From a virus: a stretch of 64,000 nt of DNA. The position numbers and the translations under genes were made by a program. The notes beneath the pieces were generated by a model, which ran no database searches, was not told where the DNA came from, and saw only the letters and a program-made list of their open reading frames with translations. The stretch spans positions 1 to 64,000 of IMG/VR virus record IMGVR_UViG_3300008110_000322; one strand, 5' to 3'. The stretch's first letter is position 1, and each line of letters opens with the position of its first letter. Below, piece by piece: positions 1 to 64,000 of this stretch.

Positions 1-84
1 ACATTCGGCAGCCGGTTTCCGAACTGGCACAAGCTGGCGGATTCGGGGCCGGATCTGTGGGATTCTAATGGGGTCCCCGGTTAA
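1..84 (+). CDS. C-terminal end of an unrecognised gene (partial)
   Basis: Reading from base 1, an open frame of 27 sense codons runs to a TAA stop at 82-84, ending in ...DSNGVPG. Its start lies outside the window. The stop is 8 bases before the ATG of the next gene, which fits tight phage gene packing, and its G+C-rich composition matches the next two genes. With so few residues no family can be assigned, and a chance open frame is possible. Confidence 0.4.
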   Translation, partial: TFGSRFPNWHKLADSGPDLWDSNGVPG

Positions 85-92
85 TCGCTCCC

Positions 93-713
93 ATGGCTGA
101 ACTCGTCACCATCGCCGCCGATCTGCAGCAGTCCGCCATTAACAGCGCTGAACTGATCCGCCAGAGCCTGCCCAATGCCGTCACTCTGCCGGATTGGATG
201 GCAGACAAGCTGGCGGATGGTGAACTTTCGGAGTGCGACATTTGCCAGTTCGCTTACATCCAAACGGGCGAGAATTATCTGGCCTCAAGTGTCATTTGCA
301 CTGACAGCCAAGAGAATGATCTGGACGAACAGTTTACCATTCAAGTGTTCTATCCCAACTCGTCCGCCGACTATTTTTGGGCGCCGGATTGTTTCGTTCT
401 CATTAACGAGAATGAGCTTTATCATTGTGATTCTGTTGCGGATTCTGGCATCCTAGAGTGGCGTCTGAGCTACTATCTGGAGCCTATCGCAAACAGCCCC
501 AAATCCGAGGCTAAAGTTAACCAAACCGTGGTGGATCGTTTGAATGATTATCTGAGCGCAGGTTACAGTGCAAATCCCCTGCGTGAACTGTTTAATCGTT
601 TGGTCCCCGAATCCCAGCCCGTCTGGAGTGACAAATTGGACGCATTTGCGGCCTGTATTGAACAGATCCCGGTGCCGGTTAAGGTGTACGTTTGCGGTCC
701 CATTATCGGCTGA
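93..713 (+). CDS. Unrecognised 206-aa protein, G+C-rich
   Basis: I do not recognise this protein. It is acidic and soluble-looking, with no signal peptide or membrane segment. Several Cys residues lie around residues 48-52 and later, but they do not form an obvious metal site. A hydrophobic C-terminus (VPVKVYVCGPIIG) ends it. The ATG at 93 is the first start after the preceding stop; no strong ribosome site is visible. A rho-independent terminator follows directly, so it probably ends a transcription unit. Its base composition is richer in G+C than nearly everything after base 1300, which suggests a different origin or less adaptation to the phage. The long frame and the terminator make it a real gene, but its function is unknown. 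Confidence 0.65.
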   Translation: MAELVTIAADLQQSAINSAELIRQSLPNAVTLPDWMADKLADGELSECDICQFAYIQTGENYLASSVICTDSQENDLDEQFTIQVFYPNSSADYFWAPDCFVLINENELYHCDSVADSGILEWRLSYYLEPIANSPKSEAKVNQTVVDRLNDYLSAGYSANPLRELFNRLVPESQPVWSDKLDAFAACIEQIPVPVKVYVCGPIIG

Positions 714-727
714 CAGTATAAACAATC

Positions 728-754
728 GGCTCCCTATTCTGGGGGCCTTTCTTT
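728..754 (+). terminator. Rho-independent terminator after the 206-aa gene
   Basis: GGCTCCC (728-734) pairs with GGGGGCC (741-747), including one G-U pair, across the 6-base loop TATTCT, and TTTCTTT follows. It starts 14 bases after the stop codon at 711-713. Confidence 0.75.
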
Positions 755-765
755 ATACCTTACAC

Positions 766-796
766 TGTAACATTTCGTAACATTACAGAATGTTAC
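766..796. promoter_or_regulatory. Operator-like GTAACATT inverted and direct repeats
   Basis: GTAACATT occurs at 767-774 and 777-784, and its reverse complement AATGTTAC lies at 789-796. The last two form a perfect palindrome with 8-base arms around ACAG. The cluster lies between a terminator and the ATG at 830, where a promoter or operator would be expected. No regulator can be named. Confidence 0.4.
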
Positions 797-829
797 AGAT
801 CCCGCCACAGCCCCCGCAGATCGTCTAGA

Positions 830-1198
830 ATGATCGCAAGCGGGGGAGACCTCTCTACGTTATCCCTTCCCCGCATTGTGGCACTTACTGTCCTGACGGT
901 TCTTTATACAGTGGAGGGTGTGCAATCGTTCTACCGTTGGGCGCAACCTAGGCTCGCTGCTATTCTGGAGCATCCTGCCCAAACTATAAAGAGTGGCCCT
1001 GCAGCTCTTTATACTGAATCGGTGGAGTCGGTTATGCTCTGCCGTGCAACTATCGCAGAGCGTTGGATTGTGTCAATCGGTGCATTTGTCATCCTGACCG
1101 TTGATACTATCAGCGAAATGTTTGCCGATAGTGTGACACTTAAGGTCACAATGCTCGGCTGGATTCGTTATGCTCTGGGGGGTAAGTCTATGGCCTGA
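830..1198 (+). CDS. Unrecognised 122-aa protein with hydrophobic N-terminal segment
   Basis: I do not recognise this protein. Residues about 13-30 (LPRIVALTVLTVLYTVEGV) are hydrophobic enough for a membrane segment, and a second hydrophobic stretch lies near residues 81-95 (SIGAFVILTVDTI), so a small membrane protein is possible. The ATG at 830 has no clear ribosome site. A GTAACATT palindrome lies upstream and a strong terminator downstream, so it seems to be a one-gene unit. Like its upstream neighbour it is G+C-rich compared with the rest of the window. Function is unknown. Confidence 0.55.
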   Translation: MIASGGDLSTLSLPRIVALTVLTVLYTVEGVQSFYRWAQPRLAAILEHPAQTIKSGPAALYTESVESVMLCRATIAERWIVSIGAFVILTVDTISEMFADSVTLKVTMLGWIRYALGGKSMA

Positions 1199-1210
1199 TG
1201 TAGATTGGGG

Positions 1211-1245
1211 GGCACTGTAGATTCGTTCTACAGTGTCTCCTTTCT
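1211..1245 (+). terminator. Rho-independent terminator after the 122-aa gene
   Basis: CACTGTAG (1213-1220) and CTACAGTG (1228-1235) form a perfect 8-bp stem, extendable by two pairs, around the loop ATTCGTT. The T-rich tract TCTCCTTTCTTT follows. It begins 13 bases after the stop codon. Confidence 0.85.
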
Positions 1246-1312
1246 TTCGTGTTTCGTGTAATTTAACAGTTTGTAACAGTATAATTTAACAGTTGTTTAT
1301 GTTTATACTTAA

Positions 1313-1332
1313 GCGTAGCCGAAGGCGTATCC
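1313..1332. repeat. Single copy resembling cyanobacterial short interspersed repeats
   Basis: GCGTAGCCGAAGGCGTATCC is seen once. From memory it resembles the GCGTAGCC...GGC(G/A)T family of short dispersed repeats common in filamentous and freshwater cyanobacterial chromosomes. It lies close to the change from G+C-rich to AT-rich sequence. Confidence 0.4.
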
Positions 1333-1338
1333 ATAATG

Positions 1339-1413
1339 ATCGGATGTTATCGGATGTTATCGGATAATTATCGGATAATGTATAATTATCGGATGTTATC
1401 GGATAATGATCGG
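1339..1413. repeat. Phased array of seven ATCGG boxes
   Basis: ATCGG starts at 1339, 1349, 1359, 1370, 1388, 1398 and 1409, mostly inside TTATCGGAT(G/A). Successive distances are 10, 10, 11, 18, 10 and 11 bases, so nearly all boxes fall on one face of the helix. This is the arrangement expected for cooperative protein binding (iterons or operators). The units are too short and unspaced for CRISPR. Confidence 0.7.
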
Positions 1414-1535
1414 TAAAAGATGACCCTTTGAAATATATGAGAAAACATCAAATAGGGACCCTATAGAGCATTATAGTAATCGGATACTTTTTATAAAACA
1501 AAACCCCTTTAAAAAATTTTCGCCAGGTAAAAATT

Positions 1536-1898
1536 ATGATGAAACCCCTTGAGACTTTTGTGCAGGAACTACCTGAACTTTGTCATACCAATAATGCAAT
1601 TACAATCGTAGGACGATATTGTTTAAATCCTGATTATGTCTTTAGGAATATAATCATCCATGATTCCATTCATTACATCACTGAATATGGGTTTGATAAT
1701 GACTCGGAATTAGAAGTTGCAAAGATTGAGATGGTTTATGATATTGGTGCATACTCCTATAGGTTATCGGATCGTGCTTATCATGAACTAAAGGGTATTC
1801 CTTTAAAGGATCCTTCAATTTTAGAGGTATGCACTCTAGATAAGATCTTAGAAACTGCTGATCTATTAGAGGATCACATCCGTAAGTATCATTTATGA
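1536..1898 (+). CDS. Unrecognised 120-aa protein
   Basis: I do not recognise this protein. It is a small acidic soluble protein rich in Ile, Asp and Tyr, with no membrane segment or signal peptide. Two ATG codons follow each other at 1536 and 1539 behind a weak AGGT; the first is used here. From this gene onward the base composition is the AT-rich one of the rest of the phage. It follows the repeat array directly, so transcription probably starts in that region. A 73-base spacer separates it from the next gene. Confidence 0.65.
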   Translation: MMKPLETFVQELPELCHTNNAITIVGRYCLNPDYVFRNIIIHDSIHYITEYGFDNDSELEVAKIEMVYDIGAYSYRLSDRAYHELKGIPLKDPSILEVCTLDKILETADLLEDHIRKYHL

Positions 1899-1971
1899 TA
1901 GGAGTTAAAAAATTTTCTTTGGGTAGAAAATACTTTAAAACCTTAAATAGATTATAGTACAATAAAAGGAA

Positions 1972-2619
1972 ATGATTACTGAAGAGCAGTACAATAACTT
2001 ATTGGATCATCTTTATAATGAGGGTATTGAAGATCCAGAAGCTCTGATTATGGAAATGAGTGATGAAGAACTCATTGAATTGGTTGAAGGCTACATTGAT
2101 TACAATAAAGGAATCCTTCCTTCTGGCAATACACCTAGAATGAAAGCCAGCTACAAGGCCATGGGGAATTCTACTCCTGAGAGTGGTTTAATGAATTCTT
2201 CTGATCTTAAAAAAAGAAAAAGAGGCAATAAGATAGACATTATTGATAGGAGAATGACAAATATTCAAAGTGATAAAGATAAAAGAGATACATTAAAGAA
2301 TGCAAAAAATAAAATCGTGAGTCTGAAAAGAGAGGAAGTAGAAATTCTTCTTGACTACCTTCTTGCTGAAGGTTATGTTAATGATGAAACCAGTGCCCTT
2401 AAGATTGTTGATTGTATGAGTGAAGGGTGGATCACTGATGTTCTGGAAGAGAAGTATGTAAGGGGCGTTAGTGTTAGTAAAAAGAAAGGAAAGGGTTCTG
2501 ATGGTCAAGGATCAGAGGAGAATCAACGGAAAAGGGAATCTACTCTAAGTGGTGGATTTAGATCTAAGCGTGGGGAAAGAAGAGAAGGTAGGGATAATGC
2601 CCGTGGAGGTTTTAGATGA
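1972..2619 (+). CDS. Cyanophage-type protein with duplicated helical motif and basic tail
   Basis: The protein contains two related helical segments. One is at residues 1-42 (EEQYNNLLDHLYNEG...MSDEELIELVEGY) and one at about 119-155 (VEILLDYLLAEGYV...MSEGWITDVLEE). The second follows a pattern I associate with small cyanophage proteins (a YLLxEGYxxxxxxA...MSExW motif). A Lys/Arg-rich linker joins them, and the last 50 residues are strongly basic and Gly-rich, suggesting nucleic-acid contact. A good ribosome site (AAAAGGA) precedes the ATG. The stop overlaps the next gene's ATG, so it is translationally coupled to the two capsid-targeted genes that follow. An internal or prohead-core role is a plausible inference; no function is established. 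Confidence 0.75.
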   Translation: MITEEQYNNLLDHLYNEGIEDPEALIMEMSDEELIELVEGYIDYNKGILPSGNTPRMKASYKAMGNSTPESGLMNSSDLKKRKRGNKIDIIDRRMTNIQSDKDKRDTLKNAKNKIVSLKREEVEILLDYLLAEGYVNDETSALKIVDCMSEGWITDVLEEKYVRGVSVSKKKGKGSDGQGSEENQRKRESTLSGGFRSKRGERREGRDNARGGFR

Positions 2620-3257
2620 AGACCTTTAACGAATTCATCTTTGAAGCTCGCACAAGACCTTCACAAAGAGCAAGTAAAAGGGGAACAGAAAGTAAGCCCG
2701 GTCTAAAGAGTGGGAAGACTTCTGCACCATTAGACATTAAAATGGTGGGGATGCCGGGGTCTGGTAAGTCTACAATGGCAAAGAAATTAGCCAGGGCAAC
2801 TGGTGGTACTGCCACTGGGTATGATGATGCCCGTGAGACGATTCATGGTCATAGGTCACATCAAGGAGATTTTCCTAAGGTTCACAAATTAACAATGGAT
2901 CGGTTAAAGGGTGCGGATAAATCCAAGCCTAGAATTCAGGATAATACAAATGTGAATCGTAAGTTTGAAAAATCAACCAACGATGCCCTTAAGAAAGAGG
3001 CTGATTATAGATCGGTTACTGGGGTGTCACCTGGGACTGATCAGAGAAGATCTTTTTCGCGTAATAGTAAGAGAGAACATCCTGTGCCCAAATTTGTTAT
3101 GAGGGCCATGGCTGCGGGCGAGAGGCAGACAAATAATACTAGGGCTGGTAAAGAAGCCATCAGAACTGGTCGGGATCTATCCAAGAGATTCCGTTTAAAC
3201 CGTAGATCGGCATCTGCAAAATTGGGTGTTGATAGAAAGAGAGGTAGTGCCGAATGA
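2616..3257 (+). CDS. T4 Pnkp-like P-loop kinase with capsid-targeting N-terminus
   Basis: Residues 1-11 (MKTFNEFIFEA) match the capsid-targeting peptide of T4 internal proteins (IPIII starts MKTYQEFIAEA). They include an I-x-E|A site of the kind cut by the gp21 prohead protease. Residues 43-55 hold a Walker A (GMPGSGKST). YDDARETI (69-76) corresponds to RDDYRQSI of T4 polynucleotide kinase, QDNTNVNRK (108-116) to its DTNLNPERR, and RNSKREHPVPKFVMRAM (149-165) to its lid segment. The expected reaction is transfer of the ATP gamma-phosphate to a 5' end. The phosphatase half of T4 Pnkp is absent, and the C-terminus is a basic tail. The gene overlaps both neighbours by 4 bases. The kinase family is clear; packaging into the capsid is inferred from the N-terminus. 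Confidence 0.8.
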   Translation: MKTFNEFIFEARTRPSQRASKRGTESKPGLKSGKTSAPLDIKMVGMPGSGKSTMAKKLARATGGTATGYDDARETIHGHRSHQGDFPKVHKLTMDRLKGADKSKPRIQDNTNVNRKFEKSTNDALKKEADYRSVTGVSPGTDQRRSFSRNSKREHPVPKFVMRAMAAGERQTNNTRAGKEAIRTGRDLSKRFRLNRRSASAKLGVDRKRGSAE

Positions 3258-3682
3258 AGACCTATAACCAATTCCTATCTGAGGCCCTTAAGAGGTCTGG
3301 TAAGATTCTTAAGTTCAATGTGTATCATCACGGTTCTGATAAGGATTCTATTTCTGGTATCAGAAAGACAGGGCCTAGACCTTCGGCTCAGGGTAGTGAA
3401 GGGCCAGGGCATTATGTTACACCGGATAGAAAGAAGGCAGAGAAGTATTCACAATTCACTTCAAAGCAAAGAGGCAAAGAGCCCGGTGTGGTTAGTTACC
3501 GTGTAACACCAAAGAAAGTACAGAAGGTTGATGCAATTCCTAAAGGTCTGACTGCCCAACCCAAAACATCTAAACAACATCCGGTTGTTCATAATACAAG
3601 AACTGGTCATGCCGTAATGGATGCGGAATTTGCAAAAAGAGCCATGATCAAAAAGAAAGATGGTGTGATCAGGAGAAGGTGA
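3254..3682 (+). CDS. Capsid-targeted small basic protein, ADP-ribosyltransferase-like
   Basis: The N-terminus MKTYNQFLSEA is a second capsid-targeting peptide with an L-x-E|A cleavage site at residues 8-11. After it come VYHHGS (23-28), a Gly/Pro loop, GHYVTPDRKKAEKY (52-65) and a region with MDAE (122-125). The spacing HxG ... G-x-Y-V-T-P-D ... A-x-x-Y resembles small mono-ADP-ribosyltransferase-fold proteins, with H25, Y54 and possibly E125 as the conserved trio. T4 packages such an enzyme (Alt) and injects it to modify host RNA polymerase, so an analogous injected effector is a reasonable hypothesis. The tail is Lys/Arg-rich. The fold assignment is by motif pattern only and may be wrong; the targeting peptide is more certain. 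Confidence 0.6.
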   Translation: MKTYNQFLSEALKRSGKILKFNVYHHGSDKDSISGIRKTGPRPSAQGSEGPGHYVTPDRKKAEKYSQFTSKQRGKEPGVVSYRVTPKKVQKVDAIPKGLTAQPKTSKQHPVVHNTRTGHAVMDAEFAKRAMIKKKDGVIRRR

Positions 3683-3714
3683 CACCTTTATAACTGTCCA
3701 CTAAGGCCAGAACC

Positions 3715-3759
3715 AATCCTTCATTCAGTCTATGATGTGAAAGACCTGAATGAAGGATT
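3715..3759 (+). promoter_or_regulatory. 14-bp perfect hairpin masking a ribosome site
   Basis: AATCCTTCATTCAG (3715-3728) is perfectly complementary to CTGAATGAAGGATT (3746-3759) across a 17-base loop. The 3' arm contains the AAGGA ribosome site of the ATG at 3762 and also the alternative ATG at 3750. In RNA reading through from upstream genes the hairpin should block translation. Too few T residues follow for a classical terminator. Control of translation, or transcript processing, is the likely role. Confidence 0.75.
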
Positions 3760-3761
3760 TT

Positions 3762-4082
3762 ATGTACGTGATCTTACTTGATCGCCATGGTGTCTTAAGT
3801 CCCGCACCAGATGATCTTGGAATTTATCAGAATGAGGAAGATTTAAAGAATGGCATCCTATCCGTTGCACATATCCTTGCTTTTGATGATGGGTTTGTTT
3901 CAATTGAGGAATGCCAGAATGATAAAGAAACAATAGACCTGGAGGATCAGATCTGTGTCGTAGAACTTTCACAAAAATACAATGAAATCTACATCAGGAA
4001 TCTAATCAAAGAAAAAATCTCTGAGGAAGCTGCCGATGATTATGCTCTATATCTAAAATTAAAAGCACGTTTTGAATCATGA
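3762..4082 (+). CDS. Unrecognised 106-aa acidic protein
   Basis: I do not recognise this protein. It begins MYVILLDRHGVLSPAPDD and is acidic and soluble-looking. I chose the ATG at 3762 because AAGGA lies 4 bases upstream; an in-frame ATG at 3750 would add MKDF but has a poorer ribosome site. Both lie at the 3' arm of a perfect hairpin that should repress translation from longer transcripts. The stop overlaps the next ATG by 4 bases. It opens a run of short coupled genes to 5687 typical of phage accessory blocks. Confidence 0.7.
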   Translation: MYVILLDRHGVLSPAPDDLGIYQNEEDLKNGILSVAHILAFDDGFVSIEECQNDKETIDLEDQICVVELSQKYNEIYIRNLIKEKISEEAADDYALYLKLKARFES

Positions 4083-4276
4083 TAGATATGCAAGCGATTA
4101 GACAAGATGTACTTGAAGTATTTCAAGAGCATAAAACCGTTAAAGGGATCTGGGACATAAAAGAGAAACTTAATCACAAGTATTACAAACATGAGATTGC
4201 GCGGGCGTTCTGGATTCTGTACGATGAAGGCCATGTTGTCCTTGGTAATGACTTTAAATTATACATAAAAGAATGA
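4079..4276 (+). CDS. Small protein, possible winged-helix fold
   Basis: The protein has 65 residues and starts MIDMQAIRQDVLEVF. The pattern of helices (IRQDVLEVFQEH, GIWDIKEKL, YYKHEIARAFWILYDEG) followed by two short strands (HVVLGN, FKLYIKE) looks like a winged helix-turn-helix of the kind that reads DNA or regulates transcription. This is a secondary-structure impression and no family was recognised. It is coupled to both neighbours by 4-base ATGA overlaps. Confidence 0.65.
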   Translation: MIDMQAIRQDVLEVFQEHKTVKGIWDIKEKLNHKYYKHEIARAFWILYDEGHVVLGNDFKLYIKE

Positions 4277-4479
4277 AAAAACCCTATCTACTAATTGCAG
4301 GCGAACAATACTATCCTTCTTCTGGTACAGATGACTGGAAGGGGTGTTATGAAACAATAGAGGAAATTATGGATCTACTTTCAAGAGATCCAGAAGGATG
4401 GGGTAGCAAACCAGTTACTATTAATGGCACTGATTATGACTGGTATTATATTATTGATTTAAGGGTGTGGGCAGACTGA
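4273..4479 (+). CDS. Small phage protein of unknown function, 68 aa
   Basis: The protein starts MKKPYLLIAGEQYYPSSGTDDW and ends YDWYYIIDLRVWAD. The opening 'LLIAG-QYYPS-GT-DW' and closing 'YDWY-IIDLR-W' resemble a short protein found in various phages, but no function is known to me. It has no membrane segment. It is coupled by an ATGA overlap to the gene before and a 1-base overlap to the gene after. Confidence 0.7.
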   Translation: MKKPYLLIAGEQYYPSSGTDDWKGCYETIEEIMDLLSRDPEGWGSKPVTINGTDYDWYYIIDLRVWAD

Positions 4480-4676
4480 TGGACTATCGCATTGAAGAAA
4501 TTCGTTACGGGAACGATCCGAAGAGTTATTTCATTCCCTATCGGTACAATAAATTTGGCTTATGGGAAAATTTTCCCAATTGCGGGGTATTTCTAACTTA
4601 CGATGAGGCCCTTGAGGTTATTCAAAAAAACCATGTGATTAAAGTCAAGACCTATACTGTAAGTTTACCCGATTGA
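4479..4676 (+). CDS. Unrecognised 65-aa protein
   Basis: The ATG at 4479 shares its first base with the previous stop (TGATG), the usual re-initiation arrangement. A GTG 12 bases upstream is possible but less likely. The protein (MDYRIEEIRYGNDPKSYFIPY...) is small, mixed-charge and soluble-looking, with a WENFPNCGVF segment. It has no recognised family. Confidence 0.6.
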   Translation: MDYRIEEIRYGNDPKSYFIPYRYNKFGLWENFPNCGVFLTYDEALEVIQKNHVIKVKTYTVSLPD

Positions 4677-4678
4677 CC

Positions 4679-4882
4679 ATGCAAAATCTGATTGAAACCA
4701 TTGATCACTTCATCAAAGAATGTGAAATTGAAATGGAGTCCATTTCTTGGGATATCAGGGAAGAAACAAACTACGAACTTAATGCTATTGATTACCTATC
4801 GGAACGGTATGATCATCATAAAGAACTCTTAAATGATTTGAAAACAATCAGGATGATTCTGGAGACTCAATCATGCTCCTGA
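4679..4882 (+). CDS. Small acidic helical protein, 67 aa
   Basis: The protein starts MQNLIETIDHFIKECEIEME and is almost wholly predicted helix with heptad-like spacing of Leu and Ile, so a coiled coil or helical hairpin is likely. The ATG at 4679 lies just after the previous stop. Its end overlaps the start of a 21-residue hydrophobic gene at 4873. Function is unknown. Confidence 0.6.
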   Translation: MQNLIETIDHFIKECEIEMESISWDIREETNYELNAIDYLSERYDHHKELLNDLKTIRMILETQSCS

Positions 4883-4938
4883 TACTTTCATTCTTTATTT
4901 TGTTCGGTCTGTTTATGTTCGTTCTTTCTTTATTCTAA
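4873..4938 (+). CDS. 21-residue single-pass membrane peptide
   Basis: ATG at 4873 to TAA at 4936-4938 encodes 21 residues that are almost entirely Leu, Phe, Ile and Val (MLLILSFFILFGLFM...). This is the length of one membrane span. It overlaps the end of the gene before, and its stop shares a base with the ATG of the gene after (TAATG), so it sits exactly like a coupled gene. Small phage membrane peptides can alter host membranes, but no function can be given. A chance open frame remains possible. Confidence 0.5.
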   Translation: MLLILSFFILFGLFMFVLSLF

Positions 4939-5303
4939 TGTTCAGTACACCTGTTAAAGGATCCAATATCAATGGCACCAAACTTTCTTGGTGGCGTTAT
5001 TATATCCATCATTGCCTTGGCACTGGTTGGCAGTCCTTCCGGCTAGCATTCATCAGTTGGCTAGATCTTGTGTGGTTCACCGACAACTGGAAACAGTATG
5101 CCCTTATTGAATGTGGCGATGATCCATTTGAGAGCACCAGAGATTACTTCTGGGATACGCTAAATGAAGATGAAGTTCTTGATAAAGAATTTCTTGAATA
5201 CCTAGAGCAGCTATCAGCAGATGTTCAATCTGGTAAGGTAGAGACTATTGCATGGGAAGATGTAGAACATTTCTTTAACGATGACACGCTATCAACGAAA
5301 TAA
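4938..5303 (+). CDS. Unrecognised 121-aa protein
   Basis: I do not recognise this protein. The N-terminal half is rich in Trp, His and aromatic residues (LSWWRYYIHHCLGTGW, AFISWLDLVWF) and may associate with a membrane. The C-terminal half is very acidic and helical (LDKEFLEYLEQL...WEDVEHFFNDD). The ATG at 4938 shares a base with the stop of the 21-residue membrane peptide. Its 3' end overlaps the next gene by 23 bases. Confidence 0.65.
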   Translation: MFSTPVKGSNINGTKLSWWRYYIHHCLGTGWQSFRLAFISWLDLVWFTDNWKQYALIECGDDPFESTRDYFWDTLNEDEVLDKEFLEYLEQLSADVQSGKVETIAWEDVEHFFNDDTLSTK

Positions 5304-5430
5304 GCCCTATTGGTCCTTCTGGAAAGTTATCTTTGCCGGTTGGATCATTCGCTATCCGGGAGTGTTCTTCCGCATCTTTGGTATCCCTATTGGGATTCTA
5401 CTTGTTTATATTATTCAACACTTCCGATGA
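5281..5430 (+). CDS. 49-residue membrane protein
   Basis: ATG at 5281 opens a 49-codon frame ending at TGA 5428-5430. The N-terminus is basic (MTRYQRNKPYW) and is followed by one long or two short hydrophobic spans (FWKVIFAGWII and FFRIFGIPIGILLVYII). It overlaps the genes on both sides, with ATGA at the 3' end, matching the coupling pattern of the whole block. This frame is preferred here over a longer TTG-initiated frame on the same bases. Confidence 0.55.
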   Translation: MTRYQRNKPYWSFWKVIFAGWIIRYPGVFFRIFGIPIGILLVYIIQHFR

Positions 5431-5687
5431 AACTATTTTCTTTTAGAACCTGGGACGATTTTGGTTTAGAAGTCAGACTAAAGTTGCTAAAGTTTAAACC
5501 CTTTACAACTTTTGCTGCTGAGCTACACCATTCCTGTTATTTTGACTGGAGGGAACCAAACATCTCAGTTTCTATTGGGTTATTGGGCAGAAGCAATTTA
5601 TTTGGTATTAGCGTTCATGCCTGGAATATTTCAATGCATTTAAGTCTGTTTCAATGGAATCTTTACTACGATAAGGCCCTATACTGA
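5427..5687 (+). CDS. Unrecognised 86-aa protein
   Basis: The protein starts MKLFSFRTWDDFGLEVRLKL at an ATG overlapping the preceding stop (ATGA). A TTG start further upstream would run through the membrane gene and is less likely. It is rich in Phe, Leu and Trp with alternating strands (ISVSIGLL, NLFGISVHAW). No family was recognised. It is the last gene before the first late promoter at 5692. Confidence 0.6.
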   Translation: MKLFSFRTWDDFGLEVRLKLLKFKPFTTFAAELHHSCYFDWREPNISVSIGLLGRSNLFGISVHAWNISMHLSLFQWNLYYDKALY

Positions 5688-5691
5688 CCCT

Positions 5692-5699
5692 CTAAATAG
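5692..5699 (+). promoter_or_regulatory. T4-type late promoter CTAAATAG
   Basis: CTAAATAG matches the cyanophage variant of the T4 late -10 box (TATAAATA). It stands 40 bases before the predicted glycosyltransferase gene and separates the small-gene block from late genes. Confidence 0.6.
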
Positions 5700-5700
5700 C

Positions 5701-5731
5701 GGCACCTGACAAACATCATTTAATAGGTGCT
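5701..5731 (+). promoter_or_regulatory. Leader hairpin before the glycosyltransferase gene
   Basis: GCACCT (5702-5707) pairs with AGGTGC (5725-5730), extendable by a G-U pair, around a 17-base loop. It would form in the untranslated leader just upstream of the ATG at 5739, and AGGT, the best ribosome-site candidate, lies in its 3' arm. Confidence 0.4.
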
Positions 5732-5738
5732 CTAATTT

Positions 5739-6632
5739 ATGGCTAAAAAAGGATTTAAAGTAAAGACTGTTGAACCAAAACCGAAGCAAGCGGTAGAGTT
5801 TGATTATGATAAAATCAAGCAAAAAATGCGTGGTAAGACTATTGTATTTTGTCTTCCCGGTAGATCATGCTCCTACACTTTTCTAAAGAGCTTTGTGTCT
5901 CTTTGTTTTGAGATGGTTCAAAATGGCATGAGTATCCAGATCTCTCAGGATTACTCTAGCATGGTGAACTTCTCAAGATGTAAGGTTCTTGGTTATAACG
6001 TAACTCGCGGTAAGCACCAGAAGCCATGGGGCGGCCAACTGGAGTACGATTATCAGCTATGGATTGATAATGATATTGTATTCAACCCTCAACAGTTCTG
6101 GCAACTCTGCGATTCTGCTATTTTTGATGAGCCTCTAGCTGATACCGCAACTGTTGAAGAGTGGCCGCTCTGCAAGCTGTCTACTCAAGAGCTAGAATCC
6201 ATGGATGAATGGGATATTGATGTACGTAAGGAAAAGATCCGCCGCATGAACCTTGAGGGCTACCCAATCGTTTCTGGTTGGTATGTGACCGAAGATCGGA
6301 ATACTACACCCGTTGCCCATTGGATTGACGATGGTGAAGAGTTCATCCGTAACGGTGGTACAATGAAGCACGAAACCATTGAAACAATGGCTCGTCGCAC
6401 CAAAGTATTCCCAGCAAGCTTTGTTGGTGGTGGTTGGCTCCTTATTCGTCACGGTGTTTTTGAGAAAATGGAGTATCCAGTATGGGGACCTAAGATTCAG
6501 GCATTTGATAACGGTATTACTGATTATTGTGGTGAAGATGTTGGCTTCTGTCTAGATGCAAAAGAACTTGGCTTCCAAGTTGCGGTTGATCCAAGAGTAA
6601 GAGTTGGACACGAAAAGAGTCAGATAATTTGA
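5739..6632 (+). CDS. Predicted GT-A fold glycosyltransferase
   Basis: After a Lys-rich N-terminus (residues 1-30) comes a nucleotide-sugar-binding type start (TIVFCLPGRSCSYTFLKSF) and then LWIDNDIVFNPQQFW at about residue 105, a DxD motif with the context seen in GT-A glycosyltransferases and in a conserved cyanophage protein. The C-terminal part (CGEDVGFCLDAKELGF...DPRVRVGHEKS) matches the usual end of such enzymes, where an ED pair and a His near the end complete the site. It probably transfers a sugar from a nucleotide donor; donor and acceptor are unknown. It follows a late promoter, and an HNH endonuclease gene follows it. Confidence 0.65.
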   Translation: MAKKGFKVKTVEPKPKQAVEFDYDKIKQKMRGKTIVFCLPGRSCSYTFLKSFVSLCFEMVQNGMSIQISQDYSSMVNFSRCKVLGYNVTRGKHQKPWGGQLEYDYQLWIDNDIVFNPQQFWQLCDSAIFDEPLADTATVEEWPLCKLSTQELESMDEWDIDVRKEKIRRMNLEGYPIVSGWYVTEDRNTTPVAHWIDDGEEFIRNGGTMKHETIETMARRTKVFPASFVGGGWLLIRHGVFEKMEYPVWGPKIQAFDNGITDYCGEDVGFCLDAKELGFQVAVDPRVRVGHEKSQII

Positions 6633-6643
6633 TCATTTTAATT

Positions 6644-7207
6644 ATGACTGAATATGAAATAAAAAACTGCCCAGGTTATTATTTTATTTTTTCCGAAACC
6701 GGGGAGGTCAGGATTTATAGTTCTTGGTCTCTCGGTATGACCAAAGGAAGGGATCACACATCAAAAATAATTCCCGGATTGCGTAGAGAATTGACATTAC
6801 AAACTAATAATGGGTATAAAATAGTTGGCCTAAAAAAGGAAAGAACAAAATCAAAAAAGTTTAGTGTTCATCGCTTAATAGCAGAAACACTTATACCAAA
6901 TCCCAACAACTTAGAATGTGTTGACCATATAGATGGTAATAAACAAAATAACCACCCATCAAACCTACAATGGATAACAAGAGGCAAAAACGTTCTAAAA
7001 GCACAAGAGATGGGGATTTGGGGAACCCCGCCAGCAACCTATCAAATTTTTTACGAAAGTGGACATGTTGAAATAATAACTAACATAAGTGAGTTTGGTA
7101 GAGATAATAACTATCAAGCATCAAAGTTAGTAGCAGTTTCAAAAAATAAAAGAAAAAGGCATAAAGATGTGGTAAAAGTAATTAAACTGGAAGAAGTTAA
7201 ACAATGA
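6644..7207 (+). CDS. Free-standing HNH homing endonuclease (NUMOD4-HNH)
   Basis: Residues 8-22 (NCPGYYFIFSETGEV) are a NUMOD4-type DNA-binding module. VHRLIAETLIPNPN and VDHIDGNKQNNHPSNLQWI (about residues 78-120) form the HNH nuclease with its conserved His, Asp-His and Asn residues, and the KNVLKAQEMG segment closes the module. I use the ATG at 6644 rather than an upstream TTG that overlaps the previous gene. The ribosome site is poor, as is usual for homing genes. It sits between two intact genes and is strongly AT- and Lys-rich, consistent with recent mobile insertion. It would cut a phage allele lacking it and be copied in by repair. Confidence 0.85.
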   Translation: MTEYEIKNCPGYYFIFSETGEVRIYSSWSLGMTKGRDHTSKIIPGLRRELTLQTNNGYKIVGLKKERTKSKKFSVHRLIAETLIPNPNNLECVDHIDGNKQNNHPSNLQWITRGKNVLKAQEMGIWGTPPATYQIFYESGHVEIITNISEFGRDNNYQASKLVAVSKNKRKRHKDVVKVIKLEEVKQ

Positions 7208-7211
7208 TAAA

Positions 7212-7355
7212 ATGCCCTTAAACATCTTATACGACAACAGAATAATCTACAATAACCTAACAGAAGAAGAATGTGCAGACGTTCTTCTTGAACTTGCAGA
7301 ACAATCCTATGAAGGAAAACTTGATCCAAATCTAATTACTATGGAGGAAATTTAA
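7212..7355 (+). CDS. Small conserved-type cyanophage protein, 47 aa
   Basis: The protein starts MPLNILYDNRIIYNNLTEEE and ends NPNLITMEEI-like (PNLITMEEI). Its middle, NLTEEECADVLLELAEQSYEG, follows a pattern I associate with a short cyanomyovirus protein of unknown function located next to structural genes. The stop shares a base with the next ATG (TAATG), and GGAGG inside its end serves as ribosome site for the next gene. It is too short to be judged by length alone, but the coupling and codon pattern support it. Confidence 0.65.
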   Translation: MPLNILYDNRIIYNNLTEEECADVLLELAEQSYEGKLDPNLITMEEI

Positions 7356-7501
7356 TGGCAAAAATTGGTAAGACTATTTCTGGTGGCACTCTGATTCAAT
7401 CTAAGCCCAAAAAGAGTGCTCAAGGTCAGGGAAAGAATTCTAAGTTCTCAGCCCGATCAAACAGCCATCGGAGCAAGAAAACCCGAGGACAAGGTAAATA
7501 A
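7355..7501 (+). CDS. Small very basic protein, 48 aa
   Basis: The protein starts MAKIGKTISGGTLIQSKPKK and ends SHRSKKTRGQGK. It is extremely rich in Lys, Arg, Gly, Ser and Gln with no hydrophobic core, so it is probably disordered and may bind nucleic acid. Similar small basic proteins ending in a (Y/T)RGQG(K/R) motif occur in T4-like cyanophages, from memory. It is coupled to the gene before it through TAATG and GGAGG (7344-7348), and a strong terminator follows 8 bases after the stop. Confidence 0.65.
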   Translation: MAKIGKTISGGTLIQSKPKKSAQGQGKNSKFSARSNSHRSKKTRGQGK

Positions 7502-7508
7502 TAAGTTA

Positions 7509-7532
7509 GAGCCCAAAAATGGGCTCTTTTTT
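7509..7532 (+). terminator. Rho-independent terminator ending the glycosyltransferase unit
   Basis: GAGCCC (7509-7514) and GGGCTC (7521-7526) form a perfect 6-bp stem around AAAAAT, followed by six T residues. Confidence 0.9.
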
Positions 7533-7548
7533 AATGCAAAAATACCCG

Positions 7549-7555
7549 CTAAATA
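7549..7555 (+). promoter_or_regulatory. Late promoter CTAAATA before the baseplate genes
   Basis: CTAAATA stands 23 bases before the ATG at 7578 and just after a terminator. It is the expected start of the long baseplate transcript from gp25 onward. Confidence 0.65.
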
Positions 7556-7577
7556 ACAAGATAGATACTATAAAAAT

Positions 7578-7709
7578 ATGTCACAATTACTACGAGAAGT
7601 ACCCAGAGACAAGGCCACTGCCATTAGTGAAGATACCGACCTTGAGCTATTTGAGCTTGATGAGGTAGAAGATAAGAAGAAAGAAGATGAAGATCTTCTG
7701 ATTGGCTGA
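7578..7709 (+). CDS. Small acidic protein, 43 aa
   Basis: ATG at 7578 to TGA at 7707-7709 encodes MSQLLREVPRDKATAISEDT followed by an acidic stretch with a Lys cluster (DLELFELDEVEDKKKEDEDLLIG). It is the first frame after the late promoter and lies 5 bases before gp25. It is probably disordered. No function is known to me, but position and tight spacing argue for a real gene. Confidence 0.6.
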   Translation: MSQLLREVPRDKATAISEDTDLELFELDEVEDKKKEDEDLLIG

Positions 7710-7714
7710 ATAAA

Positions 7715-8116
7715 ATGCCAGTAGAGCGCCTTAGCCAAGGTTTTCAGGACATTAGTATGACCTTTAAGGTCAACCCTTTAACAAATGACCTGATCACTTT
7801 AAAAAATGAAACATCCATTGCCAGGTCCGTAAGGAATCTGGTTATGACACTTCAGGGTGAGGTTTTCTACAATCCTATTGTTGGTAGCCGTGTATCTCGG
7901 CTACTTTTTGATAATATGGATGCTGCTACTTCAGACCTATTAAAAGATGAAGTAACCAGAACTATTAAAAACTATGAGCCACGGGTTGATCTAATTGCAG
8001 TTGATGTAGAACCCAACTTTGATAATAATGAGTATAATGTGAGAATATCCTATTTCATCGTAGGCATTGATGTGCCAGCCCAACAACTATCATTCGCTCT
8101 AAAGCCCACTAGGTAA
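7715..8116 (+). CDS. gp25: Baseplate wedge protein gp25
   Basis: The 133-residue protein matches T4 gp25 in length and pattern: SMTFKVNPLTNDLITLKNETSIARSVRNL near the N-terminus, then the conserved GEVFYNPIVGSRVSRLLFDN segment and IKNYEPRVDL. Gp25 is the small lysozyme-like-fold wedge protein that anchors sheath-initiating strands and binds gp6 in the baseplate. It is followed without a gap by gp6, the usual T4 order. The ATG at 7715 is the only sensible start; no strong ribosome site is visible, so translation may be coupled to the 43-residue gene upstream. Confidence 0.93.
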   Translation: MPVERLSQGFQDISMTFKVNPLTNDLITLKNETSIARSVRNLVMTLQGEVFYNPIVGSRVSRLLFDNMDAATSDLLKDEVTRTIKNYEPRVDLIAVDVEPNFDNNEYNVRISYFIVGIDVPAQQLSFALKPTR

Positions 8117-10027
8117 ATGTCCCTAACTAAGTTTACTAATCTTAACTTTGACGAACTAAGAACGTCCATTAGGGATTATATTAGGTCAAATTCAAACTTC
8201 ACTGATTATGACTTTGAAGGTAGCAATCTTGCTACCATTGTGAACATTCTTGCCTATAATACCTATATTTCATCTTATAATGCCAATGTAATCTCTAATG
8301 AAGTATTCATTGACTCTGCGACCCTAAGAGAGAATGTAGCTTCCCTTGCAAGATTAGTTGGTTATGTACCCAGAAGTATAACTGCCCCACGGGCGAAAAT
8401 TTCATTCTTTGTTGATCTGAATAGCCTATCAATCAGACCACTGACGTTAACACTTAAAAAAGGACTGGTTGCTGGTACTAAGGTATCATTTGGTGGGCTC
8501 AATTTTACCTTCTGTATTCCTGCGGACATTACAGTACCTGTAGTTAACGGAATCGCTTCTTTTGATGATGTAGATGTATATGAAGGCACATTCATAACTG
8601 AATCCTACACTATTGACTCTAATAACCCAAACCAAAGGATTATTCTTAGTAACCCAAAGATTGACACTTCACTATTAACAGTTACCGTAAAGGGTACTGA
8701 GGCTGACAACTCAGCACAAAAGTACATGATGGTTGAGGATCTATTTGACATTGATGGTAGTTCTAAGGTTTTCTTTATTCAGGAAGTAGAAGATCAGAGA
8801 TATGAATTAATCTTTGGTGATGGTGTATTCGGTAAGAAGTTAGACAACCTAAACTTCATTGAGGCATCTTACATCATTACGAATGGCCCTGCTGCCAACG
8901 GTATTTTTGAATTCTCTTTTGCTGGCAGACTGTTTGATAACAACGGTAGAATAGTCACATCCGACATTTCTTCTATTACTACTGTTCAACAATCAAGCAA
9001 TGGTCAAGATATTGAAGATGTTAATACCATAAGAAAGTATGCTCCAAGGTTCTACTCTACCCAGAATAGAGCAGTAACCCCAAGAGATTACGAAACTATT
9101 GTTCCAAGAATCTACCCTGAAGTGGAATCCATTTCCGCCTTTGGTGGTGAAGAGATGGATCCTCCTAGATTTGGAAGAGTTTACATTTCAATCAAACCCC
9201 AGAACGGTAGATTTGTTCCCAACTCTATTAAAGACAACATTAAAAGAGAATTAAGAAAATATAGTGTCGCTGGTATTGTTCCCGAGATTATTGATCTTAA
9301 GTACATCTATGTGGAGTATGATTCCGTTGTTTATTATAATTCCAATAGCACCTTGAGTCCTAATGATTTGAGTACAATTATTTTAACTAACCTAACCAGA
9401 TACTCAAAATCCAATGACTTAAACCGCTACGGTGCAAGGTTTAAGTATAGTAAGTTCCTTAAGCTAATTGATGATAGTGATGTTTCTGTTACCTCCAACA
9501 TTACTAAGATCTATATCAGAAGAGACCTGAGAGCAAGTCTCAATCAGTTTGCATCCTATGAGATCTGTTTTGGCAACCAGTTCTACATTAATTGTAATAC
9601 AGGATTCAATATTAGGTCTTCAGGTTTTACCGTTGCGGGTATTCTTGATACTCTTTATCTTTCCGATATTCCAAACCCTGATGGAAGAACCGGAAACATC
9701 GTATTCTTCAAGCTAACAGCAAGCGATGAATATAAAATCGTAAAGCAAAAAGCAGGTACTATTGATTACGAAAAGGGAGAGATTAAGCTATTCCCCGTAA
9801 ACTTCACGTCTACTGTAAAAGTTGATGGTGCCGAAAGTATTGTTGAGATTTCTGGTGCTCCAGCTTCTAATGACGTTATCGGACTTCAGGATCTTTATTT
9901 ACAATTAGACGTTAATAATAGCGTGTTAAATACAGTATCTGACTTCATTTCTTCTGGCAGTAATACATCTGGAAGTAATTTTGTCCAAACATCAAGCTAC
10001 AATAACGGTAAATTAATCAGAGCATGA
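8117..10027 (+). CDS. gp6: Baseplate wedge protein gp6
   Basis: This 636-residue protein has the gp6 (baseplate J-like) signature at its N-terminus (LNFDELRTSIRDYIRSN...LAYNTYISSYNANVISNEVFIDSATLRENVASLARLVGY) and the mid-region RKYAPRFYSTQNRAVTPRDYE. Length is close to T4 gp6 (660). Gp6 dimers form the continuous ring of the baseplate that holds wedges together and changes shape when the sheath contracts. The start follows the gp25 stop directly, and the end overlaps the next gene by 4 bases (ATGA). Confidence 0.93.
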   Translation: MSLTKFTNLNFDELRTSIRDYIRSNSNFTDYDFEGSNLATIVNILAYNTYISSYNANVISNEVFIDSATLRENVASLARLVGYVPRSITAPRAKISFFVDLNSLSIRPLTLTLKKGLVAGTKVSFGGLNFTFCIPADITVPVVNGIASFDDVDVYEGTFITESYTIDSNNPNQRIILSNPKIDTSLLTVTVKGTEADNSAQKYMMVEDLFDIDGSSKVFFIQEVEDQRYELIFGDGVFGKKLDNLNFIEASYIITNGPAANGIFEFSFAGRLFDNNGRIVTSDISSITTVQQSSNGQDIEDVNTIRKYAPRFYSTQNRAVTPRDYETIVPRIYPEVESISAFGGEEMDPPRFGRVYISIKPQNGRFVPNSIKDNIKRELRKYSVAGIVPEIIDLKYIYVEYDSVVYYNSNSTLSPNDLSTIILTNLTRYSKSNDLNRYGARFKYSKFLKLIDDSDVSVTSNITKIYIRRDLRASLNQFASYEICFGNQFYINCNTGFNIRSSGFTVAGILDTLYLSDIPNPDGRTGNIVFFKLTASDEYKIVKQKAGTIDYEKGEIKLFPVNFTSTVKVDGAESIVEISGAPASNDVIGLQDLYLQLDVNNSVLNTVSDFISSGSNTSGSNFVQTSSYNNGKLIRA

Positions 10028-13000
10028 GCAATAATAGGGTCAAGATTAGTTCTATTGTCCAGAACCTCGTACCTGAGTATGTAAAAGAGGATTACCCTCT
10101 TGCAGTAGAATTTCTGCGACAGTATTACCGTTCTCTTGACTCTGAAGGTGGAGTTCTTGATATTCTACAGAATATTGACAAATATGTTGATGTTGATCAT
10201 CTTACAAGATACAACGATAGCACTTTATTAACTGAAGAAGTTACTTATTCTGATGACGTAATCAACGTTGTCTCTACTGTAGGATTCCCTGATAGATGGG
10301 GTCTGATTAAAATCAACGATGAGATTATCTCTTATGAAAAGAAGACTGAATCTCAATTTATTAACTGCTACAGAGGCTTCAGTGGCATTACATCTTATAG
10401 ATCACAGGATAATCCTGAAGAATTAGTATTTGAAGAGACCGCTGTTGCTGAGCATTCTGTTGATGATGTAGTTGAAAACCTTAATGCTAACCTCCTAAAG
10501 GAATTCTTTAAGAAGCTAAAGACCCTCATTACCCCAGGATTTGAGGAAAAAGATTTCTTTACCGGATTAAATGAATCTTTATTTGTTAAGCAATCTGGAG
10601 ATTTTTATAGAACAAAAGGCACCGATAGCTCATTCAAAATTCTATTTGGGGCTCTTTTCGGTAAGAAAGTAGAGGTTATCAAACCAAAAGATTTTCTTAT
10701 TGAGCCATCTGCAGCACAGTATCGTATTACTAAGGATCTCATTGTGGAGGCCATTGAGGGCGATCCAGAGACTCTCATTAATGCAACCCTGTATCAGGAT
10801 CAATCTGATTTCCTTAATAACTCAAGTGGTTCTATAACTAAAGTTGAAAAGATAATCCGGGACAATAAAACTTATTATGTCATCAGTCTTGACTATGATT
10901 ACAATAAGGACATTACAGTATCAGGCAGTGTATTTGGTGAATTTAATATTCACCCAAAAACTAAAATCGTTAATGATGTTCCAGTCAATAGCTCAGTAAT
11001 TGATGTTGATTCTACAGTCGGATTCCCTAATAGTGGTGAACTCTCTGTAGTGCTAGAAGATGGAAATTCATTTACTGTAACCTATGATTCAAAGAGTGTT
11101 AATCAATTTTATGGTTGTACTGGAGTAACCGTACAAATCCCAGCAGAAAATGAAATTAGCCTTAATGTATTTGCTTATGGTTATTTTGGGTCCTCCATTG
11201 TAAAAGTTAGAATTACTGGAGTAATTTCAGATCTAGTAATTCCTAAAACCAAGTATTATTCCAAGGGAGAAACTGTAAATATCAGCAATCTTGGTTATTC
11301 TTCCATTGATGAAGTAAGACTGGAAAACTGGCTCTATAATTTTTCAATCGTTTATGATGTAAAGGATATCACTTTAGTTGACGCTTCCAACTTCTCTTAT
11401 AAGGTAGAGGTTTTTGATGTTCCTTCTTTCAACTTGGGTGATAGGGCAACCATCATCTCTAACACTGGGGAAATTAATAGTCAGGTTCTGATTGAACAAG
11501 GCTCCGTTATTTCATTTGATGATAAGACTAGTTTCATCATCGGGGGACAGGGAGAACTGGATCTAAATTTGACTTATAAGATCCGAAAGAATATCTCTAA
11601 AGCTAATTTTAGAAATTATCCTTTTGTTAACGTTTATAATACCAACGTACACAATACTTATTTTGATCCAGACGATTCTGCAGTTTATATTGCTGCCGCA
11701 TCTATTCCAACTTATAATCAAGAGCAACTGGATACCAAAGATGGAACTATTCTAATTGATGGGTTCTTTACTGGAGATACTTTATCTGTTGGTACTCATT
11801 ATTTTTACACCGGAGATTCCGTAACTTACAACTCATTCCTAGAATCCAGCGAGTTGGAAAGTGGAATCTACTTTGTACAGAGAGTTTCTGCTAACCAGAT
11901 AAAAATTGCTCGCAGTAGAAACGATATCTACAATAATAGATTCATTGAATTCAGTGGGCAGTTGAATGGACTGTTGACCTTTAGTTCTGCAACTGGTGAT
12001 TTCTTTGTAAACAAGTCTCTTTCTACTCAGGACATTATTCGCAAGATTCCTGCCAGTGTTTCAAAGAACATTGAAGGGAAGAAGACTGAGCCTGGTTATA
12101 TTGGCATTTTCAACAATGGTGTTGAGCTTTTAAACTATAAGTCCAGAGATCTCATTTATTTTGGTGGCATTGAATCAGTATCGGTAACTGCTGGAGGTAA
12201 GGGGTATGATGTAGTTTCCCCTCCTAATATCACTGTTTCTGATGAGGTTGGTTTTGGAGCTACCGTTTATCCTGCAGTCAAGGGTAATTTAACTGAAATT
12301 CAAGTTGTTGACCCTGGATTTGATTATATTGATAGACCAAAAGTTGTAATCAGTGGTGGTAATGGTAAGGACGCTACCGCAGAAGCTAATTTGGTTAGTT
12401 TCGTTCATAACGTTCAGTTCTCTGCCAGCTCTGGTGTTAATACTGCAACCAATGTCATCACCACTATTGAAGATCATAAGTTCAGGGAATATGAGGAAGT
12501 ATTTTATTATTCCGAAAGTCAGACCTCTGTTGGTGGTTTGGTTTCTGGTAACTCATACTTTATTGATGTACTCTCAGCAAATAGCGTAAAAGTTTATCCT
12601 ACACTAAATGATGCAGTAAATCAAACCAATCCAATTGATCTAACTTCACTCGGTAACGGGAACCATATTCTAAGAGCAAAAAATAAAAAGAATAAAATTC
12701 AGTCTATTTCAATAAAGAATTCAGGATCTGACTATAAGAACCGTAAATGTGTAATAAGTTCAGCAGGAATCAATACTGCATCTAATACATTTAATATTCC
12801 TGATCATTTGTTCTCAGATAAGGAAATTATAACCTATTCAACAACAGGAACGCCACCAACAGGTATCAGCACTACCCAAGAGTATTATGTAAAAGTAGTT
12901 GATGATAACAACATAAGACTTGCTGGTTTCTCAAGTGTTGGTAATCAGGATTCAAATTATGTTAATAACATTTTTGTTGATCTGAGTGATTCCGGCAGCG

Positions 13001-16000
13001 GGGACCACATTTTTAATCATAAGCCAATAGTGGTCTCTGTTATTGGTAATGTTGGTGTATCAAGCTATTCTTCTACGGATGCGGTAGCTCAAGTACAGCC
13101 TATTTTTACTGGTGAGATTTATTCCGTATTTGTTCATAATCAGGGGTCTGACTATGGTAGTGAGGGTATTATTAACTACAATAGACAACCACAGTTCTTA
13201 GTAGATACTGGGTCAACCGCTCAAGTTAAGCCAATTATCTCAAATGGTAGAATAGTTGACGTTATTGTTCTTAACTCAGGCAGCAACTATACTAGCCCAC
13301 CTGAGCTAATCCTTGAAGGTGACGGTAGCGGGGCGACTTTCACCCCAATCATTAATTCCGGCATCCTTGAATCTGTTCAAGTTAATTCAACTGGGTCTGG
13401 TTATACTGCTGGTAAAACCTTTATTGAAGTTGTAGCTCGCGGTTCTGGTGTTCAATTCTTTGCTAACGTGAAGCAATGGCGGATTGATGTTGTCAGTCGT
13501 TATATTAATTCTGGTCTTATTACCGAAGATGATGGTATTATCTCAGACAGCGTAAAAGACAACGGATCTCTTCAGTATGCTCATGCCTATGCCCCAAGAA
13601 AACTGAGGGAAATAACTCTTGCTAAGAAGATCTTTGATGGTAAGATTTTCTTTAACACTGATATTCAAAACGATTATAATACTCAAAAGTATCACTCCCC
13701 AATCCTAGGTTGGGCCTATGACGGTAACCCAATCTATGGACCTTATGCATATCTATCCCCAGAAGGTGGTGCTATTACAGCTCTAAGATCTGGCTATGAG
13801 CTAATTGCTGCAGAGAACAGACCTTCACCTAGCCTGTATCCAGTTGGATTCTTTGTTGAGGATTATGCCTTTACAAATTCTGGTGACCTAGATGAAAATA
13901 ATGGTAGATTCTGTATTACTCCAGAATTCCCAAATGGAACTTATGCTTATTTTGCAACAGTAGAAATTGACTCCATTGAAGATGCTGGTCCATTTAATGG
14001 GTATCGTAAGCCAGTATTCCCTTATGTTATTGGAGAGTCCTTTAAAAATACTCCTATAGATTTCAACTTTGATATCGCATCAAATCAAAGAGATTTGGAC
14101 CTTAATGACACAAATTGGCTCAGAAATACAAGGTATTATAACCTATTTGAAGAAAATTCTGATTATAAGTTCTTGTTTAATCCAAACAAGGTAAAGTCTC
14201 AGATTTCTAAAGTAAGAACTATAAACAAAGGAAATATTCAAAATATTGATATTGTTTCTGGTGGATCTGGGTATTCAGTTACAGACAAGATTACCATTGA
14301 TAGCAGCAACACTTCTGGGCGGAATGCTCGGGCTGTTATTTCAGAAATTAGTGGTAAACCTGTAACCTCAATTAGTGTTGCAACTAGCTCTATTGAAAAC
14401 GTAGAGGTATTACCCTATAACAACTCATTTATCGGTATTGCATCCCTACCTCATAATTTTGCAAATAATGATCTTGTCACTGTAACTACCAATTATGAAT
14501 ACAAGCAAGTTCAAAGTATTGGAGTTTCAACTAATAACCTTATTCTCACTAGTGATGTAAGCCCCTCTTCTGTTACTGGTATTGTCACGTATTTTAATGT
14601 AGTAGGCAATTTGTCATTCCCAAGATTGAAGGAGAATGATATTTACTATGTTGGTAGTGAGCAAGTAAAGATCTTAAAGGTAGATACCACTTCCTCCCGC
14701 ATTCAAGTAGAGAGAAATATAAACGGAACAACAGGCGTATCCACTCACCCAGCAGGACTTAATCTATTTGAAAGAGCTAATAAGCTAACATTGAATGTTG
14801 GTATTCTTACAAATTACACATATAAGGCCAATAGAGAATACTACTTTGAGCCAAAGGAATCCGTTGGGGTTGGTACAACTTCAGGTATTGGCATTGCACA
14901 TACTTTGTTCTTTGCAAATCCTGGTGTTGGTATTAGCTCCATCGCCATTCCGACAAGGACAATTTACATCCCAGGCCATGACATTAACACTGGAGATATT
15001 TTAACCTACACATCTAACGGAGGAACTGTACTTTCTATCTCTACTAATGGCGTAGCTAGTAATAACCTCAATAACGGAACTAATGTTTATGCCGCCAAGA
15101 TTTCTAACGAATTAATCGGTATTGCTCTTGAAAAGGTTGGTATTAACTCACAAGGAAACTTTGTTGGCCTGGCAAATAGCAATATCGGGCTTCTGTATTT
15201 TACTGGTATTGGCACTGGAGTTAAGCACAGCTTTAAGACCAATTACACCGGAAATATCTCAGCAAAAGTAGGGAAAAATATTGTAACCGTTGTCACGGAA
15301 TCAGACCCTGAACTAAGGGCAAATGATATTGTTGATGTTGATTGTAAGTCTGGAATTACCACCTCAGTAAAAATTCAGTACAATGATTACAACAGAAGAC
15401 TAGTCGCCAATCCCATTGAATTTACTGCGGGATCTGTAAGTATTGTAAACAATACCATCGGTCTCACTAATCACAACTTAACACAAGGACAAAAAATCAT
15501 CCACACCTCTTCTTCTCCTTGTGGTGGATTAGTGGATCAAAAGATTTATTATGTCCAATTTATTGATTCAAATACCATTAAGTTCACTAATATTCCTTAC
15601 GAAGAAGGTGACAGTAATATAGAAGTTGTCAATATTACTACAGCTTCCTTTGGTACTATTCTTCCAGTCAATCCTCCAATTACCATTTTCAAGGATTCTA
15701 TCATTGAGTTTGATCTTTCTGATCCTTCATTGTCTTTCGTTCAAAATGCAGTAAGCTACTCCGCATTTGATTTTGTTTTCTATGTTGATTCGGATTTAAG
15801 TGATAAATTCCAATCAACTGAGAACTCTCAGACTTTTGAGGTTCAGAAAACTGGTGTGATTGGTATTGATGGTGATGCGAAGGTTACATTAACTATCAAT
15901 GGAAATGTACCCAATGTACTGTACTACAACTTAATGCCTACCGATCTTGCTATTAATGAGGCAATTAAGAATGAAATTATTGTAGATGATTTAGTCGTCA

Positions 16001-19000
16001 ACAATAATAAGATCACTATTAAAAATAGCAAGTACAGTGGCAAGTATCCAGTCAGACAAAAGAATCCTCTAGGTTTTACTTATTTTATTGAAGAGCCACC
16101 AGAAAGAAATTCATATACCTCAAGCAATTCAACTATAAAATATACTACAACTTCACCTAATGCGACCGGAGGTATTTCCTCTATTAAGGTAGTGTCTCCG
16201 GGTGTAGCTTACGACAATCTTCCTATTGTTTCTGTATCTTCTACTACCGGATCTGGTGCTATCCTATTCGCTGCAAGCGAAAACGTTGGATCAGTTATTA
16301 AAGTAGATATTGAGGATATTGGATTTAATTACAGTGCGGATCTAACAGTTCGCCCATATGTTGATTTCCCCTCTAATCTTAAGATTGAGCCACTTTCAGC
16401 TTTTGATAGAATCGGCATTTCATCAGTAGGTCGCAACTACACCACGGCGCCTGATCTCATTGTTATTGACTCCTTTACTGATCAAATTGTAACTGATGTT
16501 GAACTTAGTTATGAATTAGGTGATAATGAAGTTACGGTTCTAAAGAACTCTAATGGTTTCTATAATGTCGTACCTCGTATTGTTCCAGTCAACAACACTA
16601 ATGGTATTTCTATTCGGGATATTGAATTTAACGTTGTCAACAAAGACGTTATTGTTACTCTAGGCGCATCATTTAGTGACCCAGATAATTTCCCATTCAG
16701 TGTGGGCGACAAGGTTCTTATTGAAAATGTTTCAGTTGCGCAGACTTCCGGCGTAACTGGATATAATTCAAAAGAATTTAACTATAAACTATTTGATCTA
16801 ACCGCTATTGATAGCAATATCTCTGGTATTGCGGTAACTGTCGCATATAATTTAGGAACAACTATAGATTCTACTGAGATCCCAGGAACATTTGATCCCA
16901 TTAATTCTTATGGTAGAATCATCCCGGAAAAACAATTCCCGATCTTTGATGTTAGTCTAAAGAAAAATGAATTCTTTACTGGAGAGGTAGTAACATCTGG
17001 TGATTCTGTTGGTATTGTTGAAAGTTGGGATAAGGTAAATGAGCGACTTAAGGTATCAGGGACGGATGAATTCACCGTTGACACGATCATCAAGGGACAA
17101 TCTTCATCCGCTCAAGGTGTTATTAACAGTGTAATAAAGTACAATTCATCTTATAATATCAATCCAACTTCAATCGTTACTAAAGGCTGGATCACTGAAA
17201 CTGGCTTCCTGAGCAATAGCCTGCAAAGACTTGCGGATAATGATTATTATCAATACTTCTCCTATTCCTTAAAATCTGAAGTTGATATTAGCAACTGGGA
17301 TGAAACCGTTGCCAACCTGAATCATACTGCCGGCTTTAAGAGATTTGGCGATCTTCAAGTAATTTCCAAATCTGATTCATTTACTGGCATTGTCACTTCT
17401 CAGGATAATGGATCATTCTCCGCTATTAATGACATTTCAAGTGTTGTTAGCACTAACTGTTTCTACGATTTTGATCTAGTTCGTGAGAACAATATTACTA
17501 TCTCCGGTGGTCTTTATTCTAATGAAGTAGACTTTAATTCTAGAGTCTTACAAAACTACATTGAATCTATTGGCAATAGAGTTCTTACTATAGATGATAT
17601 CAGCGTTGACTTTAATAATGTTCCTAGAAATGAGGTATTCAGTACCGTAGAGGTTGATAGGCTGACTAGCTTCAGATCCAAGAAGTACATTACCCTGGTT
17701 CAGGATCGTAGATTTACAGAAGAAAGACAAGCACTGATAGTTGATTTATTACATAATGGAACCTTTGGTTATGTTAATCAATATGCTAGCGTCGGTACCT
17801 ATTCTGAACTCGGTACCTTTGATTTCTCTATTACTGGAGATGAGGGAGAATTAGAATTCTTCCCAATAAAAACTGAGGTTAATGATTATAATGTGAACTA
17901 TGTTTACTATTCTCTTAATGACGTAGTAACAGGAATTGGAACTACAAACGTTGGTACTGGGTTTATTGTAGAGACCGATTATAGAGAGATTCCGGTTGGA
18001 GTTTCAACTGCCTATCCTATTGTTGGTATTAATTCTCTTTATAATAAGGGTAAAGTTGTTATTCAAGTCTCTAACTTTGAAAATACTTATTTTGAGTATA
18101 ATGAGTTTAACTATGTAAACGATGGTACAAATATTACCTTTATTGATTATGGTCAAATGTCTACAGGTACCATATCTGTATACTCTTCTTCCGGTATTGG
18201 CACCTACACAGCAGAGGCGACTGGTTCAACAATCAATGTTCTATTAAAACCAAATGCTGGACTTGCTACAACTTATAAGGTAAGTTCCATCTTGATTGGC
18301 TTAGCGAATACTTCAGTTGTTGGTGTAGGATCTACTCAATTCAGTAATTCTAAGATTGAAACCTTCTCAAAAGTAATACCAGCTTCTGGATCCCCAGGAA
18401 TTACTACTATTGCAAATTATGATATTAATACTTATGGTGGTGCTTATTATGTAATTGGTGTGGAAGATCTCACCAACAATAGAATTCAGTTCTCCGAATT
18501 GGTTGTTTGTAGTGGCGTTTCAACCGCCGCGTATGTTGAATATGGTATTATTGAAAGTGCTGCAAGGTTCGGGACTATTGGTGTTAATACTACCTCAACT
18601 AGTGTTAATGTGGAATTCACTCCTGATCCTAGTATTCAAACTAATGTAAAAGTTTACCAACATGCTATTGGTAATTATGACCCAGCTAAACTAGATCTAA
18701 CTCTTGATTTGGTTAATGGATCTATTCAGGAAAGTTATGGATTCTATTATGGCACAGCTAATGCAATCCGTAAGGACTTTGATTTACTGGCAGATGGAAG
18801 ACCAATATTCCAGAAAGTATTCAATCCACAATCTGATATAGACCTTGTTAATAACGTAATTAGAATCCCAGAGCACTTCTTTGTTACTGGAGAAAAGGTG
18901 CTCTATGATGCTAGTATTCTAGGTTCTCCAATTGGCATTGGTACTACAACTGTTATTGGAATTGGTTTAACTAACCTCTTACCATCTACCTTGTATATTG

Positions 19001-22000
19001 TAAAGCAAAATGAGCTTGAAGTAAAAGTAGCAGCATCAGCTTCCGATGCACTTGCTACTATTCCTAGAACTCTAGATTTAGTTTCTATTGGTGTTGGTAC
19101 CCAACATAGTTTAACGGCAACCCAGCAGAACTCTAAAGTTTTAATTTCTATTGATAATATTATTCAAGCACCAGTAGTTTCTCTTGCAGTTACTACTCTA
19201 ACTACTAGCCCAATAACATTGTTTGATGACGCTATTGACGTTGCTGATACCACTCAGTTCTTTGGTGCTGATCTCATTCAAATTGATGATGAGATCATGC
19301 GAATCAGTATTGTTGGATTTGGTAGCACTGGTAGACTATTAGTACAAAGACCATGGTTTGGTACAGAACTGGATACCCATACTACAGGAAGCCTTGTCAA
19401 AAAGGTAGAAGGTGATTATAACATCATCAACAACACTATCAGCTTTATTGAAGCCCCCTATGGATTAACACCACAAGAGAATCCAGATTCACTATTTGAT
19501 CAGGATTATACTGGTATCCAAACTTCAGCTACATTTAGTGGAAGAGTTTTCATTAGATCTGGACAGGAAAACAGTTCATTAGACACCTACTATAGTAACT
19601 ATGTTCTAGATAACCTGTCACCACGGTTTACTGGGATAACTTCTGTCTTTACTCTGCAGCAAGAACAAAATGATCTAGTCGGTATTGCATCTAACAATGC
19701 AATTGTCCTAGTTAATCAGATTCTACAGCAACCACAAAGAGACTCTCTAATCCCCATTGAGGGAAATTATCAAATCTTTGAGTCCGGTAGTATCAGTTCA
19801 ATCCGATTCAAGGGAGATCAGCCTGCGGGTGACTATGATGTTAATTCCGGTACTCTTCCTAGGGGCGGCATCATCGTTAGCATTGGATCTACTCAGGGCT
19901 ATGGTTATCAACCTCTGGTGTCCGCTGGTGGTACTGCAATTGTATCAATTGCTGGAACAATTAATTCAATTGCAATAGGCAATACAGGTAGTGGATACAG
20001 GGCTCAACCGGAATATCAAGTTCAAACTTCAACTGCCGCTACAGTTGGTGTAGGTTCTACAACCATTTTCCTGTCAAACCAGAATAGTGTGTTCAGGAAG
20101 CTAATTCTAGGCAATACTGGCTCTAATTGCACAGTTTCTATTGGAACCTATTTGAATGGAACTATTAATGGAATAACCACTAACTCTGTTACTATTACTG
20201 GTATTGGAACAACTACAGTTTCAATCCCAAATAATTCCCCAGTTACAGTAACTATCAACAACTCACCAGTTGGCTTTATCAATGTTGGTGTTGCACTTAG
20301 CTCAGTGGGTATTGCTACTGTAACCCATATTGGTATTGCTACAGTTCAGGCAGGCAGGATCAATTCTGTTAATATCACAAACCCTGGAGTCGCATACACC
20401 ACTACAAATCCCCCAGTTGTTGTTTTTGATGCCCCATTATCTTATTCAGATCTTCCTTTACTTTATAGTGCATCTTCACCAGTGGGCATTGGAACTGGGG
20501 CAAGTGTAAACGTAGTAGTTGGTCAGGGATCAAGTGTCATTAATTTTGAGCTAACAAACTATGGTTATGCATATAATCAAAATGACATTCTTACTGTTGC
20601 TACAGGCGGCCTCTACGGTATCCCACTTAATAGCTCACTATCTTTCAATGAATTCCAACTCACTGTAGCTAAAACTTATGAAGATGAGTTCTCTGCATGG
20701 GTAGTTGGAGACATTCAAGTAATTGATCCAGTTGATGAGCTATTTGATGGAATTAGGACTTTATTCCCAATTTCTATTGATGGTGAGCGTCTAACCATTA
20801 GAGCTAAGTCTGGTTCAAGTATTGATGTCCAGTCAACTCTGATCATTACTATTAACGATGTACTTCAGGTCCCAGGTCAGGGCTTTATATTCAATGGTGG
20901 TAGTACAATTCGTTTCACTGAGCCACCAAAAGCTGGAGATACTTCTAAGATCTTCTTCTATCGCGGCACTACTGATGTTGATACTCGTTTCACTGATATC
21001 CTTGCCCTAGTCAAAGATGGTGATAGAGTTACTATTAATGATGAGACTGATGCCCTACAGCAGTCAACTAGACTAATCACTGAGATTCTATCAACCGACA
21101 TTGTTGAAACCAACCTTTACAACGGAAATGGTATCTCCGAAGACGTTGATCTTTTAAGGCCCGTTACTATTTGCTATCAAAGAAATGACATGTTCATTGA
21201 TGGTGAAGCTGTAACTAAGGATAGAGAAATCTATGACTATAGCTTTGCCCCAAGTCTAAGACTTCTGAATGATCTAGATTCTTCTTCTACTGAGATTTTT
21301 GTTGATAATGCTCGCCCATACTTGAGTTCAGAATTAGATGCTGATAACACCATTTCTCTCGTCTCAGGCAGCACTTGGGTAGGAGCAGCAGCAACAGCAT
21401 CCGTTTCTGTTGCAGGAACTGTTGCCTCTATTATCATCAATGACGGTGGTTCTGGGTACACCACAGCCCCATCCGTGTCAATTTCCTATCCTATTGGGTT
21501 TGGCTCAACCTTAGCTGCTAGGGCAACTGCTTCCATTAGTTCTGGTATTGTAACTACAATTACCGTAACCAGTCCCGGAAGTTTCTACACTACCACCAAT
21601 CCACCTCAGGTTCTCATTGAAACTCCAGATGTTAAGTCATTTACTTTAGATAATGTGATTTATCAAGGGGATTTTGGGGTTATTACTGGAATTGCATCTA
21701 CCTCCATTATCGGTATTGCTACTATTGGTCTTGCTCTTGATCTTTATATTCCAAGGAATTCGTATTTAAGAAATCCTGCTATTGTGGGTACTGCCATCAC
21801 CATGAGTGGTATCCAAACTGGCTATTACTTTGTTATTGATAATTCAAACGTTGGTAATTCACCTACGACCTATGATATCAATAACAACGTAATTGGTATT
21901 GGTAGTACATATCTTGATAACGTTTATCAGGTTGCTCAGGTATCTACTGCCTCAAGCACTATTGCCGGCGTGGGTGTAACCTTTATTAAGAGGGTTGTAG

Positions 22001-22119
22001 TGAGAGTATCCAATAATTCCTTTACTGGAATTGTCACTAATTACTACGGTGACTTTAGTTGGGGTAGAATTACTGGATTTGTTGGTGGGATTCCTGGCGG
22101 CCTTACATCAATTTTATAA
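10024..22119 (+). CDS. Giant baseplate wedge protein in the gp7 position, 4031 aa
   Basis: The N-terminus (SSIVQNLVPEYVKEDYPLAVEFLRQYYRSLD) is the entry motif of the very large cyanophage structural proteins that occupy the place of T4 gp7 between gp6 and gp8. Around residues 1170-1330 is a YHYH-type domain (YHSPILGWAYDGNPIYGPYAY). The rest is a long series of beta-rich modules. At least ten copies of a G-(S/x)-G-Y-xx-x-P repeat occur, for example GGKGYDVVSPP, NSGSNYTSPPEL, GGSGYTTAPSV, together with DDE(I)(M/I)-...-R(G/P)-type modules. T4 gp7 has 1032 residues, so this is about four times longer. It probably forms the outer wedge arm. No catalytic motif was seen. Confidence 0.85.
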   Translation: MSNNRVKISSIVQNLVPEYVKEDYPLAVEFLRQYYRSLDSEGGVLDILQNIDKYVDVDHLTRYNDSTLLTEEVTYSDDVINVVSTVGFPDRWGLIKINDEIISYEKKTESQFINCYRGFSGITSYRSQDNPEELVFEETAVAEHSVDDVVENLNANLLKEFFKKLKTLITPGFEEKDFFTGLNESLFVKQSGDFYRTKGTDSSFKILFGALFGKKVEVIKPKDFLIEPSAAQYRITKDLIVEAIEGDPETLINATLYQDQSDFLNNSSGSITKVEKIIRDNKTYYVISLDYDYNKDITVSGSVFGEFNIHPKTKIVNDVPVNSSVIDVDSTVGFPNSGELSVVLEDGNSFTVTYDSKSVNQFYGCTGVTVQIPAENEISLNVFAYGYFGSSIVKVRITGVISDLVIPKTKYYSKGETVNISNLGYSSIDEVRLENWLYNFSIVYDVKDITLVDASNFSYKVEVFDVPSFNLGDRATIISNTGEINSQVLIEQGSVISFDDKTSFIIGGQGELDLNLTYKIRKNISKANFRNYPFVNVYNTNVHNTYFDPDDSAVYIAAASIPTYNQEQLDTKDGTILIDGFFTGDTLSVGTHYFYTGDSVTYNSFLESSELESGIYFVQRVSANQIKIARSRNDIYNNRFIEFSGQLNGLLTFSSATGDFFVNKSLSTQDIIRKIPASVSKNIEGKKTEPGYIGIFNNGVELLNYKSRDLIYFGGIESVSVTAGGKGYDVVSPPNITVSDEVGFGATVYPAVKGNLTEIQVVDPGFDYIDRPKVVISGGNGKDATAEANLVSFVHNVQFSASSGVNTATNVITTIEDHKFREYEEVFYYSESQTSVGGLVSGNSYFIDVLSANSVKVYPTLNDAVNQTNPIDLTSLGNGNHILRAKNKKNKIQSISIKNSGSDYKNRKCVISSAGINTASNTFNIPDHLFSDKEIITYSTTGTPPTGISTTQEYYVKVVDDNNIRLAGFSSVGNQDSNYVNNIFVDLSDSGSGDHIFNHKPIVVSVIGNVGVSSYSSTDAVAQVQPIFTGEIYSVFVHNQGSDYGSEGIINYNRQPQFLVDTGSTAQVKPIISNGRIVDVIVLNSGSNYTSPPELILEGDGSGATFTPIINSGILESVQVNSTGSGYTAGKTFIEVVARGSGVQFFANVKQWRIDVVSRYINSGLITEDDGIISDSVKDNGSLQYAHAYAPRKLREITLAKKIFDGKIFFNTDIQNDYNTQKYHSPILGWAYDGNPIYGPYAYLSPEGGAITALRSGYELIAAENRPSPSLYPVGFFVEDYAFTNSGDLDENNGRFCITPEFPNGTYAYFATVEIDSIEDAGPFNGYRKPVFPYVIGESFKNTPIDFNFDIASNQRDLDLNDTNWLRNTRYYNLFEENSDYKFLFNPNKVKSQISKVRTINKGNIQNIDIVSGGSGYSVTDKITIDSSNTSGRNARAVISEISGKPVTSISVATSSIENVEVLPYNNSFIGIASLPHNFANNDLVTVTTNYEYKQVQSIGVSTNNLILTSDVSPSSVTGIVTYFNVVGNLSFPRLKENDIYYVGSEQVKILKVDTTSSRIQVERNINGTTGVSTHPAGLNLFERANKLTLNVGILTNYTYKANREYYFEPKESVGVGTTSGIGIAHTLFFANPGVGISSIAIPTRTIYIPGHDINTGDILTYTSNGGTVLSISTNGVASNNLNNGTNVYAAKISNELIGIALEKVGINSQGNFVGLANSNIGLLYFTGIGTGVKHSFKTNYTGNISAKVGKNIVTVVTESDPELRANDIVDVDCKSGITTSVKIQYNDYNRRLVANPIEFTAGSVSIVNNTIGLTNHNLTQGQKIIHTSSSPCGGLVDQKIYYVQFIDSNTIKFTNIPYEEGDSNIEVVNITTASFGTILPVNPPITIFKDSIIEFDLSDPSLSFVQNAVSYSAFDFVFYVDSDLSDKFQSTENSQTFEVQKTGVIGIDGDAKVTLTINGNVPNVLYYNLMPTDLAINEAIKNEIIVDDLVVNNNKITIKNSKYSGKYPVRQKNPLGFTYFIEEPPERNSYTSSNSTIKYTTTSPNATGGISSIKVVSPGVAYDNLPIVSVSSTTGSGAILFAASENVGSVIKVDIEDIGFNYSADLTVRPYVDFPSNLKIEPLSAFDRIGISSVGRNYTTAPDLIVIDSFTDQIVTDVELSYELGDNEVTVLKNSNGFYNVVPRIVPVNNTNGISIRDIEFNVVNKDVIVTLGASFSDPDNFPFSVGDKVLIENVSVAQTSGVTGYNSKEFNYKLFDLTAIDSNISGIAVTVAYNLGTTIDSTEIPGTFDPINSYGRIIPEKQFPIFDVSLKKNEFFTGEVVTSGDSVGIVESWDKVNERLKVSGTDEFTVDTIIKGQSSSAQGVINSVIKYNSSYNINPTSIVTKGWITETGFLSNSLQRLADNDYYQYFSYSLKSEVDISNWDETVANLNHTAGFKRFGDLQVISKSDSFTGIVTSQDNGSFSAINDISSVVSTNCFYDFDLVRENNITISGGLYSNEVDFNSRVLQNYIESIGNRVLTIDDISVDFNNVPRNEVFSTVEVDRLTSFRSKKYITLVQDRRFTEERQALIVDLLHNGTFGYVNQYASVGTYSELGTFDFSITGDEGELEFFPIKTEVNDYNVNYVYYSLNDVVTGIGTTNVGTGFIVETDYREIPVGVSTAYPIVGINSLYNKGKVVIQVSNFENTYFEYNEFNYVNDGTNITFIDYGQMSTGTISVYSSSGIGTYTAEATGSTINVLLKPNAGLATTYKVSSILIGLANTSVVGVGSTQFSNSKIETFSKVIPASGSPGITTIANYDINTYGGAYYVIGVEDLTNNRIQFSELVVCSGVSTAAYVEYGIIESAARFGTIGVNTTSTSVNVEFTPDPSIQTNVKVYQHAIGNYDPAKLDLTLDLVNGSIQESYGFYYGTANAIRKDFDLLADGRPIFQKVFNPQSDIDLVNNVIRIPEHFFVTGEKVLYDASILGSPIGIGTTTVIGIGLTNLLPSTLYIVKQNELEVKVAASASDALATIPRTLDLVSIGVGTQHSLTATQQNSKVLISIDNIIQAPVVSLAVTTLTTSPITLFDDAIDVADTTQFFGADLIQIDDEIMRISIVGFGSTGRLLVQRPWFGTELDTHTTGSLVKKVEGDYNIINNTISFIEAPYGLTPQENPDSLFDQDYTGIQTSATFSGRVFIRSGQENSSLDTYYSNYVLDNLSPRFTGITSVFTLQQEQNDLVGIASNNAIVLVNQILQQPQRDSLIPIEGNYQIFESGSISSIRFKGDQPAGDYDVNSGTLPRGGIIVSIGSTQGYGYQPLVSAGGTAIVSIAGTINSIAIGNTGSGYRAQPEYQVQTSTAATVGVGSTTIFLSNQNSVFRKLILGNTGSNCTVSIGTYLNGTINGITTNSVTITGIGTTTVSIPNNSPVTVTINNSPVGFINVGVALSSVGIATVTHIGIATVQAGRINSVNITNPGVAYTTTNPPVVVFDAPLSYSDLPLLYSASSPVGIGTGASVNVVVGQGSSVINFELTNYGYAYNQNDILTVATGGLYGIPLNSSLSFNEFQLTVAKTYEDEFSAWVVGDIQVIDPVDELFDGIRTLFPISIDGERLTIRAKSGSSIDVQSTLIITINDVLQVPGQGFIFNGGSTIRFTEPPKAGDTSKIFFYRGTTDVDTRFTDILALVKDGDRVTINDETDALQQSTRLITEILSTDIVETNLYNGNGISEDVDLLRPVTICYQRNDMFIDGEAVTKDREIYDYSFAPSLRLLNDLDSSSTEIFVDNARPYLSSELDADNTISLVSGSTWVGAAATASVSVAGTVASIIINDGGSGYTTAPSVSISYPIGFGSTLAARATASISSGIVTTITVTSPGSFYTTTNPPQVLIETPDVKSFTLDNVIYQGDFGVITGIASTSIIGIATIGLALDLYIPRNSYLRNPAIVGTAITMSGIQTGYYFVIDNSNVGNSPTTYDINNNVIGIGSTYLDNVYQVAQVSTASSTIAGVGVTFIKRVVVRVSNNSFTGIVTNYYGDFSWGRITGFVGGIPGGLTSIL

Positions 22120-22133
22120 CTAAAAAATCTAAT

Positions 22134-22141
22134 CTAAATAG
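22134..22141 (+). promoter_or_regulatory. Late promoter CTAAATAG before gp8
   Basis: CTAAATAG lies in the 37-base gap between the giant wedge gene and gp8, 16 bases before the ATG. Confidence 0.6.
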
Positions 22142-22156
22142 CTAAAAACTATACAA

Positions 22157-23710
22157 ATGGCGGCAATCATAACGGATCAAATTAGGATATTGAATGCAGG
22201 TAGATTTGTATCTGGAATTACATCATCTACTGACGTTTTTTATTCTTTTGTTGGTCTAACCAACTCAGATGATCTATCATCCAGTTGGGATACCTTCCCA
22301 TTTGCACCAAAAGATTGTTTTGATGAAGAAAACAACTATTGGGACACCATTGTTGCACTTAAAAAGATTAACCCAGAAGATGTATCTCAAGTAGTTAGAA
22401 AGATTACTTGGGAATCTGGTATTAAGTATGATATGTATAGGCATGATATCAATAGAGATAATCTTGCCCAACCATCTCAAGCCACTTCTCTCTATTCTTC
22501 AAACTATTACGTAGTTAATAGTGATTTTAGGGTTTATATTTGCCTACAAAATGGCACAGATCCAGAAAACCCTCAAGGTAGACCCTCTCTTGATGAGCCT
22601 CTTTTTACAGATCTAGAGCCAAGGGCTGCAGGTAATAGTGGAGATGGGTATATTTGGAAGTATCTCTACACCATTAAGCCTTCAGAAGTTGTAAAATTTG
22701 ATGGTATCAACTTTATTTCAGTACCAAAGAACTGGAAGACCGATACAACCTATGCCCCGATTAGAAATAATGCTCGGGATGGTGGTCAAATTAAGGTAAT
22801 CACTATAAAAGATCGGGGAGTAGGTGTAGGTACTGCCAACAGAGAATATCGTAATGTGCCCATTAAAGGTGATGGCACTGGGGCTGAGGCCACGATTATT
22901 GTAAATAGCGAGTCTAAAGTAGAAAGTATTACCGTTTCCAAAGGTGGTTCTAACTATACCTTTGGTACTGTAGACCTAGCTTCTGGTAACGTCCCAGCAG
23001 GAACTACAAATCCCGTATTTGATGTTATTATCCCACCTCAAGGTGGTCATGGCGCCGATATTTACCGTGAATTAGGTGCTCAAAATGTTCTCATGTACTC
23101 ACGAATTGAGAACGATACGCAGAATCCCGACTTTATTGTAGGAAATAAGATCGCTAGAGTAGGTGTTGTTTGCAATCCGCTTGCCTATAATTCAACAGAA
23201 GTATTAACTACTGATAAAGTAAGCGCTCTATCTGCTCTAAAGCTTACTGGACCTAATTTTGATACAGCAACTTTTGCCGCAAACAGCTTTATTACTCAAA
23301 CTGTGGGCACTGGAGCTACTGCCGTTGGTCGGGTTGTATCTTATAACACTCAAACTGGTGTTCTCAAGTATTGGCAAGATCGCACTACTGCTGGTTTTAA
23401 TACAAGTGGAGAAAAGGTAGCCAATCCCCCTTATGGATTTGATCAAGTTGAGTTTACTTCCTCTCCAGTTTCTGGTGGTAGTTTAACTATTGTTGGTGAA
23501 AGTTCTTCACTAAGTATAGATTCTACTTTTACGGGTATAACTACCTCAATAAATAACAGAACATACTACCTTGGACAGCAATTTAACAATGGAGTTTCAA
23601 CTCCAGAAGTAAAGAAATACTCTGGAAGTATAATTCATGTTGACAATAGACCTTCAATCACTAGGTCTCAAAACCAACGGGAAGACATTAAGGTAATTTT
23701 ACAGTTTTAA
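22157..23710 (+). CDS. gp8: Baseplate wedge protein gp8
   Basis: The first 200 residues match T4-like gp8: DQIRILNAGRFVSGI..., FAPKDCFDEENNYWDTIVALKKIN, YDMYRHDINRDNLAQ, YVVNSDFRVYICLQNG and DGYIWKYLYTI. Gp8 dimers link the wedge arms to gp6 and gp7 in the baseplate. At 517 residues it is longer than T4 gp8 (334). Extra beta-rich material, including one GxxY repeat (SKGGSNYTFGTV) like those of the giant neighbour, sits in the second half. The gene follows a late promoter and is 6 bases from the next gene. Confidence 0.9.
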   Translation: MAAIITDQIRILNAGRFVSGITSSTDVFYSFVGLTNSDDLSSSWDTFPFAPKDCFDEENNYWDTIVALKKINPEDVSQVVRKITWESGIKYDMYRHDINRDNLAQPSQATSLYSSNYYVVNSDFRVYICLQNGTDPENPQGRPSLDEPLFTDLEPRAAGNSGDGYIWKYLYTIKPSEVVKFDGINFISVPKNWKTDTTYAPIRNNARDGGQIKVITIKDRGVGVGTANREYRNVPIKGDGTGAEATIIVNSESKVESITVSKGGSNYTFGTVDLASGNVPAGTTNPVFDVIIPPQGGHGADIYRELGAQNVLMYSRIENDTQNPDFIVGNKIARVGVVCNPLAYNSTEVLTTDKVSALSALKLTGPNFDTATFAANSFITQTVGTGATAVGRVVSYNTQTGVLKYWQDRTTAGFNTSGEKVANPPYGFDQVEFTSSPVSGGSLTIVGESSSLSIDSTFTGITTSINNRTYYLGQQFNNGVSTPEVKKYSGSIIHVDNRPSITRSQNQREDIKVILQF

Positions 23711-23716
23711 TAAATC

Positions 23717-26700
23717 ATGCCCCAGGAAATCAATCTTAATACTACGCCTTATAATGATGATTTTGACGCTGATAAGGGGTATTATAAGGTACTGTTTAAT
23801 CCCAGCAGACCTGTACAGGCAAGAGAGCTAACCACTCTACAATCAATTCTTCAGAATCAGGTAGAGCAATTTGGTAGACATGTTTTCAAGGAAGGTAGCC
23901 TTGTAATCCCTGGTCAATTAAGATATGATAATCCGATTTATTCTGTAGAAATAGAATCCAGCTTTAACGGAGTTCCTGTTTCACTGTACTTAAATCAGCT
24001 TGTAGGCAAGAAAGTAAGAGGATCCAATAGTGGGGTTACTGCAGAAATTTTCTCTGTTATTACCGATATTGAGTCCGAAAGAAACAATTATACCATTTAC
24101 GTAAAGTTTCTTGAAAGTGGTGGCGCTGACTTTGACACTAAGATTTTCTCTGATGGAGAAACTCTCATTCTTGAAACTCCCCTAACCTATGCCAATCTTA
24201 CTCTACAGGCGGGTCAAGGGGTAGTTAACACTATTGGAACTAATGCTGTAGGTAAGGCGTCCTCAGTTTCAATTGCCGAAGGTGTTTATTTTGTCAGAGG
24301 CTACTTTGTTAAGGTTTTCCCTCAGACAATCCTATTAGATCAATATGGAGTCAACCCGTCATATAAGGTCGGGTTTGATGTTATTGAGACTATTGTAACT
24401 GCAGATGAAGATGCTAGTCTTTACGATAATGCTCAAGAATTTTCTAATTATACTGCCCCTGGTGCAGATCGTCTAAAGATTGATCTTATTCTAACTAAAA
24501 AGCCACTTGATGACCTAGCTACCGACAGTTTTGTTGAAATCCTAAGGCTTGAAAACGGATCTCCCCAATTCTTTGAGAAGACCCCACAATACAACATTAT
24601 CAGGGACGAGTTAGCAAAAAGAACTTTTGATAGTGATGGTAACTATTTCGTCAAGCCCTTCTCTCTGTTTGTAAGAGATAGTCTGAATGATAGAGTATTA
24701 AACAATGGTATCTACTTTAGTAATCAGACTACCGTAAACGGAAACACCCCTTCTGAAGATCAGATGGTGTATCAAATTGGTCCCGGTAAGGCTTATGTGA
24801 ATGGCTATGATGTTGAGACCATTTCTGCAAGACTAATTGACGTACCAAAAACTAGAACTACCAAAACGGTTTCTAATCAAGTAGTTAGCTATAACGCAGG
24901 TACTCTTTTCAAGATCAACCGTGTTTATGGATCTCCTGTTATCGGACTAGGGACAACTGCTGTTGTCAGTCTGATGGACTCAAGAATAGGAGCTACTGAT
25001 CACGTTTCAGTTGGTACTACAATTGGTCTAGCAAGGGTCTATGACTTTATCCCTGAAAGCGATTTTGTTGATGACACAAGTAGAGTAAATCTTCGCCTGT
25101 TTGATATTGAAACTTATACAAATATTGGTTTAAACACTTCCTTTAGCACAACCGTTTCTGAGTCTACCTTTATTAAAGGCCAAAGAAGCAATGCAACAGG
25201 ATTTGTTAAGACCTCTGTAGGGGCCGGTACTACTACATTAACTCTTTATGGAGTAGATGGTACTTTCCTTGAGAATGAGTCTGTTATCATTGATGGTATA
25301 GAGAATGGTAGACTGATTAAGTATGTAAAAGATTACTCATTAGATGATGTAAAATCAGTTTATGCTGTTTCAGGTATTACAACGTTTAATGCCGATTTAC
25401 TTCTTGATACAAAATCATACATTGCTAGCCCAGGAACTACTTTCCAGATTACTGGTCGTAATGCTGGAATTTCTACTGTATCTGCTGGTCTTCAGAATAC
25501 CTTTAACACTGTAATCAAGCCCGGCGATATTATTTCATATACTGGGACCAATTATGCAACCGATCCTGTATATAACAGAGTAGTTTCTGTTAGTCTAGGT
25601 GGAACTAATTTTACTATTGCCGGCATTACGACTGTCCCAGGTGTTTGTGATGGTGTTCTTCCTGCTAGCACTATTGAAGTCAATAATGTCATTAGAATTT
25701 CACCAACTGTATTTTCTCAGAATTCAAGCCTATTAACTGAACTTCCTGCTGCTAATATTGTAAGCCTAAATCTAGAGAACAATGTAGTAACCCAACGCAG
25801 ACTGTTTGCTAATAATACAGTAACCGGATCTACCGTTTCTATCACCATTGATGCCGCAGACACTGATGTATTCTTTAGTTCCTTTGATGAAGATCGTTTT
25901 GTCATTACTTATGCTGATGGTTCTATTGAGCCCATGCGCGAGGACAAGTACAGTCTATCCGCTAACGGAAAGATCCTGACCTTCTATGGTCTCACCAAGG
26001 CAACTGGAACTTGTAATATCATTGCTACCGTAGATAACCTGAAGCCTAATTCAAAGCAGAAGAAATTCAATAAAGTTTCCACCCTTACTATTTCAAATAG
26101 CAAGTTAGCAGCTTCTGGTATTGGAACTACTACCTTAAATGATGGCTTAACCTATAGCACCGTATATGGCACAAGAGTTCAGGATGAAGAAATTTGTCTG
26201 AATGTTCCTGATGTTGTTAGGGTTCTTGCAGTATATGAATCTTATGATACTTCTGCGCCTTCACTTCCATATCTACAGCTTAATTCCTTCTCTGGCACTA
26301 CCAACAGTATCCTAGACTTTGTTGTAGGTGAGCAGATCGTAGGCAGTAACTCAGGTGCTGTGGCAATTATTGTTGCTAGAAAGGATTCTAATAAACTAGA
26401 ATATGTTTATCTTAACACTTTCCAGTTTATTGAAAACGAAGCCATTGTTGGTTCTGAGTCTGCTACTGTTGCTAATATTGAGCTTAAGTCTCCTAGCAGC
26501 AAGAACGTAACACAGAATTACCTCTTTGATAACGGCCAAAGAGACACGTTCTATGATTATAGTAGAATTATCAGAAAGAAGAATATTACAGAACCAACTA
26601 AATCACTGAGAATTGTCTTCCAAAGTTACGAAATTAGTTCTACGGATACTGGCGAATTTGTAACGGCAAATAGCTATACTGCGGCTGATTTCAAGCATAA

Positions 26701-28003
26701 TGTAGATACCTACAATAGCAGAAGACTAACCGATCAAATTGATATCAGACCAAGAGTAGCCCCTTATACTGGCGGCACCAAATCTCCATTTGAGTTTGCG
26801 GCAAGAAGCTTCGCTTCAGATGGACAATATTCAAGATACCTATTAGCTCCCGGCGAGAATATTAATGTATCCTACTCCTATTATTTGGGCAGAATTGATA
26901 AAGTCCTTCTAAATTCAGATGGCACTTTTGAAGTATCTCAGGGTATCCCATCAGATGATCCAATAGAGCCATCAATTAAAGAAAATACTCTAGACATTGC
27001 TACAATTCTAGTTCCTCCTTATGTTTATGATGTTAACAGTGTTGAAGTTGACATGGCTAAGCATAAGCGATATAGAATGGAAGATATCGCTATTCTTGAA
27101 GATAGAATTCAAAGAGTTGAGGAATTTACCACTTTATCTGCTCTTGAGGCTAAAACAGAGAACTTTACGATTAAAGATGCAGAAACTGGCCTAGATCGGT
27201 TTAAGTGCGGATTCTTTGTAGATAATTTTAGCAGTCATGAATACCATGATCTACAGAACCCAAGTTATAGGGCAGCTATTGATACTAGCACCAATACACT
27301 GAGACCACCACATTATACTACATCCATTGATCTTCAGTTAGGTTCTGAGTCTATTGCCGGTATTGCGCAAACATTCTCTCCTAACTCCGATCACAGTTAT
27401 GTTAGTGACCTAGGTTCACTTGGAGTTAAGAAAACTGGTGATTTAATCACTCTGAACTATGACGAGGTTCTTTACTTTGAGCAACCTTACGCAACTAAGA
27501 CCGAAAGTGTTACCCCTTTCTTAGTTCGCTATTGGACTGGTAGTATTGAGTTAAATCCTCCTTTAGATAGTTGGATCTCAGAGTCTACTGTAACCACTGT
27601 CACTCAATCTGGCATTCCTAGTTTTGATTGGATTCAAAATGCTAGAAATATTCTGTCTGGTACTAAAAAAATTGCTGGTATTAAGGTTGGAAAGAATTTA
27701 GTTTCTAGGGTAAAAGTTGATAGAAAGCGGCCCTCTCAACCTATCGTAAAAACTAGCGGTATTGTTGATGGCACGACCATTAGACTTGGCGTTAAAGTAA
27801 GACAGTTCCTAAAAAATAGAGGAGGTAGAGCAGATAGAAATATTGCTCTGATTAACCAGCTATTCCCACCAGAAGTTGCAAGCCAGTTTATTACTCAGAT
27901 TAGAGCTGCAAGAAAAAATAGAAGACTTGCTATTGAGTTTACCCCAGGCGCACCCATAGATGGGTCAACTACACTTCAACTGTTATTATTCCACCAGAGG
28001 TAA
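23717..28003 (+). CDS. DUF4815-type baseplate/tail structural protein, N-terminal part
   Basis: Residues 1-70 (TTPYNDDFDADKGYYKVLFNPSRPVQARELTTLQSILQNQVEQFGRHVFKEGSLVIPG) carry the DUF4815 signature of cyanophage virion proteins found after gp8, near the place of T4 gp9/gp10. The remaining 1350 residues are mostly beta-rich, with short helices near residue 1120 (RYRMEDIAILEDRIQRVEEFTTLSALEAKTENF). The frame stops at 28003 after TPGAPIDGSTTLQL. The natural continuation of the protein is in another frame from about 27937, so this is probably the first part of a polypeptide of about 2530 residues broken by a -1 frame change. Confidence 0.85.
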   Translation: MPQEINLNTTPYNDDFDADKGYYKVLFNPSRPVQARELTTLQSILQNQVEQFGRHVFKEGSLVIPGQLRYDNPIYSVEIESSFNGVPVSLYLNQLVGKKVRGSNSGVTAEIFSVITDIESERNNYTIYVKFLESGGADFDTKIFSDGETLILETPLTYANLTLQAGQGVVNTIGTNAVGKASSVSIAEGVYFVRGYFVKVFPQTILLDQYGVNPSYKVGFDVIETIVTADEDASLYDNAQEFSNYTAPGADRLKIDLILTKKPLDDLATDSFVEILRLENGSPQFFEKTPQYNIIRDELAKRTFDSDGNYFVKPFSLFVRDSLNDRVLNNGIYFSNQTTVNGNTPSEDQMVYQIGPGKAYVNGYDVETISARLIDVPKTRTTKTVSNQVVSYNAGTLFKINRVYGSPVIGLGTTAVVSLMDSRIGATDHVSVGTTIGLARVYDFIPESDFVDDTSRVNLRLFDIETYTNIGLNTSFSTTVSESTFIKGQRSNATGFVKTSVGAGTTTLTLYGVDGTFLENESVIIDGIENGRLIKYVKDYSLDDVKSVYAVSGITTFNADLLLDTKSYIASPGTTFQITGRNAGISTVSAGLQNTFNTVIKPGDIISYTGTNYATDPVYNRVVSVSLGGTNFTIAGITTVPGVCDGVLPASTIEVNNVIRISPTVFSQNSSLLTELPAANIVSLNLENNVVTQRRLFANNTVTGSTVSITIDAADTDVFFSSFDEDRFVITYADGSIEPMREDKYSLSANGKILTFYGLTKATGTCNIIATVDNLKPNSKQKKFNKVSTLTISNSKLAASGIGTTTLNDGLTYSTVYGTRVQDEEICLNVPDVVRVLAVYESYDTSAPSLPYLQLNSFSGTTNSILDFVVGEQIVGSNSGAVAIIVARKDSNKLEYVYLNTFQFIENEAIVGSESATVANIELKSPSSKNVTQNYLFDNGQRDTFYDYSRIIRKKNITEPTKSLRIVFQSYEISSTDTGEFVTANSYTAADFKHNVDTYNSRRLTDQIDIRPRVAPYTGGTKSPFEFAARSFASDGQYSRYLLAPGENINVSYSYYLGRIDKVLLNSDGTFEVSQGIPSDDPIEPSIKENTLDIATILVPPYVYDVNSVEVDMAKHKRYRMEDIAILEDRIQRVEEFTTLSALEAKTENFTIKDAETGLDRFKCGFFVDNFSSHEYHDLQNPSYRAAIDTSTNTLRPPHYTTSIDLQLGSESIAGIAQTFSPNSDHSYVSDLGSLGVKKTGDLITLNYDEVLYFEQPYATKTESVTPFLVRYWTGSIELNPPLDSWISESTVTTVTQSGIPSFDWIQNARNILSGTKKIAGIKVGKNLVSRVKVDRKRPSQPIVKTSGIVDGTTIRLGVKVRQFLKNRGGRADRNIALINQLFPPEVASQFITQIRAARKNRRLAIEFTPGAPIDGSTTLQLLLFHQR

Positions 28004-28167
28004 TAACTACCGATACTACCACCGAATCTATTTCAAACTATGTTGAACCAATTAGATATCTAAGAAGCAGAAATATTGAGTTTGATGTTAAGGGCCTAAG
28101 GCCAGTAACTAAGTTTTATTCATTCTTTGAGGGTATTGACGTAAATCAGTACATAGTACCCAAGCTA
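27937..28167 (+). other. Coding continuation without a start codon (frame break)
   Basis: From 27937 the frame of the downstream gene is open but contains no ATG, GTG or TTG until 28168. It reads WVNYTSTVIIPPEV..., NYVEPIRYLRSRNIE and FDVKGLRPVTKFYSFF, which is typical cyanophage structural protein sequence. Upstream of 27937 this frame is full of stops. The upstream gene therefore must shift by -1 somewhere between 27937 and 28003 to express it. Confidence 0.8.
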
Positions 28168-31100
28168 TTGGAAATTGAGATGGTTTCTGGTAGATTCCAG
28201 ATCGGAGAAACGATTGAAAGCGACCCACTGTTCACTACACACAAGATTCGTTTCAGAGCCTGCTCACCAAACCACAAGACTGGACCACATAATGCACCAA
28301 ATGAAGTATTCAGGCTAATTCCATTCAATCAGCAACCACCCCCTTCTGATTATAGTGAAACTTCAACTTATGTAAACATTGACACCAGAGCCCTACAGTT
28401 AAACTCTGAGACTGAATTCTATGGTTCTATCGCCCCCAATATGCAACTTATTGGTAAGTCATCCGGGGCTATTGCTAGAATTAAAACTATTCGTCTAGTT
28501 TCTGATAACAGCGGCAGATTGATTGGATCTTTGTTTATTCCTAATCCAGATGTAGTCGGTAATCCTAAGTGGATTAACGGCGAAAATACCTTTACTGTTA
28601 TTGACGTTCCTACTCTTGATAACGTACTTCCTTATGAGTTTGTTTCAAACTCTAGATTTAATGAGAGTTCTGCTGAGGCTGAATTTGCATCTTCTGGTGT
28701 ATCAAATGTAACCGAAGTTAACATCCTCACTACAAGAAATGTTACTATTATTCCTTCAAGAACGGTAAGAACCACTACAATTACCAATACCACAACGACA
28801 ACCCCAACATCTACTCCACAAAATCAGGTTCGTATCTGGGAATATAGAGATCCTATTGCACAATCCTTCTTTGTTCAGGATGAAAATGGTATATTCATCA
28901 CTTCAATTGATGTATTCTTTGAGACTGTTGATGATTCTATCCCAGTAACACTCCAGATTCGTCCAATGTCCGGTGGTGTACCTAGCAACGTAGTTGTTCC
29001 CCTTTCTGAAGTAACTCTAGATCCAAGTCAGATTCAAACTTCTGTTGATGCTAGTGTTCCAACCAGATTCACCTTCCCATCACCAGTCTATCTCAGCGGC
29101 CCACAGCAAGTTGAAGTAAGACAAGCTCCAATTGGCAGCCAACAAACCTCCGAATTTGCGGTTGTACTGCTCAGCAATTCACCACAGTATAGAGTCTTCA
29201 TTGCCGAACTTGGCTTCAATGACATTCAGACTGGAATTAAGATTTCACAACAGCCGACTCTAGGTAGTTTGTTTAAGTCACAGAACGGTTCTACTTGGAC
29301 ACCTTCACAGCTTGAAGATCTGAAGTATAGAATCAATAGGGCCGAATTCGTTGAGGAAGGTCTAGTAAGATTCTTTAATCCCAATCTTGGAATTAAGAAC
29401 AGAAAGGTCTCAGTTACTGGATCCAACCAAATTGTTGCCCTTTCTAAGAAAGTAGTTGTTGGATTAGGTTCTACTGGATATCTCCCACAGATTGTACCCG
29501 GTGTTGATCTTTATCAAGATTCAGCATCTGGAACACTCGTCGGTATCGCAGGTAGTATTGCTACTGGAACTTCTGGTGTCATTATCTCCAACCCTGGCTC
29601 AAACTATGAGAACGGAACCTACAACAACCAGTCATTGATTACCAATACTGGATATGGTAAGGATGCCACTGCAAACATCACTGTAAGCGGTAACATTGTG
29701 TCAACCGTCTCTATTGTTTCTGGCGGCACTGGTTATCAGAATGGTGATACTCTTTATATTCCAAGTCTGGGTAATGGTCTAGGTACGGGTGCTGAAATCA
29801 CTGTATCTTCAACCACATCCAACAATACTTTTGTTATTGATAATGTTCAGGGTTCATTTACTGTTGGTATGTCTACCATCAGTTATAAGAACTCTTCAGG
29901 TATTATAACTACGGTTGGTGCGGCTGTTACCGCTGCCTCAGTGACTAATGATCAATACTACACCGGCAGGCACCTAAAGATCTATCAGGTAAACCATGGT
30001 ATGCATTCTACAGAAAACTTTGTTTCTGTGTCCAATGTAAGACCAACTAGAGAAGAAACTAACTCTAAGCTTTCTACTCCTATTACATCAAACTCTACCT
30101 CAATTCCATTGGTGTCAACTTCAGGATTTGAGACTTTTGAAAACCTAACCGTAGATGGAACAAATCTAGGTTATGTTATTATCGGTGATGAAGTCATCTC
30201 TTACACTGGTATTGCCAATAATGCTCTTACTGGAGTTACTGGTATTACCCGCACTTATGAAGCTAACACCTCTGTTTATAAGTATGAATTCAATGGAATT
30301 TCATTGAACAGAATCAACAAAACTCACAATTTTGCTGATGTTGGAGCCTCCCATCCTATTGATCTTAACAGCTATTTCATTAAGTTGGAAACTGCTGCAG
30401 TCTCCTATGATGGAGTAACTATTGGCAAAAACCGTCCTGACCTTTATTTCAACTCAACCAAGCAGACTGGCGAAAGCGGTGCCATATTGAGCAGCAATGT
30501 TCAATACGAGGCCCTCACACCTAACGTCGCTACGATTGTTCCTTCCAGAACAAACCTGTCAACTAGAGTAAGAACCTTTACTGGTACAAGTATCGGTGGT
30601 AATGAGAAGTCATTTATGGATGATGGTTACATTGATATTACTCTTGATGATACCACATATTTTGCAACTCCAAAACTCGTTTGCTCTAAGGTAAACGAAG
30701 AAGCCTTCATCACCGAATCCCCAGGTAATAGATCACTTACCATGGAATTCTTGATGCAGACGAATGATTCCAAGGTATCACCAGTAATTGATACAATTTC
30801 AACTTCAGTAATCCTAACTTCTAACTTGATTAACAATCCCGTTGGTATTGAAGCAAATTCAAATTATGCCAATGATGAAAGAGTTAGAAGCTTGCTCAAT
30901 GATCCACATTCCGTGGTCTACATTTCCAAGCCTATTGCTCTAAAACTACCTGCAAACTCCATCAAGGTTATTCTGTCTGCTAGCAGAAACGAAACAAACG
31001 ACATTAGAGTTCTATATCAACTCTTTAGAGAAGATTCTCCAAATGCTTCTAATAACTTTGAACTATTCCCCGGTTATTCTAACTATCAAGTAGATGGTCA

Positions 31101-31323
31101 AGGCATCAAGAGAGTTATTGATACTTCCTTGAATGATGGCAGTGCTGATACTTTCGTAAGACAAACCTCTGATAGGTCATTCAGAGAGTATGAATATTCG
31201 GTTGATGATCTCCCTGAGTTTACTGGCTATGCCATCAAGATCGTCATGGCGGGCAGCAATCAAGCTACTCCACCAATTATCAAAGACCTAAGAGCCATCG
31301 CAACCATTAAACCAAAAGTATGA
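28168..31323 (+). CDS. DUF4815-type structural protein, C-terminal part
   Basis: This is the second part of the broken structural gene. If separately translated it would have to start at TTG 28168 or ATG 28180, without a good ribosome site and in the middle of a conserved segment. Landmarks are a Thr-rich stretch near residue 200 (TTITNTTTTTPTSTP), the DPIAQSFFVQDENGIFITSIDVFF segment, two GxxY repeats (NPGSNYENG, GGTGYQNG) and a DEVISYTG...GITRTYEAN module. The C-terminus (YAIKIVMAGSNQATPPIIKDLRAIA) is of the kind that ends such proteins. It overlaps the next gene by 4 bases. Confidence 0.8.
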   Translation: MEIEMVSGRFQIGETIESDPLFTTHKIRFRACSPNHKTGPHNAPNEVFRLIPFNQQPPPSDYSETSTYVNIDTRALQLNSETEFYGSIAPNMQLIGKSSGAIARIKTIRLVSDNSGRLIGSLFIPNPDVVGNPKWINGENTFTVIDVPTLDNVLPYEFVSNSRFNESSAEAEFASSGVSNVTEVNILTTRNVTIIPSRTVRTTTITNTTTTTPTSTPQNQVRIWEYRDPIAQSFFVQDENGIFITSIDVFFETVDDSIPVTLQIRPMSGGVPSNVVVPLSEVTLDPSQIQTSVDASVPTRFTFPSPVYLSGPQQVEVRQAPIGSQQTSEFAVVLLSNSPQYRVFIAELGFNDIQTGIKISQQPTLGSLFKSQNGSTWTPSQLEDLKYRINRAEFVEEGLVRFFNPNLGIKNRKVSVTGSNQIVALSKKVVVGLGSTGYLPQIVPGVDLYQDSASGTLVGIAGSIATGTSGVIISNPGSNYENGTYNNQSLITNTGYGKDATANITVSGNIVSTVSIVSGGTGYQNGDTLYIPSLGNGLGTGAEITVSSTTSNNTFVIDNVQGSFTVGMSTISYKNSSGIITTVGAAVTAASVTNDQYYTGRHLKIYQVNHGMHSTENFVSVSNVRPTREETNSKLSTPITSNSTSIPLVSTSGFETFENLTVDGTNLGYVIIGDEVISYTGIANNALTGVTGITRTYEANTSVYKYEFNGISLNRINKTHNFADVGASHPIDLNSYFIKLETAAVSYDGVTIGKNRPDLYFNSTKQTGESGAILSSNVQYEALTPNVATIVPSRTNLSTRVRTFTGTSIGGNEKSFMDDGYIDITLDDTTYFATPKLVCSKVNEEAFITESPGNRSLTMEFLMQTNDSKVSPVIDTISTSVILTSNLINNPVGIEANSNYANDERVRSLLNDPHSVVYISKPIALKLPANSIKVILSASRNETNDIRVLYQLFREDSPNASNNFELFPGYSNYQVDGQGIKRVIDTSLNDGSADTFVRQTSDRSFREYEYSVDDLPEFTGYAIKIVMAGSNQATPPIIKDLRAIATIKPKV

Positions 31324-31550
31324 CCTACATCAAAGTAAAAGACAAGAATCACCTTGAGCGTGATAAGTTCAGTAATGCAATCGTCAACACTGACGTTGAA
31401 AATTACGAGAAGTACCTTGAAACTTATAGACAAAAGTACAGTGAAAAGCAAAAAATTACTAACTTAGAGAACGAAATGAATGTCATAAAGAATGATCTAA
31501 GTGAAATAAAAAATCTCCTTGTCTCTCTTATTAAAAATGAATCATACTGA
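31320..31550 (+). CDS. Small coiled-coil cyanophage protein, 76 aa
   Basis: The protein starts MTYIKVKDKNHLERDKFSNA, and its second half (EKQKITNLENEMNVIKNDLSEIKNLLVSL) is a clear heptad coiled coil, probably a small oligomer. From memory, the pattern KDK..-RD--(T/S)NAI-NTD followed by a LEN-coiled coil recurs in cyanomyoviruses beside gp13, with no known function. The ATG overlaps the previous stop (ATGA), and the last 14 bases overlap the next gene. Confidence 0.75.
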   Translation: MTYIKVKDKNHLERDKFSNAIVNTDVENYEKYLETYRQKYSEKQKITNLENEMNVIKNDLSEIKNLLVSLIKNESY

Positions 31551-31701
31551 TATTAAAATAGAATCTATGTCTAGATCCTTTGAATTTGAAAAACTTTCAA
31601 GGGATATTGATACTATAGATAATATAGTGGAACTAAGAAATCTATCTAAGTATTTTCTTAAATTATATCTTAAACAACAAGAAGTTATTTCTACGATATA
31701 A
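31537..31701 (+). CDS. Small helical cyanophage protein, 54 aa
   Basis: The ATG at 31537 gives MNHTDIKIESMSRSFEFEKL... and a C-terminus YFLKLYLKQQEVISTI. Two or three helices with the pattern R-F-EFEKLSR-ID ... ELRNL-KYFLKLYLKQQE resemble a short conserved cyanophage protein of unknown function. A TTG 18 bases upstream is a less likely start. The gene ends directly before gp13. It should not be mistaken for NblA, whose sequence pattern differs. Confidence 0.7.
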   Translation: MNHTDIKIESMSRSFEFEKLSRDIDTIDNIVELRNLSKYFLKLYLKQQEVISTI

Positions 31702-32520
31702 ATGGCTAAACCATCAACAAGACAAGGATTAATTGATTACTGCCTAAGGAAATTGGGCGCCCCCGTGCTGGAGATTAACGTTGCACAGGAACAATTAGAA
31801 GATTGTCTTGATGATGCAGTCCAATTATTTCAAGAGCGTCACTTTGATGGAGTTACGCAGACTTACCTAAAGTATAAAATTACACAAGCTGATATTGATC
31901 AGGCCCGAGGTAAGTCAAATGTTGGCATAACCACGGTCACGGGAACCTATAAGAACTTCCAATTTGAAGAAAATGGAAGTTATCTGCAGATCCCAGATTC
32001 CGTTATTGGTATTAACAGAATCTTCAAGTTTAGTGGAGTTAACAACATCTCCAGCAATATGTTCAGTATTAAATATCAGTTATTCCTTAATGATGTTTAT
32101 TACTGGGGCTCAATGGAGCTATTGACTTATACTATGACGATGAGATACTTGGAAGATATTGACTGGATCTTGAATACTGAAAAGCAAGTGCGCTTCAATA
32201 AAAGAGACGATAAGCTCTACATTGATGTAGACTGGAATTATGTTGATCCAGATTCTTACATTATTATTGACTGTTATCGCGCTCTAGACCCGGCACAGTC
32301 CAGTAAAGTATGGAATGATTCTTTCCTTAAGCGGTATCTTACTGCCCTAATTAAGCGACAATGGGGACAGAATTTGCTTAAATTCCGTGGTATGAAGATG
32401 CCAGGGGGTATTGAGTTGAATGGTCGTGAACTTTATGATGATGCTCAAAGAGAAATTGACATGATCCAGCAAAGAATGAGCATGGATTATGAAGAGATGC
32501 CTCTTGATTTGATTGGGTGA
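31702..32520 (+). CDS. gp13: Neck protein gp13
   Basis: The protein starts MAKPSTRQGLIDYCLRKLGA and contains the gp13 hallmarks: EQLEDCLDDAVQLFQERHFDG, YYWGSMELLTYTMTMRYLEDIDWI, RFNKRDDKLYIDVDW, YRALDP and FLKRYLTALIKRQWGQNLLKF. Gp13 forms the neck ring joined to gp14 and gp15 after DNA packaging and links the head to the tail. At 272 residues it is slightly shorter than T4 gp13 (309). The ATG follows the previous stop directly. Confidence 0.93.
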   Translation: MAKPSTRQGLIDYCLRKLGAPVLEINVAQEQLEDCLDDAVQLFQERHFDGVTQTYLKYKITQADIDQARGKSNVGITTVTGTYKNFQFEENGSYLQIPDSVIGINRIFKFSGVNNISSNMFSIKYQLFLNDVYYWGSMELLTYTMTMRYLEDIDWILNTEKQVRFNKRDDKLYIDVDWNYVDPDSYIIIDCYRALDPAQSSKVWNDSFLKRYLTALIKRQWGQNLLKFRGMKMPGGIELNGRELYDDAQREIDMIQQRMSMDYEEMPLDLIG

Positions 32521-32525
32521 TCTAA

Positions 32526-33932
32526 ATGTTAAATCCATTCTTCCTCAACGGCTCCGAAACTGAACAGGGGCTACTACAAAGTCTCATTAACGAGTCCATT
32601 GGTATTCATGGAATTGATGTTTATTACATCCCAAGGGAATACATAACCAAAAGAACTGTTATCCGAGAAGTAATAGAATCTAAGTTTTCTGTTGCCCTGC
32701 CTATTGAAGCCTATGTTGATACCTATGAAGGCTACGAAGGTGTTGGAACTCTACTCTCTAAGTTTGGTATTCAACAGATCAACGATTTAACTATCACGAT
32801 CTCAAAAGAAAGATACGAAAATTATATTGCTCCACTGATCCAAGAAATTCCTAAAATTGAGTTATCAGCTAGACCCAAAGAGGGAGATCTAATTTACTTT
32901 CCACTAGGAGATAGACTATTTGAAATCAAATATGTTGAACATGAGAATCCTTTCTATCAGCTAAAGAGAACTTATGTTTATACCTTAAGGTGTGAATTGT
33001 TCAGATATCAAGACGAAATTATTGAGACAGGATTAGACTTCATTGACAACAATGTAGTTGATCAAGGATTTGTTGAAATCTATAGAATGGTTGGTATTGG
33101 CTCAACCGCAACCGCAACTGCAACTATTGTTAATGGTGGCGTCCGCAGTGTTACTATCATAAACCGTGGTGATGGATACACTAGGGCACCCGACGTTGGC
33201 TTTACTACCGCTCCTGCTGGCGGATTGACTGCCGTTGGTGTTGCCACAATGATTGGCGGAATTGTTGATCTATGTGAACCTGATAACCAGCTATTCAGGG
33301 TTCAAGGTGTTGATATTGTTAATGCTGGTTTTGGGTATACAGTACCACCAACAGTAGCTTTCTATGGTGGCGGGGGTGCTGGTGCAGTAGGTATTGCTAG
33401 CATAGGAAATGGAATTGTTGGAGTTATTACAGTTACAAGTCAAGGTAGTGGTTATGTTGAAGCTCCTTCAATCACATTTACTGGTATTTCTTCAGTATCA
33501 GCAGCAGCCACGGCTATTGTTCAGAACGGTAGAATCACTGCTATTAGAATAACTAATGCTGGCTTGGGTTACACTGCTGTACCCACAATTACTATTTCAA
33601 GTCCATATATGATCGGTTTTGGTACCTTCCAGTTTAACGAAGAGGTTGTAGGTAGTGTTACTGGCGCAACAGCCAGGGTAAGAAAGTGGGATGCCACGAC
33701 TAATACTCTAGAGGTATCCAGTGCATCCTCACCATTTGCGCCAGGTGAGATCTTGATTGGAAGAACGTCAAGCGCAACTTACAAAGTTCTAGGCAACTTC
33801 GGTAACCTAACTAATGAGCAACTAGAGGAAGAAGGATTTGAAACTCAGTATTTCTATCAGAATGTAGATATTCAGGTAGAAGCCAATAAAATTCTTGATT
33901 TTTCAGAGAGCAACCCATTCGGTAATCCATAA
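32526..33932 (+). CDS. gp14: Neck protein gp14 with inserted repeat domain
   Basis: Residues 1-190 match gp14: NGSETEQGLLQSLINESIGIHGIDVYYIPRE, YEGVGTLLSKFGIQ and ELSARPKEGDLIYFPLGDRLFEIKYVEHE. The C-terminal end (LEEEGFETQYFYQNVDIQVEANKILDFSESNPFG) is also typical. Between about residues 190 and 385 lies an insertion with four G-x-G-Y repeats (NRGDGYTRAPDV, NAGFGYTVPPTV, SQGSGYVEAPSI, NAGLGYTAVPTI) like those of the giant wedge protein. This explains 468 residues against 256 in T4. Gp14 forms the neck collar with gp13. The stop shares a base with the next ATG. Confidence 0.9.
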   Translation: MLNPFFLNGSETEQGLLQSLINESIGIHGIDVYYIPREYITKRTVIREVIESKFSVALPIEAYVDTYEGYEGVGTLLSKFGIQQINDLTITISKERYENYIAPLIQEIPKIELSARPKEGDLIYFPLGDRLFEIKYVEHENPFYQLKRTYVYTLRCELFRYQDEIIETGLDFIDNNVVDQGFVEIYRMVGIGSTATATATIVNGGVRSVTIINRGDGYTRAPDVGFTTAPAGGLTAVGVATMIGGIVDLCEPDNQLFRVQGVDIVNAGFGYTVPPTVAFYGGGGAGAVGIASIGNGIVGVITVTSQGSGYVEAPSITFTGISSVSAAATAIVQNGRITAIRITNAGLGYTAVPTITISSPYMIGFGTFQFNEEVVGSVTGATARVRKWDATTNTLEVSSASSPFAPGEILIGRTSSATYKVLGNFGNLTNEQLEEEGFETQYFYQNVDIQVEANKILDFSESNPFGNP

Positions 33933-34939
33933 TGTTTGAGCACTTTTACTACGAAATTATTAGAAAAACTATCACCGCTTTTGGTGCTCTGTTCAATAAT
34001 ATCTACATTAAACATAAAAACAATGAGGGTGAGGTTGTTTCAACAATCAAGGTGCCTATTGCTTACGGGCCTACTCAGAAGTTCCTTGCTCGTTTAAAGG
34101 AATCTCCTGACCTCAATAAGCCCATTCAGGTAACGACTCCAAGAATGTCAATGGAGATCATTGCGCTGTCTTATAATGCCCAGAACAAGGGAGTTCAAAC
34201 TCAATCATTTATTGCACGGGATGATAACGGAAAGCCAAGAAAATCATATCTGCCAGTTCCTTATACATTAAATCTGGAATTGAGCATCTTCACTAAACTA
34301 GAAGATGATATGCTCCAGATCGTAGAGCAAATTTTGCCATACTTCCAACCTTCTTACGTCGTAACAATTACGGTTGTGGATGAAATTAATGAGAAAAGAG
34401 ACATTCCTTTTACTCTTGATAACATCACAATGACTGATAATTATGAAGGCAACTTTGATGAAAGAAGGGCCCTGATCTGGACTCTTAAATTCAGTGCTCA
34501 AATTTACTTCTTTATTCCCATTTCTTCTGCTAATGCCACCGATAGTGAGATTATCAAGAAAGTATCACTTGGATTCGTTGCTGGAGACACTTCAGGAGAT
34601 AATCCATTCAAAGATGTTACTTACTCTGTAACACCAACAGCAACAAGGAATTATACAGGTACAGTTGTTACTACTGTTGCTGTGGATGCAGATGACGAAA
34701 CCGTATTCTTACAGTTAACCGATGCGACCAACATCACAGAAAGATCTTTCATTAGCATTAACGATGAAACAATGTATGTTGAGAACATAGATAATGATGA
34801 AATAACTGTTATCCGAGGAATCTACGGTACTACTGCAAAGACTCATATTGCAGGTAGTGATGTAAAAAATATTACTACCGTTGATAATAATTTAATTGTC
34901 TATGGTGACAGTTTTAGCTTTCAGGGAGAACTTATTTAA
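33932..34939 (+). CDS. gp15: Tail sheath stabiliser and completion protein gp15
   Basis: The first 205 residues follow T4 gp15: MFEHFYYEIIRK...FGALFNNIYI, the LSIFTKLEDDMLQIVEQILPYFQPSY segment, the DIPFTL region and RRALIWTLKFSAQ. Gp15 caps the tail tube and sheath and joins the finished tail to the head. The last 125 residues are an extension absent in T4 gp15. It contains a FISINDETMYVENI...VIRGIYGTTAKTHIAGSDV module that recurs in other proteins of this phage. The gene is coupled by TAATG to both neighbours. Confidence 0.92.
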   Translation: MFEHFYYEIIRKTITAFGALFNNIYIKHKNNEGEVVSTIKVPIAYGPTQKFLARLKESPDLNKPIQVTTPRMSMEIIALSYNAQNKGVQTQSFIARDDNGKPRKSYLPVPYTLNLELSIFTKLEDDMLQIVEQILPYFQPSYVVTITVVDEINEKRDIPFTLDNITMTDNYEGNFDERRALIWTLKFSAQIYFFIPISSANATDSEIIKKVSLGFVAGDTSGDNPFKDVTYSVTPTATRNYTGTVVTTVAVDADDETVFLQLTDATNITERSFISINDETMYVENIDNDEITVIRGIYGTTAKTHIAGSDVKNITTVDNNLIVYGDSFSFQGELI

Positions 34940-35394
34940 TGGCAGCTAAGAAATTTGATGCACTCAATGAGACATTTAATGTTGCATCTGAACCTATTTC
35001 CGTTGAAATTGAAAAGAAGCAAGAAGTTTCTATTGAAAAAGTAGATCAGGCGGTTATTGATCTTGAAAAAGATTATACCTATGCCAGAGCTACAATGACC
35101 AGCATTATTGACAAAGGTAGGGAGGCTCTGGATAATATTTTAGAGCTTGCGCAAGAAACTGATTCGGCAAGAGCTTATGAGGTTGTAGGGCAATTAATTG
35201 ATAAGGTTACAAATAGTACCGAAAAACTCCTAGATCTTCACAAAAAGATGAAGGAAATAAAAGATATTGAAAGCAATAACGGCCCAACTAATGTAACTAA
35301 TAATGCTATGTTCTTTGGTAGTACGTCTGAGGCCATAAAAATGATTAAGGAACAAATGAAGAACCTTAACATAGCCGAAGAAACCGATAAATAA
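34939..35394 (+). CDS. gp16: Small terminase subunit gp16
   Basis: At 151 residues it is close to T4 gp16 (164) and shows its pattern: AVIDLEKDYTYARATMTSIIDKGREALDNILELAQETDSARAYEVVGQLI, then LLDLHKKMKEI and a C-terminal NAMFFGSTSEAIKMIKEQ. It recognises or gates DNA for packaging and stimulates gp17. AGGGAGA lies 10 bases before the ATG, which overlaps the gp15 stop. A possible late promoter overlaps its end. Confidence 0.92.
   Translation: MAAKKFDALNETFNVASEPISVEIEKKQEVSIEKVDQAVIDLEKDYTYARATMTSIIDKGREALDNILELAQETDSARAYEVVGQLIDKVTNSTEKLLDLHKKMKEIKDIESNNGPTNVTNNAMFFGSTSEAIKMIKEQMKNLNIAEETDK
35386..35393 (+). promoter_or_regulatory. Late promoter-like GATAAATA
   Basis: GATAAATA lies at the end of gp16, 25 bases before the next ATG. 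It differs from TATAAATA at one position. Confidence 0.4.
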
Positions 35395-35417
35395 GTTATA
35401 CTTAGAAAATACATTAA

Positions 35418-36455
35418 ATGGCCGATCTTTTTAAGAAAAATGAGATCAAAGATCCTAACAATAAGTTAAAGAAATTTGCTAGTGCAGAACTTAATCAGTT
35501 ACCAGCACATAACAAAAAAGTAGCAACAGAATTAGAGAGAAGGAAAAAGGTGAAGGTAGACCTGCCTTATATACAGAAAGAAGAAATGACCCTTGTTCAA
35601 AAAATTCTGCAGGAGATGGGTTGTGGTTGTGATATGAAGAAGCACAAAACCCCAGAAGAAATTGCTGATAAGCATGGTAAATCAGTAAAATACATCAATA
35701 AGCAACTAAAAGCAGGTATTCAAGTAGAACACGAACACACTGATGATCAACATGAAGCAGAAGTTATTGCCCTTCAGCACCTTGCTGAACGTCCTGATTA
35801 TTATGAGCGGCTGAAAAAAGTAGAAAAAGTAGATGAGGCGAAGAAAGAAGGAGATCCTTGCTGGAAAGGTTATGAGCAAGTAGGGATGAAGAAAAAAGGT
35901 GGTAAAAAGGTACCAAATTGCGTTCCTGTATCTGAAGCCTTCCGTCTTCCCGCTCAAAATGGACAACTTATGCACATTTTGCACTCTTGGAGAGGTAAAA
36001 TGATGTCAACACAGCTATTTTTTCCTGCAGGTAGAGTACCTAGCCGTAGTGAAGTAGCTGAAGCTATCAATAAAGTTTATCCAGATAGCCGTTTACTTTC
36101 CTATCGTGCTGGCGATTTTGCTCCCGATCAGCCTCTCGTACAGGTTGGCAATAGTAAATCCAAGAATTATTTGATGAATAACGGCACCATTGGAGAAAGT
36201 GCTGCATGGACAAGAAAAGAAGGCAAGAATCAAGAAGGTGGCCTTAACGAAAAGGGTAGAAAATCCTACGAAAAAGAAAACCCTGGTAGTGATCTAAAGC
36301 CCCCAGTTTCTGCTGAACAAGCAAAAAAGTCTCCTAAGTCAGCAGCCCGTCGTAAGTCTTTTTGCTCACGTATGAGCGGAATTGAAGGCCCGATGAAAGA
36401 TGAAAAAGGCCGTCCAACCCGCAAGGCACTCTCCCTAAGAAAGTGGGATTGTTGA
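35418..36455 (+). CDS. DUF5661- and DUF6321-like fusion protein
   Basis: Residues about 80-140 (KTPEEIADKHGKSVKYINKQLKAGI...EHTDDQHEAEVIALQHLAERPDYYERL) look like DUF5661, a small helical domain of phages. The last 90 residues (AWTRKEGKN-EGGLNEKGRKSYE...KKSPKSAARRKSFCSRMSGIEGPM...ALSLRKWDC) look like the DUF6321 tail seen in cyanophage proteins. In between is a Lys-rich Cys-containing segment (GDPCWKGYEQVG) and a separate alpha/beta stretch (MHILHSWRGKMMSTQLFF...). Function is unknown. The protein is strongly basic, and its place between the terminase subunit genes suggests a role linked to DNA packaging or head contents, which is inference. Confidence 0.75.
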   Translation: MADLFKKNEIKDPNNKLKKFASAELNQLPAHNKKVATELERRKKVKVDLPYIQKEEMTLVQKILQEMGCGCDMKKHKTPEEIADKHGKSVKYINKQLKAGIQVEHEHTDDQHEAEVIALQHLAERPDYYERLKKVEKVDEAKKEGDPCWKGYEQVGMKKKGGKKVPNCVPVSEAFRLPAQNGQLMHILHSWRGKMMSTQLFFPAGRVPSRSEVAEAINKVYPDSRLLSYRAGDFAPDQPLVQVGNSKSKNYLMNNGTIGESAAWTRKEGKNQEGGLNEKGRKSYEKENPGSDLKPPVSAEQAKKSPKSAARRKSFCSRMSGIEGPMKDEKGRPTRKALSLRKWDC

Positions 36456-36487
36456 TATTAAATAATAAATCTAAAGTATAATATTGC

Positions 36488-38599
36488 GTGGGAAAATCTA
36501 ACGATGTTTATCTTGGTAATCCGCTCCTAAAAAGAGCGCATACTGAGGGTGAGCTTACATACGAGCAAATCATTGAGCTAGCTAGATGTGAGCAAGATCC
36601 ATTATATTTTGCAAGCAATTATATCCAGATTGTTACGCTAGATCATGGTCTGCAGCCATTTTCTCTTTATAAGTTCCAAGAGAAGATGTTGCGGACTTTT
36701 CATGATAACCGCTTCATTATTTGTAAACTTCCCAGACAGCCCCTAGCTCTTGATACTCCGGTACCTACACCAAGAGGGTGGACTACTATCGGTAAATTAA
36801 AAGTAGGAGATAGGGTATTTTCTTCTGCCGGCCAGGTAACAAGGGTTGTTGCAAAATCAGAAACTTATACCGATGCCGAATGTTATAGAATAAGTTTTGA
36901 TTGTGAAGAGAGTATTGTTGTAGAATCTGACCACTTGTGGGAACTGTTCCTTAATGGTGAGAAAGTAATTAAGACAACCGCACAGTTGTTTCAAAATAGA
37001 CACAATAATTATACTTTAAAAAGAGCGCCATTAAAAGGAAAAAATAAAAGGTTTCCAGAAAACTGGAATAATGAAATCACTATCACTTCAATAGAAAGGA
37101 CAGATACTGTCCCGGTTGCATGTATTGAAGTCAAAGATGATACACACATGTTCTTATGTGGTAAAAACTTTATCCCACAAAAGAACTGTGGTAAATCAAC
37201 TACTGTTGTATCTTACCTGATCCATTCATTGATTTTCAATGAGAAATTCTCCATTGCTATTCTAGCTAACAAGGCTAGTACAGCAAAGGATCTGTTAGCT
37301 CGGCTTGCAGTAAGTTATGAAAACCTACCAAAATGGATTCAAGCTGGTGTTAAATCTTGGAATAAAACTTCAGTAGAGCTTGAAAATGGTTCTAAAGTAA
37401 TGGCGGCATCTACCTCAGCTTCTGCTGTGCGGGGTGGATCTTACAACATCATTTTCCTTGACGAGTTTGCATTCGTTCCAAACCAGATTGCGGCAAACTT
37501 TATGAACTCTGTCTATCCTACCATTACTTCAGGTGATAACTCCAAAGTTATCATTGTAAGTACCCCTAATGGTATGAATCTTTATTATAAAATGTGGGAC
37601 GATGCCCTCAATAAGAGAAATGAATATGTTCCTATTGAGATCAACTGGAATGATGTGCCAGGTAGGGACGATGAATGGCGTAGATCCGTTATTTCTAACA
37701 TTGGTGAGCTTGCATTTGAACAAGAATTTGTCTGTTCATTCCTTGGATCTTCTAACACACTGATTTCTGGTAGTAAATTAGGGGCGATGAAGTTTGATAA
37801 GCCGATTAAATCCAGAAATAGTCTTGATGTTTATGAAGAACCAATAAAAGATCATGCTTATGTACTCACTGTTGACGTTGCTAGGGGTGTTAATAAGGAC
37901 TATTCCGCTTTTTCTGTTATTGATATCACAAAAATGCCCTATAAACAGGTGGCAAAATATCGTGATAATCAGATTAAACCTTTGATGTTCCCTTATGTAA
38001 TCAAGGACGTAGCTGAACATTATAATAGAGCTTATATTCTATGTGAAGTTAATGACGTTGGAGATCAGGTTGCAACTGGTCTGCATGATGAGCTTGAATA
38101 CGACAACATGTTGATGTGTAGCGTTAGTAGCAGAAAAGGCCAAGTTGTAGGCCAAAACTTCTCCGAAAAGGCTGCATGGGGCGTTAAGATGCAGAAGAAT
38201 GTTAAGCGAATTGGTTGTCTTAACCTAAAAGCTCTAATTGAAGAAGATAAGCTCCTTATTAACGATCTTGATACAATCAATGAGCTAACCACATTTATTG
38301 CGAAAGCTGGATCTTGGGAAGCGGATGACGGTAAAAACGATGATTTAGTAATTACTCTTATCATTTTTGCCTGGCTCTGCACGAACCAATACTTCAAGGA
38401 TTTACAGGATCAAGACCTTAGAAAGAAGCTATTTGAAGAAAAAATGGCTAACGAAGAAGATGATATGCTACCTTTCGGGTTTGTGGATCTTCAGATAGAA
38501 GGTGATGCTAGTCAGGACTCAGAAGGTAATCTTTGGATGGCTGCCAACCCAGAAAGAGAGGTAGAACATCTGGCTCAACTCTGGGAATATTTCTATTAA
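36488..38599 (+). CDS. gp17: Large terminase subunit gp17, interrupted by an intein
   Basis: Gp17 is the ATPase-nuclease motor that cuts concatemers and pumps DNA into proheads through gp20. Here the Walker A is split: KLPRQ (80-84) and CGKST (234-238) flank a 149-residue intein. Without it the enzyme would be 554 residues and read PRQCGKST. The Walker B is IIFLDEF, and the RNase H-like nuclease begins LTVDVARGVNKDYSAFSVID with later acidic residues in CEVNDVGDQ and GKNDDLVIT. Start is GTG at 36488 with no ATG alternative at the N-terminus (VYLGNPLLKRAHTEGELTYEQ is the usual opening). Splicing must occur for activity. Confidence 0.95.
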   Translation: MGKSNDVYLGNPLLKRAHTEGELTYEQIIELARCEQDPLYFASNYIQIVTLDHGLQPFSLYKFQEKMLRTFHDNRFIICKLPRQPLALDTPVPTPRGWTTIGKLKVGDRVFSSAGQVTRVVAKSETYTDAECYRISFDCEESIVVESDHLWELFLNGEKVIKTTAQLFQNRHNNYTLKRAPLKGKNKRFPENWNNEITITSIERTDTVPVACIEVKDDTHMFLCGKNFIPQKNCGKSTTVVSYLIHSLIFNEKFSIAILANKASTAKDLLARLAVSYENLPKWIQAGVKSWNKTSVELENGSKVMAASTSASAVRGGSYNIIFLDEFAFVPNQIAANFMNSVYPTITSGDNSKVIIVSTPNGMNLYYKMWDDALNKRNEYVPIEINWNDVPGRDDEWRRSVISNIGELAFEQEFVCSFLGSSNTLISGSKLGAMKFDKPIKSRNSLDVYEEPIKDHAYVLTVDVARGVNKDYSAFSVIDITKMPYKQVAKYRDNQIKPLMFPYVIKDVAEHYNRAYILCEVNDVGDQVATGLHDELEYDNMLMCSVSSRKGQVVGQNFSEKAAWGVKMQKNVKRIGCLNLKALIEEDKLLINDLDTINELTTFIAKAGSWEADDGKNDDLVITLIIFAWLCTNQYFKDLQDQDLRKKLFEEKMANEEDDMLPFGFVDLQIEGDASQDSEGNLWMAANPEREVEHLAQLWEYFY
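36740..37186 (+). other. Class 3-like mini-intein in the gp17 P-loop
   Basis: The intein covers gp17 residues 85-233. It begins PLALDTPVPTPRGWTTIGKL, the opening I associate with class 3 inteins, which lack the usual Cys1. It has W151 in ESDHLW (block B), C212 in VACIEV (block F) and ends FIPQKN before Cys+1. This gives the Trp and Cys of the class 3 'WCT' set. The Thr is replaced by Gln231, and the usual penultimate His by Lys232. At 149 residues it has no room for a homing endonuclease. Confidence 0.85.
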
Positions 38600-38623
38600 A
38601 GTATAATCAAAACCCCATTTTTT

Positions 38624-38631
38624 CTAAATAA
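38624..38631 (+). promoter_or_regulatory. Late promoter CTAAATAA before gp18
   Basis: CTAAATAA stands 34 bases before the tail sheath ATG; a GGGGAG ribosome site (38653-38658) follows it. Confidence 0.65.
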
Positions 38632-38664
38632 TCTTTAGAACACTGTATTATTGGGGAGTAATAG

Positions 38665-40806
38665 ATGGCAACGCCACAACTATCACCGGGAGTTTTAATA
38701 AGGGAGGTTGACTTAACTGTTGGCCGTGCGGATAACGTATTAGATAACATTGGCGCTATTGTAATGCCTGCGCCACAGGGTCCAGTGTCTGAGCCTGTAG
38801 ACATTGTTACTGAGCAAGATCTAATTAACGTATTTGGTAAGCCCCTAAACACCGATAGCCAGTATGAATACTGGATGAGCGCGAGTTCATTTTTGACCTA
38901 TGGTGGTGTTCTTAAGGTAGTAAGAGCCGATGGTAGCAATTTAGTTAACGCTAACGCTGCTCGCAATGCAAGTGGTGTTTCTACTGTAGGTGCTCCTGCC
39001 CTAAAGATCCCTAATTTTGACTACTACGAAGCAAATATTGCAGACGAAGATTCTGTAAACTACGTATTTGCTGCCAAAAACCCCGGTGAGTGGGCTAATA
39101 ACCTTAAGGTTTGCGTCATTGACGGTCGTGCCGACCAAATTATTTCCGTTGGCACTACAGCTTCTCTACTTGCAACCGTAGGTACCGCTGCTACCGTTCC
39201 TGTTAATAACGTAACCATTGGATTTGGTACTACTTCAACCTTCACTGGTTATCTAAAGGCTGTCATTACCGGCATCAACACTGGCTCTGGTACCCTTGAT
39301 GTTAAACTGGTATCTAAAGTAGCTTCTGGTAGCACTACTGAGACTCCAATTGTTTATGCCCAGAAAGATCCTCTTGCTTCTTTCGGTAGCACCACGGTAT
39401 CTTTCGGTAGCACTGCTGTTCCCATTAGCCAGACACAAGATTGGTACGACCAACAAACTCTAGGACTAACCAATACTACGGTATATTGGAGATCCATTGC
39501 TCCACGTCCCACCACAACTCAATACACTCTTGATCGTGATGGTCTCAATGACGAGATCCACGTTGTAGTGTTTGATGATACTGGTAAGCTAACTGGTATT
39601 CAGGGTAATCTACTTGAGAAGCACATTGGTCTTTCCAAGGCTACTGACGCTGTAAGTGCTGTAAACTCACCACAAAAGATCTTCTGGAAGAGCTACTTGG
39701 CTCAATATTCCAATTATGTTTATGCTGGCGATAACCCATCAGATAACGGCAATAATGAGGTTGTTTATCAAACTAACGTAGGTCTTTCTACCGCTGCTGG
39801 TTTGTGGAATCTCCCTGCTCAAAGTAAGACTTTCTCTGCTCTCGGTAACGTAACTTATAACCTAAGCGGTGGTAAGGATTACGGTGCTAGCGGCAGTATG
39901 GCTGCTACTCTAGGTGATATCATCAATGGTTATAGACTATTCTCTAACAAGGATGAAATTCAAGTTGATTACCTGATCAATGGCCCTGGCTTCAATAGCA
40001 AGTTTGAATCACAAGCTAAGGCTCAAGAGCTTATTTCTATTGCTGGTCAGCGTAAAGATTGTATTGCAGTAGTTTCACCACATCGTACTGATGTTGTTGA
40101 TATTACTAACTCCGATACTCAGACTGACAACATTATTGAGTTCTTCTCAAGTCTAGCAAGTTCTTCCTACGCTATTTTTGATAGTGGCTATAAGTATTCT
40201 TATGATCGCTTCAATAACAAGTTCCGTTACATCCCATGTAACGCCGACGTTGCTGGTCTCTGTGTAAGAACCGCCATTAACTCTTATCCATGGTTCTCCC
40301 CCGCAGGACAGCAGAGAGGCATTTTAAACAATGCTATTAAGCTGGCCTACAACCCAAACAAAGCTCAGAGAGATCAACTGTATCCACTACGTATTAACTC
40401 CATTGTTAACCAGCCTGGTATTGGTATTCTACTCTTTGGTGATAAGACCGCTCTAGGATATGCATCTGCATTTGATCGTATTAACGTTCGCAGACTATTC
40501 CTAACTGTAGAGCAAGCGCTTGAGAGAACTGCTCAAGCTCAACTGTTTGAGTTGAATGATCAGATCACTCGGGCAAACTTTGTTAACATTGTTGAGCCTT
40601 ATCTAAGAGATGTTCAGGCAAAACGAGGTATTTACGACTTCCGTGTAATTTGCGATGAAACCAATAACACTCCAGATGTTATTGATAATAATGAATTCAG
40701 AGCTGACATTTTCCTTAAGCCAACTAAGTCCATCAACTATGTAACCCTAACATTTGTTGCAACTCGTACTGGAGTTGCCTTTGAAGAAGTTACTGGTCGG
40801 GTTTGA
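38665..40806 (+). CDS. gp18: Tail sheath protein gp18
   Basis: The protein starts MATPQLSPGVLIREVDLTVG, the standard sheath opening. It has GKP-like and Y-Y-W segments (FGKPLNTDSQYEYWMSASSFLTYGG), the insertion domains in the middle, and the conserved C-terminal sheath core (VDYLINGPG..., CIAVVSPHRTDV, FDRINVRRLFLTVEQAL, IVEPYLRDVQAKRGIYDFRVICDETNNTPDVIDNNEFRADIFLKPTKSINYVTLTFVATRTG). It has 713 residues against 659 in T4. It polymerises around the gp19 tube and contracts during infection. Its own late promoter and a good ribosome site fit high expression. Confidence 0.96.
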   Translation: MATPQLSPGVLIREVDLTVGRADNVLDNIGAIVMPAPQGPVSEPVDIVTEQDLINVFGKPLNTDSQYEYWMSASSFLTYGGVLKVVRADGSNLVNANAARNASGVSTVGAPALKIPNFDYYEANIADEDSVNYVFAAKNPGEWANNLKVCVIDGRADQIISVGTTASLLATVGTAATVPVNNVTIGFGTTSTFTGYLKAVITGINTGSGTLDVKLVSKVASGSTTETPIVYAQKDPLASFGSTTVSFGSTAVPISQTQDWYDQQTLGLTNTTVYWRSIAPRPTTTQYTLDRDGLNDEIHVVVFDDTGKLTGIQGNLLEKHIGLSKATDAVSAVNSPQKIFWKSYLAQYSNYVYAGDNPSDNGNNEVVYQTNVGLSTAAGLWNLPAQSKTFSALGNVTYNLSGGKDYGASGSMAATLGDIINGYRLFSNKDEIQVDYLINGPGFNSKFESQAKAQELISIAGQRKDCIAVVSPHRTDVVDITNSDTQTDNIIEFFSSLASSSYAIFDSGYKYSYDRFNNKFRYIPCNADVAGLCVRTAINSYPWFSPAGQQRGILNNAIKLAYNPNKAQRDQLYPLRINSIVNQPGIGILLFGDKTALGYASAFDRINVRRLFLTVEQALERTAQAQLFELNDQITRANFVNIVEPYLRDVQAKRGIYDFRVICDETNNTPDVIDNNEFRADIFLKPTKSINYVTLTFVATRTGVAFEEVTGRV

Positions 40807-40820
40807 TTTACTAAAACTAT

Positions 40821-40827
40821 AAGGAGG
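40821..40827 (+). promoter_or_regulatory. Strong ribosome binding site for gp19
   Basis: AAGGAGG, nearly the full anti-Shine-Dalgarno complement, lies 10 bases before the tail tube ATG. It is the strongest such site seen in the window. Confidence 0.85.
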
Positions 40828-40837
40828 AACAACTAAA

Positions 40838-41479
40838 ATGTCTACTTTACGCACTATTACCGGATTTAAAGAGCGCCTCCAAGGTGGTGGCGCCCGTAGT
40901 AACCTCTTTGAGGTTAGTATCCCTGCCTTCCCCCCTGACCTAGGTATTACTTGGGGTTCAGAGGAAATCAAAACCTTCAACTTCCTTTGTAAGGCAACCA
41001 GCCTTCCACAATCTAACGTGAACGCCATTGAGGTAAACTTCCGTGGTCGTGCCCTTAAGGTTGCTGGTGATCGTACTATTGAGCCATGGTCTGTTACTAT
41101 CATCAACGATGAAGACTTCAGACTACGTACTGCGTTTGAGCAGTGGGCTAACGCTATCAACAAACTAGATAACGCTACTGGTGCTACTCGCCCAGCTTCC
41201 TACATGACCGATGCCTTTGTGTATCAACTAGGTCGTGGTGCTGATTTGGGTAGATTCTCAACCAACAACTCACAGATTTTCCCTGAAGGACAAATTCCCC
41301 CACTAAGAACCTACAAGTTCTATGATATTTGGCCTTCTAATGTGAGCGCTATTGACATTTCATATGACAATAACGACCAGATTGAAGAGTTTACTGTTGA
41401 CTTCCAAGTTCAGTGGTTCTCTATTGGTGAGTCTACTGGCGGCGCTGCTGCAGACCAGGCTAACGCTACTATCCGATAA
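40838..41479 (+). CDS. gp19: Tail tube protein gp19
   Basis: The 213-residue protein has the gp19 pattern: GARSNLFEVSIPAFP near the start, FLCKATSLPQSNVNAIEVNFRGRALKVAGDRTIEPWSVTIINDEDF, and AIDISYDNNDQIEEFTVDFQVQWFSI at the end. T4 gp19 has 163 residues; the extra length is in the mid-region. It forms the rigid inner tube through which DNA passes. A perfect ribosome site and a terminator after the gene suit a very abundant product. Confidence 0.95.
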   Translation: MSTLRTITGFKERLQGGGARSNLFEVSIPAFPPDLGITWGSEEIKTFNFLCKATSLPQSNVNAIEVNFRGRALKVAGDRTIEPWSVTIINDEDFRLRTAFEQWANAINKLDNATGATRPASYMTDAFVYQLGRGADLGRFSTNNSQIFPEGQIPPLRTYKFYDIWPSNVSAIDISYDNNDQIEEFTVDFQVQWFSIGESTGGAAADQANATIR

Positions 41480-41487
41480 CTAAATAG
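41480..41487 (+). promoter_or_regulatory. Late promoter CTAAATAG before gp20
   Basis: CTAAATAG starts one base after the gp19 stop and touches the terminator stem that follows, so the two signals share bases. Confidence 0.6.
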
Positions 41488-41516
41488 TTCTACTAAAAAT
41501 GTAGAACTATATTTTT
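41486..41516 (+). terminator. Terminator between gp19 and gp20
   Basis: AGTTCTAC (41486-41493) and GTAGAACT (41501-41508) form a perfect 8-bp stem around TAAAAAT, followed by ATATTTTT. It abuts the gp20 ATG at 41518, which therefore has no free ribosome site. Confidence 0.75.
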
Positions 41517-41517
41517 C

Positions 41518-43218
41518 ATGGCTAAATTATTTGGTTTTTCTATTGATGATAACGAAAAACTAACACCATCTACATTGTCCCCCGTTCCTCCCAATGATGA
41601 GGACGGGGTTGATCATTATGTGACTTCTGGCTTTTTCGGATCACATATAGATATTGAAGGTGTTTATAGAACGGAGTTTGATTTAATCAAACGATACCGT
41701 GAAATGTCTTTGCACCATGAAGTTTCCAATGCGATTGAGGATATCGTAAATGAGGCCATTGTATCTGACACCAATGATTCTCCAATAAAGATTGAGCTTT
41801 CTAATCTAAATGCAAGCGAAGAATTAAAAGAGATCGTCAGGGGAGAATTTAAGACTATTCTGGAGCTTCTTGACTTTGACAAGAAAGCTCATGAGATTTA
41901 TCGTAACTGGTATATTGACGGTAGACTCTATTATCATAAGGTAATTGACTTAAAGAAACCCACAGACGGAATTAAAGAACTAAGGTACATTGATGCCATG
42001 AAGATGCGTCATGTACGTAGAGCAAAGGGAGAAGATAAGAGTAGACAGATTCTTAAGACAAACATCAAAGGAGAAGTCAATCCTATGGATTTAGCTTTCC
42101 CTGAAATTGAAGAGTATTTTGTATATCATCCAAGAGCAGAAAACCCAATCGGAACTCCGACAACTGGACAAACTGCTGGCTCTGATGCTGGTATTAAGTT
42201 TACGAAAGATTCAATCACTTATTGCACATCTGGACTTGTAGACCGCAATAAAGGCACTACTCTTTCATATCTTAATATCGCAATTAAGCCTCTTAACCAA
42301 CTAAGGATGATTGAGGATGCTATTGTTATCTATCGTTTGACTCGCAGTGTTGAGCGTAGAATTTTCTACATTGATGTGGGAAATCTACCTAAGGCAAAGG
42401 CAGAGCAGTTCCTACGTGAAACTATGCTCCGCTATCGCAACAAACTAAACTATAACTCAACCACAGGTGAAATCACTGACGGTAAGCGGTTTATGTCTAT
42501 GATGGAAGACTTCTTCCTTCCTAGACGTGAAGGTGGTAGGGGTACTGAGATTACGACTCTCCCACCCGGCCAGAACCTTGGGGAACTAACCGATCTAAAC
42601 TATTTCAAGAAAGAACTGTACAAAGCTCTTGAGATTCCCAGTTCTCGTATTGATGGTGATGGTGGGTTTAACCTCGGTAGGTCATCAGAGATCCTGAGAG
42701 ACGAGGTTAAATTCTCTAAATTCGTAGGCCGTTTAAGAAAAAGGTTCTCAACCCTATTCATTGATCTCCTCAGGACTCAGCTTCTATTAAAGAACATCGT
42801 AACCCCAGAAGACTGGGATCGGATGGTAGAGCACATCCAGTTTGATTTCCTTTATGATAATCACTTCGCGGAACTTAAGGAAGCTGAGCTTCTGTCTGAG
42901 AGATTAAATATTGTTTCTCTTGCTGAACCTTATGTTGGTAAGTATTTCTCACAAGATTATCTGCGTCGTAATATCTTGAAGCAGACTGACGAAGAGATCG
43001 TTGAACAAGATAAGCTCATTCAAAAAGAAATTGAAGATGGTATAATTCCAGATCCAGCTACTATTGATCCTACTACAGGGATGCCTTATCCAGAAGTTCC
43101 ACCAGAAGGAGGAGATCCAGGGAATAATATTCAAGGTGATGGAGGTAAGATTCCCGTAGATCCTCAAGTTGATGCAGCTTCAGTAGAAGCGCCAAAGGTT
43201 AAGGGAGCAGAGATCTAA
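41518..43218 (+). CDS. gp20: Portal protein gp20
   Basis: The 566-residue protein matches T4-like gp20: the N-terminal RTEFDLIKRYREMSLHHEVSNAIEDIVNEAIV, the central IYRLTRSVERRIFYIDVGNLPKAKAEQFL segment used as a cyanophage marker, LNYNSTTGEITDGKRFMSMMEDFFLPRREGGRGTEITTLPGQ-type sequence and the wing-to-stem part GFNLGRSSEILRDEVKFSKF. It forms the dodecameric ring at the capsid vertex that starts head assembly and serves gp17. The C-terminus is Pro/Gly-rich. No ribosome site is visible; a hairpin lies right before the ATG. Confidence 0.96.
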   Translation: MAKLFGFSIDDNEKLTPSTLSPVPPNDEDGVDHYVTSGFFGSHIDIEGVYRTEFDLIKRYREMSLHHEVSNAIEDIVNEAIVSDTNDSPIKIELSNLNASEELKEIVRGEFKTILELLDFDKKAHEIYRNWYIDGRLYYHKVIDLKKPTDGIKELRYIDAMKMRHVRRAKGEDKSRQILKTNIKGEVNPMDLAFPEIEEYFVYHPRAENPIGTPTTGQTAGSDAGIKFTKDSITYCTSGLVDRNKGTTLSYLNIAIKPLNQLRMIEDAIVIYRLTRSVERRIFYIDVGNLPKAKAEQFLRETMLRYRNKLNYNSTTGEITDGKRFMSMMEDFFLPRREGGRGTEITTLPPGQNLGELTDLNYFKKELYKALEIPSSRIDGDGGFNLGRSSEILRDEVKFSKFVGRLRKRFSTLFIDLLRTQLLLKNIVTPEDWDRMVEHIQFDFLYDNHFAELKEAELLSERLNIVSLAEPYVGKYFSQDYLRRNILKQTDEEIVEQDKLIQKEIEDGIIPDPATIDPTTGMPYPEVPPEGGDPGNNIQGDGGKIPVDPQVDAASVEAPKVKGAEI

Positions 43219-43222
43219 ATAA
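43215..43222 (+). promoter_or_regulatory. Late promoter CTAAATAA overlapping the gp20 stop
   Basis: CTAAATAA includes the gp20 stop codon and lies 23 bases before the sugar dehydratase gene. Confidence 0.6.
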
Positions 43223-43245
43223 AAAATCTTTGAATCCCTTATAAC

Positions 43246-44178
43246 ATGAAAAATAAAAGAATTTTCATTACCGGGGGAACTGGATTCCTTGGTAGAGCAT
43301 TGATTGGCAAATATTATGATAACAATACAATTACTGTTTATTCTAGAGACGAGGCAAAGCAATATTATTTGCAGAAACAGTTTCCAAGAATAAACTGTGT
43401 TTGCGGTGATGTTAGAAATTATGATCTAATGCAAAGGGCAAGCAGAAATCATGATGTTGGTATTTTTACTGCGTCTTTTAAGCAAATTCAAGCTTGCCAT
43501 GATAACTATGAAGAAGCAAATCAGGTAATTGTTCAGGGGGCATTCAATAGCCGTCGTTGTGCTGAAGAAAATGAGTTTGAATCAGCATGTTTTATTTCCA
43601 GTGACAAGAGCCGATCTGCCACGACGATTTATGGGGCAATGAAATATGTTGCTGGTGAATCCTTCATTTCTAATAATCAAAAATCAAACGTAAGGCTCAG
43701 CACTGCCCTTTATGGGAATGTGTTGAATAGCACTGGTAGTATTATCCCGTTGATCTGGAAAAGCTTAAAAGATGGATTCAGTCTGAATCTCTATGGGGAA
43801 GACATGACTAGATTCTTTATTGATGTTGAAGATGCAGCATCTATGATTGAATCGGCATTAAAATATGATGGGTATAATGTAATCCCCATCCTTCAGAGCA
43901 TGAGAATCCTAGATCTATTTGAGATCTTTAAAGAGGAATTTGGATTAAAATATACAGTTTCGCGCCCAAGAGCTTGTGAAAAAACCCATGAAATTATGGC
44001 GTCTCAAGATGAAATACCTAGAATTACAAAGCAAAATAACCTATACTTAATGCATCAAAATTTGATATATAATGAGGTTAATTTTCCAGATAATCAGTAT
44101 TCTTCTAAGGATTCTGTAATTAACAAAGAAGAACTACGTAGTTTTTTACGGTCAAAAAATTTCTATAAGCCAGAATGA
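43246..44178 (+). CDS. NAD-dependent sugar epimerase/dehydratase (PseB/FlaA1-like)
   Basis: The Rossmann nucleotide-binding motif TGGTGFLG is at residues 9-16. The catalytic pair of extended short-chain dehydrogenases appears as YGAMK (about 129-133). The pattern CVCGDVRNYDLMQRA and TASFKQIQACHDNYEEANQVIVQGA is that of UDP-GlcNAc 4,6-dehydratase type enzymes. At 310 residues it is close to the usual length. It probably makes a modified nucleotide sugar for the glycosyltransferases nearby. The ATG has no clear ribosome site, and the gene overlaps the next by 4 bases. Confidence 0.8.
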   Translation: MKNKRIFITGGTGFLGRALIGKYYDNNTITVYSRDEAKQYYLQKQFPRINCVCGDVRNYDLMQRASRNHDVGIFTASFKQIQACHDNYEEANQVIVQGAFNSRRCAEENEFESACFISSDKSRSATTIYGAMKYVAGESFISNNQKSNVRLSTALYGNVLNSTGSIIPLIWKSLKDGFSLNLYGEDMTRFFIDVEDAASMIESALKYDGYNVIPILQSMRILDLFEIFKEEFGLKYTVSRPRACEKTHEIMASQDEIPRITKQNNLYLMHQNLIYNEVNFPDNQYSSKDSVINKEELRSFLRSKNFYKPE

Positions 44179-45797
44179 AGATCTTTGTATTTGGTGCAAG
44201 TGGGATGTTAGGCCAATACCTAACAAAATATCTTTCCTATTATTTTGAAGTAATCCCTATTACCCGCTATGAAATAGATCTGAGTAAAGAGATATCATCA
44301 ATTACTCAAAAATATACTTTTAATAGCTCTGACGTAATTATCAATGCAGCCGGCGTCATTAAGCAAAGAGACTATTCTTCTGAAGAGTTGATTAGAGTTA
44401 ATAGTCTATTTCCTCATTTCTTAGCTAGGCTCGGGTGTAATGTCATTCATATTACGACTGATTGTGTATTCAGCGGTAATACGGGCCACTATGATGAGGA
44501 TTCCCCTCACGACTGTATAGATGACTACGGTAAAAGTAAGTCTTTAGGTGAATGTAAAGAATTAACAGTAATTCGCACATCTATAATTGGCGAAGAGGTA
44601 AACAATAAAAAGTCTTTACTTGAAGTAATTAGGTCAAATAAACATTCTACCATTAATGGGTTTATCAACCATTTTTGGAATGGAATAACGTGCCTAGAAC
44701 TTGCAAAACAGATCCGTAGCATTATTGAATCAAAATCCTACTGGAAAGGTGTAAGGCATTTCCACTCGCCCGACACTGTGAGTAAATTTCAGTTAGTATC
44801 TTATATTAACGAAATCTACGAATTAGGTAATAAGGTCAACCCTGTAATGGTAGATCATTGTGATAGAAGTTTATCTACAAAATATATTAATCCAGTCAAG
44901 ACTACCATAGAAGCTCAAATTATTGAATTAAGAAACTTTGGAATTCCATATAAAGTTGAAGAACTTAGTATACAAGAAAAATTAGAAGGTTTTCCATCTG
45001 TAAACTTCATTAGTATTCCAGAATCCAAAGAAAGAAGAGTAAAATTGTGTGATACTTTATTGAGGTACGGAGTAAAGACCGTAAGGCCATATATTTACGA
45101 AAGATACAAAAGTGGAGATCATAAAATAATATATCCTGACCCTAAAGAGCTGCCGGATTACAAATATGTGTTCCCGGATGCATGTATGGGAGCTTTTACT
45201 TCACACTTAAAAGCCATCAAAACTTGGTATGAATCTACCACTGAAGAATACGCTTTTTTCTGTGAAGATGATATTTCTTTTGAGACGGTTAAATATTGGA
45301 ACTTTACTTGGAAGCAATTTTTTAACAATCTCCCTAAAGATTGGGAATGTATTCAATTGTCCCTAGTTAGAGTTTTTCCAACTATGTTTGTATTTTTTGA
45401 TAAGGGAGTAAAACTTAGGGATAGGTGTTGGTGTGATTGGTCTGCTTGTGGATACTTGATTACCCGTGATAGAGCAAGAAAACTTCTTAATACTTACTAC
45501 AACGGTGATACTTTTGTTTGGGATTATAGAGGATCTGATAAACAACTTAGAAAAGAACAACATAATCAAACATGGCCTTACGAGCCGGGAATTGAAACCA
45601 TACTTTTCAGTATCTTAGAGGATAAACCAGTTTATACTTTCCCTCTTTTGGTATTTGATGCTGAAGCCGATACAACAGTTTGGGGAGAGGATGAGAATCA
45701 AAAAAATATGTTCTCATATTCCCACATAGCTATTATGAATTGGTGGAAAACAAAAGGAAAGTCCTTGAGTATAAAGGATATTAGCAAACAAACATAA
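44175..45797 (+). CDS. Fusion: RmlD-like sugar reductase and GT25-like glycosyltransferase
   Basis: Residues 1-265 are an RmlD-type NAD(P)-dependent reductase: GASGMLGQYL at the N-terminus, NAAGVIKQRDY, HITTDCVFSG and the YxxxK pair in DYGKSKSLGE. From about residue 275 a second enzyme starts (VNFISIPESKERRVKLC), with SHLKAIKTWYEST and FFCEDDISFETVKYWNFTW, whose EDD triad is the metal site of family 25 glycosyltransferases. So one chain could complete a sugar and another domain transfer a sugar. The GT25 half is a paralogue of the N-terminal half of the gene at 62451. It is coupled to the upstream dehydratase by ATGA. Confidence 0.8.
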   Translation: MKIFVFGASGMLGQYLTKYLSYYFEVIPITRYEIDLSKEISSITQKYTFNSSDVIINAAGVIKQRDYSSEELIRVNSLFPHFLARLGCNVIHITTDCVFSGNTGHYDEDSPHDCIDDYGKSKSLGECKELTVIRTSIIGEEVNNKKSLLEVIRSNKHSTINGFINHFWNGITCLELAKQIRSIIESKSYWKGVRHFHSPDTVSKFQLVSYINEIYELGNKVNPVMVDHCDRSLSTKYINPVKTTIEAQIIELRNFGIPYKVEELSIQEKLEGFPSVNFISIPESKERRVKLCDTLLRYGVKTVRPYIYERYKSGDHKIIYPDPKELPDYKYVFPDACMGAFTSHLKAIKTWYESTTEEYAFFCEDDISFETVKYWNFTWKQFFNNLPKDWECIQLSLVRVFPTMFVFFDKGVKLRDRCWCDWSACGYLITRDRARKLLNTYYNGDTFVWDYRGSDKQLRKEQHNQTWPYEPGIETILFSILEDKPVYTFPLLVFDAEADTTVWGEDENQKNMFSYSHIAIMNWWKTKGKSLSIKDISKQT

Positions 45798-45804
45798 TGT
45801 TTAT

Positions 45805-45812
45805 CTAAATAA
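45805..45812 (+). promoter_or_regulatory. Late promoter CTAAATAA before the 49-aa gene
   Basis: CTAAATAA lies 18 bases before the ATG at 45830 and separates the sugar genes from the structural genes that follow. Confidence 0.6.
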
Positions 45813-45829
45813 AACAAAAACATACTATT

Positions 45830-45979
45830 ATGGAAGACCTACTTGATCTAATGATTGCTGATGAATCTCCATCAGAAATTAGTGATACTATCAAAGATAT
45901 TCTATTTGCAAAAGCTGCCGATAAGATTGACGGTTATCGCCCAGAAGTAGCACAAGCACTATTTGCAAGTAATGACTGA
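45830..45979 (+). CDS. Small helical protein, possibly gp67-like prohead core
   Basis: ATG 45830 to TGA 45977-45979 encodes 49 residues (MEDLLDLMIADESPSEISDT...AADKIDGYRPEVAQALF). Two amphipathic helices with an A-A-(D/E)-(K/R)-I-D pattern followed by PEVA recall T4 gp67 (a prohead core protein whose gene follows gp20), but without its acidic tail. The position after gp20, though separated by sugar genes, also fits. The similarity is weak and the call is tentative. Its end overlaps the next gene by 8 bases. Confidence 0.6.
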   Translation: MEDLLDLMIADESPSEISDTIKDILFAKAADKIDGYRPEVAQALFASND

Positions 45980-46661
45980 TTTGGAGGATCTTTCTTCCTT
46001 CTTTCAGACAGTTGCAATTGCCAAGAAAAAGAAAAGAGAAGAAATAGATAAACTTGTATCTACGTCTTTTGATGATCTTTTCCTGCAGCCACTCAAAGAG
46101 CAAATAAAGACTTCTCCCGAAAAGGTTATAGTAGAAGAGGTTGTTGTTGAGGATACTAAGCCGCAATTAATTGAGCAGTCAATTAAGAAATTAGATGAAT
46201 CCTTAGCCGAACCTCCTCAGGTAAAGAATTCAGATCCTTTAACTCCCGTAAATCAAAAGTTTGCTACTTTAGAAGATCTTAATCGTCATTATAGTCTCTT
46301 TATTGGTAGAATTCAACAACAACTCGCCACTTTAGGCGGTGGTGGTGAAACTAATCTAGCTTTTATGGACGTTCCGATTACAACGGTAACGTCTAGCAGC
46401 TACCAGATAGGATATTCTGATTATTATATTGGGGTTAACTATGCTGGAGCGGTGACAATTACTTTGCCAAAAGCTGACAGGCAAGGAAAGAAGTTTGTGG
46501 TGAAGGACGAATTAGGAGAAGCATCTAAAGGTCAAAATCGTCATATTACTATATTACCTTACGGATCTGATCTGATTGATGGTAGAGATAAAGCTATAAT
46601 CGCATATGATTATGGATCATTGACTTTTATTTGGAAAGACGGTAGTTGGAGAGTTGTTTAA
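45972..46661 (+). CDS. Virion structural protein with fibre-type C-terminal domain
   Basis: The ATG at 45972 overlaps the previous stop; a TTG 9 bases earlier is less likely. The N-terminus (MTDLEDLSSFFQTVAIAKKKKREE) is a helical, Lys-rich segment and is followed by a helical, Glu-rich linker to about residue 105. The last 110 residues form a beta-rich domain (VNYAGAVTITLPKADRQGKKFVVKD...LTFIWKDGSWRVV). This domain has the same layout as residues 1930-2020 of the large collagen-like fibre. It probably attaches a fibre or adhesin to the virion. It is directly coupled to the next gene by TAA-ATG. Confidence 0.7.
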   Translation: MTDLEDLSSFFQTVAIAKKKKREEIDKLVSTSFDDLFLQPLKEQIKTSPEKVIVEEVVVEDTKPQLIEQSIKKLDESLAEPPQVKNSDPLTPVNQKFATLEDLNRHYSLFIGRIQQQLATLGGGGETNLAFMDVPITTVTSSSYQIGYSDYYIGVNYAGAVTITLPKADRQGKKFVVKDELGEASKGQNRHITILPYGSDLIDGRDKAIIAYDYGSLTFIWKDGSWRVV

Positions 46662-47912
46662 ATGTCGCATCTATATGAACCATTCAAGCCAGATTCAGAT
46701 GCATTTGGTAGATTAAGAATATCAAATCCCTATACTTTAGGCGATTACAAACATCTTTATGCTATTGATCCAGATTTCGTAGATATTAAGGTTGGCACTG
46801 GCGCAACTGTAATTTTTGACGTTAATCAAGCAGCGGCAATTTTAAACTCTGGTATTAGTACAGACGGGTATTGTATTCACCAGACAAAGCGATATCATCA
46901 CTATATGCCAGGTAAATCTCAATTGATTTACTCTACCTTTAATTTTGGTGATGAGCAGCAAAATGTTTATAAGAGAACTGGCTATTTTGACGATAGGGAT
47001 GGAATTTTCTTTGAGCAAGCCCCGGATGGTACTCTAAGTTTTGTTATCAGGTCTTATGTAACTGGTATTGCTTCGGATAGAAGAGTTACTCAATCTGAAT
47101 GGAATAAGGATCGGTTAACAGGGCAAGACCCCTCAGGGTTTACATTAGATATTACTAAAACTCAACTATTCTTTACTGATTTTGAATGGTTGGGTGTTGG
47201 TAGAGTTCGTTGTGGATTTGCAATTGATGGAAAGAATGTGGTATGTCATGAATTTTATAATGCAAACCAGCTTCCAACAGTTTATATGGCTAATCCGAAT
47301 CTTCCCGTAAGATGTGAAGTTAGGAATGTTGGCCCACAAGTAGGTATTGGTGGATCTTTTATTCAGATTTGCTCTACCGTAATGAGTGAAGGTGGTTATA
47401 CCGAGGCAGGTAGAGAATTTTCACACACAACTAATCTTAGGGCTGTCGGGGTTGGTACTACTGTTCCCATTATGGCTATTAGACTTAAAAATTCATTTAA
47501 GGGATACCCAAATAGGGCAACAGTAAGACTGGAAGATATTTCTGTCTTCAGTAGCGGTTCAAACGTAAAGTATGAGGTAGTGAAATTAAGAAGTTCTGTT
47601 GGGATTAATTCTACCGGAACTTGGGTTTCAGAAAATACTGAATCTGTGGTTGAATATAATGAATCTGCTACTGGAATTAGTACGGTTTACTTTGAGGACT
47701 TTATGGGTGGATACGCTGCAGGGGACAGCCAAAATACACAAAAACCATCTGCGACAACAGCGGATGTTCAATCCGGTCCAATATCAAAGAAAAATTATTT
47801 AACTCAAAACTTTGATTCAACGGATTCTGAAATCTTTTCAGTCCGCGTAAGTAATCTTGGAGCAGATGCTGCTAATGTGGGTGTATCTATTAGGTGGAAA
47901 GAGATTTATTGA
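46662..47912 (+). CDS. Cyanophage virion structural protein (adhesin-like)
   Basis: The protein starts MSHLYEPFKPDSDAFGRLRISNPYTLGDYKHLY. The opening 'DAFGRLR(I/V)S-P-TLGDYKH' belongs to a family of phage tail or capsid decoration proteins found in cyanophages, beta-rich throughout, with KSQLIYSTFNFG and FFTDFEWLGVGRVRCGFAIDG. There is no enzyme motif. Location between structural genes and fibres suggests a receptor-binding or fibre-linked part. Length is 416 residues. Confidence 0.7.
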   Translation: MSHLYEPFKPDSDAFGRLRISNPYTLGDYKHLYAIDPDFVDIKVGTGATVIFDVNQAAAILNSGISTDGYCIHQTKRYHHYMPGKSQLIYSTFNFGDEQQNVYKRTGYFDDRDGIFFEQAPDGTLSFVIRSYVTGIASDRRVTQSEWNKDRLTGQDPSGFTLDITKTQLFFTDFEWLGVGRVRCGFAIDGKNVVCHEFYNANQLPTVYMANPNLPVRCEVRNVGPQVGIGGSFIQICSTVMSEGGYTEAGREFSHTTNLRAVGVGTTVPIMAIRLKNSFKGYPNRATVRLEDISVFSSGSNVKYEVVKLRSSVGINSTGTWVSENTESVVEYNESATGISTVYFEDFMGGYAAGDSQNTQKPSATTADVQSGPISKKNYLTQNFDSTDSEIFSVRVSNLGADAANVGVSIRWKEIY

Positions 47913-47918
47913 TTTTAT

Positions 47919-47926
47919 CTAAATAC
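47919..47926 (+). promoter_or_regulatory. Late promoter CTAAATAC
   Basis: CTAAATAC lies 7 bases after the preceding stop and 22 bases before the ATG at 47949. Confidence 0.55.
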
Positions 47927-47948
47927 TTATAAAGTAAACCTTACGTAA

Positions 47949-48284
47949 ATGGCTGTATCCGAGGTTACAAACCTAATCATCTATAAGGGTGCAGACTTTG
48001 ATGTTGAGTTTGATATTTTTCAAGCTGACAACAGCGAGCTTATTCTCAATAACTTGGGAACTAGTTTTGCCACCATTAGAAAATTTCCTAAATCTCAGGT
48101 ATTTGAAAATTTTGATGTTGAAATTCCACCATCCACTGGAACTGTTAAGTTGAGCCTGACTCCAGAGCAAACTTCCAATCTAGAGACTGGTAGGAATTAT
48201 TTTGATGTTATTTTAACCATTAGTGGAAAAAGAATCCCCGTTCTTAAAGGTTCCGCGATTGTGGAGGATAGTTGCTCTGTATGA
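47949..48284 (+). CDS. Small beta-rich structural protein, 111 aa
   Basis: The protein starts MAVSEVTNLIIYKGADFDVE and is a run of predicted beta strands ending IPVLKGSAIVEDSCSV. The opening 'EVTNL-I-KG-DF--EF-(I/L)F--D-S-L-L' resembles a small immunoglobulin-like virion protein of cyanophages and other tailed phages, probably a fibre-attachment subunit. It overlaps the next gene by 4 bases (ATGA). Confidence 0.65.
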   Translation: MAVSEVTNLIIYKGADFDVEFDIFQADNSELILNNLGTSFATIRKFPKSQVFENFDVEIPPSTGTVKLSLTPEQTSNLETGRNYFDVILTISGKRIPVLKGSAIVEDSCSV

Positions 48285-48613
48285 GTTATAAAGTAAAGCT
48301 ATCTTCAGGAAACAACTATAAAGTAAAGTTGTCCTCTAATGATGACCTCAAAACCAAAATTTCCTATCAAATTAATCTATTGCCAATGAACCTAAACGAT
48401 TTAACAGACGTTACTATCAGAGGAAACATTGACAATTATGTATTGATGTACGACGCTGATCTAGGACAGTGGGTTGACAAAAATCCTGATGAAGTATTGT
48501 CTGCTGCGGTTGAAGACCAGACTCCAGGGTATGAAGGGCTTCCTGCTAACTTTATTAACCAACTAGTATTAGATTTAGATAATAAGATTAGTATTGATGC
48601 TGGTGAATACTAA
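48281..48613 (+). CDS. Small virion protein, 110 aa
   Basis: I use the ATG at 48281, which overlaps the previous stop. The protein opens with a short internal repeat (YKVKLSSGNNYKVKLSSND). It then has LNDLTDVTIRGNIDNYVLMYDADLGQWVDKNPDEVLSAA, a pattern common in cyanophage fibre-associated proteins ('DL-DV-----N-YVL-YD----(K/Q)W---NPDEVL'). It probably acts with the preceding protein. A late promoter overlaps its stop and a hairpin follows. Confidence 0.7.
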   Translation: MSYKVKLSSGNNYKVKLSSNDDLKTKISYQINLLPMNLNDLTDVTIRGNIDNYVLMYDADLGQWVDKNPDEVLSAAVEDQTPGYEGLPANFINQLVLDLDNKISIDAGEY

Positions 48614-48617
48614 ATAA
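48610..48617 (+). promoter_or_regulatory. Late promoter CTAAATAA overlapping a stop codon
   Basis: CTAAATAA includes the TAA stop of the preceding gene and lies 52 bases before the next ATG. A hairpin stands between. Confidence 0.5.
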
Positions 48618-48622
48618 TAAAA

Positions 48623-48646
48623 AGCCTTTACATAAAGGCTATATTT
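48623..48646 (+). terminator. Hairpin terminator before the beta-helix fibre gene
   Basis: AGCCTTT (48623-48629) and AAAGGCT (48634-48640) form a perfect 7-bp stem around ACAT, followed by ATATTT. The T-tract is weak. The hairpin lies between a late promoter and the next gene, so it could also act as a leader element. Confidence 0.55.
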
Positions 48647-48668
48647 AGGTATATACCGAGCAAAAGGA

Positions 48669-51029
48669 ATGGCTGTTCCACCCTACATTAGAATTAAAAG
48701 ATCGGCTGTTCCTGGGAAAAAACCTACAGTAGAACAACTGCCTTTAGGTGAATTCGGTTTTAATACCTATGATGCTGAACTTTATGCCCGTAGAGAAAGG
48801 GCCGGCATAGGTACCGATATTGTAAGGATCGGTGTAGGGGCAACAGTTACCAATATTCTTTATGTTACACAAGACGGAAGCGATACAAACACAGGAAAAA
48901 AACTCGGAGACGCAAAAAGAACAATCGGAGCAGCCCTCACAGCAGCATCAACAGGAACAGTTATTAAAGTTAGTGCTGGATCTTACTTAGAGAACAATCC
49001 TTTAATTATTCCAGAACAAGTTTCTATTGTTGGTGATAGCCTTAGAGAAGTATCAGTATCTCCGCAAAATGCGGATAAAGATCTGTTCTATGTTTCTAAT
49101 GGAAACTATGTGGCCGAAATGTCCTATACCGGGACATTGAATTCAGGGAAGGCTATTTTTGCTTTTAATCCAAATAAAGTTGGATATATTAATCAATCTC
49201 CATATATTCAAAATTGCACTAACTTCATTCCTAATAGTATTGGACTAAAGATTGATGGTTCAAAAGCAATAGGACCACTCAAATCCATGGTTCTTGATAG
49301 TTACACCCAATACAATCAAGGTGGTATTGGATGTTCTATTACCAATGAGGGGTATGCTCAATTGGTATCCATGTTTACTATTTGCAATGACATTGCAATT
49401 TATTGTGGATCTGGTGCTGCCTGCGATTTAACCAACTCAAACTCTTCTTTTGGTAATTATGCTCTAGTTGCCGATGGAGTCAGTCCTGTAAAATACACTG
49501 GAATAATTACATCCAGTGCTGGAGAAAATGCCGATACATTTACCTTAGATCTTAGCACTCCTACATTAAATATTGCAAGTGCAACATACGATAATACCAC
49601 AGGGATCCTAACGGCAACAACTAACTCTCCTCATAAGTTTTCCGTGGGAATGGGAGTATCCATTGTTGGTCTAGGATTTACCTGTTCTTCTGGTCCAGGC
49701 ATTTTAACATACCCTTCAGGTAATAAAGGATATGTGTTTGAGACAAGAACCGTAGCTCCTGGCAGATTCGTTGATAGTTATAATTTAATTCAGGCAAATA
49801 GACAAGAAATCATTGATGGGGCTTATGATGCCATAAGCACAGCATACCCTTCTTTTATAAACCCAAGTCCTGACAAATGTAGAAGGGATTTGGGTTATAT
49901 TGTAGATGCAGTGTCTTTGGATGTGAGGGACTATACCAGCAGAAATACCATAGATTCAACTAGGGCCTATTTTAATCTTAGTGGCGCCTTATTGAGCAGT
50001 GGTCTGCAGGGAGAAATTCCCCAAACTATAACGGCATTTACTACAGCTAGAGACTTAATGAAGCTGGCTGTTACCAATAATTTAACGCAAAAAGATTTAA
50101 CACTACCAAATGACCCATTAACTGGTAGTAATACTAGCACCAGTTCTTGTGCTAACGTTCAGTCTTTTATTGATAATTTGGTTGGTATATTAACCACTAG
50201 ATTATCTGCTGGTGATATTAACGGAGTGAATGCCCTACCTGCAGTTTCATTGGCAAGTACAACATTTAGTGTATACGTTGGTGTGTCCACTCTTGCTCAT
50301 ACTTATAATTCTGGTGGAACAGTAAGGATTAATGCAGTAAGACCTTTTGATGGGCAGGTTGTTTATTTTGATAGATTGTACTATACGGTCGGTGGAATTG
50401 ATATTGTTTCAGGTGGATCGGGTTATACGGGTAATCTTGACGTAATAATTGGAGAACCAGAAACTGCCTGGGGAATTCCTGCAACTGCAGTTGCTGAAGT
50501 TAAGAATGGTTCTGTTGTGGCTGTAGAAATGATCTCAAATGGTCGTGGATATACTTCCATACCATCCGTAACCTTTAGTTCTCCAGATGTTGGATTTAAT
50601 ACTGCTGTAGGAACGGCAAATCTTGTTCCTAGTTATTATTCTATACAGAATTCAACCCCAGTATCTGCCGGAATTTGCACTATTACTATTACAGATAACG
50701 TACCTTATTCTGTAGGTGTAGGTACAGAGGTTCTATTTTTTAAACAAAGTAGGGTTTTAGCTTCTGGTCATTCCCTTGAATATATTGGTTCAGGTACAAA
50801 TATTGCCACTGCTCTACCACAAAATGGTGGAGTGCCCGTACAGGCTAAAGAAGCAGATACCAGAAATGGTGGTCTAGTTGTATACACTTCAACTGATCAT
50901 TCCGGTAACTTTAGAATTGGTGATGGTGTTGTTATTAATCAGCAAACTGGAACTATTTCTGGTACTTTCTATTCAAAGAGTCTATTTTCAACAATGACTC
51001 CGTTTATTCTTGCATTAGGAGGAGATTAA
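48669..51029 (+). CDS. Beta-helix tail fibre / virion structural protein
   Basis: The 786-residue protein begins MAVPPYIRIKRSAVPGKKPT, the opening of a widespread cyanophage fibre protein ('RIKRS--PGK-P---QL-LGE-(G/F)-NT-DGELY'). From residue 60 (ILYVTQDGSDTNTGKKLGDAKRTIGAAL) to about 310 it follows the pattern of a right-handed beta-helix, with short turns of Asn, Ser and Gly. The later part contains two G-x-G-Y repeats (SGGSGYTGNL, NGRGYTSIPSV) and a C-terminal RIGDGVVINQQTGTISG segment. AAAGGA precedes the ATG. It is probably a host-recognition fibre or its baseplate-proximal part. Confidence 0.8.
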   Translation: MAVPPYIRIKRSAVPGKKPTVEQLPLGEFGFNTYDAELYARRERAGIGTDIVRIGVGATVTNILYVTQDGSDTNTGKKLGDAKRTIGAALTAASTGTVIKVSAGSYLENNPLIIPEQVSIVGDSLREVSVSPQNADKDLFYVSNGNYVAEMSYTGTLNSGKAIFAFNPNKVGYINQSPYIQNCTNFIPNSIGLKIDGSKAIGPLKSMVLDSYTQYNQGGIGCSITNEGYAQLVSMFTICNDIAIYCGSGAACDLTNSNSSFGNYALVADGVSPVKYTGIITSSAGENADTFTLDLSTPTLNIASATYDNTTGILTATTNSPHKFSVGMGVSIVGLGFTCSSGPGILTYPSGNKGYVFETRTVAPGRFVDSYNLIQANRQEIIDGAYDAISTAYPSFINPSPDKCRRDLGYIVDAVSLDVRDYTSRNTIDSTRAYFNLSGALLSSGLQGEIPQTITAFTTARDLMKLAVTNNLTQKDLTLPNDPLTGSNTSTSSCANVQSFIDNLVGILTTRLSAGDINGVNALPAVSLASTTFSVYVGVSTLAHTYNSGGTVRINAVRPFDGQVVYFDRLYYTVGGIDIVSGGSGYTGNLDVIIGEPETAWGIPATAVAEVKNGSVVAVEMISNGRGYTSIPSVTFSSPDVGFNTAVGTANLVPSYYSIQNSTPVSAGICTITITDNVPYSVGVGTEVLFFKQSRVLASGHSLEYIGSGTNIATALPQNGGVPVQAKEADTRNGGLVVYTSTDHSGNFRIGDGVVINQQTGTISGTFYSKSLFSTMTPFILALGGD

Positions 51030-51033
51030 TAGA

Positions 51034-51375
51034 ATGGCATTAGCTCTTAACGTTTTCAGGACAGTAACTACAATAGTACCAACATCCCAAGTTGGAATCT
51101 ACACTGCTCCCGTTGGTTATACGGGTGTAGTCCTATTGGCTCAGGTAGCCAATATCGGTAATACATCTGCGGATATTTCTTTTTCCCACCAAAGATCTGT
51201 AGCTGGCATTGCAGTAACAACAGAAATGCTGAAAAATTATCCTATTTCCGCTAATGATACTGCAAATCTTTTAGCTGGAAAATTAGTGTTAGAAAGTGGA
51301 GATAAATTAGTTATATCTGGTAGTAATAACACCAATCTTAAATTCATCTCAAGTATTCTAGAAACTCTTAACTAA
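51034..51375 (+). CDS. Small conserved-type cyanophage virion protein, 113 aa
   Basis: The protein starts MALALNVFRTVTTIVPTSQV and has a beta-sandwich pattern (VGIYTAPVGYTGVVLLAQVANIGNTSADISFSHQ) with a C-terminal LVLESGDKLVISGSNNTNLKFISSILE. From memory, such short proteins recur beside cyanophage fibre genes, with no known function. AGGAGGAG inside the end of the preceding gene (51017-51024) is a strong ribosome site, so it should be abundant. Confidence 0.7.
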   Translation: MALALNVFRTVTTIVPTSQVGIYTAPVGYTGVVLLAQVANIGNTSADISFSHQRSVAGIAVTTEMLKNYPISANDTANLLAGKLVLESGDKLVISGSNNTNLKFISSILETLN

Positions 51376-51380
51376 TAAAA

Positions 51381-54300
51381 ATGTCAAAGTATCTCAGTAA
51401 CCGTCAAAAAAATCTAAAGATTGGCATTAGTTCTTATACTGAATCACAAACAGTATTAGAGGTTACTGGTAATACACTAGTTACTGGTGTTTCTACAATA
51501 TCAGCAAATAGTTCTACTGATGCATTAAGAATTACTCAAACTGGAACTGGTAATGCTCTGGTTGTTGAAGATAGCACTAATCCAGATTCAACTCCTTTTG
51601 TTGTTACCGCTACAGGTTCTGTTGGTATTGGAACTACAAACCCAGAAGGAACTGGATCTGTATCATTATCTGGAATTGCCTTAGCAGTAAGAGGTACTGG
51701 ATTTTTTAAAGATATCAGAATAGGAAATGCACACCCAAATCAATTTTTCCAAAGAATATCTGCCGAAGGCAACACAGGAATAAATTTTGAGGCTTATGGT
51801 AATTATGTTGGAGGATTTTATAGTACAGATTATCCTTTAGGTCTTCAGTTAAGAAATACTTCGGCATTATATTGGTCTAATACTACTTCGGCAGCATTAG
51901 CAGGAAATGCTGATCTTTACTTATATCGTGATAGTAGCGGAGTATTAGCACAAAGAAATGTCGGAGTAGGTCAGACCTTCCGCATATACAATACTTTTAC
52001 GGGAGTAACAACCAACTTTGAGAGAGCAAATCTTGGTTGGAATAATAATGTCTTTATTGTAGGAACTGAAAAAGGTTCTTCAATTGGAACTGCAAGACAA
52101 ATGGAGTTCCAAACCGATGGAACCACCAGAGTTGCTATTACTACTACAGGTCTTGTTGGTGTTGGTACTACTAATGCCACTCAATCTTTAGACGTTAATG
52201 GTAACGTAAGAGTACGGGGTGGTATAGTTGATAGTAATAATCAAATAGGACTAGCCGGCTCTATTCTGATATCTACTGGTATCGGAATAAGTTGGACAAC
52301 TCCAGAAGCTGGGCTTAGTGTTCAGGGTTCACAAGGTACAACTGGCAGCCAAGGATCTCAGGGAACTCAAGGTAGTTTAGGAGTACAAGGATCTCAAGGA
52401 ACCCAAGGTTTACAAGGTGTTCAAGGAACTCAAGGTGGATTAGGATCTCAGGGCTCAATTGGCGCTCAAGGTGTTCAAGGAAGAATTGGGGCTCAAGGTA
52501 TTCAAGGTTCCCAAGGTGGACTAGGTTCACAGGGGGCTCAAGGTGGTCAAGGTTCAATTGGTGTTCAGGGAGCGCAAGGAACATTAGGCGCTCAAGGTGT
52601 TCAAGGAAATACTGGATCCCAAGGTGGTACTGGTTCGCAGGGAAGCCAGGGTTTATTAGGTTCTCAAGGCAGTCAAGGAACAACAGGTGCTCAGGGTTCT
52701 ATAGGAGCACAAGGATTACAAGGAATTCAAGGTACCCAAGGTGGTTTAGCTGCTCAAGGTTCTCAGGGAACTCAAGGTGGATTAGGTGCTCAAGGTAGCC
52801 AAGGTGTCCAAGGTAGACAAGGGGCTATTGGTGCTCAGGGGTCTCAGGGTGTTCAGGGTGGTCTAAGTGCTCAAGGTGCCGCCGGTAGTCAGGGTGCCCA
52901 AGGTGGATTAGGTGCTCAAGGTATTCAAGGCGGTTTAAGTGCTCAAGGTGCCGCCGGTAGTCAGGGTGCCCAAGGTGGATTAGGTGCTCAAGGATCCCAA
53001 GGTTCTCAAGGTGGGCTAGGTTCACAAGGTTCAACTGGAGCCCAAGGTTTACAGGGAACAAGCGGAACTCAGGGTAGCCAAGGAACTCAGGGTGGATTAG
53101 GTTCACAAGGTAGTCAGGGTACTCAAGGTGTCCAAGGTGGATTAAGCGCTCAAGGTACAGCAGGTAGTCAGGGTGCCCAAGGTGGATTAGGTACTCAGGG
53201 GTCTCAGGGTGTCCAAGGTATTCAAGGAAGACAGGGAGCTATTGGGCCTCAGGGTCTTCAAGGTATTCAGGGTGGGCTGGCTGCTCAAGGTGCTGCAGGT
53301 AGTCAAGGTCTGCAGGGTGTTCAAGGTGGTTTAGCTGCTCAAGGCGCTGCGGGAAGTCAAGGCGGATTAGGCGCTCAGGGGTCTCAGGGAACTCAAGGTA
53401 TTCAAGGTGTTCAGGGTGGTCTAAGTGCTCAAGGAAGTGCTGGCAGTCAAGGTCTACAGGGGTCTCAGGGAACTCAGGGTGGATTAGGTTCACAAGGTAG
53501 TCAAGGATCTCAAGGTGGATTAGGAGCCCAAGGCGTCCAAGGTGGTTTAAGCGCTCAAGGTGGATTAGGTGCTCAAGGTAGCCAAGGATCTCAAGGTGGA
53601 TTAGGCGCCCAAGGATCTATAGGCAGCCAAGGTTCCGTTGGCAGTCAGGGAACTCAAGGATTACAGGGATCTCAGGGATCACAAGGTACTACTGGATCAC
53701 AGGGCTCTACCGGAAGTCAAGGGACTCAGGGTGGGTTAGGCGCTCAGGGTGTTCAGGGTGGATTAAGTGCTCAAGGTATCCAAGGTACTCAGGGTATTAT
53801 AGGCCCAAAGGGTAATGACGGTAGTTCTGTTTCAATTATAGGATCTGTTCCTGATGTTAATGTAGCTCCTCCCAATGATCCCCAACAAACTTTAAATACT
53901 GCTTTCCCCTCCGCAGTTGCTGGTAATGGAGTTATTGATGAGCTTACTGGAGATCTTTGGGTTTATACAGGAACTAGTTGGAATAATGTTGGTAATATTC
54001 GCGGTCCACAGGGAACTACAGGAAGTCAAGGTGCTCAAGGATCTCAGGGGACTATAGGTGCTCAAGGATTTTCAGGTTCTCAAGGTAGCCAAGGTGCTCA
54101 AGGTGGTCTAGGTGTTCAGGGTTCACAAGGTACAACAGGCGCTCAGGGCGCTTCTGGAAGCCAAGGATTACAAGGAACTCAGGGTGTTCAAGGCGGATTA
54201 AGTGCTCAAGGTGCTGCTGGGGCTCAGGGCCTTCAGGGTGCTCAAGGCCCACAAGGAAGACAGGGTGTTATCGGTCCTCAAGGATTACAGGGTAGCCAGG

Positions 54301-57300
54301 GTGTTCAAGGCGGATTAAGTGCTCAAGGTGCTGCTGGGGCTCAGGGTGTTCAGGGTGGATTAAGTGCTCAAGGTAGTCAAGGGACTCAGGGTGGATTAGG
54401 TACCCAAGGTGTCCAAGGTGGGTTAAGTGCTCAAGGGACGGCCGGAAGTCAAGGTAGCCAAGGAAGTCAAGGAGTGCAGGGCGGCTTGTCAGCTCAAGGT
54501 GGAGCTGGTAGCCAAGGTCTGCAGGGTGTTCAAGGTGGTTTAGCTGCTCAAGGTAGCCAGGGATCTCAGGGAACTCAAGGTGGATTAGGTGTTCAGGGAT
54601 TACAAGGTTCTCAGGGTGGATTAAGTGCTCAAGGCTCTCAGGGCACACAAGGGGGAATAGGAGTACAGGGAGTACAAGGTAGCCAGGGATCTCAAGGTGG
54701 ATTAGGTGTTCAAGGTGTCCAAGGTGGGTTAAGTGCTCAAGGTGCTGCTGGTAGTCAAGGTTCTCAGGGAACTCAAGGTGGATTAGGTGTTCAGGGTCTA
54801 CAGGGTGTTCAGGGTGGTTTAGCCGCTCAGGGTAGCCAGGGCACTCAAGGTGGCTTGGGGGTTCAGGGATTACAAGGTAGCCAAGGTGTCCAAGGTGGAT
54901 TAGGTCATCAGGGCATTCAAGGTGTTCAAGGTGGATTAGCTGCTCAGGGTAGCCAGGGCACTCAGGGGGGTCTAGGTTCTCAGGGTGTTCAAGGTGGGCT
55001 ATCTGCACAGGGCGGCACAGGTAGCCAAGGTCTGCAGGGTGTTCAAGGTGGTTTAGCTGCTCAAGGCAGCCAAGGATCTCAAGGTGGATTAGGTGCTCAA
55101 GGTGGCTTAGGTGCTCAGGGATCTCAGGGTGGAGTAGGCAGTCAAGGTTCTCAGGGAACCCAAGGTGGATTAGGTGTTCAAGGTGTCCAAGGTGGACTAA
55201 GCGCTCAAGGTGCCGCAGGTAGCCAAGGCTTGCAAGGTGTTCAAGGTGGTCTAAGCGCTCAAGGTGCTGCAGGTAGTCAAGGTTCTCAGGGCGTTCAAGG
55301 AACTCAAGGTATTCAAGGTGGTTTAAGTGCTCAAGGATCACAAGGTAGTCAGGGTACTCAAGGCGTTCAAGGTGGCTTAAGCGCTCAAGGTGCCGCAGGC
55401 AGCCAAGGATTACAAGGTGTTCAGGGTGGATTAAGTGCCCAAGGAACACAGGGATCTTCTGGTAGTCAGGGTGGTGTTGGTTCCCAAGGTTCTATTGGTT
55501 CTCAGGGTAGCCAAGGAACCCAAGGTGGATTAGGTACTCAAGGATCAGGAACTCAAGGTGGATTAGGAGTCCAAGGTGTTCAAGGTGGTCTAAGCGCTCA
55601 AGGTGCCGCAGGAAGCCAAGGTGTTCAAGGTGGTCTAAGCGCTCAAGGGGCCCAAGGTGGATTAGGTTCTCAGGGATCACAGGGAACTACTGGCTCTCAA
55701 GGTGGATTAGGTGCCCAAGGTTTACAAGGCGTTCAAGGTGGATTGTCTGCTCAGGGAGCCGCAGGGGCTCAAGGATTGCAGGGTGTCCAAGGTGGTCTAA
55801 GTGCTCAAGGGGCGGCCGGCGCTCAAGGTTTACAAGGGGCTCAAGGCCCACAGGGACGCCAAGGTGCTATTGGCGCTCAAGGTGGATTAGGTGCCCAAGG
55901 TTTACAGGGTGTTCAAGGTGGACTATCCGCTCAAGGTGCGGCGGGAGCGCAAGGTCTCCAAGGGTCTCAGGGTGCCATCGGTTCTCAAGGTGGGCAGGGA
56001 ACTCAAGGTGGCTTAGGTGTTCAAGGTGTCCAAGGTGGCTTAGCTGCTCAAGGCGGACAGGGCACTCAAGGTGGTTTAGGAGTTCAAGGATCACAAGGGG
56101 GAATTGGTGCTCAAGGTGGCTTAGGTGCTCAAGGTCTCCAAGGCGTTCAAGGTGGTCTGGCTGCTCAAGGCGGACAAGGTACTCAAGGTGGTTTAGGTGC
56201 TCAAGGTGTCCAAGGTGGTTTAAATGCCCAAGGCGCGGCGGGTGCTCAGGGTCTACAGGGCACTCAAGGTGACATAGGTGCTCAAGGTAGCCAAGGTATT
56301 CAGGGCAGACAGGGTGCAATCGGTCCTCAAGGTTTACAAGGTATTCAAGGTGGATTAAGCGCTCAGGGAGCGGCAGGTAGCCAGGGTCTCCAGGGTGTTC
56401 AAGGTGGTTTGGCTGCTCAAGGTGGGCAGGGTACTCAAGGTGGTTTAGGCGCTCAGGGGTCACAGGGAACTACTGGCGCTCAAGGTGTTCAAGGTGGTCT
56501 AAGTGCTCAAGGTGCCACAGGAAGCCAAGGTGTTCAGGGTGGATTAAGCGCTCAAGGTTCACAGGGAACTCAAGGAGGATTGGGTGCCCAAGGTGTTCAG
56601 GGCGGACTGAGCGCTCAGGGGTCTCAAGGTGTCCAAGGTGGTTTGGGGGCTCAAGGCTTACAAGGGGCTCTAAATGCTCAGGGGGCCGCTGGGGCGCAAG
56701 GCATTCAAGGATTACAGGGCGCTCAAGGTCCGCAGGGTAGGCAAGGTGCAATCGGTCCTCAAGGTTTACAAGGATCTCAAGGAACTCAAGGTGGATTAAG
56801 TGCTCAGGGTGCTGCGGGTAGTCAGGGATTGCAGGGTTCTCAAGGTGTCCAGGGTGGATTGAGTGCTCAAGGTGGTGTCGGTTCTCAGGGTGCTCAAGGT
56901 GGACTCAGCGCTCAAGGTGCGGCCGGTGCTCAAGGGTTACAGGGATCACAGGGAACCCAAGGTGGACTAGGCGCTCAAGGTGTTCAAGGTGGACTCAGCG
57001 CTCAGGGCTCTCAGGGTGTTCAAGGCGGTTTAGGTGCTCAGGGTCTACAGGGTATTCAGGGTGTTCAAGGTATTCAGGGTAGACAAGGTGCTCTGGGGCC
57101 CCAAGGTGCCCTAAATGCTCAGGGAGCCGCTGGCGCTCAAGGTTTGGTTGGTTCTATCGCTAACTATTCAAGAAAGACCTCTCTTTATACTGCAGTCAAC
57201 AGAGATCAACTAATTGCTGATACTTCTGGTGGAACCTTTACCATTAACCTCCCAGCAACTCCAGCAACTGGTGATCTAGTAAGAATTGCTGATGGAGCTA

Positions 57301-57863
57301 GCTGGGCAACCAACAACCTCACAGTAGGTCGTAATGGTTCAACAATTGAAGGCACTGCTGAAGATTTAACTGTTGATATTGCTGGAGTCACTCTTGACTT
57401 TGTTTATGATGGTACTACATGGGAAGTTTATCCCTCTACTGGACTTAGCGTTATTTCTCCAGTTGATGTAGTAACAAGTGCCACTTATTATCCAGTATTT
57501 GTTGATGGTGCTGGTGGAAATAGGGCGGCAAATATTAGAACAACGTCTACGGCATTTAGCTTTAATCCTGCAACTTGCACTTTGACTGCAGTTGACTTTA
57601 ACTCAACTTCTGATATTAACCTAAAGACAAATGTACAAACAATTGAAAATGCCCTAGATAAAATAAATAAACTTGAGGGCATTACCTTCAATTGGAAGAG
57701 GGATAATCGTCCATCTGTAGGTATCATCGCGCAAGATGTTGAAAAAGTATTTCCTGAGCTAGTAATGGAGACTAACGGAGAAAAAACAGTTAATTATAAT
57801 GGCCTTATTGGATTATTGGTTGAGGCCATTAAGGATCTAAATAAAAAGTTAGAGAATACTTGA
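51381..57863 (+). CDS. Collagen-like tail fibre with S74 chaperone domain, 2160 aa
   Basis: Residues 1-310 are a beta-rich N-terminal domain with SVGIGTTNPEG-type and DVNGNVRVRGG motifs. Residues 311-808 and 876-1921 are Gly-X-Y collagen-like repeats, nearly all Gly-X-Gln. A 67-residue globular insert between them (SVSIIGSVPDVN...NGVIDELTGDLWVYTGTSW) resembles one seen in other phage fibres. Residues about 1925-2020 are a beta domain, and the last 110 residues carry the intramolecular chaperone of endosialidase (S74). There NSTSDINLKTNVQTIENAL provides the Ser-Asp autocleavage site, followed by GIIAQDVEKVFPELV and VNYNGLIGLLVEAIKDL. The trimer should fold, then shed its chaperone. Confidence 0.93.
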   Translation: MSKYLSNRQKNLKIGISSYTESQTVLEVTGNTLVTGVSTISANSSTDALRITQTGTGNALVVEDSTNPDSTPFVVTATGSVGIGTTNPEGTGSVSLSGIALAVRGTGFFKDIRIGNAHPNQFFQRISAEGNTGINFEAYGNYVGGFYSTDYPLGLQLRNTSALYWSNTTSAALAGNADLYLYRDSSGVLAQRNVGVGQTFRIYNTFTGVTTNFERANLGWNNNVFIVGTEKGSSIGTARQMEFQTDGTTRVAITTTGLVGVGTTNATQSLDVNGNVRVRGGIVDSNNQIGLAGSILISTGIGISWTTPEAGLSVQGSQGTTGSQGSQGTQGSLGVQGSQGTQGLQGVQGTQGGLGSQGSIGAQGVQGRIGAQGIQGSQGGLGSQGAQGGQGSIGVQGAQGTLGAQGVQGNTGSQGGTGSQGSQGLLGSQGSQGTTGAQGSIGAQGLQGIQGTQGGLAAQGSQGTQGGLGAQGSQGVQGRQGAIGAQGSQGVQGGLSAQGAAGSQGAQGGLGAQGIQGGLSAQGAAGSQGAQGGLGAQGSQGSQGGLGSQGSTGAQGLQGTSGTQGSQGTQGGLGSQGSQGTQGVQGGLSAQGTAGSQGAQGGLGTQGSQGVQGIQGRQGAIGPQGLQGIQGGLAAQGAAGSQGLQGVQGGLAAQGAAGSQGGLGAQGSQGTQGIQGVQGGLSAQGSAGSQGLQGSQGTQGGLGSQGSQGSQGGLGAQGVQGGLSAQGGLGAQGSQGSQGGLGAQGSIGSQGSVGSQGTQGLQGSQGSQGTTGSQGSTGSQGTQGGLGAQGVQGGLSAQGIQGTQGIIGPKGNDGSSVSIIGSVPDVNVAPPNDPQQTLNTAFPSAVAGNGVIDELTGDLWVYTGTSWNNVGNIRGPQGTTGSQGAQGSQGTIGAQGFSGSQGSQGAQGGLGVQGSQGTTGAQGASGSQGLQGTQGVQGGLSAQGAAGAQGLQGAQGPQGRQGVIGPQGLQGSQGVQGGLSAQGAAGAQGVQGGLSAQGSQGTQGGLGTQGVQGGLSAQGTAGSQGSQGSQGVQGGLSAQGGAGSQGLQGVQGGLAAQGSQGSQGTQGGLGVQGLQGSQGGLSAQGSQGTQGGIGVQGVQGSQGSQGGLGVQGVQGGLSAQGAAGSQGSQGTQGGLGVQGLQGVQGGLAAQGSQGTQGGLGVQGLQGSQGVQGGLGHQGIQGVQGGLAAQGSQGTQGGLGSQGVQGGLSAQGGTGSQGLQGVQGGLAAQGSQGSQGGLGAQGGLGAQGSQGGVGSQGSQGTQGGLGVQGVQGGLSAQGAAGSQGLQGVQGGLSAQGAAGSQGSQGVQGTQGIQGGLSAQGSQGSQGTQGVQGGLSAQGAAGSQGLQGVQGGLSAQGTQGSSGSQGGVGSQGSIGSQGSQGTQGGLGTQGSGTQGGLGVQGVQGGLSAQGAAGSQGVQGGLSAQGAQGGLGSQGSQGTTGSQGGLGAQGLQGVQGGLSAQGAAGAQGLQGVQGGLSAQGAAGAQGLQGAQGPQGRQGAIGAQGGLGAQGLQGVQGGLSAQGAAGAQGLQGSQGAIGSQGGQGTQGGLGVQGVQGGLAAQGGQGTQGGLGVQGSQGGIGAQGGLGAQGLQGVQGGLAAQGGQGTQGGLGAQGVQGGLNAQGAAGAQGLQGTQGDIGAQGSQGIQGRQGAIGPQGLQGIQGGLSAQGAAGSQGLQGVQGGLAAQGGQGTQGGLGAQGSQGTTGAQGVQGGLSAQGATGSQGVQGGLSAQGSQGTQGGLGAQGVQGGLSAQGSQGVQGGLGAQGLQGALNAQGAAGAQGIQGLQGAQGPQGRQGAIGPQGLQGSQGTQGGLSAQGAAGSQGLQGSQGVQGGLSAQGGVGSQGAQGGLSAQGAAGAQGLQGSQGTQGGLGAQGVQGGLSAQGSQGVQGGLGAQGLQGIQGVQGIQGRQGALGPQGALNAQGAAGAQGLVGSIANYSRKTSLYTAVNRDQLIADTSGGTFTINLPATPATGDLVRIADGASWATNNLTVGRNGSTIEGTAEDLTVDIAGVTLDFVYDGTTWEVYPSTGLSVISPVDVVTSATYYPVFVDGAGGNRAANIRTTSTAFSFNPATCTLTAVDFNSTSDINLKTNVQTIENALDKINKLEGITFNWKRDNRPSVGIIAQDVEKVFPELVMETNGEKTVNYNGLIGLLVEAIKDLNKKLENT
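52311..57143 (+). repeat. Collagen-coding tandem repeat region in the large fibre
   Basis: This is about 4.6 kb of imperfect 9-base-period repeats (GGN-NNN-CA(A/G)), organised in larger units such as GVQGGLSAQG, GTQGGLGAQG and GPQGRQGAIGPQG. It is interrupted at about 53806-54010. Many units are nearly identical at DNA level, which favours recombination and length change. The long opposite-strand frames here are by-products of the repeat. Confidence 0.95.
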
Positions 57864-57864
57864 A

Positions 57865-60210
57865 ATGGCATTATTAAGTGATATTCTTGGAAGTGCTTAT
57901 CAAGGAACACAAGGTTTAATTGGCGCTCAAGGCGTTCAAGGTAACCTTGGGGTGCAGGGTACAACGGGGGCTGGGGGCCAAGGTGCCGTAGGTACACAGG
58001 GGCCTTTTGGTGCTCAGGGTGTTCAAGGTATTCAAGGTGGATTAAGTCCACAGGGAACTCAGGGGTCTCAAGGCGTCCAGGGTTTGCTCGGTCCGCAGGG
58101 GACTCAAGGTGTTCAAGGTGGCCTAGCTGCCCAAGGTTCACAGGGTCTTCAGGGCGGCCAAGGTATACAAGGTGCTCTCGGCGCCCAAGGAACTATTGGT
58201 GATAATGGTGGTGCTCCCTATATCTTTAGCACTGCAACTGCAGATGCTGATCCCGGAAATGGTACCCTTAGATACAATAGTAGTAGCTTTGGTTCAATAA
58301 CTCAGATCTTTATTGATAACCAAGATAATCTGTCAAACAACCTAACCGCTTGGTATGAAACTTGGGATGATTCTACCACTACTACCAACAGAGGATATCT
58401 TGTTCTTACAAGTGCAGCTAGTAGCGGCACTATTGTCAATATCTTTAGGGTCACTGGCGGCGTTACTAGTGCTACAGGATATTATAGGATCCCAGTTACT
58501 CATGTTGCCGGAAACAGCTTACCCGCCAATAATACAGTATTAAGTGTATCATTTTGTAGGAGCGGTGATCAGGGTACTCAGGGTGCTATTGGCTCTCAGG
58601 GGGCCCAAGGTCTTCAGGGAACTTTAGGCGCCCAAGGAACGATTGGTAATACTGGTGGCGTTCCTTATGTATTCACAACTGGAACTGGAGACAACGATCC
58701 TGGGGACGGAAATTTTAAATATAACAACTCAACAATTGCTTCAGTAACTCAGATCTTTATTGATAACTTAGACAATTTAGGTAATACTCAAACATCTTGG
58801 TATAATACTTGGGATGATTCTACTTCTACCATTAAAGGTTATGTGGTATTAGGTAGTGCTGCCAGTTCTGGAATAACTGAAAATATATTTGCTGTTACTG
58901 GTGCTGTTACTGTTGCTACAGGTTATTATAAGATTCCTGTTTCTTATGTTTCCGGTTCTCTGCCAACCAACAACGCTGTTTTATCCTTTAATTTTATAAG
59001 AAATGGCGATCAGGGTCCTCAAGGTGCTGTTGGTGCCCAAGGTTCTCAAGGTGTTCAAGGTGGTCTGGGACCTCAAGGGTTGCAAGGGGCTCTAAATGCT
59101 CAAGGTGCTGCTGGGGCTCAGGGTCTACAAGGGGCCCAAGGTCCGCAGGGTAGGCAAGGTGCAATCGGCCCTCAAGGTTTACAGGGTTCACAGGGACAGC
59201 AGGGCACACAAGGTATTCAAGGTGGCCTAAGTCCACAGGGGGGCGTTGGTTCGCAGGGTCCACAGGGAGCCATTGGTGCTCAAGGTTCTCAGGGCGTTCA
59301 AGGTGGTTTAGCTGCTCAAGGCGGGCAAGGTGCCATTGGATCTCAAGGCGCAATTGGGGCTCAAGGATTACAGGGCGTTCAAGGTGGTCTAAGCGCTCAA
59401 GGTGCAGCAGGGGCTCAAGGTCTCCAAGGAACAGTTGGCGCTCAAGGTGGATTAGGTGCCCAAGGTTTGCAGGGCATTCAGGGTACTTTAAACTCTCAGG
59501 GGGCTGCTGGAGCGCAAGGAATCCTAGGTGCTCAAGGTGTTCAAGGTACTCTAAGCTCTCAGGGTGCTGTTGGCGCTCAGGGTACTACAGGAACCGCAGG
59601 AAGTAACCCTAACTGGTATGGTGTAGTTTATGGCGCATGGGGAGACTGTGACCCTCAGGATTTGATGGACCATGCTCTAACTAGCGGAACAATTGCACCA
59701 ACTCCAACTAACATCAGCATCAGCGTAGCAAGAATTGCTTATTTTTCCCCTCCTGCCGATATTACGGTCAATAAAATTCGTTTCTTCGGTGTAGGCGCAA
59801 CAACTAACGTTTATCGTGTTGCAATTTATAATGGCGACACATTAGCTAGATTAACTAACGAACTTGCTTTCAGTACCGCAGCGAACACCTGGGGTTCGGC
59901 AGGCTCTGCTCTTAACTTAACACTAACTGCCAACCAAACTTATTTTATTGCAGTATCAGTAAACGCAACTGGTACTACAGCAGGTATCCTCGCAATGAAT
60001 ACTACTGTTGCTGCAACTACAGGACAAATGACAGTTCTTCCTAAGAGTTTCCCCGGTTCTTTGGATATTGATAGTCATTACATCAGAGGCGCATTTGCTC
60101 AGTTTGCGGTTACCAGTGGTGCCCTACCTGCAACTGCAGCAACAATCGCAACTCAGGCAGCATGGACTGGTGGTTTCCCTGCATTCTGGTTGGATAGTAA
60201 CAACGCATAA
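57865..60210 (+). CDS. Second collagen-like tail fibre with adhesin C-terminus, 781 aa
   Basis: The gene starts 2 bases after the previous stop. Its product opens MALLSDILGSAYQGTQGLIG and enters collagen-like Gly-X-Gln repeats at once. Two copies of a globular module of about 120 residues (about 110-232 and 258-382; each has PY(I/V)F, TQIFIDN and TWDDST) are set between collagen segments. A third collagen segment runs to about residue 578. The last 200 residues (NWYGVVYGAWGDCDPQDLMDHAL...GGFPAFWLDSNN) form a beta-rich adhesin-like end. There is no S74 domain. Part of the collagen segment is almost identical in DNA to the larger fibre. Confidence 0.88.
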   Translation: MALLSDILGSAYQGTQGLIGAQGVQGNLGVQGTTGAGGQGAVGTQGPFGAQGVQGIQGGLSPQGTQGSQGVQGLLGPQGTQGVQGGLAAQGSQGLQGGQGIQGALGAQGTIGDNGGAPYIFSTATADADPGNGTLRYNSSSFGSITQIFIDNQDNLSNNLTAWYETWDDSTTTTNRGYLVLTSAASSGTIVNIFRVTGGVTSATGYYRIPVTHVAGNSLPANNTVLSVSFCRSGDQGTQGAIGSQGAQGLQGTLGAQGTIGNTGGVPYVFTTGTGDNDPGDGNFKYNNSTIASVTQIFIDNLDNLGNTQTSWYNTWDDSTSTIKGYVVLGSAASSGITENIFAVTGAVTVATGYYKIPVSYVSGSLPTNNAVLSFNFIRNGDQGPQGAVGAQGSQGVQGGLGPQGLQGALNAQGAAGAQGLQGAQGPQGRQGAIGPQGLQGSQGQQGTQGIQGGLSPQGGVGSQGPQGAIGAQGSQGVQGGLAAQGGQGAIGSQGAIGAQGLQGVQGGLSAQGAAGAQGLQGTVGAQGGLGAQGLQGIQGTLNSQGAAGAQGILGAQGVQGTLSSQGAVGAQGTTGTAGSNPNWYGVVYGAWGDCDPQDLMDHALTSGTIAPTPTNISISVARIAYFSPPADITVNKIRFFGVGATTNVYRVAIYNGDTLARLTNELAFSTAANTWGSAGSALNLTLTANQTYFIAVSVNATGTTAGILAMNTTVAATTGQMTVLPKSFPGSLDIDSHYIRGAFAQFAVTSGALPATAATIATQAAWTGGFPAFWLDSNNA
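58191..59010 (+). repeat. Tandem duplication of a globular fibre module
   Basis: Two copies (about 58191-58560 and 58638-59010) encode the same module: GTIG(D/N)(N/T)GG(A/V)PY(I/V)F, IFIDN, W-TWDDST, AASSG and YY(R/K)IPV. They are diverged in sequence but collinear, separated by a short collagen-like linker. Confidence 0.85.
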
Positions 60211-60215
60211 TAGTC

Positions 60216-60223
60216 TATAAATA
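60216..60223 (+). promoter_or_regulatory. Consensus T4 late promoter TATAAATA
   Basis: An exact TATAAATA stands 6 bases after the fibre stop codon and 23 bases before the ATG at 60246. Confidence 0.75.
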
Positions 60224-60245
60224 ACAGCACTGAATTACACAAATT

Positions 60246-61217
60246 ATGAATTTTGTAAAGGCCGTCCTTGATAATGGCGGAGATATAAAGCCTTTGGTTA
60301 TTCCATCGGAGCTAACAAATGGAACCGGATTATGTAATCCATCCGTTTTTACTTTAAACGATAAAATATTAGTTAATCTAAGGCACATCCAATACACTCT
60401 GTACCATTCTGAGCTTTGTAAATATGAACATCAGTATGGTCCGTTGGTGTATCTAAATCCAGAAAATGATATAACCTTAACTACTACAAATTATATCTGT
60501 GAACTTAATAATGATCTAGAGATTATCCACTATAGTAAGGTTGATACATCTTCTCTTGATAAGCCCCCTATTTGGGAGTTTGTCGGATTAGAAGATTCAA
60601 GGCTAGTAAAATGGGGGGATAAGGTTTATCTTACTGGTGTTAGGAGGGATACAACTACCAATGGTCAAGGTAGAATGGAGTTGAGTGAACTTGATTTTAC
60701 TGATACTGAAGTTAAGGAAATTGATCGTTTCCGTATTCCAGCCCCAGGAAAAGATGATTCATATTGTGAAAAAAATTGGATGCCAATTCTGGATATTCCC
60801 TATCATTATGTAAAGTGGACAAATCCAACTGAAGTTGTAAAAGTTGACCCTGAAGAGAAAACATGCGAGACCGTTCATTTAGGTGAATGGAAGGAAATGC
60901 CGAAGGATCTTCGCGGAGGCTCTCAGGTAATTTCTTTTATGGATGGCTACCTGACAATCAACCACGAAACCGATCTCTATAAGAGCGAAGCTGGAAGAAA
61001 GGACGCAACCTATAGACATAGATTTACCTATTGGGATAAAGATTGGAATATTGTAAAGTTCTCTAAGGTCTTTAGTTTTATGGAAGCAAAGATTGAATTT
61101 GCTTGTGGTATGGCTAAGCTTGAAGATGATTACTTAATTACTTTTGGGTTCCAAGATAATGCAGCTTATATTTTAAGAGTACCCGGACAATTTTTGGAGG
61201 ACTTTATCAATGAATGA
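60246..61217 (+). CDS. Beta-propeller, glycoside hydrolase/phosphorylase-like protein
   Basis: The protein has 323 residues in repeated four-strand blocks. The segment FVGLEDSRLVKWGDKVYLTGVRRDT (about residues 111-136) resembles the E-D-(P/S)-R motif of five-bladed propeller enzymes of the GH43/GH130 type, and NPSVFTLNDKILVNLRH near the N-terminus resembles another blade. Other Asp/Glu residues that could form an active site (KDDSYCEKNWMPI) are present but cannot be assigned. It may process glycans or act on the sugar chains handled by its neighbours. It has a consensus late promoter and overlaps the next gene by 8 bases. Confidence 0.6.
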   Translation: MNFVKAVLDNGGDIKPLVIPSELTNGTGLCNPSVFTLNDKILVNLRHIQYTLYHSELCKYEHQYGPLVYLNPENDITLTTTNYICELNNDLEIIHYSKVDTSSLDKPPIWEFVGLEDSRLVKWGDKVYLTGVRRDTTTNGQGRMELSELDFTDTEVKEIDRFRIPAPGKDDSYCEKNWMPILDIPYHYVKWTNPTEVVKVDPEEKTCETVHLGEWKEMPKDLRGGSQVISFMDGYLTINHETDLYKSEAGRKDATYRHRFTYWDKDWNIVKFSKVFSFMEAKIEFACGMAKLEDDYLITFGFQDNAAYILRVPGQFLEDFINE

Positions 61218-62454
61218 TGCTCTTTATGCCTATGTGAAAGATACGGAAAATCCTGAACTTAACTTTAACCTAGCTTTAGAATACGAGAAGGTAGGACAAA
61301 CAGCGGCTGCTATCTCATTCTTTTTGCGTGCTGCCGATAGAACGCAAGATTTAGATTTGGCTTATGAATGCTTCCTAAGAATGGCATCATGCTTTAATCT
61401 ACAGAACAACAGAGTTTATACAGTAAGGGGATTATATCAGCAAGCAATTGCACTATTGCCCAAAAGACCCGAGGCTTATTTTCTGTACGGTAGATATTTG
61501 GGTTGGATCACTCAATATGCAGAAGCTTATACCATGCTCAATGTTGGTTTAGCTACTGCAGACTTCTCAACACCAGAGCTAAGAACCAATGTTGAATACC
61601 CTGGTAAGTATGGATTGATCTTTGAGAAGGCAGTTTCTGCTTATTGGTGGGGTAAGAACATGGAATCCCGCAAATTATTTCATGATCTTGTTGATGATTA
61701 TTGGGATGTAATGACAGATCATTACAAATCCATGGTTGAAAGTAATATCACTAGATTGGGTTCTGGACCAGAATCTCAGGCATTTACCTATTACTTTAAG
61801 CAAGACCACGATAAACTGCGCTTTAACTTTAAGGGAAGCAAAGAGATAGAACGCAACTATTCACAAGTTTACCAAGATATGTTTATTCTTTCTGTTCTAA
61901 ATGGGAAGAAAAACGGAACTTATCTTGAAGTAGGTGGTGCGGATCCTTTCCTTGGAAATAATACATTTTTGCTTGAGCAAGATTATGATTGGAAAGGTAT
62001 ATCCCTAGAAAATGATGCTAAGTTTATTGATAATTACAAGAATAATAGGAAGAACCCTGTACTACATACAGATGCCCTAAAACTTGATTACAAGAAACTA
62101 CTAGAGACCCACTTTGAAACAAAGGAAATAGATTATCTACAGTTAGATATTGAGCCGGCCCGCAATACTTTTGAAGTTCTTCTTTCAATTCCATTTGAGG
62201 AATACAAGTTTGCTGTTATCACATATGAGCATGATTATTATGTTGATGTTACAAAATCCTACAGAGACAAGTCCAGAAAGTATCTACAATTGATGGGATA
62301 TGAGCTAGTTGTAAATGATGTTTCTCCTGATGGCATCAGTAACTTTGAGGACTGGTGGGTACATCCAGACCTAGTGGATTCAGAAATCATCAAAGTTATG
62401 AAAGACAGTGATGACAAGACCAAAAAGGCAAAAAATTATATTCTATCAAAATGA
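61210..62454 (+). CDS. TPR-like and FkbM-type methyltransferase fusion
   Basis: Residues 1-215 are helical repeats of the TPR type (FNLALEYEKVGQTAAAISFFLRAADRTQDLDLAYECFLRMASCF). The C-terminal 190 residues are an FkbM-like methyltransferase: SQVYQDMFILSVLNGKKNGTYLEVGGADPF (SAM-binding, with G-G-A-D), LLEQDYDWKGISLENDAKF and IDYLQLDIEPARNTFEVL. Such domains methylate sugars or lipids using S-adenosylmethionine. TPR-FkbM architecture is common in cyanophage glycan clusters. It is coupled to the genes before and after by overlaps. Confidence 0.75.
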   Translation: MNDALYAYVKDTENPELNFNLALEYEKVGQTAAAISFFLRAADRTQDLDLAYECFLRMASCFNLQNNRVYTVRGLYQQAIALLPKRPEAYFLYGRYLGWITQYAEAYTMLNVGLATADFSTPELRTNVEYPGKYGLIFEKAVSAYWWGKNMESRKLFHDLVDDYWDVMTDHYKSMVESNITRLGSGPESQAFTYYFKQDHDKLRFNFKGSKEIERNYSQVYQDMFILSVLNGKKNGTYLEVGGADPFLGNNTFLLEQDYDWKGISLENDAKFIDNYKNNRKNPVLHTDALKLDYKKLLETHFETKEIDYLQLDIEPARNTFEVLLSIPFEEYKFAVITYEHDYYVDVTKSYRDKSRKYLQLMGYELVVNDVSPDGISNFEDWWVHPDLVDSEIIKVMKDSDDKTKKAKNYILSK

Positions 62455-63914
62455 AGTTAAACAATTTCCCACCAGTCTATTACATTTCACTTGAAGAAAG
62501 TGCGGATAGGCAACAAAACCTTGCCGATCAGTTTTCAAATTGGGGCATAGAAAATTATACCCCAATGATCTTTAAAAGATTTGCGGAGTGTGATGATGTA
62601 ATACATGGTCCCCTTGTTCATACACTTAACAGCAGCAATAAAGGGGCTTCTACTTCTCACTTAAAATCAATAAAGAAATGGCTAACAGAAACAGATGAGC
62701 CCTATGCTGTATTTTTTGAAGATGATGTTTCATTGAAAACAGTAGAATACTGGGATTTTACTTGGTCCGATTTTATGGAGCAATTGCCCAAAGACTGGGA
62801 AGCGGTTCAACTAATGTGGGTAAGGCCACATATGGTTAAAGTTGAATTCAGAAGAAGGTATCCTGATGATTGGTCTGCCACTGCATTCATGGTGACTAGA
62901 GAATATGGGCAGAAATTGGTTGACCGCTTCATGATCTCTGATAATGAATTTAATTATGATATGGATGGGCTACAGCCTATAGTAGAAAATGTTCTTTTTT
63001 CTCATGGTAATGTTTATACAGTACCACTATTTGTTGAAGAAACATTGCTGCCAACCACTTTCATAAATGCCCCAGAATTTGATGCCTCTCTTATTGTTAA
63101 CGGGCAAGGTGAATCCCATCACACTTCACAGGAGGCTGTTCTTGATTGGTGGAAGAACATAGGAAAAAATACCGCTCTCAAAAAATTGATGGGCACTGAT
63201 GTATTCCCAACAACATTTGATTGGGGTGACTTTAATTCTGAATTACAAGATTCACTAAAAAAAGAAATAGGAAAGGAAAAAATCTATGAAAAATTTTTTA
63301 GAGTCAACAGGCTTGATGTTGTTGTTGATATTGGAGCTAGTGTTGGTCCTTTTGTATACTCAATCTTAGATAGATCGCCAAAGGAAATTTACTGTATTGA
63401 GCCATCAAAAAATTTATTGCCTTCACTTGTAAATAATACAGCAAAGGTTCCACAAGATACTAAAATAACCTATATCAATAAGGCTATTAGTCAGGGTGAT
63501 TTTGAGGTTAGAGTATTTGCCAAAGATAATAAAAATATCTATGGTAAGAATTATGACTATAATGAAATAACGTTCAGTGAATTCATTAAAGAATACAATA
63601 TCAAAAAAATTGATTTCCTTAAATTGGATTGTGAAGGTGGTGAGTACAGTGTTTTTAATGATGAAAATATTGACTGGATCCTTGAGAACGTTGATAAGGT
63701 TGCAGCAGAGTTTCACTTAACTTACCCTGGTTGTCAAGAGAAATTTCGCAACTTTAGGGACAAGTATCTACAAAGATTCAACAACTATTATATCATTTCA
63801 AACCAACAACAGAATATCCATGCTGGGGTTCAGCTTGATCTAACTAAGTGGATCTTTGATGACAGATTTTTTGACAATTATTATGGTGAACTTATGGTCT
63901 ATCTTTATAAATAA
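62451..63914 (+). CDS. Fusion: GT25-like glycosyltransferase and FkbM methyltransferase
   Basis: Residues 1-250 are a family 25-type glycosyltransferase: VYYISLEESADRQQNL at the start, SHLKSIKKWLTET and FFEDDVSLKTVEYWDFTW, with the EDD metal motif. Residues about 270-487 are an FkbM-like methyltransferase with VVVDIGASVGPFVYSIL (SAM-binding), IYCIEPSKNLLPSL and IDFLKLDCEGGEYSVF. Adding a sugar and then methylating it in one chain is the simplest reading. The GT25 half closely resembles the C-terminal half of the gene at 44175, and the methyltransferase half is related in pattern to that of the gene at 61210. It is coupled to its predecessor by ATGA. Confidence 0.82.
   Translation: MKLNNFPPVYYISLEESADRQQNLADQFSNWGIENYTPMIFKRFAECDDVIHGPLVHTLNSSNKGASTSHLKSIKKWLTETDEPYAVFFEDDVSLKTVEYWDFTWSDFMEQLPKDWEAVQLMWVRPHMVKVEFRRRYPDDWSATAFMVTREYGQKLVDRFMISDNEFNYDMDGLQPIVENVLFSHGNVYTVPLFVEETLLPTTFINAPEFDASLIVNGQGESHHTSQEAVLDWWKNIGKNTALKKLMGTDVFPTTFDWGDFNSELQDSLKKEIGKEKIYEKFFRVNRLDVVVDIGASVGPFVYSILDRSPKEIYCIEPSKNLLPSLVNNTAKVPQDTKITYINKAISQGDFEVRVFAKDNKNIYGKNYDYNEITFSEFIKEYNIKKIDFLKLDCEGGEYSVFNDENIDWILENVDKVAAEFHLTYPGCQEKFRNFRDKYLQRFNNYYIISNQQQNIHAGVQLDLTKWIFDDRFFDNYYGELMVYLYK
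63906..63913 (+). promoter_or_regulatory. Consensus T4 late promoter TATAAATA overlapping a stop codon
   Basis: An exact TATAAATA runs into the TAA stop of the fusion gene and stands 19 bases before the next ATG. Confidence 0.75.
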
Positions 63915-63932
63915 GTTATAAACAGCATTAAA

Positions 63933-64000
63933 ATGAACCTAACTAAAATTATTGCAACAGAAGAAAATACAGCTACCTCAGCAGGTACGGCAACTAGTAT
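63933..64000 (+). CDS. Start of a late gene (partial)
   Basis: The ATG at 63933 opens a frame to the end of the window (MNLTKIIATEENTATSAGT...). It stands 19 bases behind a consensus late promoter, so it is probably a structural gene. The 22 visible residues are too few for a family. Confidence 0.6.
   Translation, partial: MNLTKIIATEENTATSAGTATS

Follow-up and report, generated by a model that had tools for sequence, protein, structure and literature searches.

Our analysis revealed an in-frame insertion in the large terminase gene of this virus that is, in our judgement, very likely a splicing-competent mini-intein of class 3 type. It is predicted to splice between Q84 and C234 of the precursor, within the Walker A motif, with a histidine of block F replacing the penultimate histidine. 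The initial annotation had proposed a class 3-like mini-intein splitting this motif, and both sequence and predicted fold indeed match those of class 3 DnaB inteins.

The interrupted terminase

The stretch of DNA analysed here (64,000 nucleotides, referred to as the window) is contained in a virus record of 68,493 bases. Its genes are arranged as in a T4-like cyanophage (neck, tail sheath stabiliser, terminase small subunit, terminase large subunit, tail sheath, tail tube, portal), and judging from its relatives the host is probably a cyanobacterium. The 703 amino acid reading frame of the large terminase gave Pfam hits to Terminase_6N (5e-21) and Terminase_6C (1e-15). Among isolates, the closest relative is the Synechococcus phage B23 terminase, with 64% identity over the whole protein after removal of the inteins from both. 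The features of the gene, all on the plus strand, are as follows.

36488..38599, plus strand: terminase large subunit precursor (T4 gp17 type), open reading frame of 703 amino acids with GTG start
36488..36739, plus strand: N-extein, 84 amino acids, C-terminal end ICKLPRQ, delimited by alignment to the spliced B23 terminase
36740..37186, plus strand: class 3-type mini-intein, 149 amino acids, PLALDTP...FIPQKN, assigned by phmmer, Foldseek and family alignments
36740..36742, plus strand: Pro1 (block A:1), P85, read from the sequence and invariant in the family; the intein has no N-terminal nucleophile
36932..36934, plus strand: His65 (block B:10), H149, invariant in the family
36938..36940, plus strand: Trp67 (block B:12), W151, the W of the WCT triplet, invariant in the family
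37121..37123, plus strand: Cys128 (block F:4), C212, predicted first nucleophile, aligned across all compared class 3 inteins
37145..37147, plus strand: His136 (block F:13), H220, proposed stand-in for the penultimate His
37178..37180, plus strand: Gln147 (block G:5), Q231, in place of the T of WCT, read from the sequence
37181..37183, plus strand: Lys148 (block G:6), K232, in place of the penultimate His, read from the sequence
37184..37186, plus strand: Asn149 (block G:7), N233, terminal Asn for the predicted cyclisation, invariant in the family
37187..37189, plus strand: Cys+1, C234, first C-extein residue, within Walker A, read from the sequence
37187..38596, plus strand: C-extein, 470 amino acids, N-terminal CGKSTT, with the remaining Walker A and the ATPase and nuclease domains, from Pfam and alignment

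The intein comprises 149 in-frame codons (precursor residues 85-233) and breaks Walker A as KLPRQ^CGKST. Its removal leaves a terminase of 554 amino acids (703 - 149) that is colinear with intein-free terminases, and the resulting KLPRQCGKSTT is the Walker A of the intein-free relative L046. Relative to the usual P-loop site GK^S/T (RQxGK^S/T), the exact insertion point is shifted upstream by three codons. That classic site follows the P-loop Lys, is occupied in B23, RaK2 and most terminases compared, and corresponds to TerL1-a of mycobacteriophages (PMC5050341). The upstream site RQ^CGK and the Cys at +1 are additions to the initial description. Between its blocks B and F the window intein has no homing endonuclease domain.

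Some further features of the window may be recorded here. The tail sheath gene (38665-40806, 713 amino acids) aligned over only 474 profile positions of PHROG 23, suggesting an inserted domain, and a reading frame of 4031 amino acids (10024-22119) is flanked by two baseplate wedge genes. Two genes (44175-45797 and 62451-63914) contain glucosyltransferase-like regions (PHROG 2835), the former adjoining a nucleotide-sugar epimerase-like gene.

Assignment to class 3

Among solved structures, phmmer matched the window intein to Msm DnaB-1 (6bs8, 4.9e-22) and Mch DnaB1 (6rix, 1.8e-20; 6riy, about 1e-20), all of class 3, and far more weakly to gp41-1 (2e-5 for a version carrying grafted class 3 residues, 0.003 for the wild type). 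A tblastn search matched the intein to 462 phage records at E<=0.1. The NCBIfam search on the window protein gave no match, and the Pfam Hint families gave only sub-threshold matches to the intein. A structure model built from 68 aligned rows reached a pLDDT of 88.7 and a pTM of 0.82; an earlier model from 10 sequences (pLDDT 67) was set aside for its poor C-terminus. The seven best Foldseek matches of the predicted model were class 3 DnaB inteins, led by 6riy (1.6e-11) and 6bs8, followed by the gp41-1 intein bearing grafted class 3 residues. Given these sequence and structure matches, a chance resemblance of the insert to inteins is excluded.

When aligned to 19 class 3 inteins from phages, the window intein keeps His B:10, Trp B:12, Cys F:4, His F:13 and Asn G:7. 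According to the initial annotation, its reading would fail if C212 did not align at position 4 of block F; C212 aligned at that position in 19/19 comparisons. The Pro1, block B Trp and block F Cys that it listed are each present, as are the two substitutions it pointed out, Gln for the Thr of WCT and Lys for the penultimate His. At G:5 all 19 phage inteins have Thr vs Gln in the window, at G:6 they have His (18/19) or Arg (1/19) vs Lys, and at +1 Ser or Thr (19/19) vs Cys. THN is regarded as the C-terminal hallmark of class 3, its Thr completing a Cys-His-Thr triad. We extended the comparison to 50 non-redundant IMG/VR inteins, a set free of C-terminal bias because it was chosen on the N-terminal half alone. 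They end in THN (46), TSN (2), TCN (1) or QKN (1), with Ser (27), Thr (22) or Cys (1) at +1; the QKN, the Cys+1 and the only exception to Thr at G:5 (present in 49/50) all belong to a close relative of the window intein.

The chemistry had also been called unusual even for class 3. This holds for Gln at G:5 and Lys at G:6, but not for Pro1, which is shared with the Bexan TerL intein (L010) and several IMG/VR class 3 inteins. Two GK^T class 3 inteins (L297, L299) likewise start with Pro (RQVGK followed by PLSLDTP), their neighbours having Ala1.

The window intein thus has no Cys, Ser or Thr at position 1, has Cys F:4 and Trp B:12, and is closest to class 3 in both sequence and fold. Pro1 sets it apart from class 1, which has Cys, Ser or Thr there, and Pro1, Cys F:4 and Lys G:6 set it apart from class 2 (KlbA) with Ala1, Asp F:4 and Ser G:6. 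A survey of 1701 class 3 inteins, selected only by N-terminal end and C2:4 Cys, found about 4.6% to deviate at G:5 (PMC7891396), and in 2016 Bvi IcmO was described as the sole class 3 intein known to have Cys+1 (PMC5222942). By its residues, the window intein is class 3 when the class is defined by N-terminal end and C2:4 Cys, and class 3-like by strict WCT. It is a variant rather than a textbook member, because neither Thr at G:5 (Gln147) nor Ser/Thr at +1 (Cys) is present.

A family of mini-inteins at the same site

Searches of IMG/VR (a degenerate-DNA search for FIPxxN followed by CGK, an alignment-based search and a search for FLCGK[NS]FIP) revealed a family of inteins at RQ^C/SGK. It consists of five lineages that are distinguished by their endings, with Cys or Ser at +1.

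QKN, Cys+1: the window (L001, L144 and L269, all from one contig that showed no difference from the window where compared) and L126/L270/L287 (one contig)
TMN, Cys+1: L131, L135, L136, L138, L145 and L146 (the same as L278-L282 and L284)
TIN, Ser+1: L271-L277
TEN, Cys+1: L143 (the same as L283)
TQN, Ser+1: L367

Complete members start with Pro-Leu, are 145-149 amino acids long and have no endonuclease. Across the family, His and Trp of block B, Cys and His of block F and the C-terminal Asn are invariant, and the nucleophiles and the block B and F histidines are all retained at amino acid divergences of up to 67%. Position G:6 is K, M, E, I or Q and never His, so that the loss of the penultimate His is common to the whole family and not a feature of the window alone. 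It is lacking in 5/5 lineages at RQ^C/SGK vs 4/66 elsewhere (Fisher p about 1e-5, a descriptive value because the lineages share ancestry). Gln at G:5, on the other hand, is confined to the window and its nearest relative (L126/L270/L287), other members having Thr; the two inteins share 70% identity.

In the isolate phage records inspected, queries with the window, TMN and TEN sequences found no intein at RQ^C/SGK, and their best terminase matches contained inteins at other sites. The pattern FIPxxN followed by CGK, searched in genome contigs, gave no intein among the matches listed. A tree grouped the same-site members against their tandem-partner inteins (see below), which is compatible with a single origin and no more, because internal support is weak and the placement of L283 is unsettled. 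In L271-L277 the Walker A reads RQSGKST and the intein has Ser+1, i.e. the P-loop residue covaries with the intein chemistry. We considered the extein residue as a sign that Cys or Ser is needed at +1 and rejected it as not discriminating, since intein-free relatives carry Thr (67), Ser (12) or Cys (1) at this position anyway.

Selection on the intein

The window intein and that of L270 differ by 60 synonymous changes over 94 sites and by 62 non-synonymous changes over 353 sites (dS 1.42, dN 0.20, dN/dS 0.14). This value against the nearest relative indicates that the window intein is constrained, and by this measure it is under selection for retained function. The TIN and TMN lineages gave dN/dS values of 0.06-0.17 against each other, dS being near saturation in the deeper pairs. 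Only values for the intein and the N-extein were used; dN of the C-extein is too high, since this part of the L270 gene also contains a class 1 intein.

Predicted splicing pathway and alternatives

Class 3 inteins splice through two branched intermediates, of which the branch on Cys F:4 is mandatory. In the route described for them a thioester branch first forms in block F, on Cys F:4, transfer to +1 follows and Asn cyclisation comes last (PMC5222942, PMC4031507), and the crystal structure of Mch DnaB1 revealed a Cys-His-Thr arrangement resembling a cysteine protease (PMC7664689). In the window intein, Cys128, activated by His65, would attack the Gln84-Pro85 bond and form the block F thioester branch. 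The N-extein would then be transferred to Cys+1, and cyclisation of Asn149, assisted by His136 rather than by a penultimate His, would release the intein. An S-N acyl shift would finally yield KLPRQCGKST and restore the ATPase. Gln147 probably hydrogen-bonds His65 via its side-chain carbonyl and so replaces Thr, like the Asn of a papain-like triad.

The penultimate His normally assists Asn cyclisation. His F:13 is present in every same-site member and would be suited to this task, but it does not discriminate by itself, because 40/62 ordinary class 3 inteins have both this residue and the penultimate His. That a block F His can assume the penultimate role has been discussed before (PMC5050341), and AceL NrdHF, which lacks both the C2:13 and the C1:6 His, splices within minutes; its T144A mutant is about tenfold slower and still splices (PMC7891396). 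Bvi IcmO, a class 3 intein with Cys+1, splices, Cys F:4 being indispensable and Cys+1 no substitute for it (PMC5222942). Five mycobacteriophage TerL inteins were also found to splice (PMC5050341). Cys or Ser at +1 in every same-site member further argues for splicing competence. From the constraint on the intein and the essentiality of its host gene we infer that it splices; it is a real and very probably active intein.

Against this counts that two rate-enhancing positions, G:5 and G:6, are replaced jointly in the window. The C-terminal step may be slow, because mutation of the Thr in the THN of gp41-1 lowers or abolishes C-cleavage (PMC12245125). An elaboration of the main explanation, compatible with it and in our view possible but unlikely, is that splicing is slow or conditional: loss of Thr and His would delay Asn cyclisation, so that terminase maturation would be put off until heads are ready, or would come under redox control via the two cysteines. 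Such a function would account for the retention of an endonuclease-free intein, and would fit a family that as a whole lacks the penultimate His with all else kept. In a mycobacteriophage class 1 intein, penultimate swaps alter precursor accumulation and tuning has been proposed; however, an introduced His slowed the same intein (PMC5050341), and the direction of the effect of this residue is therefore unpredictable. The fast splicing of AceL NrdHF without either His also speaks against a delay.

The replacement of two usually conserved residues might instead mark a dead or decaying intein, the terminase being inactive, supplied in trans or built from cleaved halves. Inactive class 3 inteins do exist, but in the example of Arsp-FB24 both Cys F:4 and His B:10, which the window keeps, were gone (PMC3196547). 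The dN/dS value, the intact frame, the terminal Asn, the +1 nucleophile and Cys F:4 are hardly expected of a decaying element, QKN is no fresh lesion because it also occurs in a relative whose intein shares just 70% identity, and the insert interrupts the Walker A of an essential ATPase. We consider this account improbable.

Improbable too is a class 2-like route, with an intein of class 3 by descent working like KlbA, in which Cys+1 attacks the N-junction directly and Cys F:4 is no nucleophile: the lack of a position-1 nucleophile, the Cys+1 and the non-His penultimate residue do recall KlbA inteins with their Ala1, Ser G:6 and Cys+1 (PMC4031507), but KlbA has Asp at F:4 (PMC4031507), the RQ^C/SGK family always keeps Cys F:4 and Trp B:12, two lineages have Ser+1, a weaker nucleophile for direct amide attack, and in Bvi IcmO, the sole class 3 test, Cys+1 failed to replace Cys F:4 (PMC5222942).

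Tandem inteins in relatives

Five contigs of the TMN lineage (L278-L281 and L284, the contigs of L135, L131, L146, L138 and L145) encode two inteins in tandem. The mini-intein at RQ^C, ending in FIPTMN, is followed by the extein residues CGK and a class 3 intein of 327 amino acids ending in FIPTHN before ST, all in a single frame (in L131 at 5170-5610 and following; also in L138, L135, L145 and L146). Mutual identities are 89-100% for the mini-inteins (four compared) and 91-100% for the second inteins (all five). A final pattern search revealed no tandem beyond these five contigs. The P-loop thus occurs in four states: empty (L046), with the upstream intein only (window, L282), with the downstream intein only (B23, L363) and with both. 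Sliding of an intein by three codons from GK^S through local rearrangement was rejected as a sole account, because both sites are occupied together in the tandem contigs.

A class 1 intein of 439 amino acids (CVTKDTYLL...NNFLGHQ) at VS^TPN was confirmed by pattern in L131, L138 and L146, whose terminase genes therefore contain three inteins. It is present in L270/L126 and absent from the window. L367 has a shorter version with much of the middle gone.

Neighbouring inteins have been studied in archaeal MCM (PMC10643990), and the TerL1-a/b sites, one residue apart, were reported as common insertion sites (PMC5050341). In the literature searched, within which few subscription papers fell, we found no report of two inteins with a three-residue island, and no earlier description of a family without the penultimate His or of the tandem in its relatives. 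Tentatively, and with somewhat more doubt than confidence, we suggest that the RQ^C/SGK inteins might form a distinct subclass of class 3 that dropped THN, relies on the block F His alone and mostly uses Cys+1, and that the tandem would need ordered splicing without cross-reaction. If so, a join between the N-junction of the first intein and the C-junction of the second would remove CGK as well and leave no intact Walker A.

Comparison with known inteins and implications

The window intein resembles Msm DnaB-1 (6bs8) and Mch DnaB1 (6rix/6riy) in fold, His B:10, Trp B:12, Cys F:4, Asn G:7, the lack of a position-1 nucleophile, mini size and P-loop site, but these end in THN with Ser+1, in contrast to its Pro start, QKN and Cys+1. 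With the GK^T class 3 terminase inteins (B23, RaK2, many IMG/VR contigs) and TerL1-a it shares host gene, motif and a related splicing domain. The GK^T inteins lie after the P-loop Lys, mostly have a LAGLIDADG-type endonuclease region and end in THN before Ser or Thr, whereas the window intein lies three codons upstream, lacks the endonuclease and ends in QKN before Cys. Bvi IcmO is likewise a class 3 mini-intein with Cys+1 and splices by the class 3 route (PMC5222942), but differs in host protein and in its full class 3 signature. AceL NrdHF is also of class 3, its triplet deviates (MCT), it lacks the penultimate His, and it splices fast (PMC7891396); unlike the window intein it is split, deviates at Trp and not at Thr, lacks the C2:13 His that the window keeps, and has Ser+1 and Ala1. 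The Bexan-type mycobacteriophage TerL intein shares class 3 and a Pro-Leu start following Gln, but it lies outside Walker A, is of full length and ends in THN before Thr.

The small cis-inteins, having Cys at each of the two working positions, are possible ligation tools. The tandem inteins, three residues apart in an ATP-binding loop, would make order and fidelity of adjacent splicing directly measurable. A constrained lineage without the penultimate His, one branch of which also lacks Thr, would provide a natural test of which residues the class 3 mechanism needs.
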